A stretch of DNA of 64,000 nt. It comes from Pseudomonadota bacterium. Its GTDB lineage: Bacteria > Pseudomonadota > Gammaproteobacteria > Burkholderiales > Ferrovaceae. Below the pieces are notes generated by a model. The model was not told the origin of the DNA and did not search any database. It saw nothing but the letters and a program-made list of their open reading frames with translations. Location: positions 1 to 64,000 of the forward strand of contig JAKBBG010000002.1 of NCBI GenBank assembly GCA_021826025.1, written 5' to 3'. Shown here piece after piece: positions 1 through 64,000 of this stretch. A program made the translations under genes and the position numbers. Position 1 is the first letter of the stretch. Each line of letters begins with the position of its first letter.

Positions 1-1304
1 CCACAGAAGTAAAGGTCCCGGACATCGGGGATTTCAAGAATATTCCCATCATCGAAATCATGGTGAAAGCCGGGGACAAGGTCAAGGCTGAAGACCCTCT
101 GGTGACGCTCGAATCCGACAAGGCCACGATGGAAGTGCCGGCTCCGGCGAGCGGTGTCGTCAAGGAAGTGCTGGTGAAGCTGGGGGACCGCGTTTCCGAA
201 GGCTCGGCCCTGCTGCTGCTGGAAGGGGATGCGGCTGCCCAGGCGGTTGCGCCCGCCGCTGTCGCCGCTCCGGCAGCGAGCCCTGTCGCCGCGCCCGTCC
301 CGCCTCCGGCCCCTGCCGAGGCGGCGCCCCCGGTGGCCAGGGCGGAGGCCGTTGCGCCAGCCGTGCCGTCCGCCGCTGCCGTCGACCAGGAAAAATTCCT
401 CAAGGCCCATGCGAGCCCTTCCGTCCGGTTGTTTGCGCGCGAGCTCGGGGTGGACCTTGCGAACGTGAAAGGCAGCGGCCCCAAGGGGCGCGTGCTGCGT
501 GAAGACGTCCAGGGTTACGTGAAATCCCTGTTGCAGGCCGGTGCCGAAAGCGGCGGCGCAACGGGGGCCGGACTGGGCCTGCTGCCGTGGCCGCAGGTGG
601 ATTTCACCAAGTACGGCCCGATCGAAGTGCAGCCCTTAAGCCGCATCAAAAAGCTTTCCGGGGCCAACCTGCATCGCAACTGGGTCATGATTCCGCATGT
701 CACCAACAACGACGACGCGGACATCACGGAACTGGAAGCGTTCCGATTGCAGCTCAACCAGGAGAATGCCAAATCCGGCGCCAAAGTCACGCTGCTCGCA
801 TTCCTGATAAAAGCCGCGTGCAGCGCCTTGCGCAAGTTTCCCGAATTCAACGCGTCCCTGGACGGCGACTCGCTCGTGCTCAAGCGGTACTACCACATCG
901 GGTTCGCTGCGGACACGCCCAACGGCCTGGTGGTGCCCGTGATCCGCGACGCGGACAAGAAGGGGGTGCTGCAAATTGCGGAAGAAGCCGGCGCCATGGC
1001 CGCCAAGGCGCGGGAAGGCAAGCTGTCGCCGGCGGACATGCAGGGCGGCACATTTTCCATCTCCAGTCTCGGGGGCATCGGTGGCACCTATTTCACCCCC
1101 ATCATCAATGCGCCGGAAGTCGCCATCCTGGGCGTTTGCCGCGCCACGCTGCGGCCGGTCTGGAAAGACGGCGCCTTTCAGCCCCGCCTGATCGCGCCGC
1201 TGTCCCTTTCCTACGATCATCGCGTGATCGACGGTGCCGCGGCCGCGCGCTTCAACAGCTACCTCGTCGGCCTGCTGGGCGACATGCGTCGCGCCACACT
1301 TTAA
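1..1304 (+). CDS. aceF: Pyruvate dehydrogenase E2, dihydrolipoamide acetyltransferase (5' end outside window)
   Basis: E2 core of the pyruvate dehydrogenase complex; transfers the acetyl group from lipoyl-lysine to CoA in the cytoplasm. The reading frame is open from base 3, so the gene starts upstream; 433 residues are visible. The window opens inside a lipoyl domain whose attachment lysine lies in ESDKATMEV (lysine codon 120-122). An Ala/Pro-rich linker (about 235-390) follows, then a peripheral-subunit-binding domain (SPSVRLFARELGV, about 415-530), then the acetyltransferase domain ending in the catalytic DHRVIDG near 1215-1235. The domain order and the LPWPQVDF entry to the catalytic domain match AceF rather than the 2-oxoglutarate enzyme SucB. 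lpdA follows after 13 bases, so E1 (aceE) is expected just upstream. Confidence 0.95.
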   Translation, partial: TEVKVPDIGDFKNIPIIEIMVKAGDKVKAEDPLVTLESDKATMEVPAPASGVVKEVLVKLGDRVSEGSALLLLEGDAAAQAVAPAAVAAPAASPVAAPVPPPAPAEAAPPVARAEAVAPAVPSAAAVDQEKFLKAHASPSVRLFARELGVDLANVKGSGPKGRVLREDVQGYVKSLLQAGAESGGATGAGLGLLPWPQVDFTKYGPIEVQPLSRIKKLSGANLHRNWVMIPHVTNNDDADITELEAFRLQLNQENAKSGAKVTLLAFLIKAACSALRKFPEFNASLDGDSLVLKRYYHIGFAADTPNGLVVPVIRDADKKGVLQIAEEAGAMAAKAREGKLSPADMQGGTFSISSLGGIGGTYFTPIINAPEVAILGVCRATLRPVWKDGAFQPRLIAPLSLSYDHRVIDGAAAARFNSYLVGLLGDMRRATL

Positions 1305-1317
1305 GGAATATGGCCTC

Positions 1318-2742
1318 ATGACTGCGCAACAACAAGTTCCCGAATACGACATGCTGGTCCTCGGTGCCGGCCCCGGCGGCTACTCCGCCGCCTTTCGGGC
1401 GGCCGACCTCGGCATGAAAACCGTCCTGGTGGAACGTTATCCCACCCTGGGCGGGGTCTGCCTCAATGTGGGGTGCATTCCTTCAAAGGCCTTGCTGCAC
1501 GTGGCCGCCGTCACGGAAGAAGCCCAGGCCCTGTCCCGCCACGGAGTCACGTTCGGAACGCCCAGCATCGATCTCGACCAGCTGCGACAGTGGAAGTCCA
1601 GCGTCGTGGGCAAGCTCACCGGCGGGCTCGCCATGATGGCCAAGGCCCGCAAGGTGACGGTGCTCCAGGGCGTGGGGCGCTTCGTGGACGCCCATCACCT
1701 GGAAGTGCTGAACGGTGCGGATGAGCGGCAGCTGATCCGGTTCGGAAAAGCCATCGTCGCGGCCGGGTCGCAGGCCGTCAAGCTGCCTTTCATGCCCGAC
1801 GACCCCCGCATCGTCGACTCCACCGGGGCGCTCGAATTGCGCCAGACGCCCAAGCGCATGCTGGTGATCGGGGGCGGAATCATCGGGCTCGAAATGGCGA
1901 CCGTGTATGCCACCCTGGGTGCCCGCATCGACGTGGTGGAAATGCTGGGGGGGCTGATGGCCGGTGCCGACCGGGATCTGGTCAAGGTCTGGGAGAAGCG
2001 CAACGCCAAGCGGTTCGAGAACGTCTTCCTCAACACCCGCACGACGGCCGCGGAAGCCCGCGATGACGGCATCTACGTGACTTTCGAAGGGGACAAGGCG
2101 CCTTCGGGCCCGCAGCGCTACGACCTGGTGCTGGTGGCCGTCGGGCGCAAGCCCAACGGCAATGCCGTCGGCGCCGAGCAGGCGGGCATCGCCGTGGACG
2201 AGCGCGGGTTCATTCCGGTGGACAGGCAGCAGCGCACCAACGTACCCCATATCTACGCCATCGGGGATATCGTGGGGCAGCCCATGCTGGCGCACAAGGC
2301 CGTGCACGAAGGCCATGTGGCGGCGGAAGCGGCCGAGGGCCGGCGCAGCTTCATGGACGCGCGACAGATTCCTTCCGTGGCATACACGGATCCGGAAGTG
2401 GCTTGGGCCGGCGTCACCGAAGAGCAGGCCAAGGCGCAGGGAATCCGCTTCGGCAAGGCCGTTTTCCCCTGGGCGGCCTCCGGAAGGGCCATCGCCAACG
2501 GGCGGGACGAAGGGTTCACCAAGCTGCTGTTCGACGAGGAATCCCATCGCATCATCGGCGGGGGCATCGTGGGAACGAACGCGGGTGACCTCATCAGCGA
2601 AATCTGCCTGGCGATCGAAATGGGCTGCGACGCGACCGACATCGGCAAAACCATCCATCCCCATCCCACCCTGGGGGAATCCGTCGGCATGGCGGCAGAA
2701 CTCTACGAGGGCGTCTGCACGGATTTGCCCCCCAAGCGGTGA
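1318..2742 (+). CDS. lpdA: Dihydrolipoamide dehydrogenase (E3)
   Basis: FAD-dependent E3 that reoxidises dihydrolipoyl groups with NAD+. The 474-residue protein has the FAD-binding GAGPGG at residues 16-21, the redox-active disulfide in GGVCLNVGC (C48, C53), a second dinucleotide-binding GGGIIGLE near 180, and the C-terminal active-site HPHPTLGE at 447-454. The length is standard for the family. The ATG at 1318 was chosen because an AAGGA lies 11 bases upstream and the conserved N-terminus begins directly after it. The frame is open further upstream, but that would overlap aceF. It is co-transcribed with aceF, so it most likely serves pyruvate dehydrogenase, although E3 is often shared with the 2-oxoglutarate and glycine systems. 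Confidence 0.96.
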   Translation: MTAQQQVPEYDMLVLGAGPGGYSAAFRAADLGMKTVLVERYPTLGGVCLNVGCIPSKALLHVAAVTEEAQALSRHGVTFGTPSIDLDQLRQWKSSVVGKLTGGLAMMAKARKVTVLQGVGRFVDAHHLEVLNGADERQLIRFGKAIVAAGSQAVKLPFMPDDPRIVDSTGALELRQTPKRMLVIGGGIIGLEMATVYATLGARIDVVEMLGGLMAGADRDLVKVWEKRNAKRFENVFLNTRTTAAEARDDGIYVTFEGDKAPSGPQRYDLVLVAVGRKPNGNAVGAEQAGIAVDERGFIPVDRQQRTNVPHIYAIGDIVGQPMLAHKAVHEGHVAAEAAEGRRSFMDARQIPSVAYTDPEVAWAGVTEEQAKAQGIRFGKAVFPWAASGRAIANGRDEGFTKLLFDEESHRIIGGGIVGTNAGDLISEICLAIEMGCDATDIGKTIHPHPTLGESVGMAAELYEGVCTDLPPKR

Positions 2743-2757
2743 CCGGACAAGAGACCG

Positions 2758-3501
2758 ATGCACATCCTGCTTAGCAACGACGACGGCTATTTTTCCACGG
2801 GACTTGCGGCGCTGGCCGACGCCATGGCATCCCTCGGCACCGTCACGGTGGTGGCGCCGGACGCGGAAAAGAGCGGCGCCAGCAATTCGCTCACCCTGGA
2901 CCGGCCCCTGATGGTGCGTCGCGCCCCGAACGGGTTCTACCACGTGAACGGCACGCCCACCGATTGCGTTCACATGGCCGTGACGGGCCTGCTGGACCTC
3001 ACGCCGGACGTGATCGTCTCCGGCATCAACCATGGCGCCAACATGGGAGACGACACGATCTATTCGGGCACGGTGGCTGCGGCGACGGAAGGCTATCTTC
3101 TGGGAATTCCCTCCGTCGCGGTTTCCCTGGTCAGCGACGGGCAGGGCCATTTCGACACGGCGGCCCGCGTGGCGGCCTCGCTGGTGCGCCAGGTGCAGCG
3201 CAAGCCGCTGCCCCAGGCCACGCTGCTCAACGTGAATGTGCCCGACCTCCCGTACAGCGAAATCCGCGGGATGAAAATCACCCGCCTGGGACGCCGCCAC
3301 AAGGCCGAACCGGTCATCAAGTCGGTGAACCCGCGCGGCGAGCCGGTCTATTGGGTGGGCGCTGCGGGCCCTGCCGCGGACGCGGGCGAAGGCACCGATT
3401 TCGACGCGGTGGCCCAGGGCTGGGTGTCCGTCACTCCGCTGCAGGTGGACCTGACGCATTTCCAGCAGCTGGAGCCGCTGCAGCGCTGGCTTGAACCATG
3501 A
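2758..3501 (+). CDS. surE: 5'/3'-nucleotidase SurE
   Basis: Metal-dependent survival-protein phosphatase that dephosphorylates nucleoside monophosphates. The 247-residue protein begins with the metal-binding LLSNDDG motif (D8, D9). It carries the SGASNS loop near residues 40-45, VNGTPTDCV near 64, and [18 protein letters not shown] near 89-106, all typical of SurE. It starts 15 bases after lpdA and overlaps pcm by 4 bases (ATGA), reproducing the surE-pcm-nlpD stationary-phase cluster of proteobacteria. Being directly behind lpdA, it may be read from the dehydrogenase promoter as well as an internal one. No promoter is obvious in the short gap. Confidence 0.96.
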
Positions 3502-4157
3502 CGGACGTGCTTCCTTCCGGCATCGGCATGACGTCCGCGCGCACCCGCGCGCGCATGGTGGAACGCCTGCGTTCGGCCGGCGTTTCGGATCCGGCGGTGC
3601 TGGCGGCCATGGAAGCGGTGCCGCGCCACCTGTTCGTGGACGAAGCGATCGCTTCGCGCGCCTACGAGGATTCCGCGCTGCCCATCGGCTGGGGCCAGAC
3701 CATTTCAGCTCCCTATACGGTGGCCCGCATGGTGGAATTGCTTCGGCGCGGGAAAAAGCTGGGGAAGGTTCTGGAAGTGGGGACGGGTTGCGGTTACCAG
3801 GCCGCCGTGCTGGCGCGCGTGGCGAAGGAAGTTTATTCTGTGGAGCGCATCGGCCAGCTGCTGGACAAGACCCGGGCGCGGTTATGGCCCCTCAAGATCC
3901 GCAACCTGAGGCTCAAGCATACGGACGGGACCCTGGGGCTACCCGAAGCGGCTCCTTACGACGGCATCATCGTGGCCGCGGCCGCAGCGGCCATCCCGGA
4001 AGCGCTTCTCAACCAGCTGGCGCCCGGAGGGCGCCTGGTGATCCCCGTGGGCGTGAACGAACAGCGGCTGATCGTGGTGGAGCAGGGCGACTCGGGGCTG
4101 GTGCAGACCGAGATCGAGCCTGTTCGTTTCGTTCCTCTTTTGGAAGATACCGCATGA
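3498..4157 (+). CDS. pcm: Protein-L-isoaspartate O-methyltransferase
   Basis: SAM-dependent methyltransferase that repairs isoaspartyl residues in aged proteins. The 219-residue protein contains PRHLFVDE near residue 38, the conserved [10 protein letters not shown] near 70, and the SAM-binding motif [16 protein letters not shown] near 93-108. These identify the PCMT family rather than a generic methyltransferase. It is joined by ATGA overlaps to surE upstream and to the lipoprotein gene downstream, so the three are translationally coupled. Length is normal for bacterial Pcm. Confidence 0.96.
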
Positions 4158-4720
4158 ATCTTTCAAGCCGCCGCGGACTGCTTTGGGCCTTCCTGGTCGC
4201 ATTTCTGGCCGGATGCGCCGCGCCCAGGCCTGCTCCCGTCCAGAACAGGCCCATCCCCGGGGAGCCTGCCCAGGGATCCGAAAAATCCGCGCCGGGCACC
4301 AAGCCGCAGGCGCCCGGCGGCAAGGAATCCTCCGCAACCCCGCATGCCGAAATTCCCGCAATCGTCTGGGCCTGGCCTTTGGCGGGGTCCGTGCCGGCCA
4401 CCTATTCCCCCATGGCCAAAGGCCTGGATTTCGACACGAAGCGCGTGCTGCCGGTTCATGCGGCGGCTGACGGCGTGGTGTCCTACGTGGGGGACAGCAT
4501 CAAAAGCTATGGCGAAATGGTCGTGATCAAGCACAGCCCCGACTATCTCAGCGTCTATGCCAACAACAGCAAGGTGCTGGTCAAGGAAGGGGAAACCGTG
4601 AAACGCGGACAGAAGATCGCGGAGACGGGCGGTGCGGATGCCTCCAAATGGCATTTTGAAATTCGCCGTCACGGCAAGCCGGTGGATCCGGACGCCCTGC
4701 TGCCGAAAATATCCCGCTAA
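4154..4720 (+). CDS. nlpD: NlpD-like murein hydrolase activator lipoprotein without LysM
   Basis: Predicted outer-membrane lipoprotein of the NlpD/EnvC type, which activates cell-wall amidases during division. The 188-residue protein has a signal peptide ending in the lipobox LAGC (C near residue 20), a Pro/Ala/Gly-rich linker to about residue 65, and a C-terminal LytM (M23) domain. That domain has [17 protein letters not shown] and [14 protein letters not shown]. The zinc-binding His/Asp positions of active M23 peptidases are largely replaced, as in NlpD, so it is expected to be non-catalytic. The LysM domain that normally lies between lipobox and LytM is missing; the linker takes its place. 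The ATG overlaps the pcm stop (ATGA). The usual downstream neighbour rpoS is absent; the gene runs 4 bases into a convergent gene. Confidence 0.85.
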
Positions 4721-7203
4721 GCGGCAATCGTTTCGAGGGGGCGGGACACCAGCCGCAATCCGGGGTCTTCGGGCGAGGTGGTGACGCTGAAACCCAGCGA
4801 CGCCATCAGGTGCAGCATGGCCGTGTTCCCTGCGAGTACTTCCCCTTCCATGCTTTTGAGTCCCCTGGCGGCTGCGATTTCCAGGAGATACGCCATCAGG
4901 CGCCGGCCGAGGCCGCGTCCTTGCCAAAGGTCCGAAACCACGAGCGCGAATTCACAGGACTCGCCGTCCGGATTGGTGGTGTAGCGCGCGACGCCGATCT
5001 GTTGCTCCTCCCCCCCGTGCGCCACGACGCCGACGATGGCCATTTCGCGGGCGTAGTCCAGCTGGGTGAAGCGCACCAGCATGGACCGGGGCAGTTCCCG
5101 CAGGGCGTCCATGAAGCGGAAATAGCGGGTGTCTTCCGACAGGGATTTGACGAATGCCTGCTCCATTTCGGCGTCTTCCGGGCGGATGGGGCGCAGCGTC
5201 ACGGCCGTGCCGTCGGCCAGGGCGATGGATTTGACCAGATCTGCGGGATAGGGGTGCACGGCCATGTGGCCATAGCGGACCTTTGGGGGCGGCAAGTCCG
5301 TCCGCTCAACGCGGGCCTGGGTGATGAGCGCGGGCTCCTGGGAAACCAGCCAGACTTCCAGGTCGATGCGGCACACTTCGGGCAGCTCGCAAGCCATTTC
5401 AGAAAGGCGCAGCAACAGCCCGGTCAGGGCCTCGAAGCGGTCGGAGGGCCATTTGCCGCGAGCGCCCAGCATCGGCGAAAGCGCGCTGCGTTCGATCAGT
5501 TCGTGGGCGAGAAACGGATTGAGCGGCGGCAGCGCATAGGTCCAGGCGTCGGGCAGTTCCGCCGCCATGCCGCTCGGTCCGAGGTAGAGGGCAGGGCCCA
5601 GCATCCGGTCGCGCACCAGGCCCAGGCGCAGGGCATGGGGCTGCCCGGGCCGGCCGAGCAGCAGCGGCGGCGGCAGGCCCGAACGGTAGGAGATGTGGAA
5701 GGCGGCCAGCAGCCGTTCGGTGTCCCGCTCCCCCAGACGGGAGTCGGTGGCGTGGGCGCGCTGCAGGATTTCCTTCGCGCTCCCGATGAGGGGCGGAAGC
5801 TCCTCCACGGAGGGCGGCGGCGTCTGGAACAGCATCTGCTGGTTGCGGTTGTAGAGGACGACGTAGTGGAAGGCGTCGACGGCGGATTCGGGCGTCCGGA
5901 AATTGGGGACTTGCGAGGCGGACAGCAGGACGCGCCCGTGGACGACGTTGCGATCGCCGATCCAGCTTGCCATGACCGGTTTGCTGCTGGCGCGGGCCAG
6001 TTCGACCACCTGCTTGGCCGTCTCGACGGGCTCGGAACGCAGTTGCGGGCACAGCATCACGAGCAGGCCGTCCACCTGGGCGTCTTCCAGGAGCGCCTTC
6101 GCCGCATCGCGGTAGAGGGAGGCCGGGGCGCTGTTTCCAAGACTCAGGGGATTGCCGAGCCGCTGGCCGGAGGGCAGCAGTCCGGCCAGCCTGGAAAGGG
6201 TTTCGGGCGCCAGGCGGGCAAGGGGCACATGGAGGTCGAGGGCGCGGTCCGCGGCGAGCGCGCCGGGCCCGTCCCCGTTGGAGACGATGGCCAGATGAGG
6301 GCCGCTTTTCCGGTAGCGTACCGAGCAGGCGCGCGCGGCCGAAAAGAGCTGGGTCATGCTGTGCACGCGCACGACCCCGGCGCGCCGGAGCGCGGCGTCG
6401 AATACGGCATCCGCCTGGCGGATTTCGGCCAGCGCCTGGGGCGCGGCGCTGTCGCCGGCCTGGCCCGCAACCTGGCCCCAGCGGTCGGCCTTGAGCACGA
6501 TGACCGGCTTTACGCGGGCGGCTTCGCGCAAGGCGCTCATGAAATTGCGCGGGTGGCGCACCGTCTCGATGAACAGCAGGATGCTCTGGGTTTGCAGGTC
6601 CGAAACGAGGAAATCGACCACTTCCGGAAAATCGATGTCCGCCGAGTTGCCGATGGAGACCACCGTGGAGAATCCGATTTCATTGCCAGACGCCCAGTCG
6701 AGGACGCCGCTGGTGAGGGCCGTGGACTGGGACACCAGGGCCACCGTGCCGGCCTTGACGAAGGGGGTGGCGAGGCCGATGGCAGGGCGCATGACCCCGA
6801 TGCAGTTGGGCCCCAGCAGGCGCACCCGGTGCTTGCGTGCCTGCTCGAGCAAGCGGGACTCCAGCGCCGCGCCGGCTTCTCCGGTTTCGCTGAAGCCGGC
6901 GGACAGCACGACGACCGCACGCAATCCCAGCGCACCGCACTGGGCCACGAGTTCCGGCGTGGTTCGGGCCGGCGTGGCCAACATCACGAGGTCGGGCGCT
7001 TCCGGAAGCTGGGACAGGTTCGCGTAGGCCTGCAACCCCTGGACCCGGGACTCCGTGAGGTGGACCGGGTAGAGCCGGCCGCGATAGCCGCTGGTGAGCA
7101 GGTGGCTCAAGACCTGGCCGCCCACCGAATCGGTGTGGTTTCCCGCGCCGACGACGGCGATGGATTGCGGGGAAAAGAAGGGCGACAGATAATGGGGTTT
7201 CAT
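4717..7203 (-). CDS. Pat-type protein lysine acetyltransferase (acyl-CoA synthetase-like + GNAT)
   Basis: 828-residue protein of the Pat/YfiQ family, which acetylates enzymes such as acetyl-CoA synthetase. Order: CoA-binding Rossmann domain (residues 1 to about 130, SIAVVGAGN at 14-22), succinyl-CoA-ligase-like domains to about 460, a reduced ATP-grasp-like part (about 480-640), and a C-terminal GNAT domain (about 680-820). The GNAT part has WQGRGLGRRLM, the acetyl-CoA pyrophosphate loop. The catalytic histidine stretch of true ADP-forming synthetases (an SHTG-like motif) reads GDSAA here. The ATP-grasp part seems to lack the usual GYPVxLK and HKSDxGGV segments. The upstream domains are therefore probably sensory, with GNAT as the active part. 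It is divergent, by 41 bases, from a histone-deacetylase-like gene. Confidence 0.88.
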   Translation of the reverse strand: MKPHYLSPFFSPQSIAVVGAGNHTDSVGGQVLSHLLTSGYRGRLYPVHLTESRVQGLQAYANLSQLPEAPDLVMLATPARTTPELVAQCGALGLRAVVVLSAGFSETGEAGAALESRLLEQARKHRVRLLGPNCIGVMRPAIGLATPFVKAGTVALVSQSTALTSGVLDWASGNEIGFSTVVSIGNSADIDFPEVVDFLVSDLQTQSILLFIETVRHPRNFMSALREAARVKPVIVLKADRWGQVAGQAGDSAAPQALAEIRQADAVFDAALRRAGVVRVHSMTQLFSAARACSVRYRKSGPHLAIVSNGDGPGALAADRALDLHVPLARLAPETLSRLAGLLPSGQRLGNPLSLGNSAPASLYRDAAKALLEDAQVDGLLVMLCPQLRSEPVETAKQVVELARASSKPVMASWIGDRNVVHGRVLLSASQVPNFRTPESAVDAFHYVVLYNRNQQMLFQTPPPSVEELPPLIGSAKEILQRAHATDSRLGERDTERLLAAFHISYRSGLPPPLLLGRPGQPHALRLGLVRDRMLGPALYLGPSGMAAELPDAWTYALPPLNPFLAHELIERSALSPMLGARGKWPSDRFEALTGLLLRLSEMACELPEVCRIDLEVWLVSQEPALITQARVERTDLPPPKVRYGHMAVHPYPADLVKSIALADGTAVTLRPIRPEDAEMEQAFVKSLSEDTRYFRFMDALRELPRSMLVRFTQLDYAREMAIVGVVAHGGEEQQIGVARYTTNPDGESCEFALVVSDLWQGRGLGRRLMAYLLEIAAARGLKSMEGEVLAGNTAMLHLMASLGFSVTTSPEDPGLRLVSRPLETIAA

Positions 7204-7244
7204 GGAAAATCCGTCGGATCGTCATCCAGGAAAGAACCACTGAA

Positions 7245-8171
7245 ATGGTACACACCGCTTTCATCACCCACAATGACTGCAGCAAGCACGACATGGGTGA
7301 TTTTCACCCGGAAAGCCCGGCCCGGTTGGGCGCCATCAATGACCGCATGATCGCGGGTGGCCTCATGCCCTGCCTGGAACATCACGAAGCGCCGCTGGCG
7401 GATCGCCGCCAGATCGAGCGGGTGCACTCGGCGACGCACGTGGAAAACATCTTTTCCGCCTCCCCCCGGCGCGGCATGGTTCATCTCGACCCGGACACGG
7501 CCATGAACCCCCATACCCTGACCGCTGCGTTGGGTGCGGCTGGCGCCGCGGTGCTGGGGGTCGACCTGGTGCTGCAGGGAAAGGCGCAGAACGCGTTTTG
7601 CGGCGTGCGCCCTCCCGGGCACCATGCCGAACGCGACCGCCCCATGGGTTTTTGCTTCTTCAATTCCGTGGCCGTGGCCGCCGCGCACGCCCTCGAACAC
7701 TACGGGCTGGAACGGGTGGCGATCCTGGATTTCGACGTGCATCACGGCAACGGCACCGAAAACATTTTCAGGAACGATCCGCGGGTCCTGTTCTGCTCCA
7801 CTTTCCAGCACCCGTTTTATCCTTACCAGGGCGCTGACACCGTGAGCGACCACATCATCAACATTCCGCTGCGGGCCGGCACCGACGGCGCCGGCTTCCG
7901 GGATGCCATCAGCGAACGCTGCATTCCGGCCTTCGACGCGTTTTCGCCCCAGCTGATCCTGATTTCAGCGGGGTTCGACGCCCACCGGGAGGACCCGCTG
8001 GCCCACCTGCGGCTGGTGGAAGCCGATTATGCGTGGGTGACCGGCGCCATGGTGACATTGGCCGGGCGCCATTGCGGCGGCGCGCTGGTGTCGGTGCTGG
8101 AGGGGGGGTACAACGTGGACGCCCTCGGACGCAGCGTCACCGAGCACGTGCGGATGCTGGCCGGCGTTTAG
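7245..8171 (+). CDS. Histone deacetylase family protein (class II-like lysine deacetylase)
   Basis: Zinc hydrolase of the arginase/deacetylase fold, 308 residues. Visible motifs are RPPGHHAER (catalytic H126, H127), the zinc ligands in LDFDVHHGNG (D164, H166) and SAGFDAH (D245), and the late LEGGYN near 289-294. All catalytic residues are present, so it should be active. Bacterial members remove acetyl groups from acyl-lysine proteins or polyamines; the substrate cannot be read from sequence. Its divergent partner is a Pat-type acetyltransferase, which favours a protein-lysine substrate. The downstream end overlaps the convergent Mth938-like gene by 4 bases. Confidence 0.9.
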   Translation: MVHTAFITHNDCSKHDMGDFHPESPARLGAINDRMIAGGLMPCLEHHEAPLADRRQIERVHSATHVENIFSASPRRGMVHLDPDTAMNPHTLTAALGAAGAAVLGVDLVLQGKAQNAFCGVRPPGHHAERDRPMGFCFFNSVAVAAAHALEHYGLERVAILDFDVHHGNGTENIFRNDPRVLFCSTFQHPFYPYQGADTVSDHIINIPLRAGTDGAGFRDAISERCIPAFDAFSPQLILISAGFDAHREDPLAHLRLVEADYAWVTGAMVTLAGRHCGGALVSVLEGGYNVDALGRSVTEHVRMLAGV

Positions 8172-8536
8172 GGAATCAGCAGGCCGGCCACCACGTGCCG
8201 GCCTTCGCTCGCGAGCACGGCATAGGTGCGGCATGCCGCCTGGGTGTCCATCACTTCCAGGCCGATCCCGGCCTCGATCAGCGGTCGCGTCAGGGCGGGC
8301 GAGGGAAAACGGAACAGACTGCCCGTGCCCAGGAGCACCAGTTCCGGGTCGAATGACAGCAGCTGCTCGAAATGGATTTCCGCGAGGCTTTCGAAGTCGG
8401 CCGCCCACTCGCGCAGGATCCGGTTGCTGCTGACCACCAGGCTGCGTTCCACTTTCTCGTCGTTCAGAAGAACGAACCCGGGCCCGTGCCCGTTGAGGGC
8501 GTACAGCGTGTCCGGGGCGTGGCGAATGAGTTTCAA
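8168..8536 (-). CDS. Mth938-like domain protein (DUF498 family)
   Basis: 122-residue single-domain protein of the Mth938/NDUFAF3 family. Its role in bacteria is not established; the mitochondrial relative is a complex I assembly factor. Family features are GHGPGFVLLNDEKVERS near residues 17-33, the central ELVLLGTGS, and VMDTQAACRTYAVLASEGR near 93-111. A TTG start at 8534-8536 is proposed: GGAG lies six bases upstream of it, no in-frame ATG is near, and the resulting length is typical. The frame is open far upstream, but that part runs over alaC and is not coding. It is divergent from alaC with about 57 bases between starts. Confidence 0.78.
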   Translation of the reverse strand: MKLIRHAPDTLYALNGHGPGFVLLNDEKVERSLVVSSNRILREWAADFESLAEIHFEQLLSFDPELVLLGTGSLFRFPSPALTRPLIEAGIGLEVMDTQAACRTYAVLASEGRHVVAGLLIP

Positions 8537-8593
8537 GGGTGGCTCCAATAGGGTAAAATTATGCCTTTTGCCCGGTTTCCGATCAACGTTGTC

Positions 8594-9778
8594 ATGGCTG
8601 AATTCCCGAGAATCAATCGATTGCCGCCCTACGTATTCAACATTACGGGGGAGCTCAAGGCGGCTGCCCGCCGTCGCGGCGAAGACATCATCGACTTCGG
8701 GATGGGAAACCCCGACCAGCCGACCCCCCAGCATATCGTGGACAAGCTGGTGGAGGCGGCGCAGCGCAACGACACGCACGGCTATTCCCTGTCCAAGGGC
8801 ATCCCGCGCGTTCGCAAGGCCATCTGCAACTGGTACGAAAACCGCTACGGCGTCTCGCTGGACCACGAGACGGAGGCCATTTTCACCATCGGCTCGAAGG
8901 AAGGCATCGCGCACCTGATGCTTGCCATGCTCGACACCGGCGACATGGTGCTGGTTCCCAATCCGAGCTATCCCATCCACATTTACGGCCCGGTCATCGC
9001 GGGAGCGGACATCCGGCACATCCGCATGATGCCCGGCGTGGATTTCTTCGAGGAACTGGAAGCGGGCCTGCGCGGATCCTACCCCCGCCCCAAGCTTCTG
9101 ATCCTCAACTTCCCGAGCAATCCCACCACCCAGTGCGTGGACCTGGCATTTTTCGAACGCGTCGTGGCCATCGCACGGGAATTCGGGATTTACGTGGTGC
9201 ATGACCTTGCCTACGCCGACATCGTCTACGACGGCTACAAGGCGCCGTCCATATTGCAGGTGCCGGGTGCCAAGGACGTGGCCGTGGAGTTCTTTACCCT
9301 TTCCAAGAGCTACAGCATGGCCGGCTGGCGCGTCGGCTTCATGGTGGGCAACCGGGACCTGGTGGCGGCCCTGGGGCGCATGAAAAGCTACCATGATTAC
9401 GGCACCTTCACGCCCATCCAGGTGGCGTCCATCGTGGCGCTGGAAGGGCCGCAGGACTGCGTGGAAACGATCCGGGCCACCTACCAAAAGCGTCGCGACG
9501 TCATGGTGCAGGGCCTGCACAACCTGGGATGGATGGTGGACAACCCCAAGGCCACCATGTACGTCTGGGCAAAAATCCCGGAACAGTACCGGGCCATGGG
9601 ATCGCTCGAATTTTCCAAAAAACTGCTCCAGGACGCCAGGACAGCCGTGTCGCCCGGCATCGGTTTCGGCGAGTTGGGGGATGACCATGTGCGATTTTCC
9701 CTGATCGAAAACGAAGCCCGCACGCGGCAGGCGATCCGGGGCATTCGTGACATGTTTCGCAAGGACGGACTGATATGA
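8594..9778 (+). CDS. alaC: Alanine transaminase AlaC (class I/II aminotransferase)
   Basis: PLP-dependent aminotransferase interconverting pyruvate and alanine. The 394-residue form begins [16 protein letters not shown], closely like Ala[21 protein letters not shown] near residues 178-186, and the PLP lysine in [12 protein letters not shown] complete the picture. An earlier in-frame ATG at 8561 is less likely because a -10-like TAAAAT sits at 8554-8559, which would place the transcript start beyond that codon. hom overlaps the stop by ATGA, so the two are coupled. The alaC-hom-thrC order is common in betaproteobacteria. Confidence 0.92.
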
Positions 9779-11097
9779 AACCCATACGTGTCGGGTTGCT
9801 GGGGCTGGGCGTCGTCGGCGGAGGCACTTATGCCATCCTCGAGCGCAACCGTGAGGAAATTTCCAGGCGGGCGGGCCGCGAAATCCATGTGGCCATGGCG
9901 GCAGTGCGCGACGTCGACCTCGAACGGGCGAGGGAGAAAACCGCCGGGCGGGTCGCGCTCACCACGGACCCGCAACAGGTGGTGAATTCCCCCGACGTGG
10001 ACATCGTGGCCGAATTGATGGGCGGCATCCACCCGGCCAAGGAACTGGTGCTGCAAGCCATCGCGCGGGGCAAGCACGTGGTGACGGCCAACAAGGCGCT
10101 GCTCGCCCTGCACGGCAACGAGATTTTCAAGGCCGCGCACGAACGCGGCGTGATGGTGGCGTTCGAAGCGGCCGTGGCTGGCGGCATCCCCATCATCAAG
10201 ACGCTGCGTGAAGGGTTGACGGCCAATCGCATCGAATGGATTGCCGGCATCATCAACGGAACCAGCAACTATATCCTGACCAGCATGCGTGACCGGGGCG
10301 TGAGTTTTTCGGAGGCGCTCAAGGAAGCCCAGTCCCTGGGTTACGCCGAAGCCGATCCCACCTTCGACATCGAAGGCATCGACGCGGCCCACAAGCTCAC
10401 CATCATGGCCGCCATCGCCTTCGGCATTCCCATGCAGTTCGAGCGGGCCTACACCGAAGGCATTTCAACGCTGACGGCGGAAGACATCCGCTATGCCGAA
10501 GAGTTCGGTTACCGCATCAAGCTCCTCGGCATCACGCGCCGGACCGCGCGCGGGATCGAACTGCGCGTCCATCCCACCCTGATCCCGGAAAGGCGCCTGA
10601 TCGCGAACGTGGACGGCGTCATGAACGCCGTGCTGGTGAAAGGCGACGCCGTCGGCACGACCCTTCATTACGGTGCCGGCGCAGGGGCGGAACCCACGGG
10701 ATCCTCCGTGGTGGCGGACCTGGTGGACATCACGCGCATGGCGACGGCCGACCCGGGCAACCGCGTGCCGCACCTGGCGTTCCAGCCCGACCAGATGCAC
10801 GACGACGTGGTTCTTCCCGTGGCCGAAATCGAAACGTCCTATTATTTGCGCATGCGGGCCTTCGACCGGCCCGGCGTGCTGGCGGACGTGACGCGCATCC
10901 TGGCGGACCTCGGCATCTCCATCGAAGCCATGCTGCAGCGCGAGCCGGCGGCCGGGGAAGAGCGGGTGGACGTCATCATGCTGACCCACCAGACCGTCGA
11001 ACGGCAGATCGACCAGGCCATCGCAAAAATCGAAGCGCTCGACAGCATATCCGGACCCGTGACCAGGATCCGCCTGGAACCCCTGGGCCCGGTCTAA
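9775..11097 (+). CDS. hom: Homoserine dehydrogenase
   Basis: NAD(P)H-dependent reduction of aspartate semialdehyde to homoserine, the branch point for threonine and methionine. The 440-residue protein has [12 protein letters not shown] at residues 8-19 for dinucleotide binding, VTANKALL near 102-109, [11 protein letters not shown] near 160-170 and [13 protein letters not shown] near 190-202. A C-terminal ACT domain (about 350-430, [16 protein letters not shown]) is the usual site of threonine feedback. It is monofunctional, with no aspartokinase domain. Coupled to alaC by a 4-base overlap; thrC follows after 9 bases. Confidence 0.97.
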
Positions 11098-11106
11098 AGG
11101 AACCCC

Positions 11107-12222
11107 ATGGCTCATTATCAAGGACTGATACACCGCTATCGCGACCGCCTTCCGGTCAGCGACACGACCCCCGTCATCTCCCTCAACGAAGGCAACACGC
11201 CCCTGATCGCCCTGCAGCGCCTGCCGGCGCAGCTCGGGTTTTCAGGCCGGATTTTCGCCAAGTTCGAAGGCCTCAACCCGACCGGATCGTTCAAGGACCG
11301 CGGCATGACCATGGCGGTCACGAAAGCGGTGGAAGCAGGATCCAGGGCCATCATCTGCGCCTCGACCGGAAACACCTCCGCGGCCGCAGCCGCCTACGCC
11401 GCCCGCGCGGGCATCGCGAGCTTCGTGCTCATCCCCGACGGGAAAATCGCCCTGGGGAAGCTTGCCCAGGCCATGATGCACGGCGCGGTGGTCCTTCAGA
11501 TCCAGGGCAACTTCGACGACGGCATGCGGCTCGTGCAGGAAATTTCAGCGGAATTGCCGATCGCCCTGGTGAATTCCGTGAATCCCTATCGCCTGCAGGG
11601 GCAAAAAACCATCGCGTTCGAAGTGATCGACGCCCTGGGTGACGCGCCCGATTACCACGTCCTGCCCGTGGGCAACGCCGGCAACATCAGCGCGCACTGG
11701 ATGGGGTACAGCGAATCGGTCTGCCAGCAGACGGCCGCCTGCGGCCTGTGCAAAGGCCAGTGCCCCTACCACGGCAAGCCGCTCGCCACCCGCCGCCCGG
11801 TCATGCTGGGATATCAGGCCGCCGGATCTGCACCGTTTCTCAGGGGCGGCCCGGTCAGGAATCCGGAAACGGTCGCCACCGCGATCCGCATCGGCAACCC
11901 CATGTCCTGGGACCTGGCCTGGGCTGCCGTGAAGGAATCGGGCGGCTGGTTCGACGAGTGCACCGATGCCGAGATCCTGGAAGCGCAAGCGCTGCTGGCC
12001 CGGACGGAAGGGGTGTTTTGCGAGCCGTCTTCAGCCACTTCCCTGGCGGGTTTCATCAAGGATCTGCGGCAGGGAAAAATCAAGCCGGGCGCCACGGTCG
12101 TGGCCACCCTGACGGGACACGGACTCAAGGATCCCGACACGGCCATCGCCCAAAGCCCCCAGCCCCACCGCGTCGCAGCCGAACGCGGCGCGATCGGCGA
12201 GCTGATCCAGCGTCATTTATAA
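11107..12222 (+). CDS. thrC: Threonine synthase with an inserted four-cysteine cluster
   Basis: Converts O-phosphohomoserine to threonine. The 371-residue PLP enzyme has the cofactor lysine in GSFKDRG (K63), [18 protein letters not shown] near 85-102, and the phosphate-binding PVGNAGNIS near 191-199. Between the helix after that loop and the conserved [20 protein letters not shown] lies a segment (about residues 203-225) with C206, C212, C215 and C219, that is C-x5-C-x2-C-x3-C followed by Pro. As far as I know this is not part of ordinary ThrC. It looks like a small metal or Fe-S binding loop, but that is inference. Operon: alaC-hom-thrC. Confidence 0.93.
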
Positions 12223-12275
12223 ACAGGTCGGAGCCATCCCTGGCGACGTCCAGACCACAAGAGAGAGGAGATCCT

Positions 12276-12716
12276 ATGGAAATCGTGCGAATTACCGACA
12301 CCCAGGGGCACGTGCAGGATGCTGCGCTGCTGGCCCGTGCTGAAACCGTGCATCGCCAGCTGCGGCCCCAGATTCCCCAGCCCTACGACGCCCGCATGCG
12401 GGAAATCTTCGCCACGGGAGCGGAAATGGCTGTGGCCGTGGAAAACGGGGAAGTGTGCGGCGTGGCCGTGTTTCGCGTGACCACCAATACCATGGTAGGG
12501 AAAAAGATCTACAGCGAAGATCTGGTGGCGGACGCCAACACGACGGTGAAAGGCGTGGGGCGGGCCCTGATGGATTTTCTGAAGGAGGAAGGCAAGGCGC
12601 GCGGCTGCGTCAGTCTCGAACTGGAATCGGGAACCCAGCGTGAAGGCGCCCACAAATTCTATTTCCGGGAAGGGTTCAGCATCAAGGCGTTCGGATTCAA
12701 GCAGCCGCTGGCCTGA
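12276..12716 (+). CDS. GNAT family N-acetyltransferase
   Basis: 146-residue single-domain acetyltransferase of unknown substrate. The acetyl-CoA-binding motif appears as KGVGRALMDFLKEEGK (about residues 90-105), followed by the typical beta-bulge LELESGTQREGAHKFYFREGF. The start was chosen at the ATG preceded by a strong GAGAGGAG ribosome binding site; the frame is open upstream, but that part lies over thrC. It lies 53 bases after thrC and just before an intrinsic terminator, so it probably ends the alaC-hom-thrC transcript. Nothing ties it to threonine metabolism beyond position. Confidence 0.82.
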   Translation: MEIVRITDTQGHVQDAALLARAETVHRQLRPQIPQPYDARMREIFATGAEMAVAVENGEVCGVAVFRVTTNTMVGKKIYSEDLVADANTTVKGVGRALMDFLKEEGKARGCVSLELESGTQREGAHKFYFREGFSIKAFGFKQPLA

Positions 12717-12740
12717 AAAAGGGGCAGAGGCATCGAACCG

Positions 12741-12768
12741 GGGCAAACCGCAGGGTTTGCCCTTTTTT
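12741..12768 (+). terminator. Rho-independent terminator after the GNAT gene
   Basis: A perfect 9-bp stem (GGGCAAACC at 12741-12749 pairing with GGTTTGCCC at 12754-12762), a GCAG loop, and a run of six T at 12763-12768. It is oriented for plus-strand transcripts and lies 24 bases after the GNAT stop. Its last bases overlap the end of the convergent mlaA gene. Confidence 0.92.
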
Positions 12769-13495
12769 ATTGGTCGTCGTCCGGCAGCGGCGGGGGATGG
12801 CCGTCGTAGATCAGGTTGCGGCGCTGCTGCAGGTAGGCGTCCCGCATGAAGGCGTAGGGGTCCAGGGCGGCCGTCTCGAGGACGTTGGTCGCCGCGAGCA
12901 GGTTGGAGCGGGTATGGACCGTCTGGAAGGCGAAAATCTCAGCCTCCTTGGTATAGGTCGTATTCAGGTACGCGTAAAACGTGAACGGGTAGTCGCCCAC
13001 GAGGCCCATGGAATCGCGCAAGGTGCTCGGGCCCAGCAGGGGCAGCACCAGGTAGGTGCTGTTGTCCCATCCCCAGACCGCGAGCGTTTGGCCGAAATCC
13101 TCCCGATGGTGCGGCAGGCCGGCCCCGGTGGCCACGTCGAAAAAGCCGAGCAGGCCCATGCTCGTGTTCATCAGGAAACGCACGCCGTCTTGCGAGCCCT
13201 GTTCGAGCTTGCCTTGCAGCAGGTCGTTGGCGAATACGGCGAGGTCGCCAAGGTTGCTGAAAAAATTGGAAATCCGGCTGCGCACGAAATCCGGCGTGAC
13301 GGCCACATATCCCTTGGCCACCGGTTTCAGCACCGCGCGGTCCAGGGTATCGTTGAACCGGTACATGGCGCGGTTGAACGGCTCCAACGGGTCGTTGTTG
13401 GGCAGGTCGTCATGGTTCTGGGCGGTTGCGCAGCCGGTCAAAAAAAGCGCGGCGCATGCCAGGACGGCACGGCAAAAGCGGGCAAGGTCGTTCAT
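12767..13495 (-). CDS. mlaA: MlaA/VacJ outer-membrane lipoprotein
   Basis: Outer-membrane component of the Mla pathway, which removes mislocalised phospholipids from the outer leaflet. The 242-residue precursor has a signal peptide with lipobox LTGC (C near residue 22). NDPLEPFNRAMYRFNDTLDRA follows, the MlaA hallmark, then NFFSNLGDLAVFANDLLQGK and the GWDNSTYLVLPLLGPST region. The other mla genes are not in the window, so it is unlinked here. It converges on the GNAT gene and is divergent from clpB with 97 bases between starts. Confidence 0.95.
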   Translation of the reverse strand: MNDLARFCRAVLACAALFLTGCATAQNHDDLPNNDPLEPFNRAMYRFNDTLDRAVLKPVAKGYVAVTPDFVRSRISNFFSNLGDLAVFANDLLQGKLEQGSQDGVRFLMNTSMGLLGFFDVATGAGLPHHREDFGQTLAVWGWDNSTYLVLPLLGPSTLRDSMGLVGDYPFTFYAYLNTTYTKEAEIFAFQTVHTRSNLLAATNVLETAALDPYAFMRDAYLQQRRNLIYDGHPPPLPDDDQ

Positions 13496-13530
13496 GGAGC
13501 GGCATTATATCCGACGAGACGGGGAAGACG

Positions 13531-13558
13531 CTTGATTTGCTGTGCTTTGACCCTATTT
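13531..13558 (+). promoter_or_regulatory. RpoH (sigma-32) type promoter of clpB
   Basis: CTTGATT (13531-13537), a 13-base spacer, then CCCTATTT (13551-13558). The known heat-shock consensus is CTTGAAA, 13-15 bases, CCCCATNT. The site ends 34 bases before the clpB ATG, leaving a short leader. Both position and match fit a heat-shock promoter. No equally good sigma-70 site is visible in the gap. Confidence 0.75.
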
Positions 13559-13592
13559 AACCGTCATTAGCCGATATTTACAGGGACCGAAC

Positions 13593-16178
13593 ATGCGCTT
13601 TGACAAAATGACCACCAAGTTCCAGGAGGCTTTTGCCGATGCCCAGAGCCTCGCGCTGGGGCAGGACAATGCCTACATCGAACCGCAGCATCTGCTCTCG
13701 GCCCTCCTGGGCCAGGCGGACGGCTCCACGCAGTCCCTGCTGACCAAGGCGGACGTGCAGCTGCCGGCCCTCAAGCAGTCCCTGCAGGCCTCCCTCGAAC
13801 GCCTGCCCAAAGTGGAAGGAACGGGCGGGGAAATCGGCGTTTCCCGCGACCTCAACAACCTGCTCAACCTGACGGAGAAGGAGGCCCGGAAGCGCAACGA
13901 CCAGTTCATCGCCTCCGAACTGTTCCTGCTCGCCCTGTGCGACGACAAGGGAGAGACCGGCCGCCTGTTCAAGCAGCACGGGGCGCAGAAGGCGCGCCTG
14001 GAAAGCGCGGTGGCCGCCATGCGCGGGGGTTCGTCGGTGGAAAGCCAGGCAGGGGAGACCCAGCGGGAGGCGCTCAGGAAATACACCCTGGACCTGACCG
14101 AGCGGGCCCGGCTTGGCAAGCTTGATCCGGTGATCGGCCGGGACGACGAAATCCGCCGGGTGATCCAGATCCTGCAGCGGCGCACCAAGAACAACCCCGT
14201 CCTGATCGGGGAGCCGGGGGTGGGGAAGACGGCCATCGTGGAAGGCCTGGCCCAGCGCATCGTCAACGACGAAGTGCCCGAATCCCTGCGCAACAAGCGG
14301 GTGCTCTCCCTCGACATGGCCGCGCTCCTGGCGGGAGCCAAATACCGGGGTGAATTCGAGGAGCGGCTGAAAGCCGTGCTCAAGGAACTGGCCCAGGACG
14401 AAGGGCAGTCCATCGTCTTCATCGACGAGCTGCATACCATGGTCGGCGCAGGCAAGGCGGAAGGCGCCATCGACGCGGGCAACATGCTCAAGCCGGCGCT
14501 CGCGCGCGGGGAGCTGCACTGCGTGGGGGCCACGACGCTTGACGAATACCGCAAATACATCGAGAAGGACGCCGCCCTGGAACGCCGCTTCCAGAAAGTG
14601 CAGGTGGGAGAGCCCACGGTGGAAGACACCATCGCGATCCTGCGCGGCCTGCAGGAGAAATACGAACTGCACCATGGCGTGGAAATCACCGACCCGGCCA
14701 TCGTGGCTGCGGCGGAACTGTCGCACCGCTACATCACGGACCGGTTCCTGCCCGACAAGGCCATCGACCTCATGGACGAGGCGGCCGCCCGCATCAAGAT
14801 GGAAATCGATTCCAAGCCGGAATCCATGGACAAGCTGTTCCGCCGGCTGATCCAGCTCAAGATCGAGCGCGAAGCCGTGCGGAAGGAATCCGACGAGGCG
14901 TCGCAGAAGCGGCTTGCGCTGCTTGAGGAGGAGATCCGCAAGCTGGAACTCGAATACGCCGACCTGGAGGAAATCTGGAAGGCGGAAAAAGCCCAGGTAC
15001 AGGGCACGCAGCATGTCAAGGAAGAGCTCGACCGGGTCAAGGCCGAGATGGAAGCGGCGCAGCGCCGGGGCGACCTGCAGAAGGCTTCGGAACTCAAGTA
15101 CGGCCGCATTCCCCAGCTCGAAGCCCAGCTGCGCCAGAGCGACCAGCAGGCCGCCGCGCCGCAGCAGCCCAACCGGCTGCTGCGCACCCAGGTGGGGGCC
15201 GAAGAAATCGCGGAAGTGGTTTCGCGAGCCACGGGAATCCCCGTTTCCAAAATGATGCAGGGGGAGCGGGAAAAACTGCTTCACATGGAAGCGCAGCTGC
15301 ACCGGCGGGTCGTCGGGCAGGACGAGGCCGTGCGCCTGGTGTCCGACGCCATCCGCCGTTCCAGGGCCGGGCTGAGCGATCCGGACAAGCCCTACGGCTC
15401 CTTTCTGTTCCTGGGGCCCACCGGGGTCGGGAAAACCGAGCTGTGCAAGGCGCTGGCGGGTTTCCTGTTCGACTCCGAGGATCACCTGATCCGCATCGAC
15501 ATGTCGGAATTCATGGAAAAGCATTCCGTGGCGCGGCTCATCGGCGCCCCTCCGGGCTACGTGGGCTACGAGGAAGGGGGCTACCTGACCGAGGCGGTGC
15601 GGCGCAAGCCCTATGCCGTGATCCTGCTCGACGAGGTGGAAAAGGCCCACCCCGACGTCTTCAACGTGCTGCTGCAGGTGCTGGACGACGGCCGCATGAC
15701 GGACGGGCAGGGGCGTACCGTGGATTTCAAGAACACGGTCGTCGTCATGACTTCCAACCTCGGTTCGCAGATGATCCAGCAAATGGCCGGTGACGATTAT
15801 GCGGTCGTCAAGCTTGCCGTGATGGCGGAAGTGAAAAACCATTTCCGCCCGGAATTCGTCAACCGGATCGACGAGATCGTGGTGTTCCACAGCCTCGGTG
15901 CCGAGCAGGTGCGTTCCATCGCCCGGATCCAGCTGCACCATCTGCAGGAGCGCCTGGAAAAAATGGATCTGGCCCTCGCCGTATCCGACGAGGCCCTGGA
16001 CAAGTTGGCGGAAACCGGTTTCGATCCGGTTTACGGCGCCCGGCCGCTCAAGCGGGCCATCCAGGCGGAAATTGAAAATTCCCTGGCCTTGCGCATCCTT
16101 CAGGGGGATTTCAAGCCCAAGGACACCATCCAGGTGGAGGTGTCCGGCGGAAAACTCGTCTTTTCGGCGAAAAAATAG
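13593..16178 (+). CDS. clpB: ATP-dependent disaggregase ClpB
   Basis: Hsp100 disaggregase that works with DnaK to rescue aggregated proteins. The 861 residues contain the N-terminal Clp repeats (about 1-145), AAA+ domain 1 with Walker A GEPGVGKT at 206-213, the coiled-coil middle domain (about 410-525, which distinguishes ClpB from ClpA), AAA+ domain 2 with Walker A GPTGVGKT at 608-615, and the C-terminal small domain. Length is standard. An AGGGA lies just upstream of the ATG and a sigma-32 promoter sits in the upstream gap, so it is presumably heat-induced. Confidence 0.98.
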
Positions 16179-16189
16179 GACCTTGCGGG

Positions 16190-16219
16190 TTGACAGGGCC
16201 GGCCGGCTCATTGGAAAAT
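16190..16219 (+). promoter_or_regulatory. Predicted sigma-70 promoter for the Mg2+ ATPase gene
   Basis: A perfect -35 TTGACA at 16190-16195, an 18-base spacer and GAAAAT at 16214-16219. It lies 11 bases after the clpB stop. Transcription from here would give a leader of about 140 bases before the mgtA start. The -35 is strong and the -10 moderate (4 of 6). Confidence 0.5.
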
Positions 16220-16307
16220 TTAAGGCTTCAAGTCTCTTGAAAAGGTGATCCGCCTTGGATTGTTCCAGTTTGATTATTGCTAGATCCGGCCCGATCGGAA
16301 CGCCATT

Positions 16308-16364
16308 GTCATGACCCTGTAACGGTGCCATGACTCAATTCCGGGGCTCCGGAATTGAGGTTTT
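16308..16364 (+). promoter_or_regulatory. Structured leader with Shine-Dalgarno-sequestering hairpin upstream of mgtA
   Basis: Two adjacent hairpins. The first pairs GTCATG (16308-16313) with CATGAC (16329-16334), with an inner ACC/GGT pairing. The second is a perfect 11-bp stem, CTCAATTCCGG (16334-16344) with CCGGAATTGAG (16349-16359), loop GGCT. It is followed by GTTTT and the ATG. The only Shine-Dalgarno-like sequence, GAGG at 16357-16360, is in the 3' arm, so the folded form should block initiation; the TTTT tail also makes it a weak terminator candidate. A three-codon frame (ATG ACC CTG TAA, 16311-16322) and another ATG at 16330 that reads through the hairpin could let translation open it. 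This is inferred from sequence only. Confidence 0.55.
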
Positions 16365-19064
16365 ATGGTGCATATCACCGATTTGTTTACCCGGCTCGCC
16401 AAGCGTCAACCCGCATCGCAGGTGGCGGGCACCAAAGTGGCGAGCCTGTTGCTGGAAGCATCCGGCCTCGACACGGAATTCGCGCTGCATCGCCTGGACA
16501 GCTCCTCCGAAGGGCTGCTCGATCGCGAAGCCGAAGACCGGCTGCTCGCCTACGGGCCGAACGCCATCGTCCAGGAAAAGCACAAAAGCCCGCTGCGGCA
16601 GCTGCTGTCCCATTTCAAGAACCCCCTCAACATCCTGTTGCTCACCCTGTCGGTCCTGTCCTTCTACCTGGGCGACAAGGAGGCGGCCACCATCATCGCC
16701 ATCATGGTGGCCCTGAGCATCACCCTGACGTTCGTGCAGGAATACCGTTCCAGCAATGCGGCGGAGCGCCTGCGGGCCATGGTGAGCACCACGGCCACCG
16801 TGCTTCGGAAGGACCGTCGCAGCGGCGTCCCGGACGAGGTCAACCGCTATTTCAACATTCATCTGACCCCCCACGGCCCGCAGCGCCGCGAGGTGCCCAT
16901 CGACACGCTGGTTCCCGGCGACGTCATTCTCCTGTCGGCGGGCGACATGATTCCGGCCGACGTGCGCCTGCTCAACGCCAAGGACCTGTTCGTGAACCAG
17001 TCTTCCCTCACGGGAGAAGCGCTTCCCGTGGAAAAATTCCCCACGGCGGAAACCGGCAGCCGGAAGGATCCCCTGCACCTGGGAAACATCTGCTTCATGG
17101 GAACCAACGTGGTGAGCGGCACGGCATCCGCCGTGGTGGTGCTCACCGGGTCAAAGACCTATTTCGGCACCCTGGCCCAGATGGTGAGCCAGGAGCGACC
17201 CCTCACCAGCTTCGACCGGGGCATCAACCAGTTCACCTGGCTCATGATCCGCTTCATCCTGGTGATGACGCCCCTGGTGTTCCTGATCAACGGCTTCACG
17301 AAAGGGGACTGGATGGAAGCGTTCCTGTTCTCCATGGCGGTGGCGGTTGGGCTCACGCCCGAAATGCTGCCCATGATCGTGACCGTGAATCTGGGGAAAG
17401 GGGCGCTCGCCATGTCGCGCAAGAAAGTCATCGTCAAGCGCCTCAATTCCATCCAGAACTTCGGCGCCATGGACGTCCTGTGCACGGACAAGACGGGGAC
17501 GCTCACCCAGGACAAAATCATCCTGGAAAAACACGTGGACATCTACGGGCACGAGAACGAGGACGTGCTCGAATATGCCTATCTCAACAGCTTTCACCAG
17601 TCCGGCCTCAAGAACCTGCTGGACGTGGCCGTCCTCGAATACGCCGGATTGAACGAGCAGCTGCGGGTCGGCGCCAATTACCGCAAGGTGGACGAAATTC
17701 CTTTTGATTTCCAGCGCCGGCGCATGTCGGTGGTGGTCGAAGGCAAGGGACGCCATCTGCTCATCTGCAAGGGGGCCGTGGAGGAAGTGTTTTCCTGCTG
17801 CACCCACGCGGAAGTGAACGGCGAGCGCGTGGCGCTCGACCCGTCGCACCTGGAAAAACTGGTCCAGGTCACGCGCGAGCTGAACGAAGACGGGTTTCGC
17901 GTGATCGCCATCGCCTACAAGGAAACGCTGCCGACCACGACGAGCTACAGCATCGGCGACGAATCCGAGCTGATCCTGGTGGGGTATATCGCGTTCCTGG
18001 ACCCGCCGAAGGACAGCGCCCGGGAAGCGATCGCCGCCCTTCACCGGCACGGGGTCCAGGTGAAGATCCTGACCGGGGACAACGAAGTGGTGACGCGCAA
18101 GGTGTGCCACGACGTGGGGCTCAAGGTGGATCACATCCTGCTGGGGTCCGACCTGGAAAGCATGGGCGAAGAACAGCTGGCGCAGGCGGCGGAACACGTG
18201 ATGGTGTTCGCCAAGCTTTCCCCCGCCCAGAAGGCCCGGGTCATCAAGGCGCTTCACCTGCGCGGCCACGTGGTGGGATTCCTGGGGGACGGCATCAACG
18301 ACGGGCCGGCCCTGAAAACCGCCGACGTGGGCATTTCCGTGGATACCGCGGTGGATATCGCCAAGGAGTCCGCCGACATCATCCTGCTGGAAAAGAGCCT
18401 GATGGTGCTGGAGGAAGGGGTGATCGAAGGGCGAAAAGTGTTCGGGAACATCGTCAAGTACATCAAGATGGGCGCCAGTTCCAACTTCGGGAACATGTTC
18501 AGCGTGCTGGGGGCAAGCGCCTGGCTGCCGTTCCTGCCCATGCAGGCGATCCAGGTGCTCACCAACAACCTGCTCTACGATTTTTCCCAGACCGCCATTC
18601 CCACCGACCACGTGGACGAGGAATACATCGCCAAGCCGCGCCGCTGGGACATCGGCAACATCACCCGGTTCATGCTGATGGTGGGCCCGATCAGCTCGAT
18701 TTTCGACTATGCCACGTTCGCACTGATGTATTTCGTCTTCAAGGCGACCACGGAAGCGCAAAGCAGCCTGTTCCAGACCGGCTGGTTCGTGGAATCGCTG
18801 CTGTCCCAGACCCTCATCATCCACATCATCAGGACGGGCCGGATCCCTTTCGTCCAGAGCAGGGCAAGCCTGCCGCTGGTCTTGACGAGCATCATCATTT
18901 GCACCGTCGGGCTGTGGCTGCCGTATTCGCCGTTCGCCCACGCCCTGGGATTTTCCCCGCTGCCCGCGCAGTTCTGGCCCTATCTCGTCGCCATCCTGCT
19001 CAGCTATCTGACCCTGGCCCACCTGATGAAAACCTGGTTCATCCGCCGTTACGGCCTGAACTGA
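16365..19064 (+). CDS. mgtA: Magnesium-translocating P-type ATPase (MgtA/MgtB)
   Basis: P3B-type ATPase for Mg2+ influx across the inner membrane. The 899-residue protein has the actuator motif TGEALPVEK, the phosphorylation site DKTGTLT (D375), and the hinge GDGINDGPALKTADVGIS near residue 640. The N-terminal and C-terminal membrane segments fit MgtA topology; NNLLYDFSQTAIP and the late membrane helices match the MgtA/B subfamily. The start is an ATG five bases after an 11-bp hairpin that covers its ribosome binding site, suggesting control at the leader. A helicase gene follows after 3 bases. Confidence 0.95.
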   Translation: MVHITDLFTRLAKRQPASQVAGTKVASLLLEASGLDTEFALHRLDSSSEGLLDREAEDRLLAYGPNAIVQEKHKSPLRQLLSHFKNPLNILLLTLSVLSFYLGDKEAATIIAIMVALSITLTFVQEYRSSNAAERLRAMVSTTATVLRKDRRSGVPDEVNRYFNIHLTPHGPQRREVPIDTLVPGDVILLSAGDMIPADVRLLNAKDLFVNQSSLTGEALPVEKFPTAETGSRKDPLHLGNICFMGTNVVSGTASAVVVLTGSKTYFGTLAQMVSQERPLTSFDRGINQFTWLMIRFILVMTPLVFLINGFTKGDWMEAFLFSMAVAVGLTPEMLPMIVTVNLGKGALAMSRKKVIVKRLNSIQNFGAMDVLCTDKTGTLTQDKIILEKHVDIYGHENEDVLEYAYLNSFHQSGLKNLLDVAVLEYAGLNEQLRVGANYRKVDEIPFDFQRRRMSVVVEGKGRHLLICKGAVEEVFSCCTHAEVNGERVALDPSHLEKLVQVTRELNEDGFRVIAIAYKETLPTTTSYSIGDESELILVGYIAFLDPPKDSAREAIAALHRHGVQVKILTGDNEVVTRKVCHDVGLKVDHILLGSDLESMGEEQLAQAAEHVMVFAKLSPAQKARVIKALHLRGHVVGFLGDGINDGPALKTADVGISVDTAVDIAKESADIILLEKSLMVLEEGVIEGRKVFGNIVKYIKMGASSNFGNMFSVLGASAWLPFLPMQAIQVLTNNLLYDFSQTAIPTDHVDEEYIAKPRRWDIGNITRFMLMVGPISSIFDYATFALMYFVFKATTEAQSSLFQTGWFVESLLSQTLIIHIIRTGRIPFVQSRASLPLVLTSIIICTVGLWLPYSPFAHALGFSPLPAQFWPYLVAILLSYLTLAHLMKTWFIRRYGLN

Positions 19065-19067
19065 CCG

Positions 19068-21014
19068 ATGGGACCGATGGAACGCGTTTTCGGGTCGGAA
19101 GGCACGCTGGCCCGCGCCGTTCCCGGGTTTCGGGAGCGTCCGTCCCAGCTCGCCCTTGCCAGCGCCATCTACGACGCGTTGCAGTCGGGCCGCTCCCTGA
19201 TTGCGGAAGCCGGAACCGGGACGGGAAAAACCTTCGCCTACCTGGTTCCGGCCATGCTTGCGGGGGGCAAAGTGATCGTGTCCACGGGCACGAAGACCCT
19301 GCAGGACCAGCTGTTCAAGCGCGACATTCCGGCCCTGCGCGAAGCGCTGCGGCTGCCGCTCACCGTGGCGCTGCTCAAAGGCCGCAACAACTACGTCTGC
19401 CATCACCACCTGGCCCAGGCGCGGCTGGAGGGGCGATTCCGGGATCGCAGCGACGTGGCCGACCTGCAGACGGTCGCCGCCTTCGCGGAGTCGAGCGCGA
19501 GCGGGGACATCGCGGAACTGACCTCGGTGCCGGAACGTTCCGGCGTCTGGTCCCAGGTGACATCCACCCGGGAAAACTGCCTCGGACAGCACTGCGAACA
19601 CCACGCACGCTGCTTCGTGCTGGCAGCCCGCCGGGAGGCCTTGCAGGCCGATCTCGTGGTGGTCAACCACCACCTGTTTTTCGCCGACGTCCTGCTGCGC
19701 GACGAAGGCGCCGGCGAATTGCTGCCCCAGTGCAACACCGTCATTCTGGACGAAGCCCACCAGCTGCCTGACACGGCTTCGGCGTTTTTCGGACGCTCCT
19801 TCTCCACAGGCCAGCTGATCGACCTGGGGCGGGATGCGATGGAATCTGCGCTGGCCGCTTCGGTTGAGCTGGGGGACATTGCGGACGCCGCGGTGGCCCT
19901 GCAGAAATCGGCCAGGGACCTGAGGCTGTCCATCCCCCTCAAGGAAGGCCGGCTGGCGGCCGGGCAGTGGCACGGCTATGCCGACTTCGAGCCGAAGCTT
20001 CGCGGCGCGCTCGCATCGCTCACATCGCTGTGCGAGTTGTTGTCAGCCCAGGAAGAACGTTCCGAGGAACTGCGCGCGGTGGCCGCCTCGGCCCGATCCC
20101 TGCTCGACGAAGGGCACCGCTGGACGGACCCGGAGGAAGGGGATCTCGAAACCGTGCGCTGGGTGGAATGCTTCAGCCAGAGCCTGCAGCTTCATGCCAC
20201 GCCCTTGTCCCTCGCCAGCGTTCTCAGGCCGCACTGGCAGTCAGCTCCCAAATCCTGGATTTTCACGTCGGCCACCCTCTCGGTGAAAGGGGATTTCACC
20301 CATTACCGCCAGGAAATGGGGCTTGAAAGCGTGGAGGCCCGCTCCTGGGAGAGCCCCTTCAATTTTGCCGACCAGTCGCTCCTGTACGTACCGCGCAACC
20401 TCCCCCAGCCGGCCCATCCGGATTATGTCCGGGCCGTGGTGGAAGCGGCCTTGCCCGTCCTGAAGGCGAGCCGGGGCCGTGCCTTCATGCTGTTCACCAG
20501 CCACAGGGCGTTGAAGGAGGCCCGCGACATCCTCGCGGAACACATCGAGTCCCAGGGGCTCCCCTTTACGCTGTTCCAGCAGGGCGAAACGGCGAGGCAC
20601 GAGCTGCTGCGGCGCTTTCGCGGCACCACCGGGGCCGTTCTGCTGGGCACCAGCGCGTTCTGGGAAGGGGTCGACGTGAAGGGGGAAGCGCTGTCGGCCG
20701 TCATCATCGACAAGCTTCCGTTCGCGCCGCCGGACGATCCGGTGACGGCCGCGCGCATCGAAGCCATGAACCGGGCGGGGCGCAACGCTTTCATGGAATA
20801 CCAGCTGCCCCAGGCGGTGATCGCCCTGAAGCAGGGAGCCGGGCGCCTGATCCGGGATGAGCAGGACCGGGGCGTGCTCATGCTGTGCGATCCCAGGCTG
20901 CTTGAAAAGTCCTACGGGCGCAGGATCTGGATGAGCCTGCCCCCCATGCGGCGCACGCGGGAGCTCGCCGACGTGGAAGCCTTCTTCCACGGGGAGGCGG
21001 GTCAGGCCGGCTGA
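19068..21014 (+). CDS. XPD/DinG-family ATP-dependent DNA helicase (YoaA-like)
   Basis: Superfamily 2, 5'-3' iron-sulfur helicase of 648 residues. Walker A GTGTGKT is at 49-55. Cysteines C111, C171, C176 and C182 are spaced as the [4Fe-4S] ligands of the XPD/DinG group. The DEAH box is at 228-231. The C-terminal motif VI appears as QGAGRLIRDEQDRG. The length and compact layout resemble YoaA more than DinG, whose role is replication-fork or damage repair. Start is the ATG at 19068, with a second ATG at 19077 equally possible; neither has a strong ribosome binding site. It ends with a 13-base convergent overlap with envZ. Confidence 0.88.
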   Translation: MGPMERVFGSEGTLARAVPGFRERPSQLALASAIYDALQSGRSLIAEAGTGTGKTFAYLVPAMLAGGKVIVSTGTKTLQDQLFKRDIPALREALRLPLTVALLKGRNNYVCHHHLAQARLEGRFRDRSDVADLQTVAAFAESSASGDIAELTSVPERSGVWSQVTSTRENCLGQHCEHHARCFVLAARREALQADLVVVNHHLFFADVLLRDEGAGELLPQCNTVILDEAHQLPDTASAFFGRSFSTGQLIDLGRDAMESALAASVELGDIADAAVALQKSARDLRLSIPLKEGRLAAGQWHGYADFEPKLRGALASLTSLCELLSAQEERSEELRAVAASARSLLDEGHRWTDPEEGDLETVRWVECFSQSLQLHATPLSLASVLRPHWQSAPKSWIFTSATLSVKGDFTHYRQEMGLESVEARSWESPFNFADQSLLYVPRNLPQPAHPDYVRAVVEAALPVLKASRGRAFMLFTSHRALKEARDILAEHIESQGLPFTLFQQGETARHELLRRFRGTTGAVLLGTSAFWEGVDVKGEALSAVIIDKLPFAPPDDPVTAARIEAMNRAGRNAFMEYQLPQAVIALKQGAGRLIRDEQDRGVLMLCDPRLLEKSYGRRIWMSLPPMRRTRELADVEAFFHGEAGQAG

Positions 21015-22333
21015 GCGGGCGTTTCGCGCGGCAGCTCGATGCGGGCTTCAAGCCCTCCGCCATTGCGCGGAAGCAGCTTGAAGGTGCCCCGGTGCATGCC
21101 GATGATGCGGTCCACGATGGCGAGCCCCAGCCCGGCTCCGGGGTGGCCGCTGCGGGAAGATTCGCGCCGGGTGAAGGGCTGTATCAGCCGTGTGACTTCC
21201 TGGGGCGGAATCCCGGTGCCCCGGTCCAGAACCGACAGGCGCACCAGGCCGTTGAACGTTTCCGTCCGGATGCTGATGGGGGGATCCCCGTAACGCAAGG
21301 CGTTTTCCACCAGGTTGGTGATGACCCGTTCGATGGCCCGGTCGTTGATCATGGTGTCGTCCGGCGTGAAGCTCAGATCCAGGGTCACGGGATAGTTCCG
21401 GGCGACGAAACGTTCGTACGTCGCGCGCACCACTTCGTTGATGCTGCCGCGGGAGAGCCAGTTTTGCGGGTTGTCCCGGGCAAAATCCAGAAACTGGTCG
21501 ATGATCCGGTCTATTTCCTCCAGATCCTGGACGAGGGGGTCCAGGGCGTTTCCGTCCTTGGGCGACAGCAGCATTTCAAGGCCCAGACGCAGACGCGCGA
21601 GGGGCGTGCGCAAATCGTGGGACACTCCCGCGAGCATGATGGTGCGATTCGACTCGAAGGCCCGCAGCGCCCGCTGCATGGTGTTGAACGCTTCGCTCAG
21701 GGCGCGGATTTCCTGGGGCCCAGGAGGTTCCGGCACGGGGGTCGGGGTTTGCCCCTGCGCGATGCGGTGCACGGCGGCGGTGAGGTCGTGCAGGGGCTTG
21801 TTGATGCGGCGCACGCCCCAGTAAACGCCGACGACGGAAATGCAGATCACCACCATGAGCATGATGGCCCATTTGACGGGAAATCCGGAGTCGAAACGCT
21901 GGCGCTGGGTGACGTACCAGTATTCGCCGCTGGGCGTCTTGAGGGAAATCCAGGCTTCCGGTGAGTCGCCGCGGTCAGCCACCAGAACCCGGGTGTCCGG
22001 GGCGATCTGCCGTTGCAGGCGCTCCTGCAGGCGAAACAGCCGGGTGTCCGGATCCGGGGGGATTCCGTTGTCCTTCGGCAGTGCGGTCAGGATGTGCCCG
22101 CCTTCGCTGTCCTTGTAATTTTTGACGAAGGCGGCGCGCTGGTCCTTGGGCATCACCGAAAGGGAGGTGACGATGGTCTGGATGTGATTGGCGCGGTCGT
22201 CAAGCGCCCGTTCCAGCAGCGGGTGGACATAAAACTGTCGAATGACGAATGTGGTGGCCAGTTGGGTCAGGAGGACGGACAGGACCACGACCAGAACGGT
22301 GCGCCCGAACAGGGAGCGCGTGAAAAAACTCAT
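21002..22333 (-). CDS. envZ: Osmosensor histidine kinase EnvZ
   Basis: 443-residue inner-membrane sensor kinase that phosphorylates and dephosphorylates OmpR. TM1 is about 12-31, then a periplasmic domain, TM2 about 154-173 and HAMP about 174-225. The H box VSHDLRTPLARLR carries the phospho-accepting H239. The N box is NLVENALRYG and the G box GAGLGLAIVDRI. The HDLRTPL motif and pairing with OmpR identify EnvZ. The ATG overlaps the ompR stop (ATGA), giving an ompR-envZ operon. Confidence 0.93.
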   Translation of the reverse strand: MSFFTRSLFGRTVLVVVLSVLLTQLATTFVIRQFYVHPLLERALDDRANHIQTIVTSLSVMPKDQRAAFVKNYKDSEGGHILTALPKDNGIPPDPDTRLFRLQERLQRQIAPDTRVLVADRGDSPEAWISLKTPSGEYWYVTQRQRFDSGFPVKWAIMLMVVICISVVGVYWGVRRINKPLHDLTAAVHRIAQGQTPTPVPEPPGPQEIRALSEAFNTMQRALRAFESNRTIMLAGVSHDLRTPLARLRLGLEMLLSPKDGNALDPLVQDLEEIDRIIDQFLDFARDNPQNWLSRGSINEVVRATYERFVARNYPVTLDLSFTPDDTMINDRAIERVITNLVENALRYGDPPISIRTETFNGLVRLSVLDRGTGIPPQEVTRLIQPFTRRESSRSGHPGAGLGLAIVDRIIGMHRGTFKLLPRNGGGLEARIELPRETPAQPA

Positions 22334-23061
22334 GGGCTGTCGTCAGGGACGAAAACGTAGCCGAAGCCCCATACGGTTTGGATGTATCGGGGCTTGCCCG
22401 AATCCTCTTCAATCAGGCGGCGCAGGCGGGAGATCTGCACGTCGATGCTGCGGTCGAACACTTCGTGTTCCCGGCCGCGGGCCATGTCCATCAGTTTTTC
22501 GCGCGACAGCGGATCGCGCGGATGGCTCACCAGCACGCGCAGGAGGGCGTATTCGCCGCTGGTCAGGCTCACGGGGGTCCCATCGCGAGTCAGGGTCCGG
22601 TTGGCCAGGTTGAATTCGAAGGGGCCGAACTTGACGAGGCTGCGGCCGCCGTTGAGTGCGCCGGGCGCGCTGGGCAGCGTCGATGCCGGCTGGCGGCGCA
22701 GGACGGCATGCACGCGCGCGAGAAGTTCCCTCGGGTTGAACGGTTTCGAGAGGTAGTCGTCGGCCCCCATTTCAAGGCCCATGATGCGGTCCACATCGTC
22801 CCCTTTGGCCGTGAGGATGATGATGGGGATGTCGTTGGATCCGGCCCGGATGCGCCGGCAGATGGAAAGGCCGTCTTCACCGGGCAGCATGAGGTCGAGC
22901 ACCAGCAGGTCGAAACGTTCCCGGGCCATCAGCCGGTCGAGGGCGGCCGCATCCGGCACCGCCTCCACGCTGAAGCCTTGTTCGTTCAGATAGCGCTTGA
23001 GGAGCTCCCGAAGACGCATGTCGTCATCCAGGACGAGGATCTTTTGTGGGCGTTTTTCCAT
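22330..23061 (-). CDS. ompR: Response regulator OmpR
   Basis: 243-residue response regulator: receiver domain with DDD at 12-14, phospho-acceptor D56 in VLDLMLPGEDG and the conserved SKPF lysine, then a winged-helix DNA-binding domain with VFDRSIDVQISRLRRLIEED and the terminal TVWGFGYVF. The ATG at 23059-23061 starts the canonical N-terminus; the open frame further upstream runs over tsaB and is not coding. First gene of the ompR-envZ operon, divergent from tsaB across about 190 bases that contain an inverted repeat. Confidence 0.95.
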   Translation of the reverse strand: MEKRPQKILVLDDDMRLRELLKRYLNEQGFSVEAVPDAAALDRLMARERFDLLVLDLMLPGEDGLSICRRIRAGSNDIPIIILTAKGDDVDRIMGLEMGADDYLSKPFNPRELLARVHAVLRRQPASTLPSAPGALNGGRSLVKFGPFEFNLANRTLTRDGTPVSLTSGEYALLRVLVSHPRDPLSREKLMDMARGREHEVFDRSIDVQISRLRRLIEEDSGKPRYIQTVWGFGYVFVPDDSP

Positions 23062-23250
23062 GTTGCGGATGTTAGCCGCCTTGGCGGCGAAGGGCCGTTT
23101 CAATTTGTAACTCCTGGAGTTTGGCACAGTGTAGCCGAGTGCTGCAGGCAAGGCAGCAGGATCGGCCGGATGATGGCATCCGGGGTGGCGTGGGATTATG
23201 ATGCCGGTTTTGGCCGAAGGTTCCTTTCGGATCAGACGGGGAGCGACCAG
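23062..23250. promoter_or_regulatory. ompR-tsaB divergent intergenic region with inverted repeat
   Basis: About 190 bases without a gene. It holds a perfect 13-base inverted repeat, AACTCC-T-GGAGTT at 23109-23121, about 50 bases upstream of the ompR start. On the plus strand there is a -10-like TATGAT at 23197-23202, 49 bases before the tsaB start. The repeat could be a regulator site for ompR, but I do not recognise its owner. No convincing -35 boxes are seen. Confidence 0.35.
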
Positions 23251-23931
23251 TTGGGTTTGAATCTGCTTGCGTTGGAGTCGGCGACGGGACACAGTTCGGC
23301 CGCCCTCTGGCTGGAAGACCGGGTGTCCGTCCGGCGAAGCGCCGACCAGCCCCACTCCGAAACGTTGCTGCCCCTCGTGCAGGCGCTTCTGGAAGAATCC
23401 GCACTGTCGCCAACCGCGCTCGATGCGGTGGCGTTCGGCGCGGGCCCGGGCGCGTTCACGGGGCTGCGGCTCGCCTGCGGCGTGGCGCAGGGCCTGGCCC
23501 TGGGGCTCGGCATACCGGTCCTGCCGGTTTCCACATTGATGGCGCTGGCCCAGGCGGCGGCCCAGCCGCGCGTGCTCACCCTGCTGGATGCGCGCATGGG
23601 GCAGGTCTATTGCGCTGCCTACGAGCGCGACGGCGATCACTGGGCGGTCCGGATCGAACCCTGCCTGTGCGATCCGGAGGCGCTGCCGCCGCTGCCTCCC
23701 GGCCTCTGGCTTCCGGTCGGAAGCGGCGCGGAAATGCTGGCAGGCCGGCTGGACGATGCCTGGCCGGAGCGCCTGCTGCCGGTTCAGACAGGCCTCGTTC
23801 CGGACGCGGCCCATATCGCGGTGCTCGCCGTTCAGGATTTTGCCCGCGGACGCGCGCTCCCGCCGGAAGCGGCAAGCCCCGTTTATTTGCGCGACAAAGT
23901 GGCCCTGACGCGGGCGGAACGTTCCGTCTGA
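23251..23931 (+). CDS. tsaB: tRNA N6-threonylcarbamoyladenosine protein TsaB
   Basis: Partner of TsaD/TsaE in forming t6A37 on ANN-decoding tRNAs. The 226-residue ASKHA-fold protein has the N-terminal NLLALESATGHSS, HSETLLPLVQALL near 37-49, and GPGAFTGLRLACGVAQGLA near 67-85. The start is proposed as TTG at 23251, because GGGGAG lies seven bases upstream and no suitably placed ATG exists; TTG at 23257 is an alternative that would give the more usual MNLLAL. rimI follows after two bases. tsaB-rimI pairing is common. Confidence 0.9.
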   Translation: MGLNLLALESATGHSSAALWLEDRVSVRRSADQPHSETLLPLVQALLEESALSPTALDAVAFGAGPGAFTGLRLACGVAQGLALGLGIPVLPVSTLMALAQAAAQPRVLTLLDARMGQVYCAAYERDGDHWAVRIEPCLCDPEALPPLPPGLWLPVGSGAEMLAGRLDDAWPERLLPVQTGLVPDAAHIAVLAVQDFARGRALPPEAASPVYLRDKVALTRAERSV

Positions 23932-23933
23932 AC

Positions 23934-24386
23934 ATGACGCAGGGGCTGCCCGACATCACGGAGCTGCGTCCGGAAGACCTGGATGCCTTGCAGGACATTG
24001 AAAAAAGGGCCTACGCCGTGCCCTGGACCCGGGGAAACCTGAAGGATTCCCTGGCGGGGGATCACATCGGACTCGCTTGCCGCCACGAGGGCCGGCTTGC
24101 CGGTTATGCGTTCATGATGAAGGTGCTGGACGAAATGCATCTGCTCAATCTCACCATCGATCCCGACTGCCAGGGGCGGGGCTGGGGCCGTCTGCTCCTG
24201 GAGGCGGTCAAGGCGCGTGCCCGCGCCCTGGGCTGCGTGCGCCTGTTGCTGGAAGTGCGCCACGGCAACCAAAAGGCCATCCGTCTCTACCGTAACAGCG
24301 GCTTTTCACAGATCGGCTTGCGGCGCCAGTACTATCCGGGCCCCGGCGGTCGCGAAGACGCCATTGTCATGAGCAGCCTGCTGTGA
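23934..24386 (+). CDS. rimI: Ribosomal protein S18 N-acetyltransferase RimI
   Basis: 150-residue GNAT enzyme that acetylates the N-terminal alanine of ribosomal protein S18. Typical features are LRPEDLDALQDIEKRAY at the start, WTRGNLKDSL near 31-40, LNLTIDPDCQGRGWGRLLL (acetyl-CoA loop) and the terminal LEVRHGNQKAIRLY with GFSQIGLRRQYY. Lies between tsaB and udg; its stop overlaps the GTG start of udg (GTGA). Confidence 0.93.
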   Translation: MTQGLPDITELRPEDLDALQDIEKRAYAVPWTRGNLKDSLAGDHIGLACRHEGRLAGYAFMMKVLDEMHLLNLTIDPDCQGRGWGRLLLEAVKARARALGCVRLLLEVRHGNQKAIRLYRNSGFSQIGLRRQYYPGPGGREDAIVMSSLL

Positions 24387-25120
24387 ACGGCAACGAAGCC
24401 CGCTGGCGCGAACTGGGCCTTTGGCCCCTGTGGGTCGGGCGCAATCCGGCGGCGGAGCGGGCGGAAACGCCCACCCATGCCGCGCAGCCCGCGCCCAGTG
24501 CGCCGGAGGTCCCGGACGGAGTGGCGGACATGGACTGGCCGGAGCTGGAGCAACAGGTCCGGCACTGCACCCGCTGTCCGCTGCATGAAACCAGGCGGCA
24601 GGCCGTACTGGGCGTGGGCGACCGCGCGGCGCGCTGGATGTTCGTGGGAGAAGGCCCCGGAGCGGAGGAAGACCTGCGGGGAGAGCCCTTCGTCGGGGCT
24701 GCAGGCCGGCTGCTGGATCAGATGCTGAAAGCCCTGGGCCTCGACCGGACTTCGAACGTCTACATCGCCAACGTCGTGAAATGCCGTCCCCCGCAGAACC
24801 GCACGCCCACGGAACAGGAGTGCGCCGCCTGCATGCCGTACCTGCAGCGGCAGGTGGCCCTGATCCGACCGTCCGTCATCGTGGCGCTCGGGAAAGTGGC
24901 GGCAGGGGCCCTGCTTGCCACCGACAGCACGCTGGGCGCCTTGCGCGGAAAGACGCACGATTTCAGCGGCATCCCCGTGGTCGTCACCTGGCATCCGGCC
25001 TACCTGCTGCGCACGCCGGCGGACAAGGCCAAAAGCTGGGAGGACCTGTGCAGGGCCCGCCGGCTGATGGCTAGTCTGTGTACTCCACGTGATGGTAGCG
25101 GCGATAGAGCAGGAACATGA
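24383..25120 (+). CDS. Family 4 uracil-DNA glycosylase
   Basis: Iron-sulfur uracil-DNA glycosylase that removes uracil from DNA. In the 245-residue protein, C62, C65, C134 and C150 (CTRC, KCRPPQNR and a later C) are spaced as the cluster ligands of the family. Motif GEGPGAEED (about 90-98) and the C-terminal WHPAYLLR are the active-site loops. An N-terminal extension of some 55 residues precedes the catalytic domain; such extensions are known in proteobacterial members. The GTG start overlaps the rimI stop. The last 50 bases overlap the convergent lplT gene, so the C-terminal tail is poorly constrained. Confidence 0.9.
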   Translation: MNGNEARWRELGLWPLWVGRNPAAERAETPTHAAQPAPSAPEVPDGVADMDWPELEQQVRHCTRCPLHETRRQAVLGVGDRAARWMFVGEGPGAEEDLRGEPFVGAAGRLLDQMLKALGLDRTSNVYIANVVKCRPPQNRTPTEQECAACMPYLQRQVALIRPSVIVALGKVAAGALLATDSTLGALRGKTHDFSGIPVVVTWHPAYLLRTPADKAKSWEDLCRARRLMASLCTPRDGSGDRAGT

Positions 25121-26378
25121 CCCAGCTGATGAACAGGCCCAGCAGCAGGACGCTGACATAGTAGGCCGCTTCCGTCGGGGCCAGCGCCCGTCCCTTGAGC
25201 GCTTCGATCCCGATGCTTCGCATGAACCGCTGCAGGGGCGAATCAGCCCGGATGATGAGCGCATAGACGCCCAGTAGCGCGAGGATACTGATGTTTTCAT
25301 TGAAGTTCTGCACGGCGATGCTGTGCCCCGCTCCCATGAGCTGGTGGCCGCGGTGCTGAAGCAGGGCGTTCATGGGGACGACGAAAAACCCCCCCATGGC
25401 GCCCGCGAGGACCAGCAGCACGATGGCCACGTGCCAGTCGCGCACCACCAGCATGCCCAGAATGGCCACGCCCATGGCGATTCCCACCGGCAGCACCTTG
25501 AGCGAACTTTCCAGCCGGACCCATTTGGCGGCGGCGGCCGACCCCAGTGCGATGCCGATGGCGGAAATGGCCGTCAATTGGGTGGAACGCTCAAGATCGA
25601 GATTGAGCTGCAGGGTGGCCCAGACCAGCACGATCAGGCGCAAGGTGGACCCCACCCCCCAAAACAGCGTCGTGACGGCGAGAGAGACTTTTCCGAGCGG
25701 GTCGCGCCAGAGCAGCATGAAGGATGCGGCAAAATCCTTGATCAGGAACCAGGGGTTCTTGCGCGGCAGGGAATGGTCGCGATGGACTCGCGGAATGTAC
25801 AGGTTGACGATCGCCGCGGCGATGTAGAGCAGCAGGACCACCAGGATGGCGAATTCCGGAAGGGTCAGGACTTTGAGGCCGGCGCCGGCCAGCGCATCGC
25901 GCAGGACCAGGTAGGGAGGCCAGTTCGGGATCAGCAGGATGCCGCCCAGCACTGCGCCGAGAATGATGGCAAGAACGGTCAGCCCTTCCATCCAGCTGTT
26001 GGCCAGAACGAGCTGGCTGGGGGGGAGGTATTCCGTGAGGATGCCGTATTTGGCCGGCGAATAGGCGGCCGCGCCGAGCCCGACCAGGGCGTAGGCGTAC
26101 AGGGGCTGGATGCCCGCCAGCATGGCGATGCAGCCCGCAAGCTTGATGAGGTTGCTGATGAACATGACCTGCCCCTTCGGGATCGCATCGGAAAAGGCGC
26201 CGACGAAGGGGGCGAGGAGGATGTAGGACACCACGAAGAACTGCTGCAGGAACGGCACGTACTCGGGCGGGGCCGAAAGCTGCTTGAGCAGCGCGATGGC
26301 CGCAAAGAGGAGGGCGTTGTCCGCCAGTGCGGACAAGAACTGCGCAAGCAGGATGATGTAGAAGCCGAGCGCCATCAA
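25071..26378 (-). CDS. lplT: Lysophospholipid transporter LplT (MFS)
   Basis: 435-residue major-facilitator protein with about 12 membrane segments. It starts MMALGFYIILLAQFLSALADNALLFAA, the LplT signature, with SYILLAPFVGAFSDAIPKGQVM near 51-72. LplT flips lysophospholipids inward across the inner membrane for re-acylation by Aas; no aas gene is adjacent. Last gene of the minus-strand set arnD-bcp-phoH-lplT, starting 7 bases after the phoH stop. A second ATG one codon in is equally possible. Confidence 0.88.
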   Translation of the reverse strand: MMALGFYIILLAQFLSALADNALLFAAIALLKQLSAPPEYVPFLQQFFVVSYILLAPFVGAFSDAIPKGQVMFISNLIKLAGCIAMLAGIQPLYAYALVGLGAAAYSPAKYGILTEYLPPSQLVLANSWMEGLTVLAIILGAVLGGILLIPNWPPYLVLRDALAGAGLKVLTLPEFAILVVLLLYIAAAIVNLYIPRVHRDHSLPRKNPWFLIKDFAASFMLLWRDPLGKVSLAVTTLFWGVGSTLRLIVLVWATLQLNLDLERSTQLTAISAIGIALGSAAAAKWVRLESSLKVLPVGIAMGVAILGMLVVRDWHVAIVLLVLAGAMGGFFVVPMNALLQHRGHQLMGAGHSIAVQNFNENISILALLGVYALIIRADSPLQRFMRSIGIEALKGRALAPTEAAYYVSVLLLGLFISWVMFLLYRRYHHVEYTD

Positions 26379-26385
26379 AAAACCG

Positions 26386-27789
26386 CTAAAGGACTTCCGC
26401 GGCGTAGTCGGCCAGGCGTGAACGTTCGCCGCGCTGCAACGTGATGTGCCCGCTGTGTCGCCACCCCTTGAAGCGGTCCACCACGTAGGTCAGGCCGGAG
26501 CTGCCTTCGGTCAGGTAGGGCGTATCGATCTGGGCGATGTTTCCGAGGCACACCACCTTGGTTCCGGGGCCGGCCCGGGTGATGAGCGTTTTCATCTGCT
26601 TGGGCGTGAGGTTCTGCGCCTCGTCGATGATCAGATACTTGTTGAGGAACGTGCGGCCGCGCATGAAATTGAGCGACTTGATCTTGATGCGGGAACGGAT
26701 CAGGTCGCGGGTGGCGGCACGTCCCCAATCGCCGGCCTCGTCGTCGCTTTTGTTGAGGACATCGAGGTTGTCTTCGAGCGCGCCCATCCAGGGCGTCATT
26801 TTCTCTTCTTCCGTGCCGGGCAGGAACCCGATGTCCTCGCCCACCGGAACGGTGACCCGCGTCATGATGATTTCGGAATAGGTCTTGTGTTCCAGGGTCT
26901 GCATCAGGCCGGCGGCCAGGGTGAGCAGCGTTTTTCCCGTGCCGGCCTGTCCCAGCAGGGTCACGAAGTCCAGGTCGGGGTTCATGAGCAGGTTGAGGGC
27001 GAAGTTCTGCTCGCGGTTGGCGGCCACGATGCCCCAGGTGTTGTTGCGCTGCGACGTGTAGTCCCGGATGGTCTGGAGGACGGCCGACTGGCCGTCCCGT
27101 TCCCGCACGAAGGCGTAGAAAGGCTTGTCGTCGTGGTCCTGGTAGACGAATTCGTTGAGGAAGAAGCCGGGTGCCAGCGGACCTTTGATGCGGTACAGCG
27201 TGCGTCCGTGTTCCTGCCAGGATTGCATGTCCTTGCCGTGGCTGTCCCAGAAATCCGGGGACAGCTCGCGGGCGCCCGTGTAGAGGAGGTCCGTGTCCTC
27301 CAGCACCTTGTCGTTGTAGTAGTCTTCGGCATCCACGCCCAGGGCGCGGGCCTTGATGCGCATGTTGATGTCTTTGCTGACCAGGATGACGGCGCGGTTG
27401 GGCTGGGCCCTCTTGAGTTCCAGCGCCACGCCGAGGATCTGGTTGTCCGCCTTCCCCCCCGCCAGGGAACTTGGGATGGCGGAGCCGTTCAAGGTCTGGA
27501 GGAACAGGGTTCCGGACGGGGTTTTGGCATGGTCCCGGGCAAGCGGAATGCCGGCCGTGATGTCGGGCTTCTTGGCACGGTTGATGATTTCGTCGAGAAA
27601 CCGGCTGACCTGGCGCGCATTGCGCGCCACTTCCGTCATGCCTTTCTTGTTGTTGTCCAGCTCCTCGACCGTGACCATCGGCAGGTAGACGTCGTGTTCC
27701 TCGAACTGAAACAGGCTGGTGGGATCATGCAGCAGGACATTGGTGTCGAGAACGAACAGCTTGGGCAATTCCGGGGGTTTCCGAGCCAT
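26386..27789 (-). CDS. PIN domain-PhoH family ATPase
   Basis: 467-residue fusion of an N-terminal PIN nuclease-like domain (LFVLDTNVLLHDP, acidic D15) and a C-terminal PhoH ATPase (Walker A GQAGTGKT at 280-287, DEAQNLTPKQMKTLITR as Walker B). This is the YlaK/PhoH2-like architecture, thought to act on RNA; it is not the short stress PhoH. An AGGA ribosome binding site precedes the ATG. It sits in the arnD-bcp-phoH-lplT run, with a 36-base gap after bcp. Confidence 0.92.
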   Translation of the reverse strand: MARKPPELPKLFVLDTNVLLHDPTSLFQFEEHDVYLPMVTVEELDNNKKGMTEVARNARQVSRFLDEIINRAKKPDITAGIPLARDHAKTPSGTLFLQTLNGSAIPSSLAGGKADNQILGVALELKRAQPNRAVILVSKDINMRIKARALGVDAEDYYNDKVLEDTDLLYTGARELSPDFWDSHGKDMQSWQEHGRTLYRIKGPLAPGFFLNEFVYQDHDDKPFYAFVRERDGQSAVLQTIRDYTSQRNNTWGIVAANREQNFALNLLMNPDLDFVTLLGQAGTGKTLLTLAAGLMQTLEHKTYSEIIMTRVTVPVGEDIGFLPGTEEEKMTPWMGALEDNLDVLNKSDDEAGDWGRAATRDLIRSRIKIKSLNFMRGRTFLNKYLIIDEAQNLTPKQMKTLITRAGPGTKVVCLGNIAQIDTPYLTEGSSGLTYVVDRFKGWRHSGHITLQRGERSRLADYAAEVL

Positions 27790-27825
27790 TTGGCGATGTT
27801 TCCTGATTAACTCTTTGTCACAGTA

Positions 27826-28284
27826 TCAAAGTGATTTGACGAAGTCGAGTACGGCCTGCGCGTGCCCGGGCACGGAAACGCCGCGCCATTCACGGCGCAA
27901 GCGGCCGTCCGGGTCGATCACGAAGGTGCTGCGTTCGATGCCCCGCACCTGCTTTCCGTACATGTTTTTGAGCTTGATCACCCCGAACAGGGCGCATGCC
28001 GTTTCTTCCGCATCGCTCAGAAGGTGGAACGGGAATTCCATTTTCGCCCGGAAGCGCTCATGGGAGGACACGGAGTCGCGGGAGACGCCGAGCACGGTGC
28101 ACTTCAGGGCGGCGAAATCGCCGTGCAGGGCCTTGAACTGCAGCCCTTCGTCGGTGCAGCCGGGAGTGTCGTCCTTGGGGTAGAAGTAAAGCACGAGCGG
28201 CGCGCCGCGCATGGCGGAAAGCTTGAAGCGCTGGCCGCCGGTGGCCGGCAATTCGAAATCGGGGACGGCTTGCATGAGTTCCAT
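27826..28284 (-). CDS. bcp: Peroxiredoxin Bcp/PrxQ
   Basis: Thiol peroxidase of 152 residues that reduces hydroperoxides. The peroxidatic cysteine is C43 in YPKDDTPGCTDEG. The resolving cysteine found five residues later in E. coli-type Bcp is a leucine here. Other cysteines are near 62 and 98, so it may work as a 1-Cys enzyme or use an alternative partner. The RxxxFVID motif (RSTFVIDPDG) is present. Starts 10 bases after the arnD stop, so co-transcribed. Confidence 0.93.
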   Translation of the reverse strand: MELMQAVPDFELPATGGQRFKLSAMRGAPLVLYFYPKDDTPGCTDEGLQFKALHGDFAALKCTVLGVSRDSVSSHERFRAKMEFPFHLLSDAEETACALFGVIKLKNMYGKQVRGIERSTFVIDPDGRLRREWRGVSVPGHAQAVLDFVKSL

Positions 28285-28294
28285 GGGGTGTTCC

Positions 28295-29224
28295 TCAGGA
28301 GAAGTGAAGGGGGGAATCGGGCAGCTGCTCGCCCTGCAGCGCGAGCGTGCCGGAACGGCCCGCTACGGCGCCCCGGAGTACCGTGCAGCGGGGCAGGGCG
28401 GAGGGGTCGATGCTTTTCCCCAGCTCGCCCAGCGAGACCAGACGGTAGCCTTGCTCCCGCCACCCGGACAGCAGGGTGTCGAGAACCGGGGCAAGGCGCA
28501 TGCCTTCCAGCTCGGCATGCAAGGTGAACACATGCGCCGAGACGGGCGGCTCCGCCGTCAGCCGCAACAGGTGTCCGGCCACATTGGACGCGTCGAGCCC
28601 GCCGATCCCGATCAGTTCGTCGAGGGTGGGCAACGTGGTCGGCAACTGGGGACAGCGGCAGGGGCGGCCGGCGATGACGGGGATGAAGGGGCCGGTTCCG
28701 CGGGTGTCGGACGACCATTCGAAACCGGCGTCGTCCAGGTGCCGGAACGCCGCGTCGTTCATCTGCCATCCGGCGGCTCCATGGATGCGGGCGGAGTGGC
28801 CGAATACGGCCTTGAATCGGTCTTCGGCGAGGCGCATCTGGCGCTCGGTCCATGCCGCCGAAGCCTGCACCACCCCGTCCTGCCAGGCCACGTGGTCCCA
28901 GGTGTGGATGCCCGTCTCGAACCCCGCCGCTTCGGTGGCGCGCATCGGCCCGGCCGCCTCGAGGCCGATGTCCGGGCCGGGCAGCAAGGTGCCGTAGAGC
29001 AGGGTCTTGAGCCCGTAATGTTCGAGCACCGAGGTGCGCTGGACTTTTCCCAGAAACCCTTTGCGAAACACCCGCTTGACGGCCCGGCCCGTATGGTCGG
29101 GCCCCAGGCTGAACAGGAACGTGGCACGGGCCTGGTGCGCGAGTAGCAGGGATTGGAGCTGCGGCACGCCTTCCCGGGTGCCCCGAAGCGTATCCACGTC
29201 GATTTTCAAAGCGATGGCATTCAT
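28295..29224 (-). CDS. arnD: ArnD-like polysaccharide deacetylase family protein
   Basis: 309-residue NodB-fold enzyme that strongly resembles ArnD, the deformylase of 4-deoxy-4-formamido-arabinose-phosphoundecaprenol in lipid A modification. Features are [16 protein letters not shown] at 7-22 (metal D9, D11), [25 protein letters not shown] near 113-123 and GAAGWQMND. The C-terminal RGAVAGRSG also matches. No other arn gene is in the window, so the exact substrate is uncertain. First gene of a minus-strand operon with bcp, phoH and lplT; divergent from typA over 84 bases. Confidence 0.82.
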
Positions 29225-29250
29225 CGAGCGACTATCGCCAATTTTCAGGG

Positions 29251-29279
29251 TCGAAGCAACCCCCGCGGCGTGATAAAAT
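29251..29279 (+). promoter_or_regulatory. Possible typA promoter
   Basis: -10-like TAAAAT at 29274-29279 with a weak -35 (TCGAAG, 29251-29256) at 17 bases. The leader to the typA ATG would be about 23 bases. Only the -10 is convincing. Confidence 0.3.
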
Positions 29280-29308
29280 GGCGGGCTTCGTTAAACTGGT
29301 TGAATTTC

Positions 29309-31135
29309 ATGTCCCGACGCCTTCGCAACATCGCCATCATCGCCCACGTGGACCACGGCAAGACAACGCTGGTCGACAAACTGCTTCAGCAATCCGGCAC
29401 CTTCGCCGCCCATCAGCAGGTTTCCGAGCGCGTCATGGACAGCAACGACCTGGAGAAGGAGCGCGGCATCACCATCCTGGCGAAAAACTGCGCCGTGGAG
29501 TACGAAGGCACGCACATCAATATCGTCGATACTCCCGGGCACGCGGATTTCGGCGGGGAAGTGGAGCGCGTCCTGTCCATGGTGGACGGCGTGCTGTTGC
29601 TGGTTGACGCCGTGGAAGGGCCGATGCCCCAGACCCGTTTCGTCACGCGCAAGGCGCTGGCGCAGGGGCTCAAGCCGATCGTGGTGGTCAACAAGATCGA
29701 CCGCCCGGGAGCCCGGCCGGACTGGGTGGTCAACCACACGTTCGATTTGTTCGACAAGCTGGGGGCCACGGAAGCGCAGCTCGATTTTCCCGTGGTGTAC
29801 GCATCCGCGCTCCAGGGCTACGCCACGCTCGACCCCGCGCGTCCGGGCCAGGACCTGCGCCCGCTTTTCGAAGCGATCCTCAAGCACGTGCCCGAAAGGC
29901 CCGGCGACCCGCAGGGACCGCTGCAGTTGCAGATCATTTCCCTCGACTACTCGAGCTTCGTGGGACGCATCGGCATCGGCCGCATCCATCGGGGCACCAT
30001 CCGTCCGGGGCAGGAAGTGGCCGTGATGCGCGGACCGGGAACCCCGGTGAAGAAGGCCCGCGTCAACCAGGTGCTGGGATTCAAGGGGTTGGAGCGGGTT
30101 CCGTTCGAGAGCGCGGAGGCAGGCGACATCGTGCTGATCAACGGCATCGAGGACGTGGGCATCGGCGTGACGATCGCCGACCCGGACAGCCCCGAAGCGC
30201 TGCCCATGCTGGAAGTGGACGAACCCACGCTGACCATGAACTTCCAGGTCAACACCTCGCCGTTCGCGGGCCAGGAAGGGAAATTCGTCACCAGCCGGCA
30301 GGTGCGCGAGCGGCTGGACCGGGAATTGATGAGCAACGTGGCGCTGCGCGTCCAGGAAACTTCGGATACGGACATCTTCCTCGTGTCCGGGCGCGGCGAA
30401 CTGCATTTGACCATCCTGCTCGAAAACATGCGCCGGGAAGGGTACGAGCTGGCCGTTTCGCGCCCCCGGGTCCTTTTCAAGGAAATCGACGGGCGCAAGT
30501 GCGAACCTTTCGAAATGCTGACGGTGGACGTGGACGAAGACCACCAGGGCCCCGTGATGCAGGCGCTGGGAGAACGGCGCGGCGACTTGCAGGACATGCA
30601 GTCGGACGGGCGCGGCCGGGTCCGCCTGGATTACCGCATCCCGGCGCGCGGCCTGATCGGGTTCCAGTCCGAATTTCTCACCCTGACCCGCGGAACAGGC
30701 CTCATGAGCCACGTCTTCGACGACTACGACGCGGTCAAGCCGGAAATCCCGGCGCGCAGGAACGGGGTCCTGATTTCCGCCGAGCTGGGGGAAGCGGTCG
30801 CCTATGCGCTCTGGAAACTCCAGGAACGGGGGCGGATGTTCGTGGTTCCCGGAGACCGCGTTTACGAAGGGATGGTCATCGGCATTCACAGCCGTGACAA
30901 CGACCTTGTGGTCAATCCGGTCAAAACCAAGCAGCTCACCAACATCCGCGCGGCCGGCAAGGATGAGGCGGTGGTGCTGACGCCTCCCGTGGTCCTGACC
31001 CTGGAGTCGGCCATCGAGTTCATCAACGACGACGAACTGGTGGAGATCACGCCCAAGACCATCCGGATCCGCAAGCGGCACCTGCTGGAGCACGAGCGCA
31101 AGCGTGCGGCCCGGGAAGGCGAAACCCAGAGCTGA
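29309..31135 (+). CDS. typA: Ribosome-associated GTPase TypA/BipA
   Basis: Translational GTPase that binds the 70S ribosome and helps growth under stress and 50S assembly. The 608-residue protein has the G1 motif AHVDHGKTT at 12-20, G2 in ERGITI, G3 [14 protein letters not shown] and G4 NKID, and the C-terminal [20 protein letters not shown] with the BipA-specific end. Start is the ATG giving [11 protein letters not shown], as in the family; the frame is open upstream over arnD but is not needed. rmuC follows after six bases. Confidence 0.97.
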
Positions 31136-31141
31136 GAGCCC

Positions 31142-32425
31142 GTGCTGCCAATCCTCCTTCTCGCCGGAATCATCGTGCTGGTCCTTGCCTGGGGCCTGTA
31201 TGCCCTGCACCGCCGCCTGGACGGGCTGGACCAGCGCTTCGGCGAAGGCTCCCCGCAGCTTGCCGCCCTGCTGGAAAGCCGCCTGCGCGAACTGGACAGC
31301 GAATTGCAGGCAGGACTGGTGCGCCAGGGCGATCGCCTGGCCCACAACCAGTCCGAGACCGCCGAGCGCTTGCGCGAAGCCGTGAAGGGGGAACTGGTGC
31401 AGATGCGCGACCAGCTCGAGAAGCTGCGCCTGGACCTGCTGGAACGCCTGACCGAGCGTTCCGACGCGCTCGGGCGCAAGGTGGACGAGCGCCTGGAGCT
31501 GATTTCCGGCAAGGTGGCGGAACGCCTGGACGAAGGCTTCAAGAAGACCAACGACACCTTCGTATCAGTCATGCAGCGCCTGTCGACCATCGACGAGGCC
31601 CAGAAAAAGATCGACGGCCTCGCCACCAACGTGGTCAGCCTTCAGAGCCTGCTGGGGGACAAGCGCGCCAGGGGGGCCATCGGCGAAATCCAGCTGGAGG
31701 ACATCGTGCGCAACATCCTCCCGCCCAACGCCTACGAATTCCAGTCCGTCCTGTCCACGGGAGTGCGGGTGGACTGCCTGCTGCGCCTGCCCGAACCCAC
31801 CGGCCAGATCGGGGTGGATTCCAAATTCCCCCTGGAAAACTACGAACGCCTGGTGCGCGCCGACCAGCAGCCGGCGGATCGGGACAGCGCGTTGCGCCAG
31901 TTCCGCAACGATGTCAAAGGCCATGTGGACGCCATCGCGGACAAGTACATCATCCCGGGAGAGACCGGGGACGGGGCCTTGATGTTCATTCCGGCCGAAG
32001 CGATCTTTGCGGAAATCCACGGCAACCATCCCGAAGTGATTGAATACGCCATGAAGCGGCGGGTCTGGATCGTGTCCCCGACAACCCTCATGGCCATCCT
32101 GAACACGGCCCATGCGGTCCTCAAAAACGTGGAAACGCGCAAGCAGGTGCACATTATCCAGGAAGCGCTCAACGTCCTGGCCGGCGACTTCTCCCGTTTC
32201 GAGGAGCGCATGAAAAAACTGGCCACCCACATCAAGCAGGCATCCCAGGACGTGGATCTCGTGCACGTTTCCAGCCAGAAAATCACGCGCCGCTTCGGAC
32301 AGATCCATCGGGTGGAGCTGGAGGCCATCGAAGGCGGGGACCCGGCAGCCGGCTCGGGCCGCGTGGTCGAGCGCCTGCTGGAGGAAGACAACGGGGAAAC
32401 GCCCCGCGATCAGGAGCCGACATGA
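31142..32425 (+). CDS. rmuC: DNA recombination protein RmuC
   Basis: 427-residue membrane-anchored protein that limits rearrangements at inverted repeats. An N-terminal membrane helix (residues 1-20) is followed by a long coiled coil (to about 160) and the PD-(D/E)XK-like RmuC domain, with LEDIVRNILPPNAYEFQ, QIGVDSKFPLENYERL and MFIPAEAIFAEI. GTG start. It overlaps the next gene by ATGA. Confidence 0.94.
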   Translation: MLPILLLAGIIVLVLAWGLYALHRRLDGLDQRFGEGSPQLAALLESRLRELDSELQAGLVRQGDRLAHNQSETAERLREAVKGELVQMRDQLEKLRLDLLERLTERSDALGRKVDERLELISGKVAERLDEGFKKTNDTFVSVMQRLSTIDEAQKKIDGLATNVVSLQSLLGDKRARGAIGEIQLEDIVRNILPPNAYEFQSVLSTGVRVDCLLRLPEPTGQIGVDSKFPLENYERLVRADQQPADRDSALRQFRNDVKGHVDAIADKYIIPGETGDGALMFIPAEAIFAEIHGNHPEVIEYAMKRRVWIVSPTTLMAILNTAHAVLKNVETRKQVHIIQEALNVLAGDFSRFEERMKKLATHIKQASQDVDLVHVSSQKITRRFGQIHRVELEAIEGGDPAAGSGRVVERLLEEDNGETPRDQEPT

Positions 32426-33192
32426 GTGCCGTACTGGGGTTTGCAGGTTATTCCGGGTCGGGAAAGACCACGCTGCTGGAGCAGGTCATCGGTCATCTGG
32501 TGGCCTGGGGCGTGCGCGTCTCCCTCATCAAGCACGCGCACCACGAGTTTGACGTGGACGTGCCGGGCAAGGATTCCTGGCGTCACCGCAAGGCCGGCGC
32601 GCATGAAGTGATGGTGGCCTCGGACCAGCGCTGGGCGCTGATGCACGAGCACCGGGGAGCGCCGGAGCCCGCCCTGGACGCCCTCATCGAACGGCTCTCC
32701 CCCTGCGACCTGGTCTTGGTGGAAGGCTTCAAAAAGGACCCGATTCCGAAGCTCGAGGTGTGGCGGCGCAGTCACGGCGCCGAGCGCCTGAGCGGAGAAG
32801 ACCCGTGGATCATCGGCCTCGTGACCGATGAACCGCAGGAAGGCATGCTGCCCTGCCTTGACATCAATGATCCCGAATCGGTGGCGCGCTTCATCGTGCG
32901 CCGATTCGATCTTGTGATATCTTCCCACCATCGGGAGACATCGGTCCGGCTGCGATATTTCGCCCGCCTCAGGGAGTCGCTTCAGATGGACGGGGAAACG
33001 CTGCCGCTCGAAGCGCCGGTGACCCTGGGGGAACTGATTGCGCGGTTGCGGGAGCGCGGCGGAGTCTGGGCTGACGCGCTGTCCGAAACGCGCCCCATAC
33101 GGGCTGCCGTGAACCAGGAACTCGCATCCTCCGGTTCTCCGGTCCGTCCGGGAGACGAAGTGGCCCTGTTCCCGCCGGTGACGGGCGGATGA
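32422..33192 (+). CDS. mobB/moaD: MobB-MoaD fusion: molybdopterin cofactor adaptor and sulfur carrier
   Basis: Two molybdenum-cofactor proteins in one frame of 256 residues. Residues 1 to about 168 are MobB, the GTP-binding partner of MobA, with Walker A GYSGSGKT at 9-16, SLIKHAHHEFD and VLVEGFKKDPIPKLEV. Residues about 174-256 are MoaD, the ubiquitin-like small subunit of molybdopterin synthase, starting SVRLRYFARLRE and ending in the required PPVTGG. The C-terminal Gly-Gly is exposed, so thiocarboxylation by MoeB remains possible. moaE follows 4 bases later. No in-frame start with a good ribosome binding site is visible at the junction. The fusion would tie two steps of the pathway together. 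Confidence 0.93.
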   Translation: MSAVLGFAGYSGSGKTTLLEQVIGHLVAWGVRVSLIKHAHHEFDVDVPGKDSWRHRKAGAHEVMVASDQRWALMHEHRGAPEPALDALIERLSPCDLVLVEGFKKDPIPKLEVWRRSHGAERLSGEDPWIIGLVTDEPQEGMLPCLDINDPESVARFIVRRFDLVISSHHRETSVRLRYFARLRESLQMDGETLPLEAPVTLGELIARLRERGGVWADALSETRPIRAAVNQELASSGSPVRPGDEVALFPPVTGG

Positions 33193-33196
33193 CGCC

Positions 33197-33655
33197 ATGA
33201 GCGTGCGGATACAGCAGGGTCCGTTCGAGGCCGGACACGAAATGGAAGCCCTTCGCGGGAACGACACCCGCGTGGGCGCCCTGGCCAGCTTCACGGGGTA
33301 TGTGCGGGATTTCAATGACGAGTCCGCCATCACCCGCATGACGCTTGAACATTATCCCGGCATGACCGAAAAGGCCCTGGAGCGCCTGGAAGCCGAAGCG
33401 CGCCGGCGCTGGGACTTGCTGGACATCGCCATCATTCATCGCGTGGGGACGCTCGAGCCGGGAGATCCGATCGTGCTGGTTTGCGTCTCCAGCGCACATC
33501 GCGGGGACGCATTCCAGGCCTGCGAATTCCTAATGGATGCCCTGAAGACGCAGGCACCGTTTTGGAAAAAGGAAACTACGCCAGAGGGGGCGCGTTGGGT
33601 CGATGCAAGACAATCAGATGACGAAGCGGTTGCGCGCTGGCAAAAGCCAGACTAG
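33197..33655 (+). CDS. moaE: Molybdopterin synthase catalytic subunit MoaE
   Basis: Large subunit of molybdopterin synthase, which transfers sulfur from MoaD thiocarboxylate to precursor Z. 152 residues with FTGYVRDFNDE, LEHYPGMTEKAL, HRVGTLEPGDPIVLV and the catalytic-lysine segment KTQAPFWKKET (about 117-127). The MoaD partner is encoded just upstream as part of a MobB fusion. The last 53 bases overlap the likely start of the efflux lipoprotein gene. Confidence 0.95.
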   Translation: MSVRIQQGPFEAGHEMEALRGNDTRVGALASFTGYVRDFNDESAITRMTLEHYPGMTEKALERLEAEARRRWDLLDIAIIHRVGTLEPGDPIVLVCVSSAHRGDAFQACEFLMDALKTQAPFWKKETTPEGARWVDARQSDDEAVARWQKPD

Positions 33656-35123
33656 ACGGCGTTTGATGCAGGCGGGCTGGTTGCCGCTCGCCTTGCTGGC
33701 GGGATGCTCCCCGGTCGGGCCCGATTTCGTGCGTCCCGCCGCTCCGGCGGTGGCGCACTATACCGAAGGGAGCCAACCCGGCAGCACGCCGGCGGTGCGA
33801 ACCCGGGACGGCGATGCCCAGGCATTCGTGTCCGGGGCGGAGGTCCCTTCCGACTGGTGGCGGCTGTTCCATTCCAAAAAGCTGGACGATCTGATCGAAA
33901 AGGCGCTGCAGCATAGTCCGACCATCGACGCAGCCCGGGCCGCGCTCGAAAACGCCCGCGAATACGCCAACGCCCAGCGCGGCAACCTGATGTTCCCGGC
34001 CGTGAACGCCCAGTTGGGCGAAACCCGTCAGCGCCTGTCCCCCGAAGCCTTCGGCTTTCCCGGAAGTCCCACCACGTTCAGCCTGACCAATGCGAACGTG
34101 GGGGTTTCCTACACGCTGGATTTTTTTGGGGCCAACCGGCGCCAGCTGGAAGGCCTGGAAGCCCAGGCTGAGGCGGAAAGCCATCTGTTGCGGGCCGCCC
34201 AGGCGACGCTTGCGGCCAACATCGCGACCACCGCCATCCGGGAAGCCGGCCTGCGCGCCCAGATCAAGGCCTCCCGGTCCGTGGCGGAAGTGGAGAAAAG
34301 GACGCTGGAGATTCTGCAGGCGCGCGAGCGCCTGGGAGGCGTTTCCGACATGGAAGTCCAGCAGCAGCGGGCCACGCTGTCCCAGACGCAGGCGTCCATC
34401 CCGGCCCTGGAACGACAACTGGCACAGGCCCGGCACCAGCTTGCGGTCTATGCCGGGGAATTCCCGGCAGACGCGCAACTGCCCCAATTCGAACTGGACG
34501 ATCTGCAGCTGCCCCAGAAATTGCCGGTGTCCCTGCCGTCGGCCCTGGTCCATCAGCGGCCCGACATCCTGGTGAGCGAAGCCATGCTGCACCAGGCCAC
34601 CGCCAATCTGGGCATGACCATTGCCGGGGTCTACCCCAACGTCACGCTTTCGGCAAGCTACGGTGCCATGGCCCTCGTGCCGGGAACGCTGATGAACCCG
34701 GGATCCACCGTCTGGAACCTGGGCACCAACCTGGCGCAGCCGCTGTTTCGGGGCGGCGCCCTGGAAGCGGGGGAACGCGCCGCGCAGGCGGCGCTGGAGC
34801 AGGCGGCGGCCCAGTATCGCCAGACGGTGCTTGCGGCGTTCCAGAACGTGGCGGACGTGCTGCGAACCCTCGAAACGGATGCCGGCACCCTGGCTGCACA
34901 GGCGGACAATGCGGACGCCTCGCGCCGCAGCCTCGCGCTGGCGCAGGCGCAATACGCAAACGGCGGGATCAGCTTTCTGGGGCTGCTGACCGCCCAGGAA
35001 CACGACAGCCAGGCCCAGATCGCCCTCGTGCAGGCCCAGTCGGCGCGACTTGCCGATTCGGCGGCCCTGTTCCTGGCCATGGGCGGCGGTTGGTGGAACA
35101 AGCCCGGCACGGCCACACCCTAA
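33603..35123 (+). CDS. RND efflux outer-membrane lipoprotein (NodT/OprM family)
   Basis: TolC-like outer-membrane channel of a tripartite efflux pump. A basic N-terminus (RRR near 18-20) leads into a signal peptide with lipobox LAGC, then GPDFVRP and two OEP repeats, the first with WWRLFHSKKLDDLIEKAL and the second with LVHQRPDILVSEAMLHQATANLGMTIA cut by the conserved GVYPNV. Start uncertain: ATG at 33603 (506 residues, overlapping moaE) or 33618; a start at 33666 would remove the basic region. First gene of an OMF-MFP-RND operon. Confidence 0.9.
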   Translation: MQDNQMTKRLRAGKSQTRRRLMQAGWLPLALLAGCSPVGPDFVRPAAPAVAHYTEGSQPGSTPAVRTRDGDAQAFVSGAEVPSDWWRLFHSKKLDDLIEKALQHSPTIDAARAALENAREYANAQRGNLMFPAVNAQLGETRQRLSPEAFGFPGSPTTFSLTNANVGVSYTLDFFGANRRQLEGLEAQAEAESHLLRAAQATLAANIATTAIREAGLRAQIKASRSVAEVEKRTLEILQARERLGGVSDMEVQQQRATLSQTQASIPALERQLAQARHQLAVYAGEFPADAQLPQFELDDLQLPQKLPVSLPSALVHQRPDILVSEAMLHQATANLGMTIAGVYPNVTLSASYGAMALVPGTLMNPGSTVWNLGTNLAQPLFRGGALEAGERAAQAALEQAAAQYRQTVLAAFQNVADVLRTLETDAGTLAAQADNADASRRSLALAQAQYANGGISFLGLLTAQEHDSQAQIALVQAQSARLADSAALFLAMGGGWWNKPGTATP

Positions 35124-35151
35124 AAATTTCCCAGCAGGAAAACCGAGAGCC

Positions 35152-36327
35152 ATGAACGATCAAAAAAAACATCCTTCATTCAGAAAACGCCTGACCCTCA
35201 TGCTGGTGCTGGTCGCATTGCTGGTCGGCGGGCTGGTGGCGTTCCACGTTTTCAAGGGCCTCATGATCAGGAAGTTCATGGCTTCCGCCGGGGAACCGCC
35301 CCAAACCGTGAGCACCGTGGGCGTCACCCGCTCGGAATGGGTTCCCGAATACGAAGTGGTCGGATCCCTGCGGGCCGTGCGCGGGGTGGACATCAGTCCG
35401 GAAATTGCCGGGACCGTCCGGCAGGTGGGGTTCCATTCCGGTGACAGGGTCAAGGCGGGACAGGTGCTCCTGGAGATGGTGGACGACGCGGAAAAGGCCC
35501 AGCTCGCCGTGCTGGAAGCGAGCGCCGCGCTGGCCCGCATCACCATGGAGCGCGATCGCGCCCAGTATGACGCCAAGGCCATCAGCAAGGCCCAGCTGGA
35601 TGCCGATACCGCAGACCTGCAAAGCAAGGAGGCGCAGGTGGCCCAGCAGAAAGCCCTGCTTGCGAAGAAATCCCTGCAGGCGCCATTCGATGGCCGCCTG
35701 GGCATCACCACCGTCAATCCGGGGCAGTACCTCAACGCCGGGGACAAAGTGGTGACCCTCCAGCAGATTGCGCCCATCCTGGTGGATTTCAACGTACCCC
35801 AGCAGCAGGCCGGTCAGCTGGTGGTGGGTGGGAAAGTGTCGCTGCAGACCGACGCATGGCCCGGAAAGGCGTTTCCCGGCGCCATCACTGCCGTGAGTCC
35901 CCTGGTGGATGCCAGCACGCGCAACGTGGCCGTGGAAGCGAAGCTCGAAAACCCCAAGGAAATCCTCCTGCCGGGAATGTTTGGAAAAGTGCACTGGACT
36001 TACGGCGAGCGTCAGCAGCTCCTGACCTTGCCGCAGACGGCGATCACCTACAACCCCTACGGGGCCACCGTGTTCATCCTGAAACCCGCGCCCAAGCAGG
36101 CCGGCGGCCCGGCGCAAGCCGGACCCAAGGCGGAGTGGGTGGCCGAGCAGGTGTTCGTCACCACAGGGCCCACGCGCGGGGACCAGGTCGCGATCCTGTC
36201 CGGCCTGCAAGAGGGGGCCACCGTGGTGACCAGCGGCCAGATCAAGCTCAAGACCGGCACGCCCGTGATCGTCAACAACACGCTCCTGCCCCCCAACGAA
36301 CCGTCACCGTCACCCCAGGAAAAGTGA
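35152..36327 (+). CDS. RND efflux periplasmic adaptor (MFP family)
   Basis: 391-residue membrane fusion protein bridging inner-membrane pump and outer-membrane channel. It has an N-terminal anchor helix (about 14-34), then a biotinyl-lipoyl-like domain (ISPEIAGTVRQVGFHSGDRVKAGQVLLEM, in two halves flanking a coiled-coil hairpin), QAPFDGRLGI and a beta-barrel. The ATG at 35152 follows GAGAG; it lies 28 bases after the outer-membrane gene. An eight-A run (35162-35169) sits in codons 4-6 and could be a slippage spot. Confidence 0.92.
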   Translation: MNDQKKHPSFRKRLTLMLVLVALLVGGLVAFHVFKGLMIRKFMASAGEPPQTVSTVGVTRSEWVPEYEVVGSLRAVRGVDISPEIAGTVRQVGFHSGDRVKAGQVLLEMVDDAEKAQLAVLEASAALARITMERDRAQYDAKAISKAQLDADTADLQSKEAQVAQQKALLAKKSLQAPFDGRLGITTVNPGQYLNAGDKVVTLQQIAPILVDFNVPQQQAGQLVVGGKVSLQTDAWPGKAFPGAITAVSPLVDASTRNVAVEAKLENPKEILLPGMFGKVHWTYGERQQLLTLPQTAITYNPYGATVFILKPAPKQAGGPAQAGPKAEWVAEQVFVTTGPTRGDQVAILSGLQEGATVVTSGQIKLKTGTPVIVNNTLLPPNEPSPSPQEK

Positions 36328-36339
36328 GCTGAGTCGCCC

Positions 36340-39300
36340 ATGAATTTCACGGACATATTCATCCGTCGGCCCGTCCTGTCAGTCGTCGTCAGCCTGCTGA
36401 TCCTGGTGCTCGGGCTGCGCGCGGTTTTCAGCCTGCCCGTCAACCAATATCCCCGCACGCAGAACGCGGTGGTCACGATCACCACGAATTATTTCGGAGC
36501 GGACGCCCAGACCGTCGCGGGCTTCATCACGCAGCCCCTGGAGGCGGCCATCGCCCAGGCCCAGGGCATCGACTACCTGTCTTCCAACAGCCTGCTCGGC
36601 ACGTCCATCATCACGGCCACGCTGCGCCTCAACTATGACCCGAACAAGGCGCTGACGGAAATCAACACGCAGGTCAATTCCGTGCGGAACCAGCTGCCGC
36701 CCCAGGCGCAGCAGCCGGTCCTGTCCGTGCAGATCGGCCAGACGATCGATTCCATGTACATGGGCTTTTACAGCAAGGTCCTGCCCACCAACAACGTGAC
36801 CGACTTCCTCCTGCGCGAAGTCAAACCCAAGCTCGACTCCCTCGAGGGGGTGCAAACGGCAGAAATCCTGGGCGCCCGCAATTTTGCCCTGCGCGCCTGG
36901 CTGGACGAGGCCCGCATGGCGGCCCACGGCGTCACGGCGGCGGACGTGAGCGCCGCACTGGCGGCCAACAACTACCTGGCGGCGGTCGGCTCCAGCAAGG
37001 GCCAGGCGGTCAGCGTGGATTTGACCGCGGGGACCGACCTGCACAGCGTGGACGAGTTCAAGAAACTGGTGGTACGCCAGAAGGGCAATACCCTGGTGCG
37101 CCTGGAAGACGTGGCCAACGTGACGCTCGGGGCCGAAAACTACGATTTCAACGTGGCTTTCAACGGCCAGCGTTCCGTGTTCATCGGCATCAAAGTGGCG
37201 CCGGGAGCCAACGTGCTCGAAGTGGCCCAGCGCGTGAGGGACGCTTTTCCGGCGCTTCAGGCCAAGCTTCCCACGGGGCTCACGGGTCAGATCGTGTACG
37301 ACTCGACGGAATACATCACGTCCTCCATCAAGGAGGTGGCGAAAACCCTCTTTGAAGCGCTGGCGATCGTGACCGCCGTGATCTTCCTGTTCCTGGGCAG
37401 CCTGCGCGCCGTGGTGATTCCGGTGATCGCCATGCCGCTGTCGCTGATCGGCACGTTCCTGATCATGCTCATGCTGGGCTATTCCATCAACCTGCTCACG
37501 CTGCTTGCCCTGGTGCTGGCCATCGGCCTTGTGGTGGATGACGCCATCATCGTGGTGGAAAACGTGGACCGCCACATGAAGGAGGAGGGCAAATCCCCCT
37601 GGGAGGCGGCCCTCATGGCTGCCAGGGAACTGGGCGGCCCGATCCTGGCCATGACGGTGGTGCTGATCGCCGTCTATATTCCCATCGGGTTTCAGGGCGG
37701 GCTGACCGGCGCCCTGTTCACGGAATTCGCCTTCACGCTGGCAGGCGCCGTGACGGTATCGGGTGTGGTTGCGCTCACCCTGTCGCCCATGATGTGTTCG
37801 CGCTTTTTCAAAAGCAACGAGCACGAGAACCGGTTCGTGGCATTGCTGGACCGGACTTTCGACGCCTTGCACCTGCGCTATCAAAGAACCCTGACGAGCG
37901 CCCTCCAGACCGCCGGCGTGCTGGTGGTCATGGGCGGTCTGCTGCTGCTGGCCGCGGTCTACCTGTTCGCGACTTCCGCCAAGGAGCTCGCCCCCCCGGA
38001 AGACCAGGGCATCGTGCTGTATTCCATGACCGGCCCCCCCAACGCCACGGCCGACGAAATGCTGCGTTACGCCCAGGCGTTGCAGCAGATCGCCAAATCC
38101 GAACCGGAATACGCCCAGATGTTCCAGATCACCGGAGTCCCGGTGATCAACCAGGGGTTGGGCGGCACCGTGTTCAAACCCTGGGACCAGCGCAAGCGAT
38201 CCGCCGACGAACTGCAGAAGGACCTGCAAATGAAATGGGCGAGCCTCGCCGGAGCGCGCGTGGCCGCATTCCAGTTTCCGCCGCTGCCCGGGACCCAGGG
38301 GCTGCCGGTGCAGTTCGTGATCAGCACCACCGAACCTTTCCAGAACCTCAACGACGTGGCGCAGAAAGTGCTGGACAAGGCGCGCCGCAGCGGCATGTTC
38401 TTCTATGTGGACGCCGATCTCAAAATCGACAAGCCGCAGACCACCATCAAAGTGGACCGCGATCTGGCGAGCAACCTCGGCCTGACCGAGCAGGACGTGG
38501 GAAGCACCCTGGGCGGCGCGCTGGGCGGCGATTACGTGAACTACTTCGCGCTCGGCGGGCGCTCATACAAAGTGATCCCCCAGGTGCGCCAGGTGGATCG
38601 CCTCAATCCCGACCAGGTGCTGGACTATCACATCAAAACGCCGGGAGGAACCCTGCTGACCGCCGGCACGGTGGCCCGCCTGGACCGGCACGTGGTGCCG
38701 GAAACCATCAGCCACTTTCAGCAGCTGAACGCGACCACCATCGGCGCCGTGGCCACCCCGCAGGTGTCCCAGGCCGACGTGCTCGACTTCCTCAAGAAGA
38801 CCACTCAGGACGTGGCGCCGGTGGGCTACAACGTGGATTATTCCGGCGCCTCGCGCCAGTACGTGCAGGAGTCCGGCGGCTTCGTGGTGACCCTGCTGTT
38901 TGCGGTGCTGCTGGTGTTTCTGGTCCTGGCCGCGCTGTTCGAAAGCTTCAGGGATCCGGTGGTGATCCTGGTGTCCGTGCCCATGGCCCTGTTCGGAGCG
39001 CTGATTTTCATCAACCTGGGGCTCGCCACGCTGAACATCTACACCCAGGTGGGGCTGGTCACGCTGATGGGGCTCATCAGCAAGCACGGGATCCTGATCG
39101 TGCAGTTTGCCAACCAGCTGCAGCTCGCCGGCCGCTCCCGCTTCGATGCCATCATCCAGGCCGCCTCGGTCCGCCTGCGGCCTATCCTGATGACCACTGC
39201 GGCCATGGTGCTGGGAGTGCTGCCCCTCGTGCTGGCTTCCGGAGCGGGCGCTGCGGGACGCCGGGCCATGGGGCTCGTGATTTTCAGCGGCCTTTCCATC

Positions 39301-39381
39301 GGCACGCTGTTCACCTTGTTCGTGGTGCCGGCAGTCTATCTGTTCCTCGCCCAGGATCACGCCAGGGCGAAGGCCGACTAG
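36340..39381 (+). CDS. RND multidrug efflux permease (AcrB/MexB superfamily, HAE1-like)
   Basis: Proton-driven inner-membrane pump, 1013 residues with 12 predicted membrane helices and two large periplasmic loops. It starts MNFTDIFIRRPVLSVVVSLL. The proton-relay aspartates lie in GLVVDDAIIVVENVDRH, near residues 395-410. Loop motifs such as YDPNKALTEINTQVNSV and the late GLISKHGILIVQFANQL are standard. Drug specificity cannot be read; the family includes multidrug pumps such as MexK and MuxB. Third gene of a complete OMF-MFP-RND operon, 12 bases after the adaptor. No regulator gene is adjacent. Confidence 0.94.
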   Translation: MNFTDIFIRRPVLSVVVSLLILVLGLRAVFSLPVNQYPRTQNAVVTITTNYFGADAQTVAGFITQPLEAAIAQAQGIDYLSSNSLLGTSIITATLRLNYDPNKALTEINTQVNSVRNQLPPQAQQPVLSVQIGQTIDSMYMGFYSKVLPTNNVTDFLLREVKPKLDSLEGVQTAEILGARNFALRAWLDEARMAAHGVTAADVSAALAANNYLAAVGSSKGQAVSVDLTAGTDLHSVDEFKKLVVRQKGNTLVRLEDVANVTLGAENYDFNVAFNGQRSVFIGIKVAPGANVLEVAQRVRDAFPALQAKLPTGLTGQIVYDSTEYITSSIKEVAKTLFEALAIVTAVIFLFLGSLRAVVIPVIAMPLSLIGTFLIMLMLGYSINLLTLLALVLAIGLVVDDAIIVVENVDRHMKEEGKSPWEAALMAARELGGPILAMTVVLIAVYIPIGFQGGLTGALFTEFAFTLAGAVTVSGVVALTLSPMMCSRFFKSNEHENRFVALLDRTFDALHLRYQRTLTSALQTAGVLVVMGGLLLLAAVYLFATSAKELAPPEDQGIVLYSMTGPPNATADEMLRYAQALQQIAKSEPEYAQMFQITGVPVINQGLGGTVFKPWDQRKRSADELQKDLQMKWASLAGARVAAFQFPPLPGTQGLPVQFVISTTEPFQNLNDVAQKVLDKARRSGMFFYVDADLKIDKPQTTIKVDRDLASNLGLTEQDVGSTLGGALGGDYVNYFALGGRSYKVIPQVRQVDRLNPDQVLDYHIKTPGGTLLTAGTVARLDRHVVPETISHFQQLNATTIGAVATPQVSQADVLDFLKKTTQDVAPVGYNVDYSGASRQYVQESGGFVVTLLFAVLLVFLVLAALFESFRDPVVILVSVPMALFGALIFINLGLATLNIYTQVGLVTLMGLISKHGILIVQFANQLQLAGRSRFDAIIQAASVRLRPILMTTAAMVLGVLPLVLASGAGAAGRRAMGLVIFSGLSIGTLFTLFVVPAVYLFLAQDHARAKAD

Positions 39382-39407
39382 GAGGGCAGGGGACGGGCTG
39401 CGGCGGC

Positions 39408-40184
39408 TTATTTTTCGACGAAGGCGCGTTCGATGACGTAGTCGCCGGGCTCGCCGATGCCGCCCGAGATCTCGAAGCCGCGCGCGTCCAGCATGCCGGA
39501 AATATCCTTGAGCATGCCGGGGCTGCCGCAGATCATGGCTCGGTCCACGGCCGGGTCCAGCGGCGGCAGGCCGATGTCGGAGAACAGCTGGCCGGTCTCG
39601 ATGAGGGTGGTGATGCGGCCCGTGGTTTCGAATTCTTCCCGCGTGACCGTGGGGTAGTAAATCAGCTTCTGGCGCACTTCGTCGCCAAAATATTCGTTGT
39701 TCGGCAGTTCGTGCTGGATGAACTCGCGGTAGGCCAGTTCGGAAATCTGGCGCACGCCATGCACCAGGATCACCTTTTCGAATCGCTCGTAGGTTTCCGG
39801 GTCCTTGATGATGCTCATGAAGGGGGCGAGGCCGGTGCCGGTGGCGAACAGATACACGTGTTTTCCGGGCAGCAGGTCGTGAATCACGAGCGTGCCCACG
39901 GGCTTGCGGCTCACCAGGATCTCGTCGCCCACACGGATATGCTGCAGGCGGGACGTGAGCGGGCCGTTTGGCACCTTGATGCTCAGGAATTCCAGGTGTT
40001 CTTCATAGTTGGCGCTGGCGATGCTGTAGGCGCGCGTGAGGGGCTTGCCGTCCACGTGCAGTCCGATCATCACGAAATGACCATTCTCGAAACGAAGACC
40101 GGGGTCCCGGGTCGTGGTGAAGCTGAAGAGGGATTCGTTCCAGTGGTGGACTGAAAGAACCTTTTCCGTACCAATAGCAGCCAT
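39408..40184 (-). CDS. fpr: Ferredoxin/flavodoxin-NADP+ reductase
   Basis: 258-residue FAD enzyme that moves electrons between NADPH and ferredoxin or flavodoxin. FAD-binding RAYSIAS is at 51-57 and NADP-binding TGTGLAPF at 115-122. CGSPGML and the C-terminal ERAFVEK fit the bacterial subclass I Fpr family. Divergent from bioF; reduced flavodoxin feeds BioB in biotin synthesis, but bioB is not in this window, so the link is positional only. Confidence 0.93.
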   Translation of the reverse strand: MAAIGTEKVLSVHHWNESLFSFTTTRDPGLRFENGHFVMIGLHVDGKPLTRAYSIASANYEEHLEFLSIKVPNGPLTSRLQHIRVGDEILVSRKPVGTLVIHDLLPGKHVYLFATGTGLAPFMSIIKDPETYERFEKVILVHGVRQISELAYREFIQHELPNNEYFGDEVRQKLIYYPTVTREEFETTGRITTLIETGQLFSDIGLPPLDPAVDRAMICGSPGMLKDISGMLDARGFEISGGIGEPGDYVIERAFVEK

Positions 40185-40197
40185 AATGATATAAAGC

Positions 40198-40227
40198 TTG
40201 GTGTGTTTTGAAACCGGAAATTATAAT
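40198..40227 (+). promoter_or_regulatory. bioF promoter region, overlapping a divergent fpr -10
   Basis: Plus strand: TTGGTG (40198-40203), 18 bases, then a perfect TATAAT (40222-40227), giving a leader of about 35 bases to bioF. Minus strand: the same AT-rich block also reads TATAAT (40220-40225 on the plus strand), suitably placed for fpr. A 9-base direct repeat TTATAATCT occurs at 40221-40229 and 40259-40267, the second copy abutting the bioF ATG. Confidence 0.45.
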
Positions 40228-40268
40228 CTGCGCTGGCCGGCGGTAAAAGTCCACATGGTTATAATCTT

Positions 40269-41420
40269 ATGAAGAACTCCTTTCGGCAACAACTGCAGGC
40301 CTTGCAGGACGCCGGACTGGCGCGTACGCGCCGAATCGTCGAAGGTCCCCAGGGACCCTGCCTGGAAGAAGGGGGCCGACAGGTTCTTGCCTTCGCGTCC
40401 AACGATTACCTGGGGCTTGCCAACCATCCCGACCTCGTCGCGGCCGCACATGCGGCGCTGGACCGCTACGGCCTGGGGGCCGGCGCTTCCGCCCTCATCA
40501 GCGGCCACAGTGCGCCGGTGGCGGCACTCGAGGAGGCCCTGGCTCGCTGGCTCGGGCAGGACCGGGTGCTGCACTTTTCCACCGGGTACATGGCCAATCT
40601 TGGCACCATTCCGGCCCTGCTGGGCGAGGGGGCGGCCGTGTTCTCCGATGCCCTCAACCACGCCAGCCTGATCGACGGGATCCGGCTGGCGCGGCCTGCC
40701 GAGCTCACGGTTTACCGGCACGGGGACATGGCGCAGTTGGAAGCGGCGCTTTCACGCTCCCGGGCCGGGGAAAAATGGATCATCACCGACGGCGTGTTCA
40801 GCATGGACGGCGACCTGGCACCGTTGCCAGCGCTGCTTGCGCTGGCAGAACGCCACGATGCACGCCTCCTGGTGGACGATGCGCACGGTTTCGGCGTACT
40901 GGGCGACGAAGGGCGCGGCTCGTTGTCCCATTGGGGGCTGCATTCGTCCCGTGTGGTGTACATGGCGACGCTTGGAAAGGCTGCGGGAGTTTTTGGCGCC
41001 TTCGTGGCGGCGTCCCAGGACGTGGCCGAATGGCTGTTGCAGCGGGCCCGCACGTACATTTTCACCACGGGGACCCCGCCGGTCCTGGCGGCAGCCTGTC
41101 TGGCCGCCCTCGAGCGCATCCGCCGCGACCAGTTCCGCCGGGATCGCCTGAAACAGCTGGGCGCCCAGCTGCAGGAGGGGGCACGCGGTCTGCCCTGGCC
41201 CCTGTTGCCTTCCGAAACGGCAATCCACCCCCTGATGCTGGGCGACAATTTTACGGCTTTGCGCGTTGCCCAGCGCCTGCAGGAGCAGGGCCTGTGGGTG
41301 CCCGCCATCCGCCCCCCCACCGTTCCGCCCGGGGCAGCGCGCCTGCGCATCTCCCTTTCCGCCAGCCATGAGTCCCATCACGTGGAGCGCCTCCTGTCCG
41401 CCTTGAGGTCCCTGTCGTGA
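40269..41420 (+). CDS. bioF: 8-amino-7-oxononanoate synthase
   Basis: First committed step of biotin ring assembly: condenses pimeloyl-ACP (or -CoA) with L-alanine. 383-residue PLP enzyme with FASNDYLGLANHPD near 42-55, GAGASALISGH at 70-80, LLVDDAHGFGVLG near 200-212 and the PLP lysine K237 in ATLGKAAG. ATG at 40269 has no clear Shine-Dalgarno sequence; a TATAAT-containing repeat sits directly before it. bioA overlaps the stop by GTGA. Confidence 0.96.
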   Translation: MKNSFRQQLQALQDAGLARTRRIVEGPQGPCLEEGGRQVLAFASNDYLGLANHPDLVAAAHAALDRYGLGAGASALISGHSAPVAALEEALARWLGQDRVLHFSTGYMANLGTIPALLGEGAAVFSDALNHASLIDGIRLARPAELTVYRHGDMAQLEAALSRSRAGEKWIITDGVFSMDGDLAPLPALLALAERHDARLLVDDAHGFGVLGDEGRGSLSHWGLHSSRVVYMATLGKAAGVFGAFVAASQDVAEWLLQRARTYIFTTGTPPVLAAACLAALERIRRDQFRRDRLKQLGAQLQEGARGLPWPLLPSETAIHPLMLGDNFTALRVAQRLQEQGLWVPAIRPPTVPPGAARLRISLSASHESHHVERLLSALRSLS

Positions 41421-42715
41421 GCAACCGGGAATGGCTCGAGCGCAGCCTGGGTGCGGTCTGGCATCCCTGCACCCAGATGAAATGGCACGAAACCTTGCCG
41501 CTGCTTCCGGTCGAACGCGCCCAGGGGGTCTGGCTGTACGATTTCGAAGGCCGGCGCTACCTCGACGGCGTCAGTTCCTGGTGGGTCAACCTGTTCGGCC
41601 ACGGCCATCCGGACATCGTTGCCGCCCTGCATGACCAGCTGCAACGCCTGGAGCATGTCATGCTGGCCGGGTTTACCCACGAAGCGGTGGTGCGCCTGTC
41701 CGAACGCCTGTCCCGGGCGACTGGAGGCGTCCTGGGACACTGCTTCTACGGATCCGACGGCGCTTCCGCCACGGAAATGGCCCTGAAAATGAGCGCCCAT
41801 TACTGGCGCAACCGAGGGCGGCCGCACAAATCCGAGTTTCTCGCCCTGGCCGGCAGTTACCACGGTGAAACCCTGGGGGCCCTGGGGGTGACCGACGTTC
41901 CGCTGTTCCGGGATGCCTACGCGCCGCTGATCCGGCGCGCCCGGGTGCTGCCCAGCCCGGACGAACGGCTGGGACCGCAGGCTGCCGCCGATTCGCTGGC
42001 GGCGCTGGAACGCCACCTGTCGACGCACGATTCCGTCGCGGCGCTCATCCTCGAACCGCTGGTCCAGGCAGCGGCCGGGATGGTGTTCTATGACCCGGCG
42101 TTCCTGCGCGAGGCCCATCGCATTTGCAGCCGGTACGACGTGCACCTCATCGCCGACGAAATTGCGGTCGGATTCGGCAGGACCGGCAGTTTTTTCGCCC
42201 ATGAGCAGGCCGGCATCACGCCGGATTTCCTCTGCCTTTCCAAAGGCATCACGGGAGGGTTCCTGCCCTTGTCGGTGGTGATGACCCGCGACGACATCTA
42301 TGGAGCCTTCTACGACGACGACATCGCGCGGGGGTTCCTGCATTCCCACTCCTACACCGGGAATGCGCTGGCCTGCAGGGCAGCACTTGCCGTCCTTGAC
42401 CTGTTCGAACGGGACGACGTGATTGCGGCCAACCGGTCGCGGCAGCCGCGCCTCGAGGCGCTGGCCGCTCCGCTGAAAGCCGACGGGCGGGTCCGGAATT
42501 TCAGGCACCGCGGCATGATCTGGGCATTCGAAGTGGCCGCTTCGGGAGGCGATTTCTCCCGCCGCTTCCACAAGGCGGCGCTTGCCCGGGGGGTGCTCCT
42601 GCGGCCGATCGGATCCACCGTCTATTTCATGCCGCCCTATGTCATCTCGGACGGGGAATTCCAGTTCATGGTCGAAGTCGCCATGCAGGCGCTCGACGAA
42701 GCGACGGGCCCATGA
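41417..42715 (+). CDS. bioA: Adenosylmethionine-8-amino-7-oxononanoate aminotransferase
   Basis: Transfers an amino group from SAM to KAPA, giving DAPA. 432-residue class III aminotransferase with HPCTQMKWHE at 16-25 and GVSSWWVNLFGHGHP near 51-65 (both BioA hallmarks), YGSDGASATEMALKM near 111-125, DEIAVGFGRTG near 247-257 and the PLP lysine K276 in LSKGITGG. GTG start overlapping bioF; bioD overlaps its end by ATGA. Middle gene of bioF-bioA-bioD; bioB and bioC are elsewhere. Confidence 0.97.
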   Translation: MSNREWLERSLGAVWHPCTQMKWHETLPLLPVERAQGVWLYDFEGRRYLDGVSSWWVNLFGHGHPDIVAALHDQLQRLEHVMLAGFTHEAVVRLSERLSRATGGVLGHCFYGSDGASATEMALKMSAHYWRNRGRPHKSEFLALAGSYHGETLGALGVTDVPLFRDAYAPLIRRARVLPSPDERLGPQAAADSLAALERHLSTHDSVAALILEPLVQAAAGMVFYDPAFLREAHRICSRYDVHLIADEIAVGFGRTGSFFAHEQAGITPDFLCLSKGITGGFLPLSVVMTRDDIYGAFYDDDIARGFLHSHSYTGNALACRAALAVLDLFERDDVIAANRSRQPRLEALAAPLKADGRVRNFRHRGMIWAFEVAASGGDFSRRFHKAALARGVLLRPIGSTVYFMPPYVISDGEFQFMVEVAMQALDEATGP

Positions 42716-43428
42716 ACCGCAGCTGGTTCGTGACGGGTACCGACACCGGTGTCGGAAAAACCACCGTCGCCGCCGCGCTGCTGCGGCAGTTTTCTGCCCG
42801 CGGATTGACCACGGTGGGCATGAAGCCGGTGGCGACGGGCTGCAGGCTGGAAGGCGGCCTCTGGGTCAACGACGATGCCGCGCTGCTCGCCAGCCACTCC
42901 TCCCTGCCCGTCGAAGGGTACGGGAAGGGCGGTGGCGCGGGCGGGCCCCCGGTTCCCTGGTCGTGGATCAACCCCTATGCGTTCGAGCCGCCGATCGCGC
43001 CCCATATCGCGGCCGGGGAAGCGGGGGAAGAGATCCGCTTCGACGTCATCGAAGGGGCGTTGCAACAGCTTCGGTCGCGCGCCGACATCGTGGTGGTGGA
43101 AGGTGCGGGTGGATTCCGCGTCCCGCTGGGGCCGGACGGCGACACGGCCGACCTGTGCCGCGCGCTGCGCCTGCCCGTCATCCTTGTGGTCGGCATGCGG
43201 CTGGGATGCATCAACCACGCGTTGCTGACTGCGGAGTCGGTGCTTTCGCGCGGCCTTGCGCTGGCCGGATGGGTTCCGAACCAGATCGATCCCGAGATGC
43301 CGGTGTTCGAGCAGAACCTGGCCACCCTGCTGCGGGAAATTCCGGCCCCCTGCCTGGGGCTCTCGCCGTTCCGGAGAGGGGAGGGGAGCGCTTTGCCGGA
43401 CCTGGAGACAAGTCTCCTGCAGCAGTAG
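42712..43428 (+). CDS. bioD: Dethiobiotin synthetase
   Basis: ATP-dependent carboxylation and ring closure of DAPA to dethiobiotin. 238 residues with Walker A GTDTGVGKT at 9-17, GMKPVATGC near 36-44, VVVEGAGGFRVPL near 126-138. A Gly/Pro-rich insert (about residues 67-85) separates the DDAALLASHSS helix from NPYAFEPPIAPHIAA; it is longer than in E. coli BioD. All expected nucleotide and substrate motifs are otherwise intact. Confidence 0.95.
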   Translation: MNRSWFVTGTDTGVGKTTVAAALLRQFSARGLTTVGMKPVATGCRLEGGLWVNDDAALLASHSSLPVEGYGKGGGAGGPPVPWSWINPYAFEPPIAPHIAAGEAGEEIRFDVIEGALQQLRSRADIVVVEGAGGFRVPLGPDGDTADLCRALRLPVILVVGMRLGCINHALLTAESVLSRGLALAGWVPNQIDPEMPVFEQNLATLLREIPAPCLGLSPFRRGEGSALPDLETSLLQQ

Positions 43429-43480
43429 CCAGGCCCATGGCCACCCGTTAGAATCGGAGCATCGCGAGGCGGGAGTTCCC

Positions 43481-44896
43481 ATGCTGCTGTGGTTTGTCAT
43501 TGCCTACTGGATCATTTCCGTGGCCATCGGCCTGTGGGTCGCCCTGCGCGTCCACAACACGGCGGACTACGCGGCGGCCGGACACAGCATGCCGCTGTAT
43601 GTGGTGACGGCGACGGTCTTTGCCACCTGGTTCGGGTCCGAAACGGTGCTGGGAATCCCGGCCACGTTTCTCAAGGAAGGGCTGCACGGCGTGGTGGCCG
43701 ACCCCTTCGGCTCTTCCCTGTGCCTCATATTGGTCGGGCTGTTTTTCGCGGTGCCCCTGTACCGGAAAAAACTGCTCACGATCGGGGATTTCTACCGGAA
43801 GCAGTACGGACGTACGGTGGAAATACTGGTCACCGTCTGCATCGTGATTTCGTACCTGGGCTGGGTCGCGGCCCAGATCAAGGCGCTCGGACTGGTTTTC
43901 AACGTCGTGTCCGACGACATGATCTCCAGGGAAACCGGCATGCTGGTGGGGGCGGCCACGGTGATGATCTATACCCTTTTCGGCGGAATGCTGTCCGTGG
44001 CCATCACCGACTTCATCCAGATGATCATCATCATGCTGGGCATGGTGTACATCGCCTGGGACCTGAGCGGGTCTGCGGGAGGGGTGGGAGCGGTGGTGCA
44101 GCACGCAGCCGCCGCCGGCAAATTCAACTTCTGGCCAGAGCCCCATTGGGCCGACGTCATCGGGTTTTTCGCGGCCTGGATCACCATGATGCTCGGATCC
44201 ATTCCGCAGCAGGACGTATTTCAGCGCGTGACTTCCTCCAACAACGAACGCACGGCCAGAAACGCGTCCGTCCTGGGGGGCAGCCTGTACTTCCTGTTCG
44301 CCTTCATTCCGATGTTCCTCGCCTACTCCGCGACCCTGATCGACCCGGCGCTGGTGGCACGCTATCTCGATACGGACTCGCAGCTGATTCTGCCCAAGCT
44401 GATCCTCGACCATTCCCCGGTTTTCGCCCAGGTGATGTTTTTCGGAGCCCTGCTTTCCGCCATCAAAAGCTGCGCGTCCGCGACGCTGCTGGCGCCATCG
44501 GTGACCTTCGCGGAAAACGTGGTGCGCGGGTTTTACCGCCACATGACCGACGAACAGCTGCTCAAGGTCATGCGCATCGTGGTGCTCGTGTTTACCTGCC
44601 TCGTGACGTTCATCGCCATCCGCTCCGAACTTTCCATTTTCAAGATGGTGGAGGGAGCCTATAAAATCACGCTGGTGGCGGCTTTTGTCCCGCTTGCTTT
44701 CGGGGTGTACTGGAAGCGGGCCACGCCTTTGGGAGGGCTGCTGTCCGTCACGTTCGGGGCAGCCGTCTGGATCCTGTGCGAACTGTTCATGCCCGACGCC
44801 CTCATTCCCCCCCAGCTGGCCGGCCTGCTGGCGAGCCTTACGGGAATGATCGGGGGCTCGCTGGCAGTCAGTCGCAAACGCTTGAAAGCGGCCTGA
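43481..44896 (+). CDS. Sodium:solute symporter family (SSS) transporter
   Basis: 471-residue inner-membrane protein with about 12-13 hydrophobic segments. It resembles the SSS family (FATWFGSETVLGIPATFL near residues 45-62, LGWVAAQIKALG, TLFGGMLSVAITDFIQM, and LLSAIKSCASATLLAPS around the sodium site). The substrate is unknown; family members take up proline, pantothenate, sugars or carboxylates with Na+. The ATG at 43481 follows GCGGGAG. A TAGAAT (43449-43454) may be its -10. A Tat-exported FAH-family gene follows 38 bases later and could be co-transcribed. Confidence 0.88.
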   Translation: MLLWFVIAYWIISVAIGLWVALRVHNTADYAAAGHSMPLYVVTATVFATWFGSETVLGIPATFLKEGLHGVVADPFGSSLCLILVGLFFAVPLYRKKLLTIGDFYRKQYGRTVEILVTVCIVISYLGWVAAQIKALGLVFNVVSDDMISRETGMLVGAATVMIYTLFGGMLSVAITDFIQMIIIMLGMVYIAWDLSGSAGGVGAVVQHAAAAGKFNFWPEPHWADVIGFFAAWITMMLGSIPQQDVFQRVTSSNNERTARNASVLGGSLYFLFAFIPMFLAYSATLIDPALVARYLDTDSQLILPKLILDHSPVFAQVMFFGALLSAIKSCASATLLAPSVTFAENVVRGFYRHMTDEQLLKVMRIVVLVFTCLVTFIAIRSELSIFKMVEGAYKITLVAAFVPLAFGVYWKRATPLGGLLSVTFGAAVWILCELFMPDALIPPQLAGLLASLTGMIGGSLAVSRKRLKAA

Positions 44897-44934
44897 GCGG
44901 TTTCAGGCCCGATGACAACCAGGAGGAGGAGCGC

Positions 44935-45966
44935 ATGGACAACAGCCGTCGCGATTTTTTTCAGAAATCCACCGCAGCCGCAGCCGCGGGCATGATGGGC
45001 CTCGCGTCAGGCCAGACTTTGGCGCAACCGATGGAAGGCGAAGCGAAAGGAGGGCAGCACGAAATGGTCCGAGGGTTGACCCTGGTGTCCCTGCTGCAGA
45101 AGGACGGGGCGGAGACCCTGGGGGTCAAGCTGCCTGAAGGGGTGCTCGACGTCAGGGCCGCCGCCCGGGGCCTGCGCCGTACTGCCCCGCTCACGCTGGA
45201 CGACCTGCTGCAGAACGGGCGGGCCGGCGAACTAGACGCCCTGATCGCTGCCGCACGCAAGAAAGGCCGGGCGTACGTCCTGGACGAATCGAAAATCACC
45301 TATGGACGCCTGTTCAAGAATCCCGGGAAAATCGTCTGCGTCGGCCTCAATTACCGCAGGCACGCCAAGGAAATCGGCATGCAGCCGCCCCGGGTTCCGC
45401 CCCTGTTCAACAAGTACAACAACGCGATCGCGGCGCAGAACTGCACCATCAAGGTGCCGCCCAGGGATATTTCCTACAAGCTGGATTACGAAACGGAGCT
45501 TCTCGTGGTCATGGGGAAGGAAGCGCGCAACGTTCCCGAAGACAAGGCCCTGGACTACGTGGCAGGGTACTGCACCGGCCAGGATTTTTCAGCGCGCGAC
45601 CTGCAGCTCGAACTGCCCAACGGCCAGTGGATGATCGGAAAAACCCTCGACAATTTCGCCCCGATCGGGCCTTACTTCGTGTCGGCGGACGTGGTCGGCA
45701 ATCCCAACGACCTGAAGCTGGAAACGCGCGTGAACGGGGAACTGCGCCAATCGTCGAACACGTCCGATTTCATTTTCAACGTGCAGCAGATCATCGCCTA
45801 CGTCAGCAAGCATTTCCCCCTGGAGCCGGGGGATCTCATTTTCACCGGCACTCCCGAAGGCGTCATCCTGGGCAAACCTGCGGACCAGCGCGTCTGGCTC
45901 AAGGCGGGCGACCATGTCGAATCCAGCATCGAGAAACTCGGGACCCTCAAGTTTTCGCTGGTGTGA
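44935..45966 (+). CDS. Tat-signal fumarylacetoacetate hydrolase family protein
   Basis: 343-residue protein. It begins with a twin-arginine signal: SRRDFFQK at 4-11, an Ala/Gly hydrophobic stretch and a likely cleavage after TLAQ near residue 31. The rest is an FAH-fold hydrolase/isomerase with CVGLNYRRHAKEIG near 135-148, metal-binding DYETELLV (D184, E186, E188), and GDLIFTGTPEGV near the end. FAH enzymes open or decarboxylate ring-cleavage products and are normally cytoplasmic; a Tat signal implies export folded with its metal. A strong AGGAGGAG ribosome binding site precedes the ATG. The substrate is not known. Confidence 0.88.
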   Translation: MDNSRRDFFQKSTAAAAAGMMGLASGQTLAQPMEGEAKGGQHEMVRGLTLVSLLQKDGAETLGVKLPEGVLDVRAAARGLRRTAPLTLDDLLQNGRAGELDALIAAARKKGRAYVLDESKITYGRLFKNPGKIVCVGLNYRRHAKEIGMQPPRVPPLFNKYNNAIAAQNCTIKVPPRDISYKLDYETELLVVMGKEARNVPEDKALDYVAGYCTGQDFSARDLQLELPNGQWMIGKTLDNFAPIGPYFVSADVVGNPNDLKLETRVNGELRQSSNTSDFIFNVQQIIAYVSKHFPLEPGDLIFTGTPEGVILGKPADQRVWLKAGDHVESSIEKLGTLKFSLV

Positions 45967-45974
45967 AACCGGGT

Positions 45975-46003
45975 CTGGCCCGGCATGCACCCTACTGGGC
46001 CAG
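45975..46003. terminator. Possible weak terminator between convergent FAH and tadG genes
   Basis: Inverted repeat CTGGCCC (45975-45981) with GGGCCAG (45997-46003), partly inside the end of tadG. It is followed by TTTC only, so termination strength is doubtful. Confidence 0.25.
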
Positions 46004-47029
46004 TTTCGGCGGCGCCACGACGCCATAGGATGCGCCTGAACCGCTCGCGTTGTTCGGGGAGCATCCGGTGGACATCTGGGCCGTGACGTATTTGCCGCTG
46101 CCCCCGGTGGCCGAAATGATGTGCAGGCAGGCCATGGCGGTGATGTTCTGTTCGGAGCCCGGGTTCACGGTGTTGACCACCGGGACGGTGGAGTACTCGC
46201 AACTGCGGTTTCCGGATTCGCTGCAATTGTTGACGTAGTCGTACAGGTTGTTCTTGTCTCCCGTTTGCAGCCAGATCTGGTCCTTGTTGGCCTGCAGCGT
46301 GCTGCTGTTGCCATGTTCGAAGCATTGCTGGATGGTGCTGTCGCTGTTGTCCTGCTGGCTCGAAAGGGGGGTCCACTGACCGCTCGTGCAGTTCCCCCCA
46401 CCGTGTCCGTCTTCCCCGTTCCCGCCCCCCGAGTTGTAGGCATAGGACGACCCGATCTGAAACACGTAGGGCTGGTTCGTATTCGGGTCGGTCTTCGGTT
46501 TGTTGTTGGCCGAGTCCCAGTACTGGTTGAACATGCAGGACCCGATGGCCATCGGGACGTTGATGGCCCCCTGGCCCATGGTGGTGGGGCTTTGCACGAT
46601 GGCCGTGGCGGAAGCCGAAACATTGGCATGCTGCATCCCGAAAATGGGGGCGAAATAGAGCTTCACCTGCTTGCTGAGGGAGACGCGCACGGCCGCTTCG
46701 TTGCTGGGCGCGGAGGGGTTGAGGGCTTGCCAGTAGTTGGCGGCCACGTTCACGCTGTCGTTGGACGTGACGTTCATGTTGAGGCCCACGGCCGACGTTG
46801 CGTTGGTGACGGCAGGTCCGCCGGCTGAAAAGTTGGGCGTGCTGCCCTGGCTGTAGAGATACGATGCCCCGTGCAGCGCCGCGGCATCGGCGGCGTTCTG
46901 GATCTGGTTCCTGACGATCATCACGTGCCCCACGTCGACGCCCAGGGCGACGACGCTGAGCAGCGCCACGAGCGATGCGGCCACCACGAGAGCCACCGCA
47001 CCCCGTTGCTTTTCCAAGGAATCATTCAT
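45992..47029 (-). CDS. tadG: TadG-like pilus assembly protein
   Basis: 345-residue pseudopilin-related protein of the Tad locus. The N-terminus has the TadG/Flp-associated pattern QRGAVALVVAASLVALLSVVALGVDVGH cut at the hydrophobic helix (about 9-35), then NQIQNAADAAALHGA, a TadG hallmark. The long C-terminal part is Asn/Gly/Ser-rich with several cysteines and a glycine-rich loop near residue 200; no known domain is visible there. It overlaps tadE by 8 bases. Both are on the strand opposite to flp and the main operon. Confidence 0.82.
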   Translation of the reverse strand: MNDSLEKQRGAVALVVAASLVALLSVVALGVDVGHVMIVRNQIQNAADAAALHGASYLYSQGSTPNFSAGGPAVTNATSAVGLNMNVTSNDSVNVAANYWQALNPSAPSNEAAVRVSLSKQVKLYFAPIFGMQHANVSASATAIVQSPTTMGQGAINVPMAIGSCMFNQYWDSANNKPKTDPNTNQPYVFQIGSSYAYNSGGGNGEDGHGGGNCTSGQWTPLSSQQDNSDSTIQQCFEHGNSSTLQANKDQIWLQTGDKNNLYDYVNNCSESGNRSCEYSTVPVVNTVNPGSEQNITAMACLHIISATGGSGKYVTAQMSTGCSPNNASGSGASYGVVAPPKLAQ

Positions 47030-47519
47030 AGTACATCACCGCCGTTGAAGTGAGTTGTTCGGTACCCTGGAGCGCGCTCAGGACGCCGAGCCCCAGACCC
47101 TGGTAGGAATAGTTGACCGTGACGCTGATGGTGCCGCCGCTGCCGCAGGTGACGCTCACGCTCGGATTGGTGGACGTGGCGTTCCCGAACGTGATGAGCG
47201 CCGAGGCGCCGTAGTTGCTCGCCACCAGGCAGGCATTGCCCGAGCCTGTGCCGGAGCAGGAGGCGGGGCTGCCTCCCTGGATGGTGGAAATGCCGGGGTC
47301 GGAACAGGAAATCGGATGGCTGAGGCTCACGGATTGCACAGACCCCCAACGCGCCCCCTCGCGTGCCGCGTTGGTGATGATGGCCTGGTCGTACATCATG
47401 ACGCCGAACTCAATGGTTCCGAACAGGATGAGCAGCAGCAGCGGCAGCACGAGCGCGAACTCGACGGCCACGCTGCCGTTTTCCCGGTGAAATATTTGTA
47501 TACGTCTCTTGACTTTCAT
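47022..47519 (-). CDS. tadE: TadE-like minor pseudopilin
   Basis: 165-residue protein with a class IV prepilin-like start: basic leader, then GSVAVEFALVLPLLLLILFG with the conserved Glu of TadE-type pseudopilins, and IEFGVMMYDQAIITNAAREGAR, the TadE signature. TadE and TadF-type minor pilins are needed for pilus assembly after cleavage by TadV. The ATG at 47519 gives the basic leader MKVKRR; an ATG 12 codons earlier (47555) is possible, and neither has a clear ribosome binding site. It is divergent from flp across 186 bases and translationally linked to tadG. Confidence 0.85.
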   Translation of the reverse strand: MKVKRRIQIFHRENGSVAVEFALVLPLLLLILFGTIEFGVMMYDQAIITNAAREGARWGSVQSVSLSHPISCSDPGISTIQGGSPASCSGTGSGNACLVASNYGASALITFGNATSTNPSVSVTCGSGGTISVTVNYSYQGLGLGVLSALQGTEQLTSTAVMYYE

Positions 47520-47705
47520 ATGGGAAATCGTAACATTCGTTTCTGTGCGCGACAAAGAAATTCTAATCCAGGCAATTTAAAAAATCTGTGTTGTTGCATG
47601 ATTTATATGCTATAAGTAGCCACAGGGTACTCTACTGGAACGCTTGTAAGATTAAGTCGTAACGGGGCGTACTCAAATTTCCGACAATTGAGGGAGGTTC
47701 TCATC
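47520..47705. promoter_or_regulatory. tadE-flp divergent region with extended -10 for flp
   Basis: An AT-rich 186-base gap, unlike its GC-rich surroundings. An extended -10 (TGCTATAAG, 47608-47616) points toward flp and would give a leader of roughly 84 bases; no good -35 accompanies it, so an activator may be needed. GGGAGG just upstream of 47698 is the flp ribosome binding site. No convincing minus-strand promoter is seen beyond a TAGAAT-like -10 near 47560. Confidence 0.4.
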
Positions 47706-47873
47706 ATGACTGCCGTCCAAAAAATCAAGCGTTTTTTCAAATCTGAAGAAGGTGTGACCGCCATCGAGTACGCCTTGATCGCAGCATTGATCGCAGCGGC
47801 CATCATCGGCGCCGTCACGCTGCTCGGCGGCAACGTCAGCAAAGAATTCTCGAGCATCGCGGGCGTCGTCTGA
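47706..47873 (+). CDS. flp: Flp type IVb major pilin
   Basis: Structural subunit of the Tad pilus, 55 residues. A basic 16-residue leader ends in EEG; TadV cleavage after that glycine would leave a 39-residue mature pilin VTAIEYALIAALIAAAIIG with the diagnostic Glu5-Tyr6 pair. The end carries an N-V-S sequon (mature residues 27-29) and further serines. The ATG was chosen because GGGAGG lies 9 bases upstream; a TTG 18 bases earlier overlaps the ribosome binding site. First gene of the plus-strand Tad operon. Confidence 0.96.
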   Translation: MTAVQKIKRFFKSEEGVTAIEYALIAALIAAAIIGAVTLLGGNVSKEFSSIAGVV

Positions 47874-47895
47874 ATCCGCGGTTTCGGCGCTCGGC

Positions 47896-48366
47896 TTGGA
47901 TTGCGTCGGAAACGCCGGGTGGTCGCAGGGAGTCCTGCTTGCGCTGGCTGCGCTCGCCGTTCACTTTGACCTGAAGGCGCGCAGGATTCCCAACCGGCTG
48001 CTGATTGCGGGCGGCGTCCTTTCGATCGTGCTGTCGCTCGCGACGCATTCGCCCCCGTTTCGGCAGTTGCTGGGCGGCGCATTGGTGGGGCTCGCGTTGT
48101 TCATGCCTTTCTACCTGATGGGCAGGATGGGGGCCGGCGATGTCAAGTTGATGGGGCTCGCAGGAGCGTTCCTGGGCACCCAGGGGGCCCTCGTCAGCGG
48201 CCTGCTCGCGATGCTGTCGGGCGGTGCCCTGGCCCTGTGGTTTCTGGCCTTCAGGCTCGGCAACAGGCTCCCCTACGCGGTCGCCATATTCTCCGGCGTG
48301 CTGGGCTACGTGCTGATCCGCTGTGACGGCGCGAACCTACTGAACTTTTCTTTCCAGGGTGTGTGA
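47896..48366 (+). CDS. tadV: Prepilin peptidase TadV/CpaA
   Basis: Short A24 aspartic prepilin peptidase that cleaves Flp and TadE-type precursors in the inner membrane. About 156 residues with several membrane segments, catalytic D25 in HFDLKARRIPN and D82 in GAGDVKLMG. It lacks the N-methylation domain of PilD, as usual for TadV. The start is probably TTG at 47896; no ATG is suitably placed and the ribosome binding site is weak. Stop lies just before the next gene's start. Confidence 0.88.
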   Translation: MDCVGNAGWSQGVLLALAALAVHFDLKARRIPNRLLIAGGVLSIVLSLATHSPPFRQLLGGALVGLALFMPFYLMGRMGAGDVKLMGLAGAFLGTQGALVSGLLAMLSGGALALWFLAFRLGNRLPYAVAIFSGVLGYVLIRCDGANLLNFSFQGV

Positions 48367-48368
48367 AC

Positions 48369-49181
48369 ATGGCTAAGCAACGTGCGCTCGTTCTGCTGCT
48401 CCTCTCCGTCCTCATCAGCGCATTGGCCATTTGGGGCGCCATGAAATGGATGAACCGGCAGGTGGAAAAGCGCAGCACCCGCCAGACGTTCAAAGTCGTG
48501 GTGGCTGCGGCCAACGTGGTTGCCGGTTCCCGCCTGACGCCGGAACTGATGCGCTCGGTCGACTGGCCCGCAGAAAATTCGCTGGCAGGAAGCTTTTCCG
48601 ATGCGCAGCCCCTGGTCAACCGGATTGCGGTCGTCACCCTGGGGGCAGGGGAGCCCATTCTGGAGCAGAAGCTCGCGCCGGTGGGCAGCAAGGCCGGCCT
48701 GTCCGCACTGATTGACCCGGGCATGCGCGCCGTCGCCGTTCGCGTCAACGACGTGGCCGGCGTTGCCGGCTTCGCGTTGCCGGGAAACCACGTGGACGTG
48801 ATGGTCAACATCCAGGACGATCAAGGGAAAATGGTTTCAAAAATCGTCCTGCAGCGCATCCTGGTGCTTGCCGTGGCCCAGGACGCTGCCGTGAAGGACG
48901 ACGTGAAAGCCAAGGTCGTGAACACCGTGACCCTGGAAGTCACGCCCCAGCAGGCGGAAGCCCTCGACCTGGCGCGCAGTGTCGGGAGCCTGAGCCTGAT
49001 CCTGAGAAATCAGGTGGACGAAAAAGCGGCTATCACGGCCGGCGTGAGAAAAGCCGATCTGCTGGGCGCACCGGAAGCGCCGCCATCACAGCCGCGCAGG
49101 CCCGCGGCGCCGCCGCGTCATTCGCAAAACAGCGTCGAAATCATTCGCGGCGCCTCGCACACAACAGCCAACATTCCCTGA
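48369..49181 (+). CDS. rcpC: RcpC/CpaB pilus assembly protein
   Basis: 270-residue periplasmic protein anchored by an N-terminal helix (about 5-25), with an SAF domain ([22 protein letters not shown], in two halves around 40-65) and the RcpC/CpaB core [28 protein letters not shown] near 115-140. It is thought to gate or brace the secretin. The ATG at 48369 was preferred over GTG at 48363 because AGGG is better spaced. A Pro/Arg-rich tail follows the core. Confidence 0.9.
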
Positions 49182-49188
49182 GCCCATC

Positions 49189-50496
49189 ATGAAAAAATTA
49201 TGCGCCTTACTGACCCTGGCAGCGGTTTTTTCGCAGCCTGCCTGGAGCATGGCAGAATCCGTCGCGCCGGACAAAACGGCCACGCTGCAGATGACCCTGG
49301 GCAAATCGACGCAGGTGGCTTCGGAAGCGCCCCTCGCCAGGATTTCCGTGGGCAATCCCGAAATCGTCGACGTCAGCCTTGTAAAGAACAGGGAACTGTT
49401 CCTGGTGGGCAAAAAGACCGGCAGCACCAACGTCTACCTGTGGACCCGCGACAACCACCTGACCCTGCTGGACGTGGTGGTCTCCATCGACACGGTGGGC
49501 CTGCGCGAAAAGCTCAAGGAACTCATGCCCGGTGAAACCTCGATCCGAGTGGGGTCGGCCGGCGAGTCGTTCGTGCTGAGCGGGCAGGTCGCCGATGCCG
49601 TGGCGGTCCGTCAGGCCGCCATGCTGGCGGAACAGTTCGGGGGGAAAAAAGTCATCAACCTGATGACCACCCGTGACCTGGCGCAGGTGCTGCTCGAAGT
49701 GAGGGTGGCGGAAGTGCAGAAATCCATCGACGACAAGATGGGGGCAGGCCCCAAAGTCGGCGGCTCGGGACGCCTTGGCAACAATCCGGCCCTGTTCCCG
49801 AACGGCGGCGGCACCAACCTGCAGTTTCTTTCCGGATCCACAGGGGTCATGAGCTTCACCGGCGGCGTCACCAACTTTTCCCTGGACGCCGAAATCAACG
49901 ACGGACGCGCCAAGATTCTGGCCGAACCCAATATCGTCGCCATCAGCGGCCAGGAGGCCTCGTTCCTGGCGGGCGGCAAACTCTATATCCCCGTGCCCCA
50001 GAGCACCGGATTCGGCGCGGCCACCATCACGCTGCAGGAAGAGGAATACGGCGTGGGCCTCAAATTCCTTCCGACCGTTCTGGATGGCGGGAAAATCAAC
50101 CTGCGCGTGACGCCGGAAGTGTCCGAGCTTTCCTCCACCGGAACCACATTCGGCACCGGCGCTTCCCTTACGGTCATTCCGACCATCACGACCCGGCGCG
50201 CTTCCACGACCGTGCAGCTCAACGACGGGCAGAGTTTCGCCATCGGCGGCCTGATCCAGAACAACGTGACGGAAGCCATCAAGGCATTCCCGGTCCTGGG
50301 CGAACTGCCGATCCTGGGAGCCCTTTTTCGCAGCAGCGAATTCCAGAACAACCGCACCGAACTGGTTTTCGTGATTACGCCGCACCTGGTCCAGCCTTCG
50401 AACAAAACTTTGCCGCTGCCGACAGACAACTTCGTGACACCGACCCGCCCGGAATTCCAGCTGGGTGGTAAGATGGAAGGGGAGCCTCGCCAATGA
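49189..50496 (+). CDS. rcpA: Tad secretin RcpA/CpaC
   Basis: Outer-membrane secretin through which the Flp pilus exits, 435 residues. Signal peptide about 1-22, BON/pilus-N-like domain ([26 protein letters not shown] cut near 36-62), then the type II/III secretin domain with [31 protein letters not shown] and the closing [16 protein letters not shown] with [11 protein letters not shown]. It ends with an ATGA overlap with a small lipoprotein gene. Confidence 0.94.
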
Positions 50497-50810
50497 ATAC
50501 CATCCGTTGTATCGCCCTGGTGGCGGCTTTGACGACGCTTGCGGGATGCGCGCCGCGCAGCTACCAGGAAGAACCCCAGTTCGGGGACGCAGTCCGGGAA
50601 AACCGGACGGTCCAGACCGTCAATCCGAAGGGCATTCCTCCCGCCGGACCGGTGGCGCTTGACGGGACTTCGGCCCGGGCCACCGTCGACCGCTACATCG
50701 GCACGTTCATCTCGCCACCCCCGCCGACCAACGCCTTTTCAATCGGCGTCGGCTCGGCGGGTTCGGCTCCCATGACCGTTCCGGCAGCCCTGGGAACCAG
50801 CCCGTACTGA
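50493..50810 (+). CDS. Small lipoprotein of the Tad locus, function unknown
   Basis: 105-residue protein with a signal peptide and lipobox LAGC (C near residue 19). The mature part is polar, Pro/Gly-rich and shows no domain I recognise. Its place between the secretin and tadZ, overlapping the secretin stop (ATGA), is where CpaD/RcpB-type lipoproteins occur in other Tad loci. It is half their size and I see no clear similarity. A pilotin or secretin-stabilising role is plausible but inferred. Confidence 0.75.
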
Positions 50811-50826
50811 GCATGACGGCCGATCG

Positions 50827-52005
50827 ATGAAGATATCCGTCATTTCAAGCGGCTCCAGGAAGGAACTCGCGGAAGTTCTCGAAGCGCATTGCCGCAACGA
50901 CCAGGTGACCCTGCTGGACCAGTCCTGCGAACGGGCGGACCTGGAAGCGGAAGCGGTGGCCGACGCCGACGTGCTGATCCTGGATTGCCAAACCCTGGAG
51001 CGCCTGGATTGGGCTGCGCTGGAGTCCTTCAACCTCAAGCACCCGTATTCCACAACCGCCCTGATCTGCAACGCCGATTACGAACGCGTGCTGGTGCAGG
51101 CCATGCGCGTGGGCGTGCGGGACGTGCTCAAGCACGCCGAAATTGCCGAACAGCTGCCGGCGGTCATCGAAAGGGCCCGGATACGCCTGGCCGCCTCGCT
51201 GGGAACGCGCGTCGCCGGAAAGATCCTGACGTTCATTCCCTGCAAGGGCGGAAGCGGCACGTCGTTCATTTCCAGCAACCTGGCCTACGTGCTGGGCGAA
51301 GTGCATAACCGGCGCGTACTCCTGATCGACCTCGACCTGCAGTTCGCCGACGCCTCCTTCTACATCACGGACGACGACAGCGGCCGTACCCTGGGCGACA
51401 TCGTGCGCCGCACCGACCTGGACGGTTCGCTGCTGGAATCCGCCTGCATCAAGGTGGGGAAGCGCTTCTGGCTGCTGCGTGCCCCGCAGACGCCGGAGCA
51501 ATCGGTCGGCATCACGCCCGACCAGGTGGACAATATCCTGTCGGTTGCGAGCATGCATTTCGACTACGTGTTCGTGGACCTGGAAAGGACCCTCGACCCC
51601 CTGTCCCTCAGGGCCATGGACCGTTCCGACTACATTTTCCCGATCATGCAGACCGTCTTGCCCTACGTGCGCGGCACCCAGCGCCTGCAGCGGACGTTTC
51701 GCGCCCTGCATTACCCGGACTCCAAGATCCGCCTGGTGGCCAACCGGCAAGGAAAATCCGACGACCTGCCGACTTCGAAAATCGAGGCGGCGCTGCAATC
51801 CAAGTTCTACATCCACCTGCCCAACGACTTCCAGAACGCCAATGCCTCCATCAATGCGGGCAAGCCCCTCTACGAAATCGCGCCGGGCGGGGTTCTGACC
51901 CGGGCCCTGATCGAATGGAGCAACCGGATCATCGGGATTCATGCGCCCGCATCCGGCGCCTCAGGCCGCTCCATCGGCCAGCGGCTGAAAACCCTGTTCG
52001 GATGA
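50827..52005 (+). CDS. tadZ: TadZ/CpaE pilus-localising ATPase
   Basis: 392-residue protein with an atypical receiver-like N-terminal domain (about 1-115, candidate acidic residue D53 in LILDCQ) and a MinD/ParA-like ATPase with deviant Walker A CKGGSGTSF (K140 onward) and LLIDLDLQFADASFY. TadZ places the Tad machine, often at a pole, and recruits TadA. The receiver lacks the full acidic cluster, so phosphorylation is doubtful. Starts 16 bases after the lipoprotein gene. Confidence 0.9.
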   Translation: MKISVISSGSRKELAEVLEAHCRNDQVTLLDQSCERADLEAEAVADADVLILDCQTLERLDWAALESFNLKHPYSTTALICNADYERVLVQAMRVGVRDVLKHAEIAEQLPAVIERARIRLAASLGTRVAGKILTFIPCKGGSGTSFISSNLAYVLGEVHNRRVLLIDLDLQFADASFYITDDDSGRTLGDIVRRTDLDGSLLESACIKVGKRFWLLRAPQTPEQSVGITPDQVDNILSVASMHFDYVFVDLERTLDPLSLRAMDRSDYIFPIMQTVLPYVRGTQRLQRTFRALHYPDSKIRLVANRQGKSDDLPTSKIEAALQSKFYIHLPNDFQNANASINAGKPLYEIAPGGVLTRALIEWSNRIIGIHAPASGASGRSIGQRLKTLFG

Positions 52006-52029
52006 TGGCCGCCGCCCCGGAGTGATGCC

Positions 52030-53379
52030 ATGTCCCTGAGAGAACTTCTGAACACATCCGGCCCGGCACCGAACGTGCAGGCAAAGCCGATAACCGACGC
52101 CCAGCGGGTCGACGCCGAGACGATACGCCTCAAGTCCGAAATCCACCTGGAACTGCTGAAGAAGTTCGACCTGACCATGCTGGAGCGGATATCCGACGAA
52201 GAACTGCGCCAGCGGCTCGCGCTTTTCGTCGAAGAAACCATCCAGGAAAAAAAGCTGGGGTTGAGCGAAGCGCAGGGAAAAATCCTCATTTCCGCGATCC
52301 AGAACGAAGTGATGGGGCTGGGGCCGCTCGAACCGCTGCTGGCCGACAGCACCATTTCCGACATCCTGGTGAACGGCCCGCACACGGTGTACGTGGAGCG
52401 GCGCGGCAAGCTCGAGCTCACCGACGTGCACTTTACCGACGATGGCCATTTGCTGCGCATCATCGAAAAAATCGTCTCGCGCGTGGGGCGCCGGGTGGAT
52501 GAATCCAGCCCCATGGTGGATGCGCGCCTGCCGGACGGTTCCCGCGTCAACGCCATCATTTCCCCGCTGGCCCTCGACGGCCCGGCGCTTTCCATCCGGA
52601 AGTTTTCTGCTGTCCCCCTGAGCGTGGACAACATCATCGAGTACGGCTCGCTGACGCGGGACATGGCCTTCATGCTGTCGGCCATGGTCTCGGCAAAAAC
52701 GAACATGATCATTTCCGGCGGCACGGGCAGCGGCAAGACGACCATGCTCAACATCATGTCCGGCTTCATTCCCGACGACGAGCGCATCGTCACCATCGAA
52801 GACGCAGCCGAACTGCGGCTGCAGCAGCCTCATGTGGTCCGTCTTGAAACGCGCCCCCCCAACATCGAAGGCGAAGGCGAAATCAACCAGCGCGCACTCA
52901 TCAAGAACAGCCTGCGCATGCGTCCGGACCGCGTCATCGTGGGGGAGGTCCGGGGCGCGGAAGTGCTGGACATGCTTCAGGCCATGAACACGGGCCATGA
53001 AGGGTCGATGGCCACGATTCACGCCAATACGGCGCGCGACGCCCTGACCCGGCTGGAAAACATGGTGGGCATTTCCGGCCTCAACCTGCCCGTCCGGCCG
53101 TTGCGCCAGCAAATCGTGTCCGCGATCGCCGCCATCGTTCAGGTGTCGCGCCTGAGCGACGGCAAGCGGAAAGTCATGAGCATCCTTGAAATTACCGGCA
53201 TGGAAGGGGACATGATCACCACGCAGGAAATATTCAAGTTCCATCAAACCGGGGTGGCGTCGGACGGTACGGTCCAGGGCAGGTTCAGGGCCACCGGGAT
53301 CCGGCCCAAGTTTGCGGAAAAACTGGCGGCCAGGGGCGTCCCCCTGCCGGATTACCTGTTCGACCCGGACCGTTCCTGA
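52030..53379 (+). CDS. tadA: TadA/CpaF secretion ATPase
   Basis: Hexameric motor of the Tad pilus, 449 residues. N-terminal helical domain (about 30-95), then [21 protein letters not shown] split by the family turn, Walker [10 protein letters not shown] near 229-237, the Asp box [10 protein letters not shown], Walker B region [19 protein letters not shown] and the His box [12 protein letters not shown]. These are complete, so it should be active. Followed by tadB after 5 bases. Confidence 0.96.
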
Positions 53380-53384
53380 GCGCC

Positions 53385-54356
53385 ATGGACTTCTGGGGCT
53401 ACCTGATTCTCGTCGCGGGCTTCCTGGGCCTTTTCGGGCTCATCGAATCGTTGGTGCTGGTGTTGGGGGACCGGGAGAATTCGGAAAACAAACGCTTCAA
53501 GCGGCGCCTGCAAAGCCTGTCCAGCGAACTGCCCGACCGGGAGCCGGAACGGCTCAAGCGCGGCGCCTACAGCACGAACCCCAGGCTGGATGCTTTCCTC
53601 AAGCGCTATCACCAGCTGGACGGCATAGACCGCCTGCTGCGCCAGTCGGGAAAACCCTATTCCGTCGCCCAAATGCTGGCCGCGATGGCCGCCTGCGCAT
53701 TGCTGGGCCTGATCCTGCTCGTCGCTTCGGGAACCGCCCTGTATTTTGCCCCCCTGTTCCTCGTTGTTGCCGGCATGCTTCCGCTGCTGGCGCTTCGCAT
53801 GATCAGAAGCTCGCGCATGGGAAAAATCGAAACCCAGCTCCCGGATGCGCTGGATCTCCTGGGGCAATCCATGCGGGCAGGGCACGCCTTTTCCAGCGCG
53901 CTGCGGACGGTGGGCACCGAAGGGCCCGAACCGATTGCGACCGAATTCAGGATGACGTCGGACGAAATCAATTTCGGCGCCACGGTGCGGGAAGGCATTC
54001 TGAACCTGGCCAACCGGGTGGACAGCATGGACATGCGTTACTTCGCGCTGGCCGTGCTGATCCAGAACGAGACGGGCGGCAACCTGAGCAACCTGATGCT
54101 CGACCTGGCCAAGCTGATCCGCGAGCGGCTCAAGCTTCGCCGAACCGTGAAAGTCCTTGCGGCAGAAGGGCGCCTGTCGGGGTGGATCCTGGGATCCCTG
54201 CCCTTTTTCTTTGCCGGCATCATGATGCTGATCAATCCGGCCTACATCAGCTTCTTCTGGAAGGATCCTGAAAGCGTGCCCATCCTCAAGGTGATGCTGG
54301 TGCTGCTGGCCGTCGGGGTGATCTGGATACGACGGATCATCAATATCCGGGTTTAG
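53385..54356 (+). CDS. tadB: TadB inner-membrane platform protein
   Basis: 323-residue protein of the GspF/TadB type, with an N-terminal helix (about 5-27), a helix pair (about 98-140) and two C-terminal helices (about 262-320). The T2SSF domain shows LPDALDLLGQSMRAGHAFSSALRTVGTEG in two halves, typical of TadB. With TadC it forms the platform driven by TadA. Located between tadA and tadC at 5- and 10-base spacing. Confidence 0.92.
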   Translation: MDFWGYLILVAGFLGLFGLIESLVLVLGDRENSENKRFKRRLQSLSSELPDREPERLKRGAYSTNPRLDAFLKRYHQLDGIDRLLRQSGKPYSVAQMLAAMAACALLGLILLVASGTALYFAPLFLVVAGMLPLLALRMIRSSRMGKIETQLPDALDLLGQSMRAGHAFSSALRTVGTEGPEPIATEFRMTSDEINFGATVREGILNLANRVDSMDMRYFALAVLIQNETGGNLSNLMLDLAKLIRERLKLRRTVKVLAAEGRLSGWILGSLPFFFAGIMMLINPAYISFFWKDPESVPILKVMLVLLAVGVIWIRRIINIRV

Positions 54357-54366
54357 GGAGCGCGAG

Positions 54367-55338
54367 ATGCAATCCGTCACGTTGGTTGTCCTGCTGGTCG
54401 TTTGCGCGGCCGTGATCGTCGCCCTGGCCCTGTTTGTGATCGGCAGCATGTTCAAGCCTTCCGCCGTCCAGCGCCTGCATAAAATGGTCGAGGAGGAGCG
54501 CAAGGCCTACGGTGAGCAGGCGGAGCCGATGACCCAGGCCGGCAAGGCCTTGCGCGATCGCCTCAAGCCTCTGGCCAGGTTTTCAGCCCCCAAGGAACCC
54601 TGGGACGTTTCGCCCATTCGCCGCGAACTCATGGCTGCGGGGTATCGCAGCGAATCGGCCGGCCTGGTTTATCTGGGCCTCAAGACGCTGCTCACGTTCC
54701 TTTTCCCCATGCTGTTCCTGCTGATTTCAGGGTTCCTTCACTGGGAGCTGGCAACCCGGCAGACGGCTTTCGGGGTGCTGGTCGGTGCCGCCCTGGGGTA
54801 CATGCTGCCGAACGTGGTGCTGTCGTTCCTGGCATCCCGGCGGCGGCGGGAACTGTATGAAAACTTTCCCGACGCCCTGGACCTGATGCGCATCTGCGTG
54901 GAGGCCGGACTGGCCCTCGACGTGGCGATTGCCCGCGTGGGGGAGGAAATGCGCATCCGCAGCAAGGCGCTTTCCGACGAATTTCGCCTGGTCATGCTCG
55001 AGCAGCGTGCCGGTTCCACCCGCAACATGGCGCTCACCAATCTGGCCACGCGGGTCGGGATCCAGGACGTGGATTCCCTGGTGGCCACGCTGATCCAGGC
55101 CGACCGCTTCGGAACCAGCATTTCGGACTCGCTGCGGGTCCATTCGGAAACCCTGCGCCTGGGGCGCCGCCTGCGTGCCGAAGAGCAGGCCGCCAAGATC
55201 CCGACCAAGATCCTCCTGCCGCTCACCATGTGCATTTTTCCGCTGCTGTTCATCCTCATCCTGAGCCCGGCCATCGCGAACATCAAGCATTCGATGAAAG
55301 GCGAGTCCTCCCCGACCGAGACCCAGTCCTCGCCCTGA
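54367..55338 (+). CDS. tadC: TadC inner-membrane platform protein
   Basis: 323-residue partner of TadB with the same overall layout: N-terminal helix, central helices around 95-150 and a C-terminal pair. The core NFPDALDLMRICVEAGLALDVAIARVGEEM (split near 165-195) and SLVATLIQADRFGTSISDSLRVHSE match the TadC side of the GspF family. GGGAG precedes the ATG. The first glycosyltransferase gene begins 8 bases after its stop, so the operon continues. Confidence 0.92.
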   Translation: MQSVTLVVLLVVCAAVIVALALFVIGSMFKPSAVQRLHKMVEEERKAYGEQAEPMTQAGKALRDRLKPLARFSAPKEPWDVSPIRRELMAAGYRSESAGLVYLGLKTLLTFLFPMLFLLISGFLHWELATRQTAFGVLVGAALGYMLPNVVLSFLASRRRRELYENFPDALDLMRICVEAGLALDVAIARVGEEMRIRSKALSDEFRLVMLEQRAGSTRNMALTNLATRVGIQDVDSLVATLIQADRFGTSISDSLRVHSETLRLGRRLRAEEQAAKIPTKILLPLTMCIFPLLFILILSPAIANIKHSMKGESSPTETQSSP

Positions 55339-55346
55339 AAGGACGC

Positions 55347-56540
55347 ATGGGACCCGATCCGGAAAATCACTGGCTCGATCGAAGGCGGGTGTTGACCTAC
55401 AGTCTGGTCTTTGCCCTTGTCTTCCTGATCCTCACCATCGGGGTGGTTGCCCATTCCAACCTGGTCAAAAGCGACGGCGGCCCCCTCTGGTTCGATTTTG
55501 CCGTTTTCTGGAGCGCATCCAAGCTGTCGCTGCTGGGTCACCCGGGCGATGCCTATGATCTTTCCAGGCTTCATGCGGTGTTGCAGGGACTGCATCCGGA
55601 AATAAGGGAAGGTTCCTATGGCTGGTTTTATCCCCCGAGCTACCTGCTCCTGGTTTCACCGCTCGCCTTGCTACCCTTTATTCCTTCGTACCTGGTGTTC
55701 ATGGCCGTCAGCTTCACCGCCTATGCCTTCGTGGTGCGCCAAACCTGCCCGCGCCCTGAAACGCTGTGGGTGCTGATGGGGTTTTCCGGCGTATGGGACA
55801 GCTTCCTCACCGGACAGAACGGATTTCTGACGGCGGCCCTGGCCGGCGGGGCTTTGCTGGTCCTGGAAAAAAAGCCGCTCACCGCAGGTCTGCTGGCAGG
55901 CCTGCTGGCCATCAAACCCCAGCTCGCGCTCCTGTTCCCCGTCGCTTTTTTGGCATCGGGATCCTGGAAGGCGCTTCTGGGCATGGCGGCCAGCGCCCTC
56001 GCGTCCTTGCTCCTGTCGGCCTGGGTGTTGGGGTTCGGGACCTTGGCCTCGTGGGCGGACAGCCTGGGACTCGCCAAAAAATTCCTGGAGATTGGCGGAA
56101 CGGAATACTGGCTGCGGATGCCCACCGTGTTCTCGGCAGCCCATCTGGCCGGAATGCCGATACCCCTGTCCTACGCCCTTCAGTTGCTGGTGGCGTGCGG
56201 CGCTGCCGCCTGCGTGTGGACCGTCTGGCGCCACTGCGGGAGGCGGTCCCTGCGCAATGCGTCGCTGGTCGCTGGGTCCCTGCTGGTCAGTCCCTACGTA
56301 CAAATCTATGACCTGACCTGGCTCGCGCTGGCAGGTGCCTGGCTCATCCGCGATGCGATCGACTGGGGCTGGCTCCGCTATGAGCGGGAAGCCTTGCCCG
56401 CACTCTGGCTGCTTCCGGCCGCCATGCTGGCCATGGCGCGCATCGCCCCGTTCCAGATCGGACCCTGGGGACTCTTGCTGCTGCTGGCCATGCTCATGCG
56501 CAGGGCGAGCCTGGCCGGACGCGGGCATGGGTATGCGTGA
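55347..56540 (+). CDS. GT87/DUF2029 membrane glycosyltransferase, tandem copy 1
   Basis: 397-residue polytopic protein of the GT-C fold GT87 (DUF2029) family, which uses polyprenyl-phosphate sugars (for example mannose) as donors on the outer face of the membrane. After the first helix comes an acidic FDFAVFW, the presumed catalytic site. Then come YGWFYPPSYLL, TGQNGFLTAALAGG, AIKPQLALLFPVAFLA and SPYVQIYDLTWLAL, shared by all four copies. The N-terminus HWLDRRR is also common to copies 3 and 4. It starts 8 bases after tadC. Acceptor unknown; inferred link to the pilus only through the operon. Confidence 0.85.
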   Translation: MGPDPENHWLDRRRVLTYSLVFALVFLILTIGVVAHSNLVKSDGGPLWFDFAVFWSASKLSLLGHPGDAYDLSRLHAVLQGLHPEIREGSYGWFYPPSYLLLVSPLALLPFIPSYLVFMAVSFTAYAFVVRQTCPRPETLWVLMGFSGVWDSFLTGQNGFLTAALAGGALLVLEKKPLTAGLLAGLLAIKPQLALLFPVAFLASGSWKALLGMAASALASLLLSAWVLGFGTLASWADSLGLAKKFLEIGGTEYWLRMPTVFSAAHLAGMPIPLSYALQLLVACGAAACVWTVWRHCGRRSLRNASLVAGSLLVSPYVQIYDLTWLALAGAWLIRDAIDWGWLRYEREALPALWLLPAAMLAMARIAPFQIGPWGLLLLLAMLMRRASLAGRGHGYA

Positions 56541-57705
56541 CGACGCGCTTCTTACGCTGCCACGGCTCAGGGCTGCCGCCTTCCTGATGCTGACTTTCTT
56601 TCTGACCTTCGGTCTGGGTCTCGTCTGGTATTCCAACTTGCTGCACCCGCAGGGATACCTGATCTCGACGGACCAGATCGTGTTCTGGGAGGCATCCCGG
56701 CTCGCGCTGGAAGGACATGCGGCCCAGGCCTATGACCCGAAGGTCCTGATGAGTGCCGTCCAGGAAATCGACGCAAAAAAACACAACTTCGGGTGGTTTT
56801 ATCCTCCCAGTTTCCTTCTGCTGATCCTGCCCCTGGGCTTCTTCACCTATTACCAGGCTGCGGTGATCTTCATGACGACGACGCTGGGGATGTACGTGGC
56901 GGTCATGCAGAAGCTCTTGCGCGGAAAAGATGCGCTGTTTTTTTTGGCGTCATCTCCGGGGTTGTGGATCAACTTGTTGTTCGGCCAAAACGGGTTTTTG
57001 ACTGCAGGGCTTGCCGGCCTTGCGCTGCTCACGCTTGAACAGCGGCCGGTTGCCGCCGGCGTGTTCATCGGGCTTCTGTCCCTCAAACCTCATTTGGCGC
57101 TGTTGTTTCCCGTGGCGTTGCTCGCCCGGAAATCCTGGCGCACGCTCCTTGCGGCCGCGCTGACGGCGGCCATCCTGCTGGGCGTGAGCGCGGCAGCACT
57201 GGGTTTTGACACCATTCCTGCCTGGTGGCACAGCCTTCGCGCCGCCAGATCCATGCATCTGGAAAATCACGAACTTCCCACCATCATGGTGTCGGTGTTT
57301 TCGATGCTTCGCTGCATTGGGGTGCCGGTTGTCCCCGCTTATATCGTCCAGGCTCTGGCGGCAGTCTATGCTGTCCTGTCCGTATGGAAACTATGGCGCT
57401 CGACTGCTTCCCCCTTGCTTAAAAATGCGGCGTTGGTGACGGCGACCTTTTTGGTGAGCCCCTATCTTTATTGCTACGACCTGGCTGCGCTGTCGCTGGC
57501 CATCGCCTGGATGGCCAAGTTTTCCATGGAAGCAGGGTGGAAGCCGGGAGAGAAAGCAGTCCTGGCGCTGGCCTGGCTCATGCCCCTGGTTTCGTTCCTG
57601 GCGATCTGGGTCCACTGCCTTGCCCTGGTGCAGCTGACGATTCCGTTGCTTCTGGTCATGATCCTGCGCCGCGCGGGATTGAACGCGGCCTTGCGCTGGC
57701 GCTGA
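56527..57705 (+). CDS. GT87/DUF2029 membrane glycosyltransferase, tandem copy 2
   Basis: 392 residues from the ATG at 56527 (a second ATG is at 56533), overlapping the end of copy 1. It has STDQIVFW, FGWFYPPSFLL, FGQNGFLTAGLAGLAL, SLKPHLALLFPVALLA and SPYLYCYDLAALSL, parallel to the other copies. The N-terminus lacks the HWLxRxR motif, so this is the most divergent copy. Within the frame is a run of eight T (56938-56945), long enough to invite slippage. GT-C fold and family are clear; donor and acceptor are not. Confidence 0.83.
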   Translation: MGMRDDALLTLPRLRAAAFLMLTFFLTFGLGLVWYSNLLHPQGYLISTDQIVFWEASRLALEGHAAQAYDPKVLMSAVQEIDAKKHNFGWFYPPSFLLLILPLGFFTYYQAAVIFMTTTLGMYVAVMQKLLRGKDALFFLASSPGLWINLLFGQNGFLTAGLAGLALLTLEQRPVAAGVFIGLLSLKPHLALLFPVALLARKSWRTLLAAALTAAILLGVSAAALGFDTIPAWWHSLRAARSMHLENHELPTIMVSVFSMLRCIGVPVVPAYIVQALAAVYAVLSVWKLWRSTASPLLKNAALVTATFLVSPYLYCYDLAALSLAIAWMAKFSMEAGWKPGEKAVLALAWLMPLVSFLAIWVHCLALVQLTIPLLLVMILRRAGLNAALRWR

Positions 57706-57706
57706 A

Positions 57707-58894
57707 ATGCCATCACTCCTCCGCGTGGGCCGGCCCCATTGGCTGAACCGTTCGCGGGTGCGGGCATACGCAAAAACCACCCTGGTTCTATACCTGCTCG
57801 TTGCGGGAGCCTTTGTCCTGTATCGGTGGAAAAGCGCGGACCCCGGAAAGCTTTTCATCGCCTCCGACCTTGCCGTCTTCTGGATAGCGGGCGGCTTTGC
57901 CCGCGCGGGCCACGCCGCTCTGGCCTACGATCCGATCCGGATCCAGGCCGCCATGGCCCAATGGGCTCCCCAGATCCAGGGAGGGTACGGCTGGTTCTAC
58001 CCGCCGACGTTCCTGGTCGCGGTCCTGCCCATGGGGTATCTGTCGTACGCGGCAGCCTACCTCTCCTTCATGACGGCGACCGGCGCAGGCTATTTTTGGG
58101 TAGTGCGCACCCTGGCGCCCGAAGCCCCGGCCGGTTGGGCCCTGGCCGCTTTTCCGGGTCTGTGGATCAACGTCCTGACCGGGCAGAACGGGTTGCTCAC
58201 GGCGACCCTTGCCGCAGCCGCCCTGCAGGCGTATGAACGGCGTCCGCTGGTCGCCGGACTGGTCGCCGGGCTGCTGGTGATCAAACCCCATCTGGCCCTG
58301 CTTTTCCCGGTCGCCATGCTCGCGGCCAGGTCCTGGCAGGCCTTCCTAGGCGCTGCAATTTCCGCGGGTGCGCTGGTCGGCCTGGGCACGGCGGTCCTGG
58401 GCAGCGACACGTGGGCCGCATGGCAGCACGGCCTGGGCACGGCCCGCGCACTCATGGAAGCCGGTGGAACGGCCCCCATGATGCCAACGGCCTTTTCCTT
58501 CCTGCGACTGCTGCAGGCCCCGGTTTCGGCGGCTTATGCGGCCCAGGCCGCCTCGACTCTGGCGGCGATTGCGGCCGTCTGGCGGGTATGGCAGTCTGAG
58601 GCACCTTTTGCGCTCAAGGCGGCCACCCTGATGACGGCTTCGCTGCTGGCAACCCCGTACCTTTTCGAGTATGACCTGGCCTGGCTGGGTCCTGCCCTGG
58701 CCTGGGCCGCGCCCGTGGCACAGCGGCAGGGATGGCGGCGGGGCGAGCGGGAAATATTCCTTGCCGCATGGGCCCTGCCCATCCTGGCCGTGCTGGTCGC
58801 CGTGCTGGTCCGGGTGCAGGTCGGTCCCTGGGTGGTCGCGGCGCTGCTGGCTATGCTGGTCACGCGCGCCCTGGAAGGGAAGGGGGGGCGGTGA
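57707..58894 (+). CDS. GT87/DUF2029 membrane glycosyltransferase, tandem copy 3
   Basis: 395-residue copy beginning one base after copy 2. It contains HWLNRSRVRAY at 11-21, ASDLAVFW near 52-59, YGWFYPPTFLV, TGQNGLLTATLAAAAL, VIKPHLALLFPVAMLA and TPYLFEYDLAWLGP. Polytopic, with a positively charged C-terminus that contains a seven-G run (58882-58888), which also serves as the ribosome binding region of copy 4. Its stop overlaps the GTG start of copy 4. Confidence 0.84.
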   Translation: MPSLLRVGRPHWLNRSRVRAYAKTTLVLYLLVAGAFVLYRWKSADPGKLFIASDLAVFWIAGGFARAGHAALAYDPIRIQAAMAQWAPQIQGGYGWFYPPTFLVAVLPMGYLSYAAAYLSFMTATGAGYFWVVRTLAPEAPAGWALAAFPGLWINVLTGQNGLLTATLAAAALQAYERRPLVAGLVAGLLVIKPHLALLFPVAMLAARSWQAFLGAAISAGALVGLGTAVLGSDTWAAWQHGLGTARALMEAGGTAPMMPTAFSFLRLLQAPVSAAYAAQAASTLAAIAAVWRVWQSEAPFALKAATLMTASLLATPYLFEYDLAWLGPALAWAAPVAQRQGWRRGEREIFLAAWALPILAVLVAVLVRVQVGPWVVAALLAMLVTRALEGKGGR

Positions 58895-60102
58895 GACGGC
58901 ACTGGCTCAATCGGGCGCGCCTCCGGTTTTACAGCGGTGTCGCCCTGGCGATATTTCTGGCCATCGCTTTCGGGCTGGTCTGGTTTTCGGACCTGGTGGA
59001 TCCCAGTGGCTATACCATCATTTCCGATCTCACCGTGTTCTGGACTGCGGCGCAAATGGGACTGTCCGGACATGCTGTGGAAGCGTACCGCGTTGCCGAC
59101 CTGCGCGACCAGGTCCTTGCGATTTTCCCCAACGTTCAGGAGAGCTTCGGATGGTTCTACCCGCCCTCGTTCTATCTGTTCATTCTTCCGCTGGGATACC
59201 TCCCTTATGTTCCGGCTTATTTTGCGTTCATGCTTCCGACCCTGGCGTTTTATGTGTCGGTGGTCCGGCTCATTTTCTGGAATCGCGAAGCGGGCTGGGC
59301 CCTCGCGTCGTTTTCAGGCATCTGGATCAACCTGCTGCGCGGACAGAACGGCTTCCTGACGGCGGGACTGGCCGGCGCGGGCCTGACCCTGCTGGAGAAA
59401 AACCAGATCCTGGCCGGGCTTGTCATCGGCCTGACGACCATCAAGCCGCATCTGGCCGTCATGTTTCCTGTAGCGCTCGTCGCGGCCCGCGCATGGCGTG
59501 CGCTTGCCGCAGCTGCCGTTTCCGCAGCCGCCATTCTGGGTGCCGGCGTCGCGTACCTGGGAACGGACACGCTGTCGGCCTGGATCCACAGCCTGGCGGT
59601 GGCCAGCCGATTTTCAGAAACGAACGGTCCCGCATACTGGATTCACATGCCGACATTCTTCGCATTTTTCCGGCTTCTGGGCGCACCCGTCTCCCTGGCC
59701 TACGGGGTGCACGCAACGGTGGCCCTGGTGGCCGCAGCGGCAGTCTGGAACGTCTGGCGCAGCGATGCCGACCCGGCGCTCAAGGCGTCCATGCTGGTTT
59801 CCGGAACATTGCTCGTCAGCCCCTACCTGCTGGAATACGATCTGACCTGGCTCGCCCTGCCGGCCGCGTGGATGACAGCACTTGCCCGCCGCAGGGGGTG
59901 GGCTGCAGGGGAACGGGAGACCCTGGTGATGTTGTGGCTGCTGCCGGTTTCGTGCAGTCTCTGCGCAAAATGGACATCGTTGCAGATCGGCCCCTGGGGA
60001 CTGCTGCTGTTGCTTGGCATGCTTTGGCGAAAACACCGGAGAAGTCGCGGACAGCTGCATGCCCCTGTCCTGCATTGGTATTCTTCGGAGCCTAAGCGAT
60101 GA
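58891..60102 (+). CDS. GT87/DUF2029 membrane glycosyltransferase, tandem copy 4
   Basis: 403-residue copy with GTG start overlapping copy 3 (GTGA). It contains RRHWLNRARLRFY at 2-14, ISDLTVFW near 48-55, FGWFYPPSFYL, RGQNGFLTAGLAGAGL, TIKPHLAVMFPVALVA and SPYLLEYDLTWLAL. Copies 3 and 4 share the N-terminal motif and are probably the closest pair, though I could not align them in full. A basic tail of about 25 residues extends beyond the last helix. The stop overlaps the Sel1 gene (ATGA). Confidence 0.84.
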   Translation: MRRHWLNRARLRFYSGVALAIFLAIAFGLVWFSDLVDPSGYTIISDLTVFWTAAQMGLSGHAVEAYRVADLRDQVLAIFPNVQESFGWFYPPSFYLFILPLGYLPYVPAYFAFMLPTLAFYVSVVRLIFWNREAGWALASFSGIWINLLRGQNGFLTAGLAGAGLTLLEKNQILAGLVIGLTTIKPHLAVMFPVALVAARAWRALAAAAVSAAAILGAGVAYLGTDTLSAWIHSLAVASRFSETNGPAYWIHMPTFFAFFRLLGAPVSLAYGVHATVALVAAAAVWNVWRSDADPALKASMLVSGTLLVSPYLLEYDLTWLALPAAWMTALARRRGWAAGERETLVMLWLLPVSCSLCAKWTSLQIGPWGLLLLLGMLWRKHRRSRGQLHAPVLHWYSSEPKR

Positions 60103-61388
60103 AAGAGGTGCTTGGATGGCTGCTGGCCAGCCTTGTGGGAATTCAGGCCACCGTGGCGATTGCCGATGACGGGTCGATAGAACAGCTCAAGGCAAAGGCG
60201 GAACAGGGCAACCCGGAGGATTACCATCAAATCGAGCGCCGTGCTGCCGCAGGCGACAGCATGGCGCAGCTGACGCTGGCACTCATGCTGGAGGAGGGGC
60301 GCGGGGTGACCCAGAACCACGCCAAGGCCTTCGTCTGGATGCAAAAGGCTGCGCTGGCGGGAAACTCCACAGCCCAATTCAGGCTGGGGGAAATGTATGA
60401 ACTGGGGCAGGGGGTTGATGCCAGTGCAGAACAATCCCTGGCCTGGTATCGCAAGGCGGCCGACCAGGGAAACGCATCGGCCCAGTCCAAAATCGGAACC
60501 CTTTACGCCAAGGGCCGCGACGGCGTCCCCAAGGACTTGACCCTGGCAGCCGCCTGGTATGAAAAGGCCGCGTCGCAGGGTGACGTCTCCTCGGAATACA
60601 GGATGGGGGAGATTTACGAACAAGGCCTGGGCCGCCCAGCCAATCCGCCGCTCGCGCAGTACTGGTACCTTCAGGCGGCCAGGCAGGGGTTTGCCGACGC
60701 GCAAAACAACGTGGGCGTTCTCTATCAGAACGGCGAAGGCAAGATGCGGAACTACGATGAAGCGCTGCGCTGGTATCGTGCCGCGGCCAAGCAGGGCCAG
60801 AGCATGGCCCAAAAGAATCTCGGCGTTCTGTACGAATTCGGGGAAGGCGTGCCGCAGGACTATATGCAGGCCGTCTTCTGGTACCGGAAATCCGCCGAGG
60901 CGGGAAACCCGGTCGGTCAGTTCCGCCTTGGCCTCATGTACGCAAAAGGATTGGGCATACCGCAAAACGATGGGGAAGCCGCCGTCTTGTTCACCCAGGC
61001 CGCACAGCAGTACTATGCACCCGCCCAGGCCAACCTGGGCGCGCTGTTCGCCGCGGGCCAGGGAGTTTCCCAGGACCTCCAGCGGGCCATCGTCCTTTAC
61101 CGCATGGCGGCGGAACAGCGCGATGCGTTGGCGCTCAACAACCTCGCCGTGCTGTACTATCACGGGGAGGGCGTTCCAAAATCGCTCGTTGCCGCCTACG
61201 CGCTGTTCAACCTGTCGGCGGCGGCGGATCCCGGTGCAGACAATCGCGCGTCAAAAAACAGGGATGACCTGGCGAAGACGCTGAGCCTCGCAGAAAAAAA
61301 TGCGGCCGAAGCCCTCTCCCAGGAACTGCGAATACCCCATCATTTTCTCGACGCCCTCGACCGGATCAACGCATCCGCCACTCCCTGA
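60099..61388 (+). CDS. Secreted Sel1-repeat (TPR-like) protein
   Basis: 429-residue protein with a signal peptide (about 1-22, ending VAIA) followed by about nine Sel1-like repeats of 36 residues, for example GDSMAQLTLALMLEEGRGV, GNSTAQFRLGEMYELGQGV and GNPVGQFRLGLMYAKGLGI. Such solenoids scaffold protein complexes, here in the periplasm or outside. It is the last gene of the Tad gene train, translationally coupled to glycosyltransferase copy 4. No tadD (TPR lipoprotein) is seen in the locus, so it may fill that place; this is inference, and it lacks a lipobox. Confidence 0.85.
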   Translation: MKEVLGWLLASLVGIQATVAIADDGSIEQLKAKAEQGNPEDYHQIERRAAAGDSMAQLTLALMLEEGRGVTQNHAKAFVWMQKAALAGNSTAQFRLGEMYELGQGVDASAEQSLAWYRKAADQGNASAQSKIGTLYAKGRDGVPKDLTLAAAWYEKAASQGDVSSEYRMGEIYEQGLGRPANPPLAQYWYLQAARQGFADAQNNVGVLYQNGEGKMRNYDEALRWYRAAAKQGQSMAQKNLGVLYEFGEGVPQDYMQAVFWYRKSAEAGNPVGQFRLGLMYAKGLGIPQNDGEAAVLFTQAAQQYYAPAQANLGALFAAGQGVSQDLQRAIVLYRMAAEQRDALALNNLAVLYYHGEGVPKSLVAAYALFNLSAAADPGADNRASKNRDDLAKTLSLAEKNAAEALSQELRIPHHFLDALDRINASATP

Positions 61389-61568
61389 TCCACCCGGAAC
61401 AAACCGCCCACTATTGCGTTTTCGTGACGCGAGCATTCACGCTATACGGTGAATTGGCGAGGTTTTCCCTTCATATTCGGCCTTTAGATTCGTTGACCAG
61501 CGAAAAGGCACGCTATACATTCGATCACAAGCAAGCGATGTGAAAAACCATTGGCCGGAGGTGCGTCT
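61389..61568 (+). promoter_or_regulatory. higA upstream region with promoter and direct repeat
   Basis: 180 bases without a gene. A likely promoter is TTGACC (61493-61498), 17 bases, TACATT (61516-61521), giving a leader of about 41 bases. The 10-base sequence CACGCTATAC occurs at 61438-61447 and again at 61509-61518, the second inside the promoter, as expected of an autoregulator site. No HigB-type toxin frame is present. Confidence 0.45.
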
Positions 61569-61880
61569 ATGTCCAAAACGAGTATCCCCCAACATCCCGG
61601 AGAAATGCTCCGGGACAGGATTTTGCCGGCCCTGGGGCTGACGGTAACCCAGGCGGCGTCCCAGCTTGGTGTGACGCGCGCCGCCTTGTCGCGCGTGCTT
61701 AACGGCAGAGCCGCCATTTCACCTGAGATGGCACTGCGTCTGGAAAAGTGGCTGGAAAGAGTGCGCGGGACCCGCGCCGACCTGTGGATCGCGGAACAGG
61801 CTTCCTACGATCTGTGGCAGGCACGTCGCAAGTTCAAACCCAAAGTGAAAGTGGCCAATGCCATGAAACTGGCGGCTTAA
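61569..61880 (+). CDS. higA: HigA-family antitoxin-type regulator, no toxin partner seen
   Basis: 103-residue XRE-type helix-turn-helix protein of the HigA/VapI family: HPGEMLRDRILPALGLTVTQAA (split at residue 18), LGVTRAALSRVLNGRAAISPEMALRLEKW as the helix-turn-helix and dimer part, and the terminal SYDLWQARRK typical of HigA. GGAGGTG lies 6 bases upstream of the ATG; an earlier ATG at 61551 has no such site. HigA is normally preceded by HigB, which is absent, so it may be a free-standing repressor. Confidence 0.88.
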   Translation: MSKTSIPQHPGEMLRDRILPALGLTVTQAASQLGVTRAALSRVLNGRAAISPEMALRLEKWLERVRGTRADLWIAEQASYDLWQARRKFKPKVKVANAMKLAA

Positions 61881-61958
61881 CCAAAACAGTTTCCAACTTC
61901 AATCAATTTATCGCATTTTGGTAACCAAACAGTCTGAATCTGGACCAGGGAGAAAAAA
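61881..61958 (+). promoter_or_regulatory. rpfF leader with a 13-base palindrome
   Basis: AT-rich gap with a perfect palindrome TTTGGT-A-ACCAAA at 61917-61929, about 30 bases before the rpfF ATG. A related half, AACCAAAACAGT, occurs at 61879-61890 and again, one base shorter, at 61923-61933. This looks like a regulator site; I cannot assign the protein. GGGAG (61948-61952) is the ribosome binding site. No clear -10/-35 pair is seen. Confidence 0.4.
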
Positions 61959-62852
61959 ATGGAACTCATTTCGGATACAAAAACGCTGTTGGACACAAAA
62001 TATTCTCAGCTCAAGACGTCGTTCAATGCGGAGCACGGCGTGCTCTGGACGCAGCTCGACCAGGACGACATCCCGTGCGTCACGGAAAAGCTGCTGCACG
62101 AACTCCAGCAGCACCAGGACGCCATCGAGAACAGCGGCGGAAAGGTCTGGATCGACGGCCAAATGCATGACATCCGCTATGCGGTCCTGTCTTCCCTGAA
62201 ACCCGGGATCTTCAATCTGGGCGGCCAGCTTTCCCTTTTCCGGGATCTGATCCGCAGCAAGAACAGGGCCGCCCTGATGCACTACGGGACGGAATGCATC
62301 AATGTCCAATTCCCGCGACTCAACCGCTTTTACCTGCCGATCACGACCATCGGCCTCGTGCAGGGCGATGCCCTGGGCGGCGGCTTTGAAGGGGTCCTGG
62401 TATGCGACGTGATCGTCGCGGAAAAGGGCTGCCAGATGGGCTTTCCGGAAATCCTCTTCAACCTGTTTCCGGGCATGGGCGCATACAACGTGCTCGCCAG
62501 GAAGGTCGGATCGGCCCTGGCTGAGAAAATGCTGCTCAGCGGTAAGATGTACACGGCCGAAGAACTCCACGAAATGGGCGTCGTCGATGTCCTGGCCGAA
62601 CCTGGAAAGGGCGTCGATGCCGTCTACGAGTACGTTCGCAAATCGGAACGTCGTGCCAACGGTTTCAGGGCCGTGCAGCAGGTGCGCCAGCGCTGCAACC
62701 AGATCACCTACGAAGAGCTCATGGACGTGATCCGGATCTGGGTGGACTCAGCCCTGCGCCTGACCGAAAGGGATCTCAAGGTGATGGACCGCTTCGTGCG
62801 TTCGCAGGAAAAGGCGTTCCTGCAGTGCCAGCAGGAATACCTTATTGCGTAG
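61959..62852 (+). CDS. rpfF: DSF (diffusible signal factor) synthase RpfF-like
   Basis: 297-residue crotonase-fold enzyme that dehydrates and cleaves 3-hydroxyacyl-ACP to release cis-2-unsaturated fatty acid signals. The RpfF hallmark GDALGGGFEGVLVCDVIVAE carries E144; MGFPEILFNLFPGMGAY carries E164. These correspond to the two catalytic glutamates (141 and 161) known in Xanthomonas RpfF. Length and termini match RpfF rather than a beta-oxidation enoyl-CoA hydratase. It converges on a hybrid sensor kinase gene with an 11-base overlap, the same orientation as rpfF-rpfC in Xanthomonas. Confidence 0.9.
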   Translation: MELISDTKTLLDTKYSQLKTSFNAEHGVLWTQLDQDDIPCVTEKLLHELQQHQDAIENSGGKVWIDGQMHDIRYAVLSSLKPGIFNLGGQLSLFRDLIRSKNRAALMHYGTECINVQFPRLNRFYLPITTIGLVQGDALGGGFEGVLVCDVIVAEKGCQMGFPEILFNLFPGMGAYNVLARKVGSALAEKMLLSGKMYTAEELHEMGVVDVLAEPGKGVDAVYEYVRKSERRANGFRAVQQVRQRCNQITYEELMDVIRIWVDSALRLTERDLKVMDRFVRSQEKAFLQCQQEYLIA

Positions 62853-64000
62853 TCGACGGGAAGGCGGAGCTTTCTCCGGGATTGCCCAGGTATTTTGTCA
62901 GCGCTTCCTGCGTTTTTTTGAAGAGGCTTTTTGCTTCGGCCAGAAGGGCGGGGGATTTTTCGGGCAATTCCTTCAGGTCCAGCTGCATGATGTCCCGACA
63001 GACCAGGTGCAGGGATTCGGCGCCGATGTTCCCGGCGCTGCCCTTGATGGTGTGTGCCAATTCCCTGAACGCTTGAAAATCGTTTCGGGACAAGGCCGAT
63101 TTCATCGCTTCCAGCAGCTTTTCCGTCTCGGATATGAATCCGTGAATGACGATGGGCATGAAGTCTTCCTGGCCTTCGCCCAGCATTTCCAGGTGCCGTA
63201 GCGTCGATTCCTTCACGAGCGGTGCAACAGCCGCTTCACGGCTGATGGCGGTTCCTTCGAAACCGATGTCCACCCCCTTCGATTCCGTGGAAGTCAGTCT
63301 GCTGATCGATTCCAGCAGCGTGACCGCATCCACCGGCTTGCTCATGTAGGCATCCGCCCCGGCTTCCTCGCATTCGCGCATCGCTTCCGTGGTCGCGTTG
63401 GCTGTCAGCACGATGACGGGGGTCTGCGGAGACTGGCGCGATGTTGCGCGGTGTATTTTCAGCACGTCAAGCCCCCCCAGCAGCGGCATGTTCATGTCGA
63501 GAATGATGAGGTCGTAGCGCTGTGATTCCAGCCGGTCCAGGGCTTCCTCCCCGTTTTCGGCCAGGTCGACGCGGTGGCCGCCGTATTCGAGGATTTTGGA
63601 AATGATCTTTCGGCTGGTTCCGTTGTCTTCGGCGAGCAGGATGGAGATGCCTGTCTTTTCGAGGGCGCTGCGCTGGTAATGCTCCTTGAACGAAATGACG
63701 CCCTGCTGCGGCTGCGGCGTCATGATGCCGTGCAGCGCGTTGAACAGCAACGTCTTGTCCACGGGGGTATGCAGAAGGCAGGAATAGCCCATTTTCAGCA
63801 GGGCCTTTTCATCGTAATACTGCCTGTCGGTGGCCACCCAAATCGCCGACACCTCGCGTGACGGGCAAATGGCGTGCACCCGGTTGATGAATTCTTCCGC
63901 TTCCATGCCCAGGTTTTTGGGAGCGCACAGAAGGATGGTGTTGTGCTGTTTGTCCGCGGGGATTTGCTCGAGCCGCGAAAAAAAGTGGGGAATGGAAATC
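62842..64000 (-). CDS. RpfC-like hybrid sensor kinase, C-terminal receiver and HPt part (5' end outside window)
   Basis: 385 residues are visible and the frame stays open to the window edge, so the gene starts beyond it. Order: a receiver-like region without a clear phospho-acceptor (visible part to about 110 residues in), a full receiver with ILLAEDN and the phospho-acceptor in LIILDMNMPLLGG plus the conserved SKPVD lysine, and a C-terminal histidine phosphotransfer domain with ELAHTIKGSAGNIGAESL. This is the tail of an RpfC-type DSF sensor, which also binds RpfF through its receiver. The sensor and kinase domains are not visible, so RpfC is inferred from domain order and neighbour. Confidence 0.82.
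   Translation of the reverse strand, partial: ISIPHFFSRLEQIPADKQHNTILLCAPKNLGMEAEEFINRVHAICPSREVSAIWVATDRQYYDEKALLKMGYSCLLHTPVDKTLLFNALHGIMTPQPQQGVISFKEHYQRSALEKTGISILLAEDNGTSRKIISKILEYGGHRVDLAENGEEALDRLESQRYDLIILDMNMPLLGGLDVLKIHRATSRQSPQTPVIVLTANATTEAMRECEEAGADAYMSKPVDAVTLLESISRLTSTESKGVDIGFEGTAISREAAVAPLVKESTLRHLEMLGEGQEDFMPIVIHGFISETEKLLEAMKSALSRNDFQAFRELAHTIKGSAGNIGAESLHLVCRDIMQLDLKELPEKSPALLAEAKSLFKKTQEALTKYLGNPGESSAFPSTTQ

Follow-up and report, generated by a model that had tools for sequence, protein, structure and literature searches.

The locus raises the question of what four tandem GT87 glycosyltransferase genes are doing at the end of an operon for a Tad pilus, a sticky surface filament. 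The window (the whole 64,000-nt stretch of DNA that was analysed) comes from a 1.74 Mb, 93% complete genome of the Ferrovaceae; these bacteria and their Ferrovum relatives are acid-mine iron oxidisers of the Betaproteobacteria. Every gene from flp, which starts at 47706, to the end of a Sel1-repeat gene at 61388 is carried by the + strand; neighbouring genes are separated by no more than 24 bp or overlap by 4-8 bp. The one-strand run of the original prediction holds in its strand, coordinates and gap size, with the correction that overlaps reach 8 bp (between the first two GT87 genes, GT1/GT2) and not only 4 bp.

The pilus part of the run has the composition expected of a Tad/Flp locus. The gene for the Flp-type pilin (flp, 47706..47873, +; Pfam PF04964, E 1e-15) is followed by tadV, cpaB/rcpC, rcpA, a gene for a small protein in the cpaD position and tadZ (47896..52005, +). 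In this segment, tadZ was recognized by Pfam/NCBIfam matches, while the other four genes were named from their order, sequence and conserved synteny. The genes tadA, tadB and tadC come next (52030..55338, +), with T2SSF matches for tadB and tadC and conservation among Tad loci for tadA. Directly upstream of flp, and in the opposite orientation, lie genes for the minor pilin-like TadE (47022..47555, − strand, divergent from flp; Pfam PF07811, E 1e-19) and a TadG-like protein (45992..47029, − strand; Pfam PF13400 and PF09977), both of which are, like Flp, candidate acceptors of sugar. Flp, TadE, TadG, TadZ, TadB and TadC were identified by Pfam/NCBIfam, and the remaining components were assigned from their sequences and from the gene order shared with annotated Tad loci. 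With flp, tadV, cpaB, rcpA, tadZ, tadA, tadB, tadC, tadE and tadG all found, the locus resembles known Tad/Flp pilus loci, but differs from them in that the operon is extended by the GT87 genes.

The extension begins 8 bp after tadC (54367-55338) and comprises four tandem GT87 genes spanning 55347-60102, all on the + strand: copy 1 (GT1, 55347..56540; PF09594 E 1e-39), copy 2 (GT2, 56533..57705; E 3e-39), copy 3 (GT3, 57707..58894; E 4e-36) and copy 4 (GT4, 58891..60102, with a GTG start; E 3e-41). The run ends with the gene for the Sel1-repeat protein (60099..61388, +; PF08238, nine repeats), which recurs after GT4 in one relative only (G002, locus L065). No terminator-like site was found at the tadC-GT1 junction in a terminator scan in which such sites were not commoner than in shuffled sequence. 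Scanning the window for Rfam families and tRNAs gave no matches.

The four proteins, of 390-403 aa, match PF09594 at 125-142 bits against a curated cut-off of 25, and represent all GT87 genes of the source genome. Copies 2-4 share 38-45% identity with copy 1, and the motifs that had been quoted as typical of the set are all present in all four copies. A PDB sequence search with a four-copy profile gave no match, and fold comparison was therefore required. The AlphaFold2 model of copy 4 (pLDDT 94, built on a 40-sequence alignment) has PimE (9dm5) as its best match (Foldseek E 7e-7, Z 29.0, rmsd 3.7, 356 residues), followed by ALG6 (Z 20.5), GPI mannosyltransferase and ALG3, in keeping with a GT-C fold. 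The residues D46, Q152 and K185 (copy 4 numbering) are invariant in 40 homologs, and the positions of the catalytic Asp and the donor-phosphate Lys are kept in all four copies. In PimE, D58 is the catalytic base, and D58, Q163 and K195 are essential for activity (PMC12041525); judged from the near-constant offsets of 12, 11 and 10, these likely correspond to D46, Q152 and K185, the Asp lying in the first periplasmic loop and the Gln and Lys at the donor phosphate. Homology to PimE, a polyprenyl-phosphate mannosyltransferase of Mycobacterium, thus predicts an active site on the periplasm side and a polyprenyl-phosphate sugar as donor, and the modelled fold lends support to the original assignment of GT87 proteins as polyprenyl-phosphate sugar transferases. 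The two appear to share their fold over nearly the whole chain as well as the Asp, Gln and Lys positions, but the identity is ~17%, and the acceptor of PimE is a phosphatidylinositol mannoside, whereas the GT87s described here are tied to a pilus operon.

That tie is a constant feature within the family. In a survey of 32 Ferrovaceae genomes, where every GT87 match was compared with every TadC match and the loci were read, the next same-strand gene after tadC encoded a GT87 protein at 17/17 uncut loci of this Tad type (tadC of at least 50% identity, the source locus included); the original prediction had proposed such a genome search as a check. The distance between the two genes at the 16 other loci ranges from an overlap to 15 bp, and the link spans five genera, down to ~51% tadC identity. 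One to four co-directional GT87 genes follow tadC, and some genomes have an extra copy on the opposite strand. At the 13 loci with a divergent tadC (<45%), among them the second Tad-like locus of the source genome (C76), no GT87 was present on the contig. Counted per genome, GT87 and this tadC type were both present in 15 genomes, both absent in 15 and discordant in two (G002 and G016), where contigs end at the junction. The joint presence and absence across genomes (Fisher 9e-7) is a descriptive value that ignores kinship, as is a locus-level Fisher test, for which 16/16 loci were used. No GT87 was detected in G005, where a contig stops at tadB. A locus oddity or assembly accident is ruled out by the presence of the arrangement in many separate assemblies, and the situation named beforehand as speaking against a pilus role, a GT set mostly without Tad genes in relatives, did not occur in the Ferrovaceae. 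In other families of the order, sampled by one representative each, GT87 was missing from nearly all.

The order of the copies is conserved as well. In a GT87 tree built by a quick method with SH-aLRT support only, copy 1 belongs to a first-position ortholog group and clusters with the first gene after tadC of G004, G011, G021 and G009, while copy 3 forms an ortholog group with genes of G002, G004 and G011, to which copy 2 is a long-branched sister. Copy 4 clusters with the final copies in G002, G004, G011 and G021, and loosely with the second copies of other genera. The tree, which the original prediction had proposed as a check, indicates that the four copies are old, divergent paralogs kept in order and not a recent tandem amplification. 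Such retention of order and of the conserved positions fits distinct, non-redundant roles.

Putative genes for making a polyprenyl-phosphate sugar and presenting it to the periplasm are found elsewhere in the genome. Its only gtrA (C6:36541-36900; PF04138) adjoins a divergent gtrB (C6:35470-36414), which encodes a GtrB-type GT2 (PF00535), with 127 bp between the matches; the nearest NCBIfam match of this gtrB is PgfS (E 8e-85, under the cut-off of that model). In the phage/Shigella Gtr system, GtrA and GtrB act with an acceptor-specific membrane transferase, Gtr(type), and the acceptor is the O-antigen. Homologs of GtrA and GtrB are shared with that system, but the third component here would be GT87, and the partner in the gene cluster is Tad. 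The divergent gtrA-gtrB pair occurs in 15/16 GT87-positive Ferrovaceae, and gtrB/gtrA are also found in six GT87-negative genomes of the family, so that the idea of GtrB as a strict GT87 partner only partly holds. Three PMT_2 proteins of the source genome are alternative possible users of the same donor. We infer that GtrB/GtrA are the donor source for the Ferrovaceae GT87s.

A closer association of these genes is seen in the Burkholderiaceae. The sample was a non-random one of convenience: of the 99 positive genomes, 60 each contributed one GT87 region of ~20 kb that surrounds the best or another listed GT87 match. Core Tad genes were found in 43/60 of these regions; the chance of a Tad locus within ~10 kb is roughly 1-2% by our own estimate, made from 2-3 TadA per 7 Mb genome. 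The statement that no standard Tad locus carries such an extension was therefore too strong. A gtrB gene lies next to GT87 in 53/60 regions, and in all 43 Tad-containing regions gtrB is found ~1.1-1.4 kb from a GT87 and is 54-60% identical to the Ferrovaceae gtrB of the source genome. The arrangements vary: in one locus (L159) tad genes, GT87 and gtrB all point the same way, while a GT87-gtrB block is divergent from flp in others (L162 and L168). In 10/60 regions, including all six of one genus, GtrB-GT87 pairs have no recognized Tad genes nearby, and in genus g64 GT87-gtrB has a sulfate-symporter-family gene on one side and a penicillin-amidase gene on the other, and no Tad genes. The pair is thus not bound to Tad everywhere and can serve something else. 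Across the phylum sample, GT87 was within 15 kb of TadA only in G395 (Burkholderiaceae), G156 and G359. Most GT87 genes in other families of the phylum do not lie near Tad, and a phylum-wide rule of GT87 beside Tad was rejected; no Tad genes were recognized near the GT87 matches of Propionibacteriaceae and Rhodospirillales (L080, L086 and L088).

We favour, with a probability of roughly 0.58, a reading in which GtrA, GtrB and the Tad-linked GT87 proteins form a module that glycosylates the Tad pilus in the periplasm and works like TfpW, a pilin transferase of P. aeruginosa. Cytoplasmic GtrB would load a sugar onto polyprenyl phosphate, and GtrA would help to flip the charged lipid to the periplasmic face. 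There, the four GT87s encoded downstream of tadC would transfer the sugar, with the Asp of loop 1 as base, to pilus subunits (most likely Flp, or TadE/TadG) that are still in the inner membrane and have yet to be assembled. The copies may target different sites or add sugars in succession. The presence of the GT87 set beside Tad in the Ferrovaceae and in many Burkholderia-like bacteria suggests that these pili probably carry sugars, whereas the sugar itself, its acceptor (Flp, TadE/TadG or a glycan made alongside) and the way in which the copies share the work are points that we infer. The original prediction of glycosylation for Tad accordingly gains from the Tad linkage in the Ferrovaceae and the gtrB/gtrA linkage in the Burkholderiaceae, but loses its proposed target: the N-V-S sequon is present in Flp but not conserved in close relatives with the same GT87s, which have NVG, GIS, DVS or NVQ there, and it was rejected as the site.

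Pilus proteins are nevertheless the most economical acceptor, because the GT87 genes come after genes for a pilus rather than for polymer export, and because of two precedents. Flp1 of A. actinomycetemcomitans is reported as glycosylated in a passage of PMC6182317 that cites Inoue 2000, and TfpW glycosylates the type IV pilin of P. aeruginosa and protects the cell from pilus phages (PMC11841053). As in a pilin cassette, the transferase genes of the Ferrovaceae locus are co-located with pilin genes. TfpW, the arabinosyltransferase of the group IV pilin, is likewise a membrane transferase encoded with its pilin, but it serves type IVa pili, uses a D-Araf donor and is a single enzyme as opposed to a tandem set; the likeness is one of role and placement. 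A wider version of the same reading, held tentatively and at somewhat less than even odds, is that Ferrovaceae and Burkholderiaceae share a dedicated, hitherto unreported Tad glycosylation system of GtrA, GtrB and one to four GT87s, which would build glycans sugar by sugar on the subunits, the number of copies determining how long the glycan is or how it is patterned.

The main rival is that the GT87s make a surface glycan or glycolipid (slime, an adhesive polymer or a lipid-linked glycan) that aids Tad attachment, with co-transcription serving regulation only and the pilus proteins left unmodified. The copious slime of Ferrovum counts in its favour, as do the genomes with GtrB-GT87 but no Tad and the fact that PimE, the best-studied GT87, acts on a lipid-linked glycan (PMC12041525). 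Since no polysaccharide polymerase, flippase or export genes were seen in the operon or in the clusters of relatives, and the Tad link recurs in two families, we regard this explanation as unlikely, if a serious one. Modification of the pilus itself is also preferred over a broader role, in which the GT87s would use a donor not made by GtrB (e.g. a polyprenyl-phosphate pentose) and modify many periplasmic proteins, Tad being one target. The six Ferrovaceae with gtrB/gtrA but without GT87 count in favour of this role, and in genus g2 the GT87s adjoin an FAD oxidoreductase and a large protein of no known function. The adjacency of gtrB and GT87 in most Burkholderiaceae regions (53/60) and the lack of GT87 at divergent-tadC loci argue against such a role, which seems improbable.

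It could finally be argued that the GT87s are passengers, inserted behind tadC by chance and inherited vertically with no functional tie to the pilus, given that members of one family share ancestry, which keeps the counts within it from being independent. However, the link has been kept in five genera to ~51% tadC identity, with intact active-site residues and joint presence and absence, and it recurs in the Burkholderiaceae in other arrangements, all of which makes a passenger origin highly improbable.

Our literature search, which covered mainly openly available papers, found no paper on Tad-linked GT87 or on DUF2029 together with Tad, although an earlier mention is possible. In the Tad literature covered, no glycosyltransferase was found described in the locus and no transferase was named for Tad pili; RcpC, formerly implicated in Tad pilus glycosylation, has now been shown to form the alignment complex (PMC12307814). 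The Tad-linked GT87s and donor genes are thus concrete candidate enzymes for Tad pilus glycosylation. Sugars on pili can change phage binding and adhesion, and in the Ferrovaceae they may possibly affect the stability of the attachment filament at low pH. As the candidate enzymes and donor genes are also present in culturable Burkholderiaceae, the question of glycosylation is directly testable. In B. pyrrocinia, a tblastn search against plasmids revealed three flp genes and a tad operon divergent from a GT87-GT87-GT2-GtrA block.

Adjoining the Tad-GT87 cluster are genes for an RpfF-type DSF synthase (window positions 61959-62852) and a receiver-Hpt, RpfC-like protein (62842-63906). We read the rpf genes at Tad-GT87 clusters as diffusible-signal quorum sensing tied to Tad pili. 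rpfF also lies beside the cluster in six further Ferrovaceae genomes (loci L046, L050, L052, L053, L056 and L065), in some of them alongside genes for histidine kinase and HD-domain regulators (RpfC/RpfG-like). Between the Sel1 gene and rpfF, the window carries a HigA-like helix-turn-helix gene on the forward strand (about 61550-61880), with no toxin partner visible; a similar gene is found at L046 (9016-9456).

The window genome has a second Tad-like locus with divergent tadA and tadC, lacking GT87 (L067, contig G000:C76, 778-4515). In G006, tadE adjoins a tandem pair of genes that resemble tadG, their products sharing 57-59% identity with TadG of the window (L053, 105-2302).

The company kept by GT87 genes varies among relatives. 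In genus g2, they adjoin genes for an FAD amine-oxidase-like protein together with a 625-669 aa protein (L057:10249-13815, L061:786-4159 and L062:10867-14383); the latter has no Pfam match and may be a further membrane transferase. The GT87 pair of G021 is followed by a 703 aa PTPS_related/YfhO-like membrane protein (L045:5-2113, reverse strand). Genus g64, from the Burkholderiaceae sample, provides a second context for the GT87-gtrB pair, which occurs there without Tad, flanked by a sulfate/citrate symporter-family gene on one side and a penicillin-amidase gene on the other (L184, L195).
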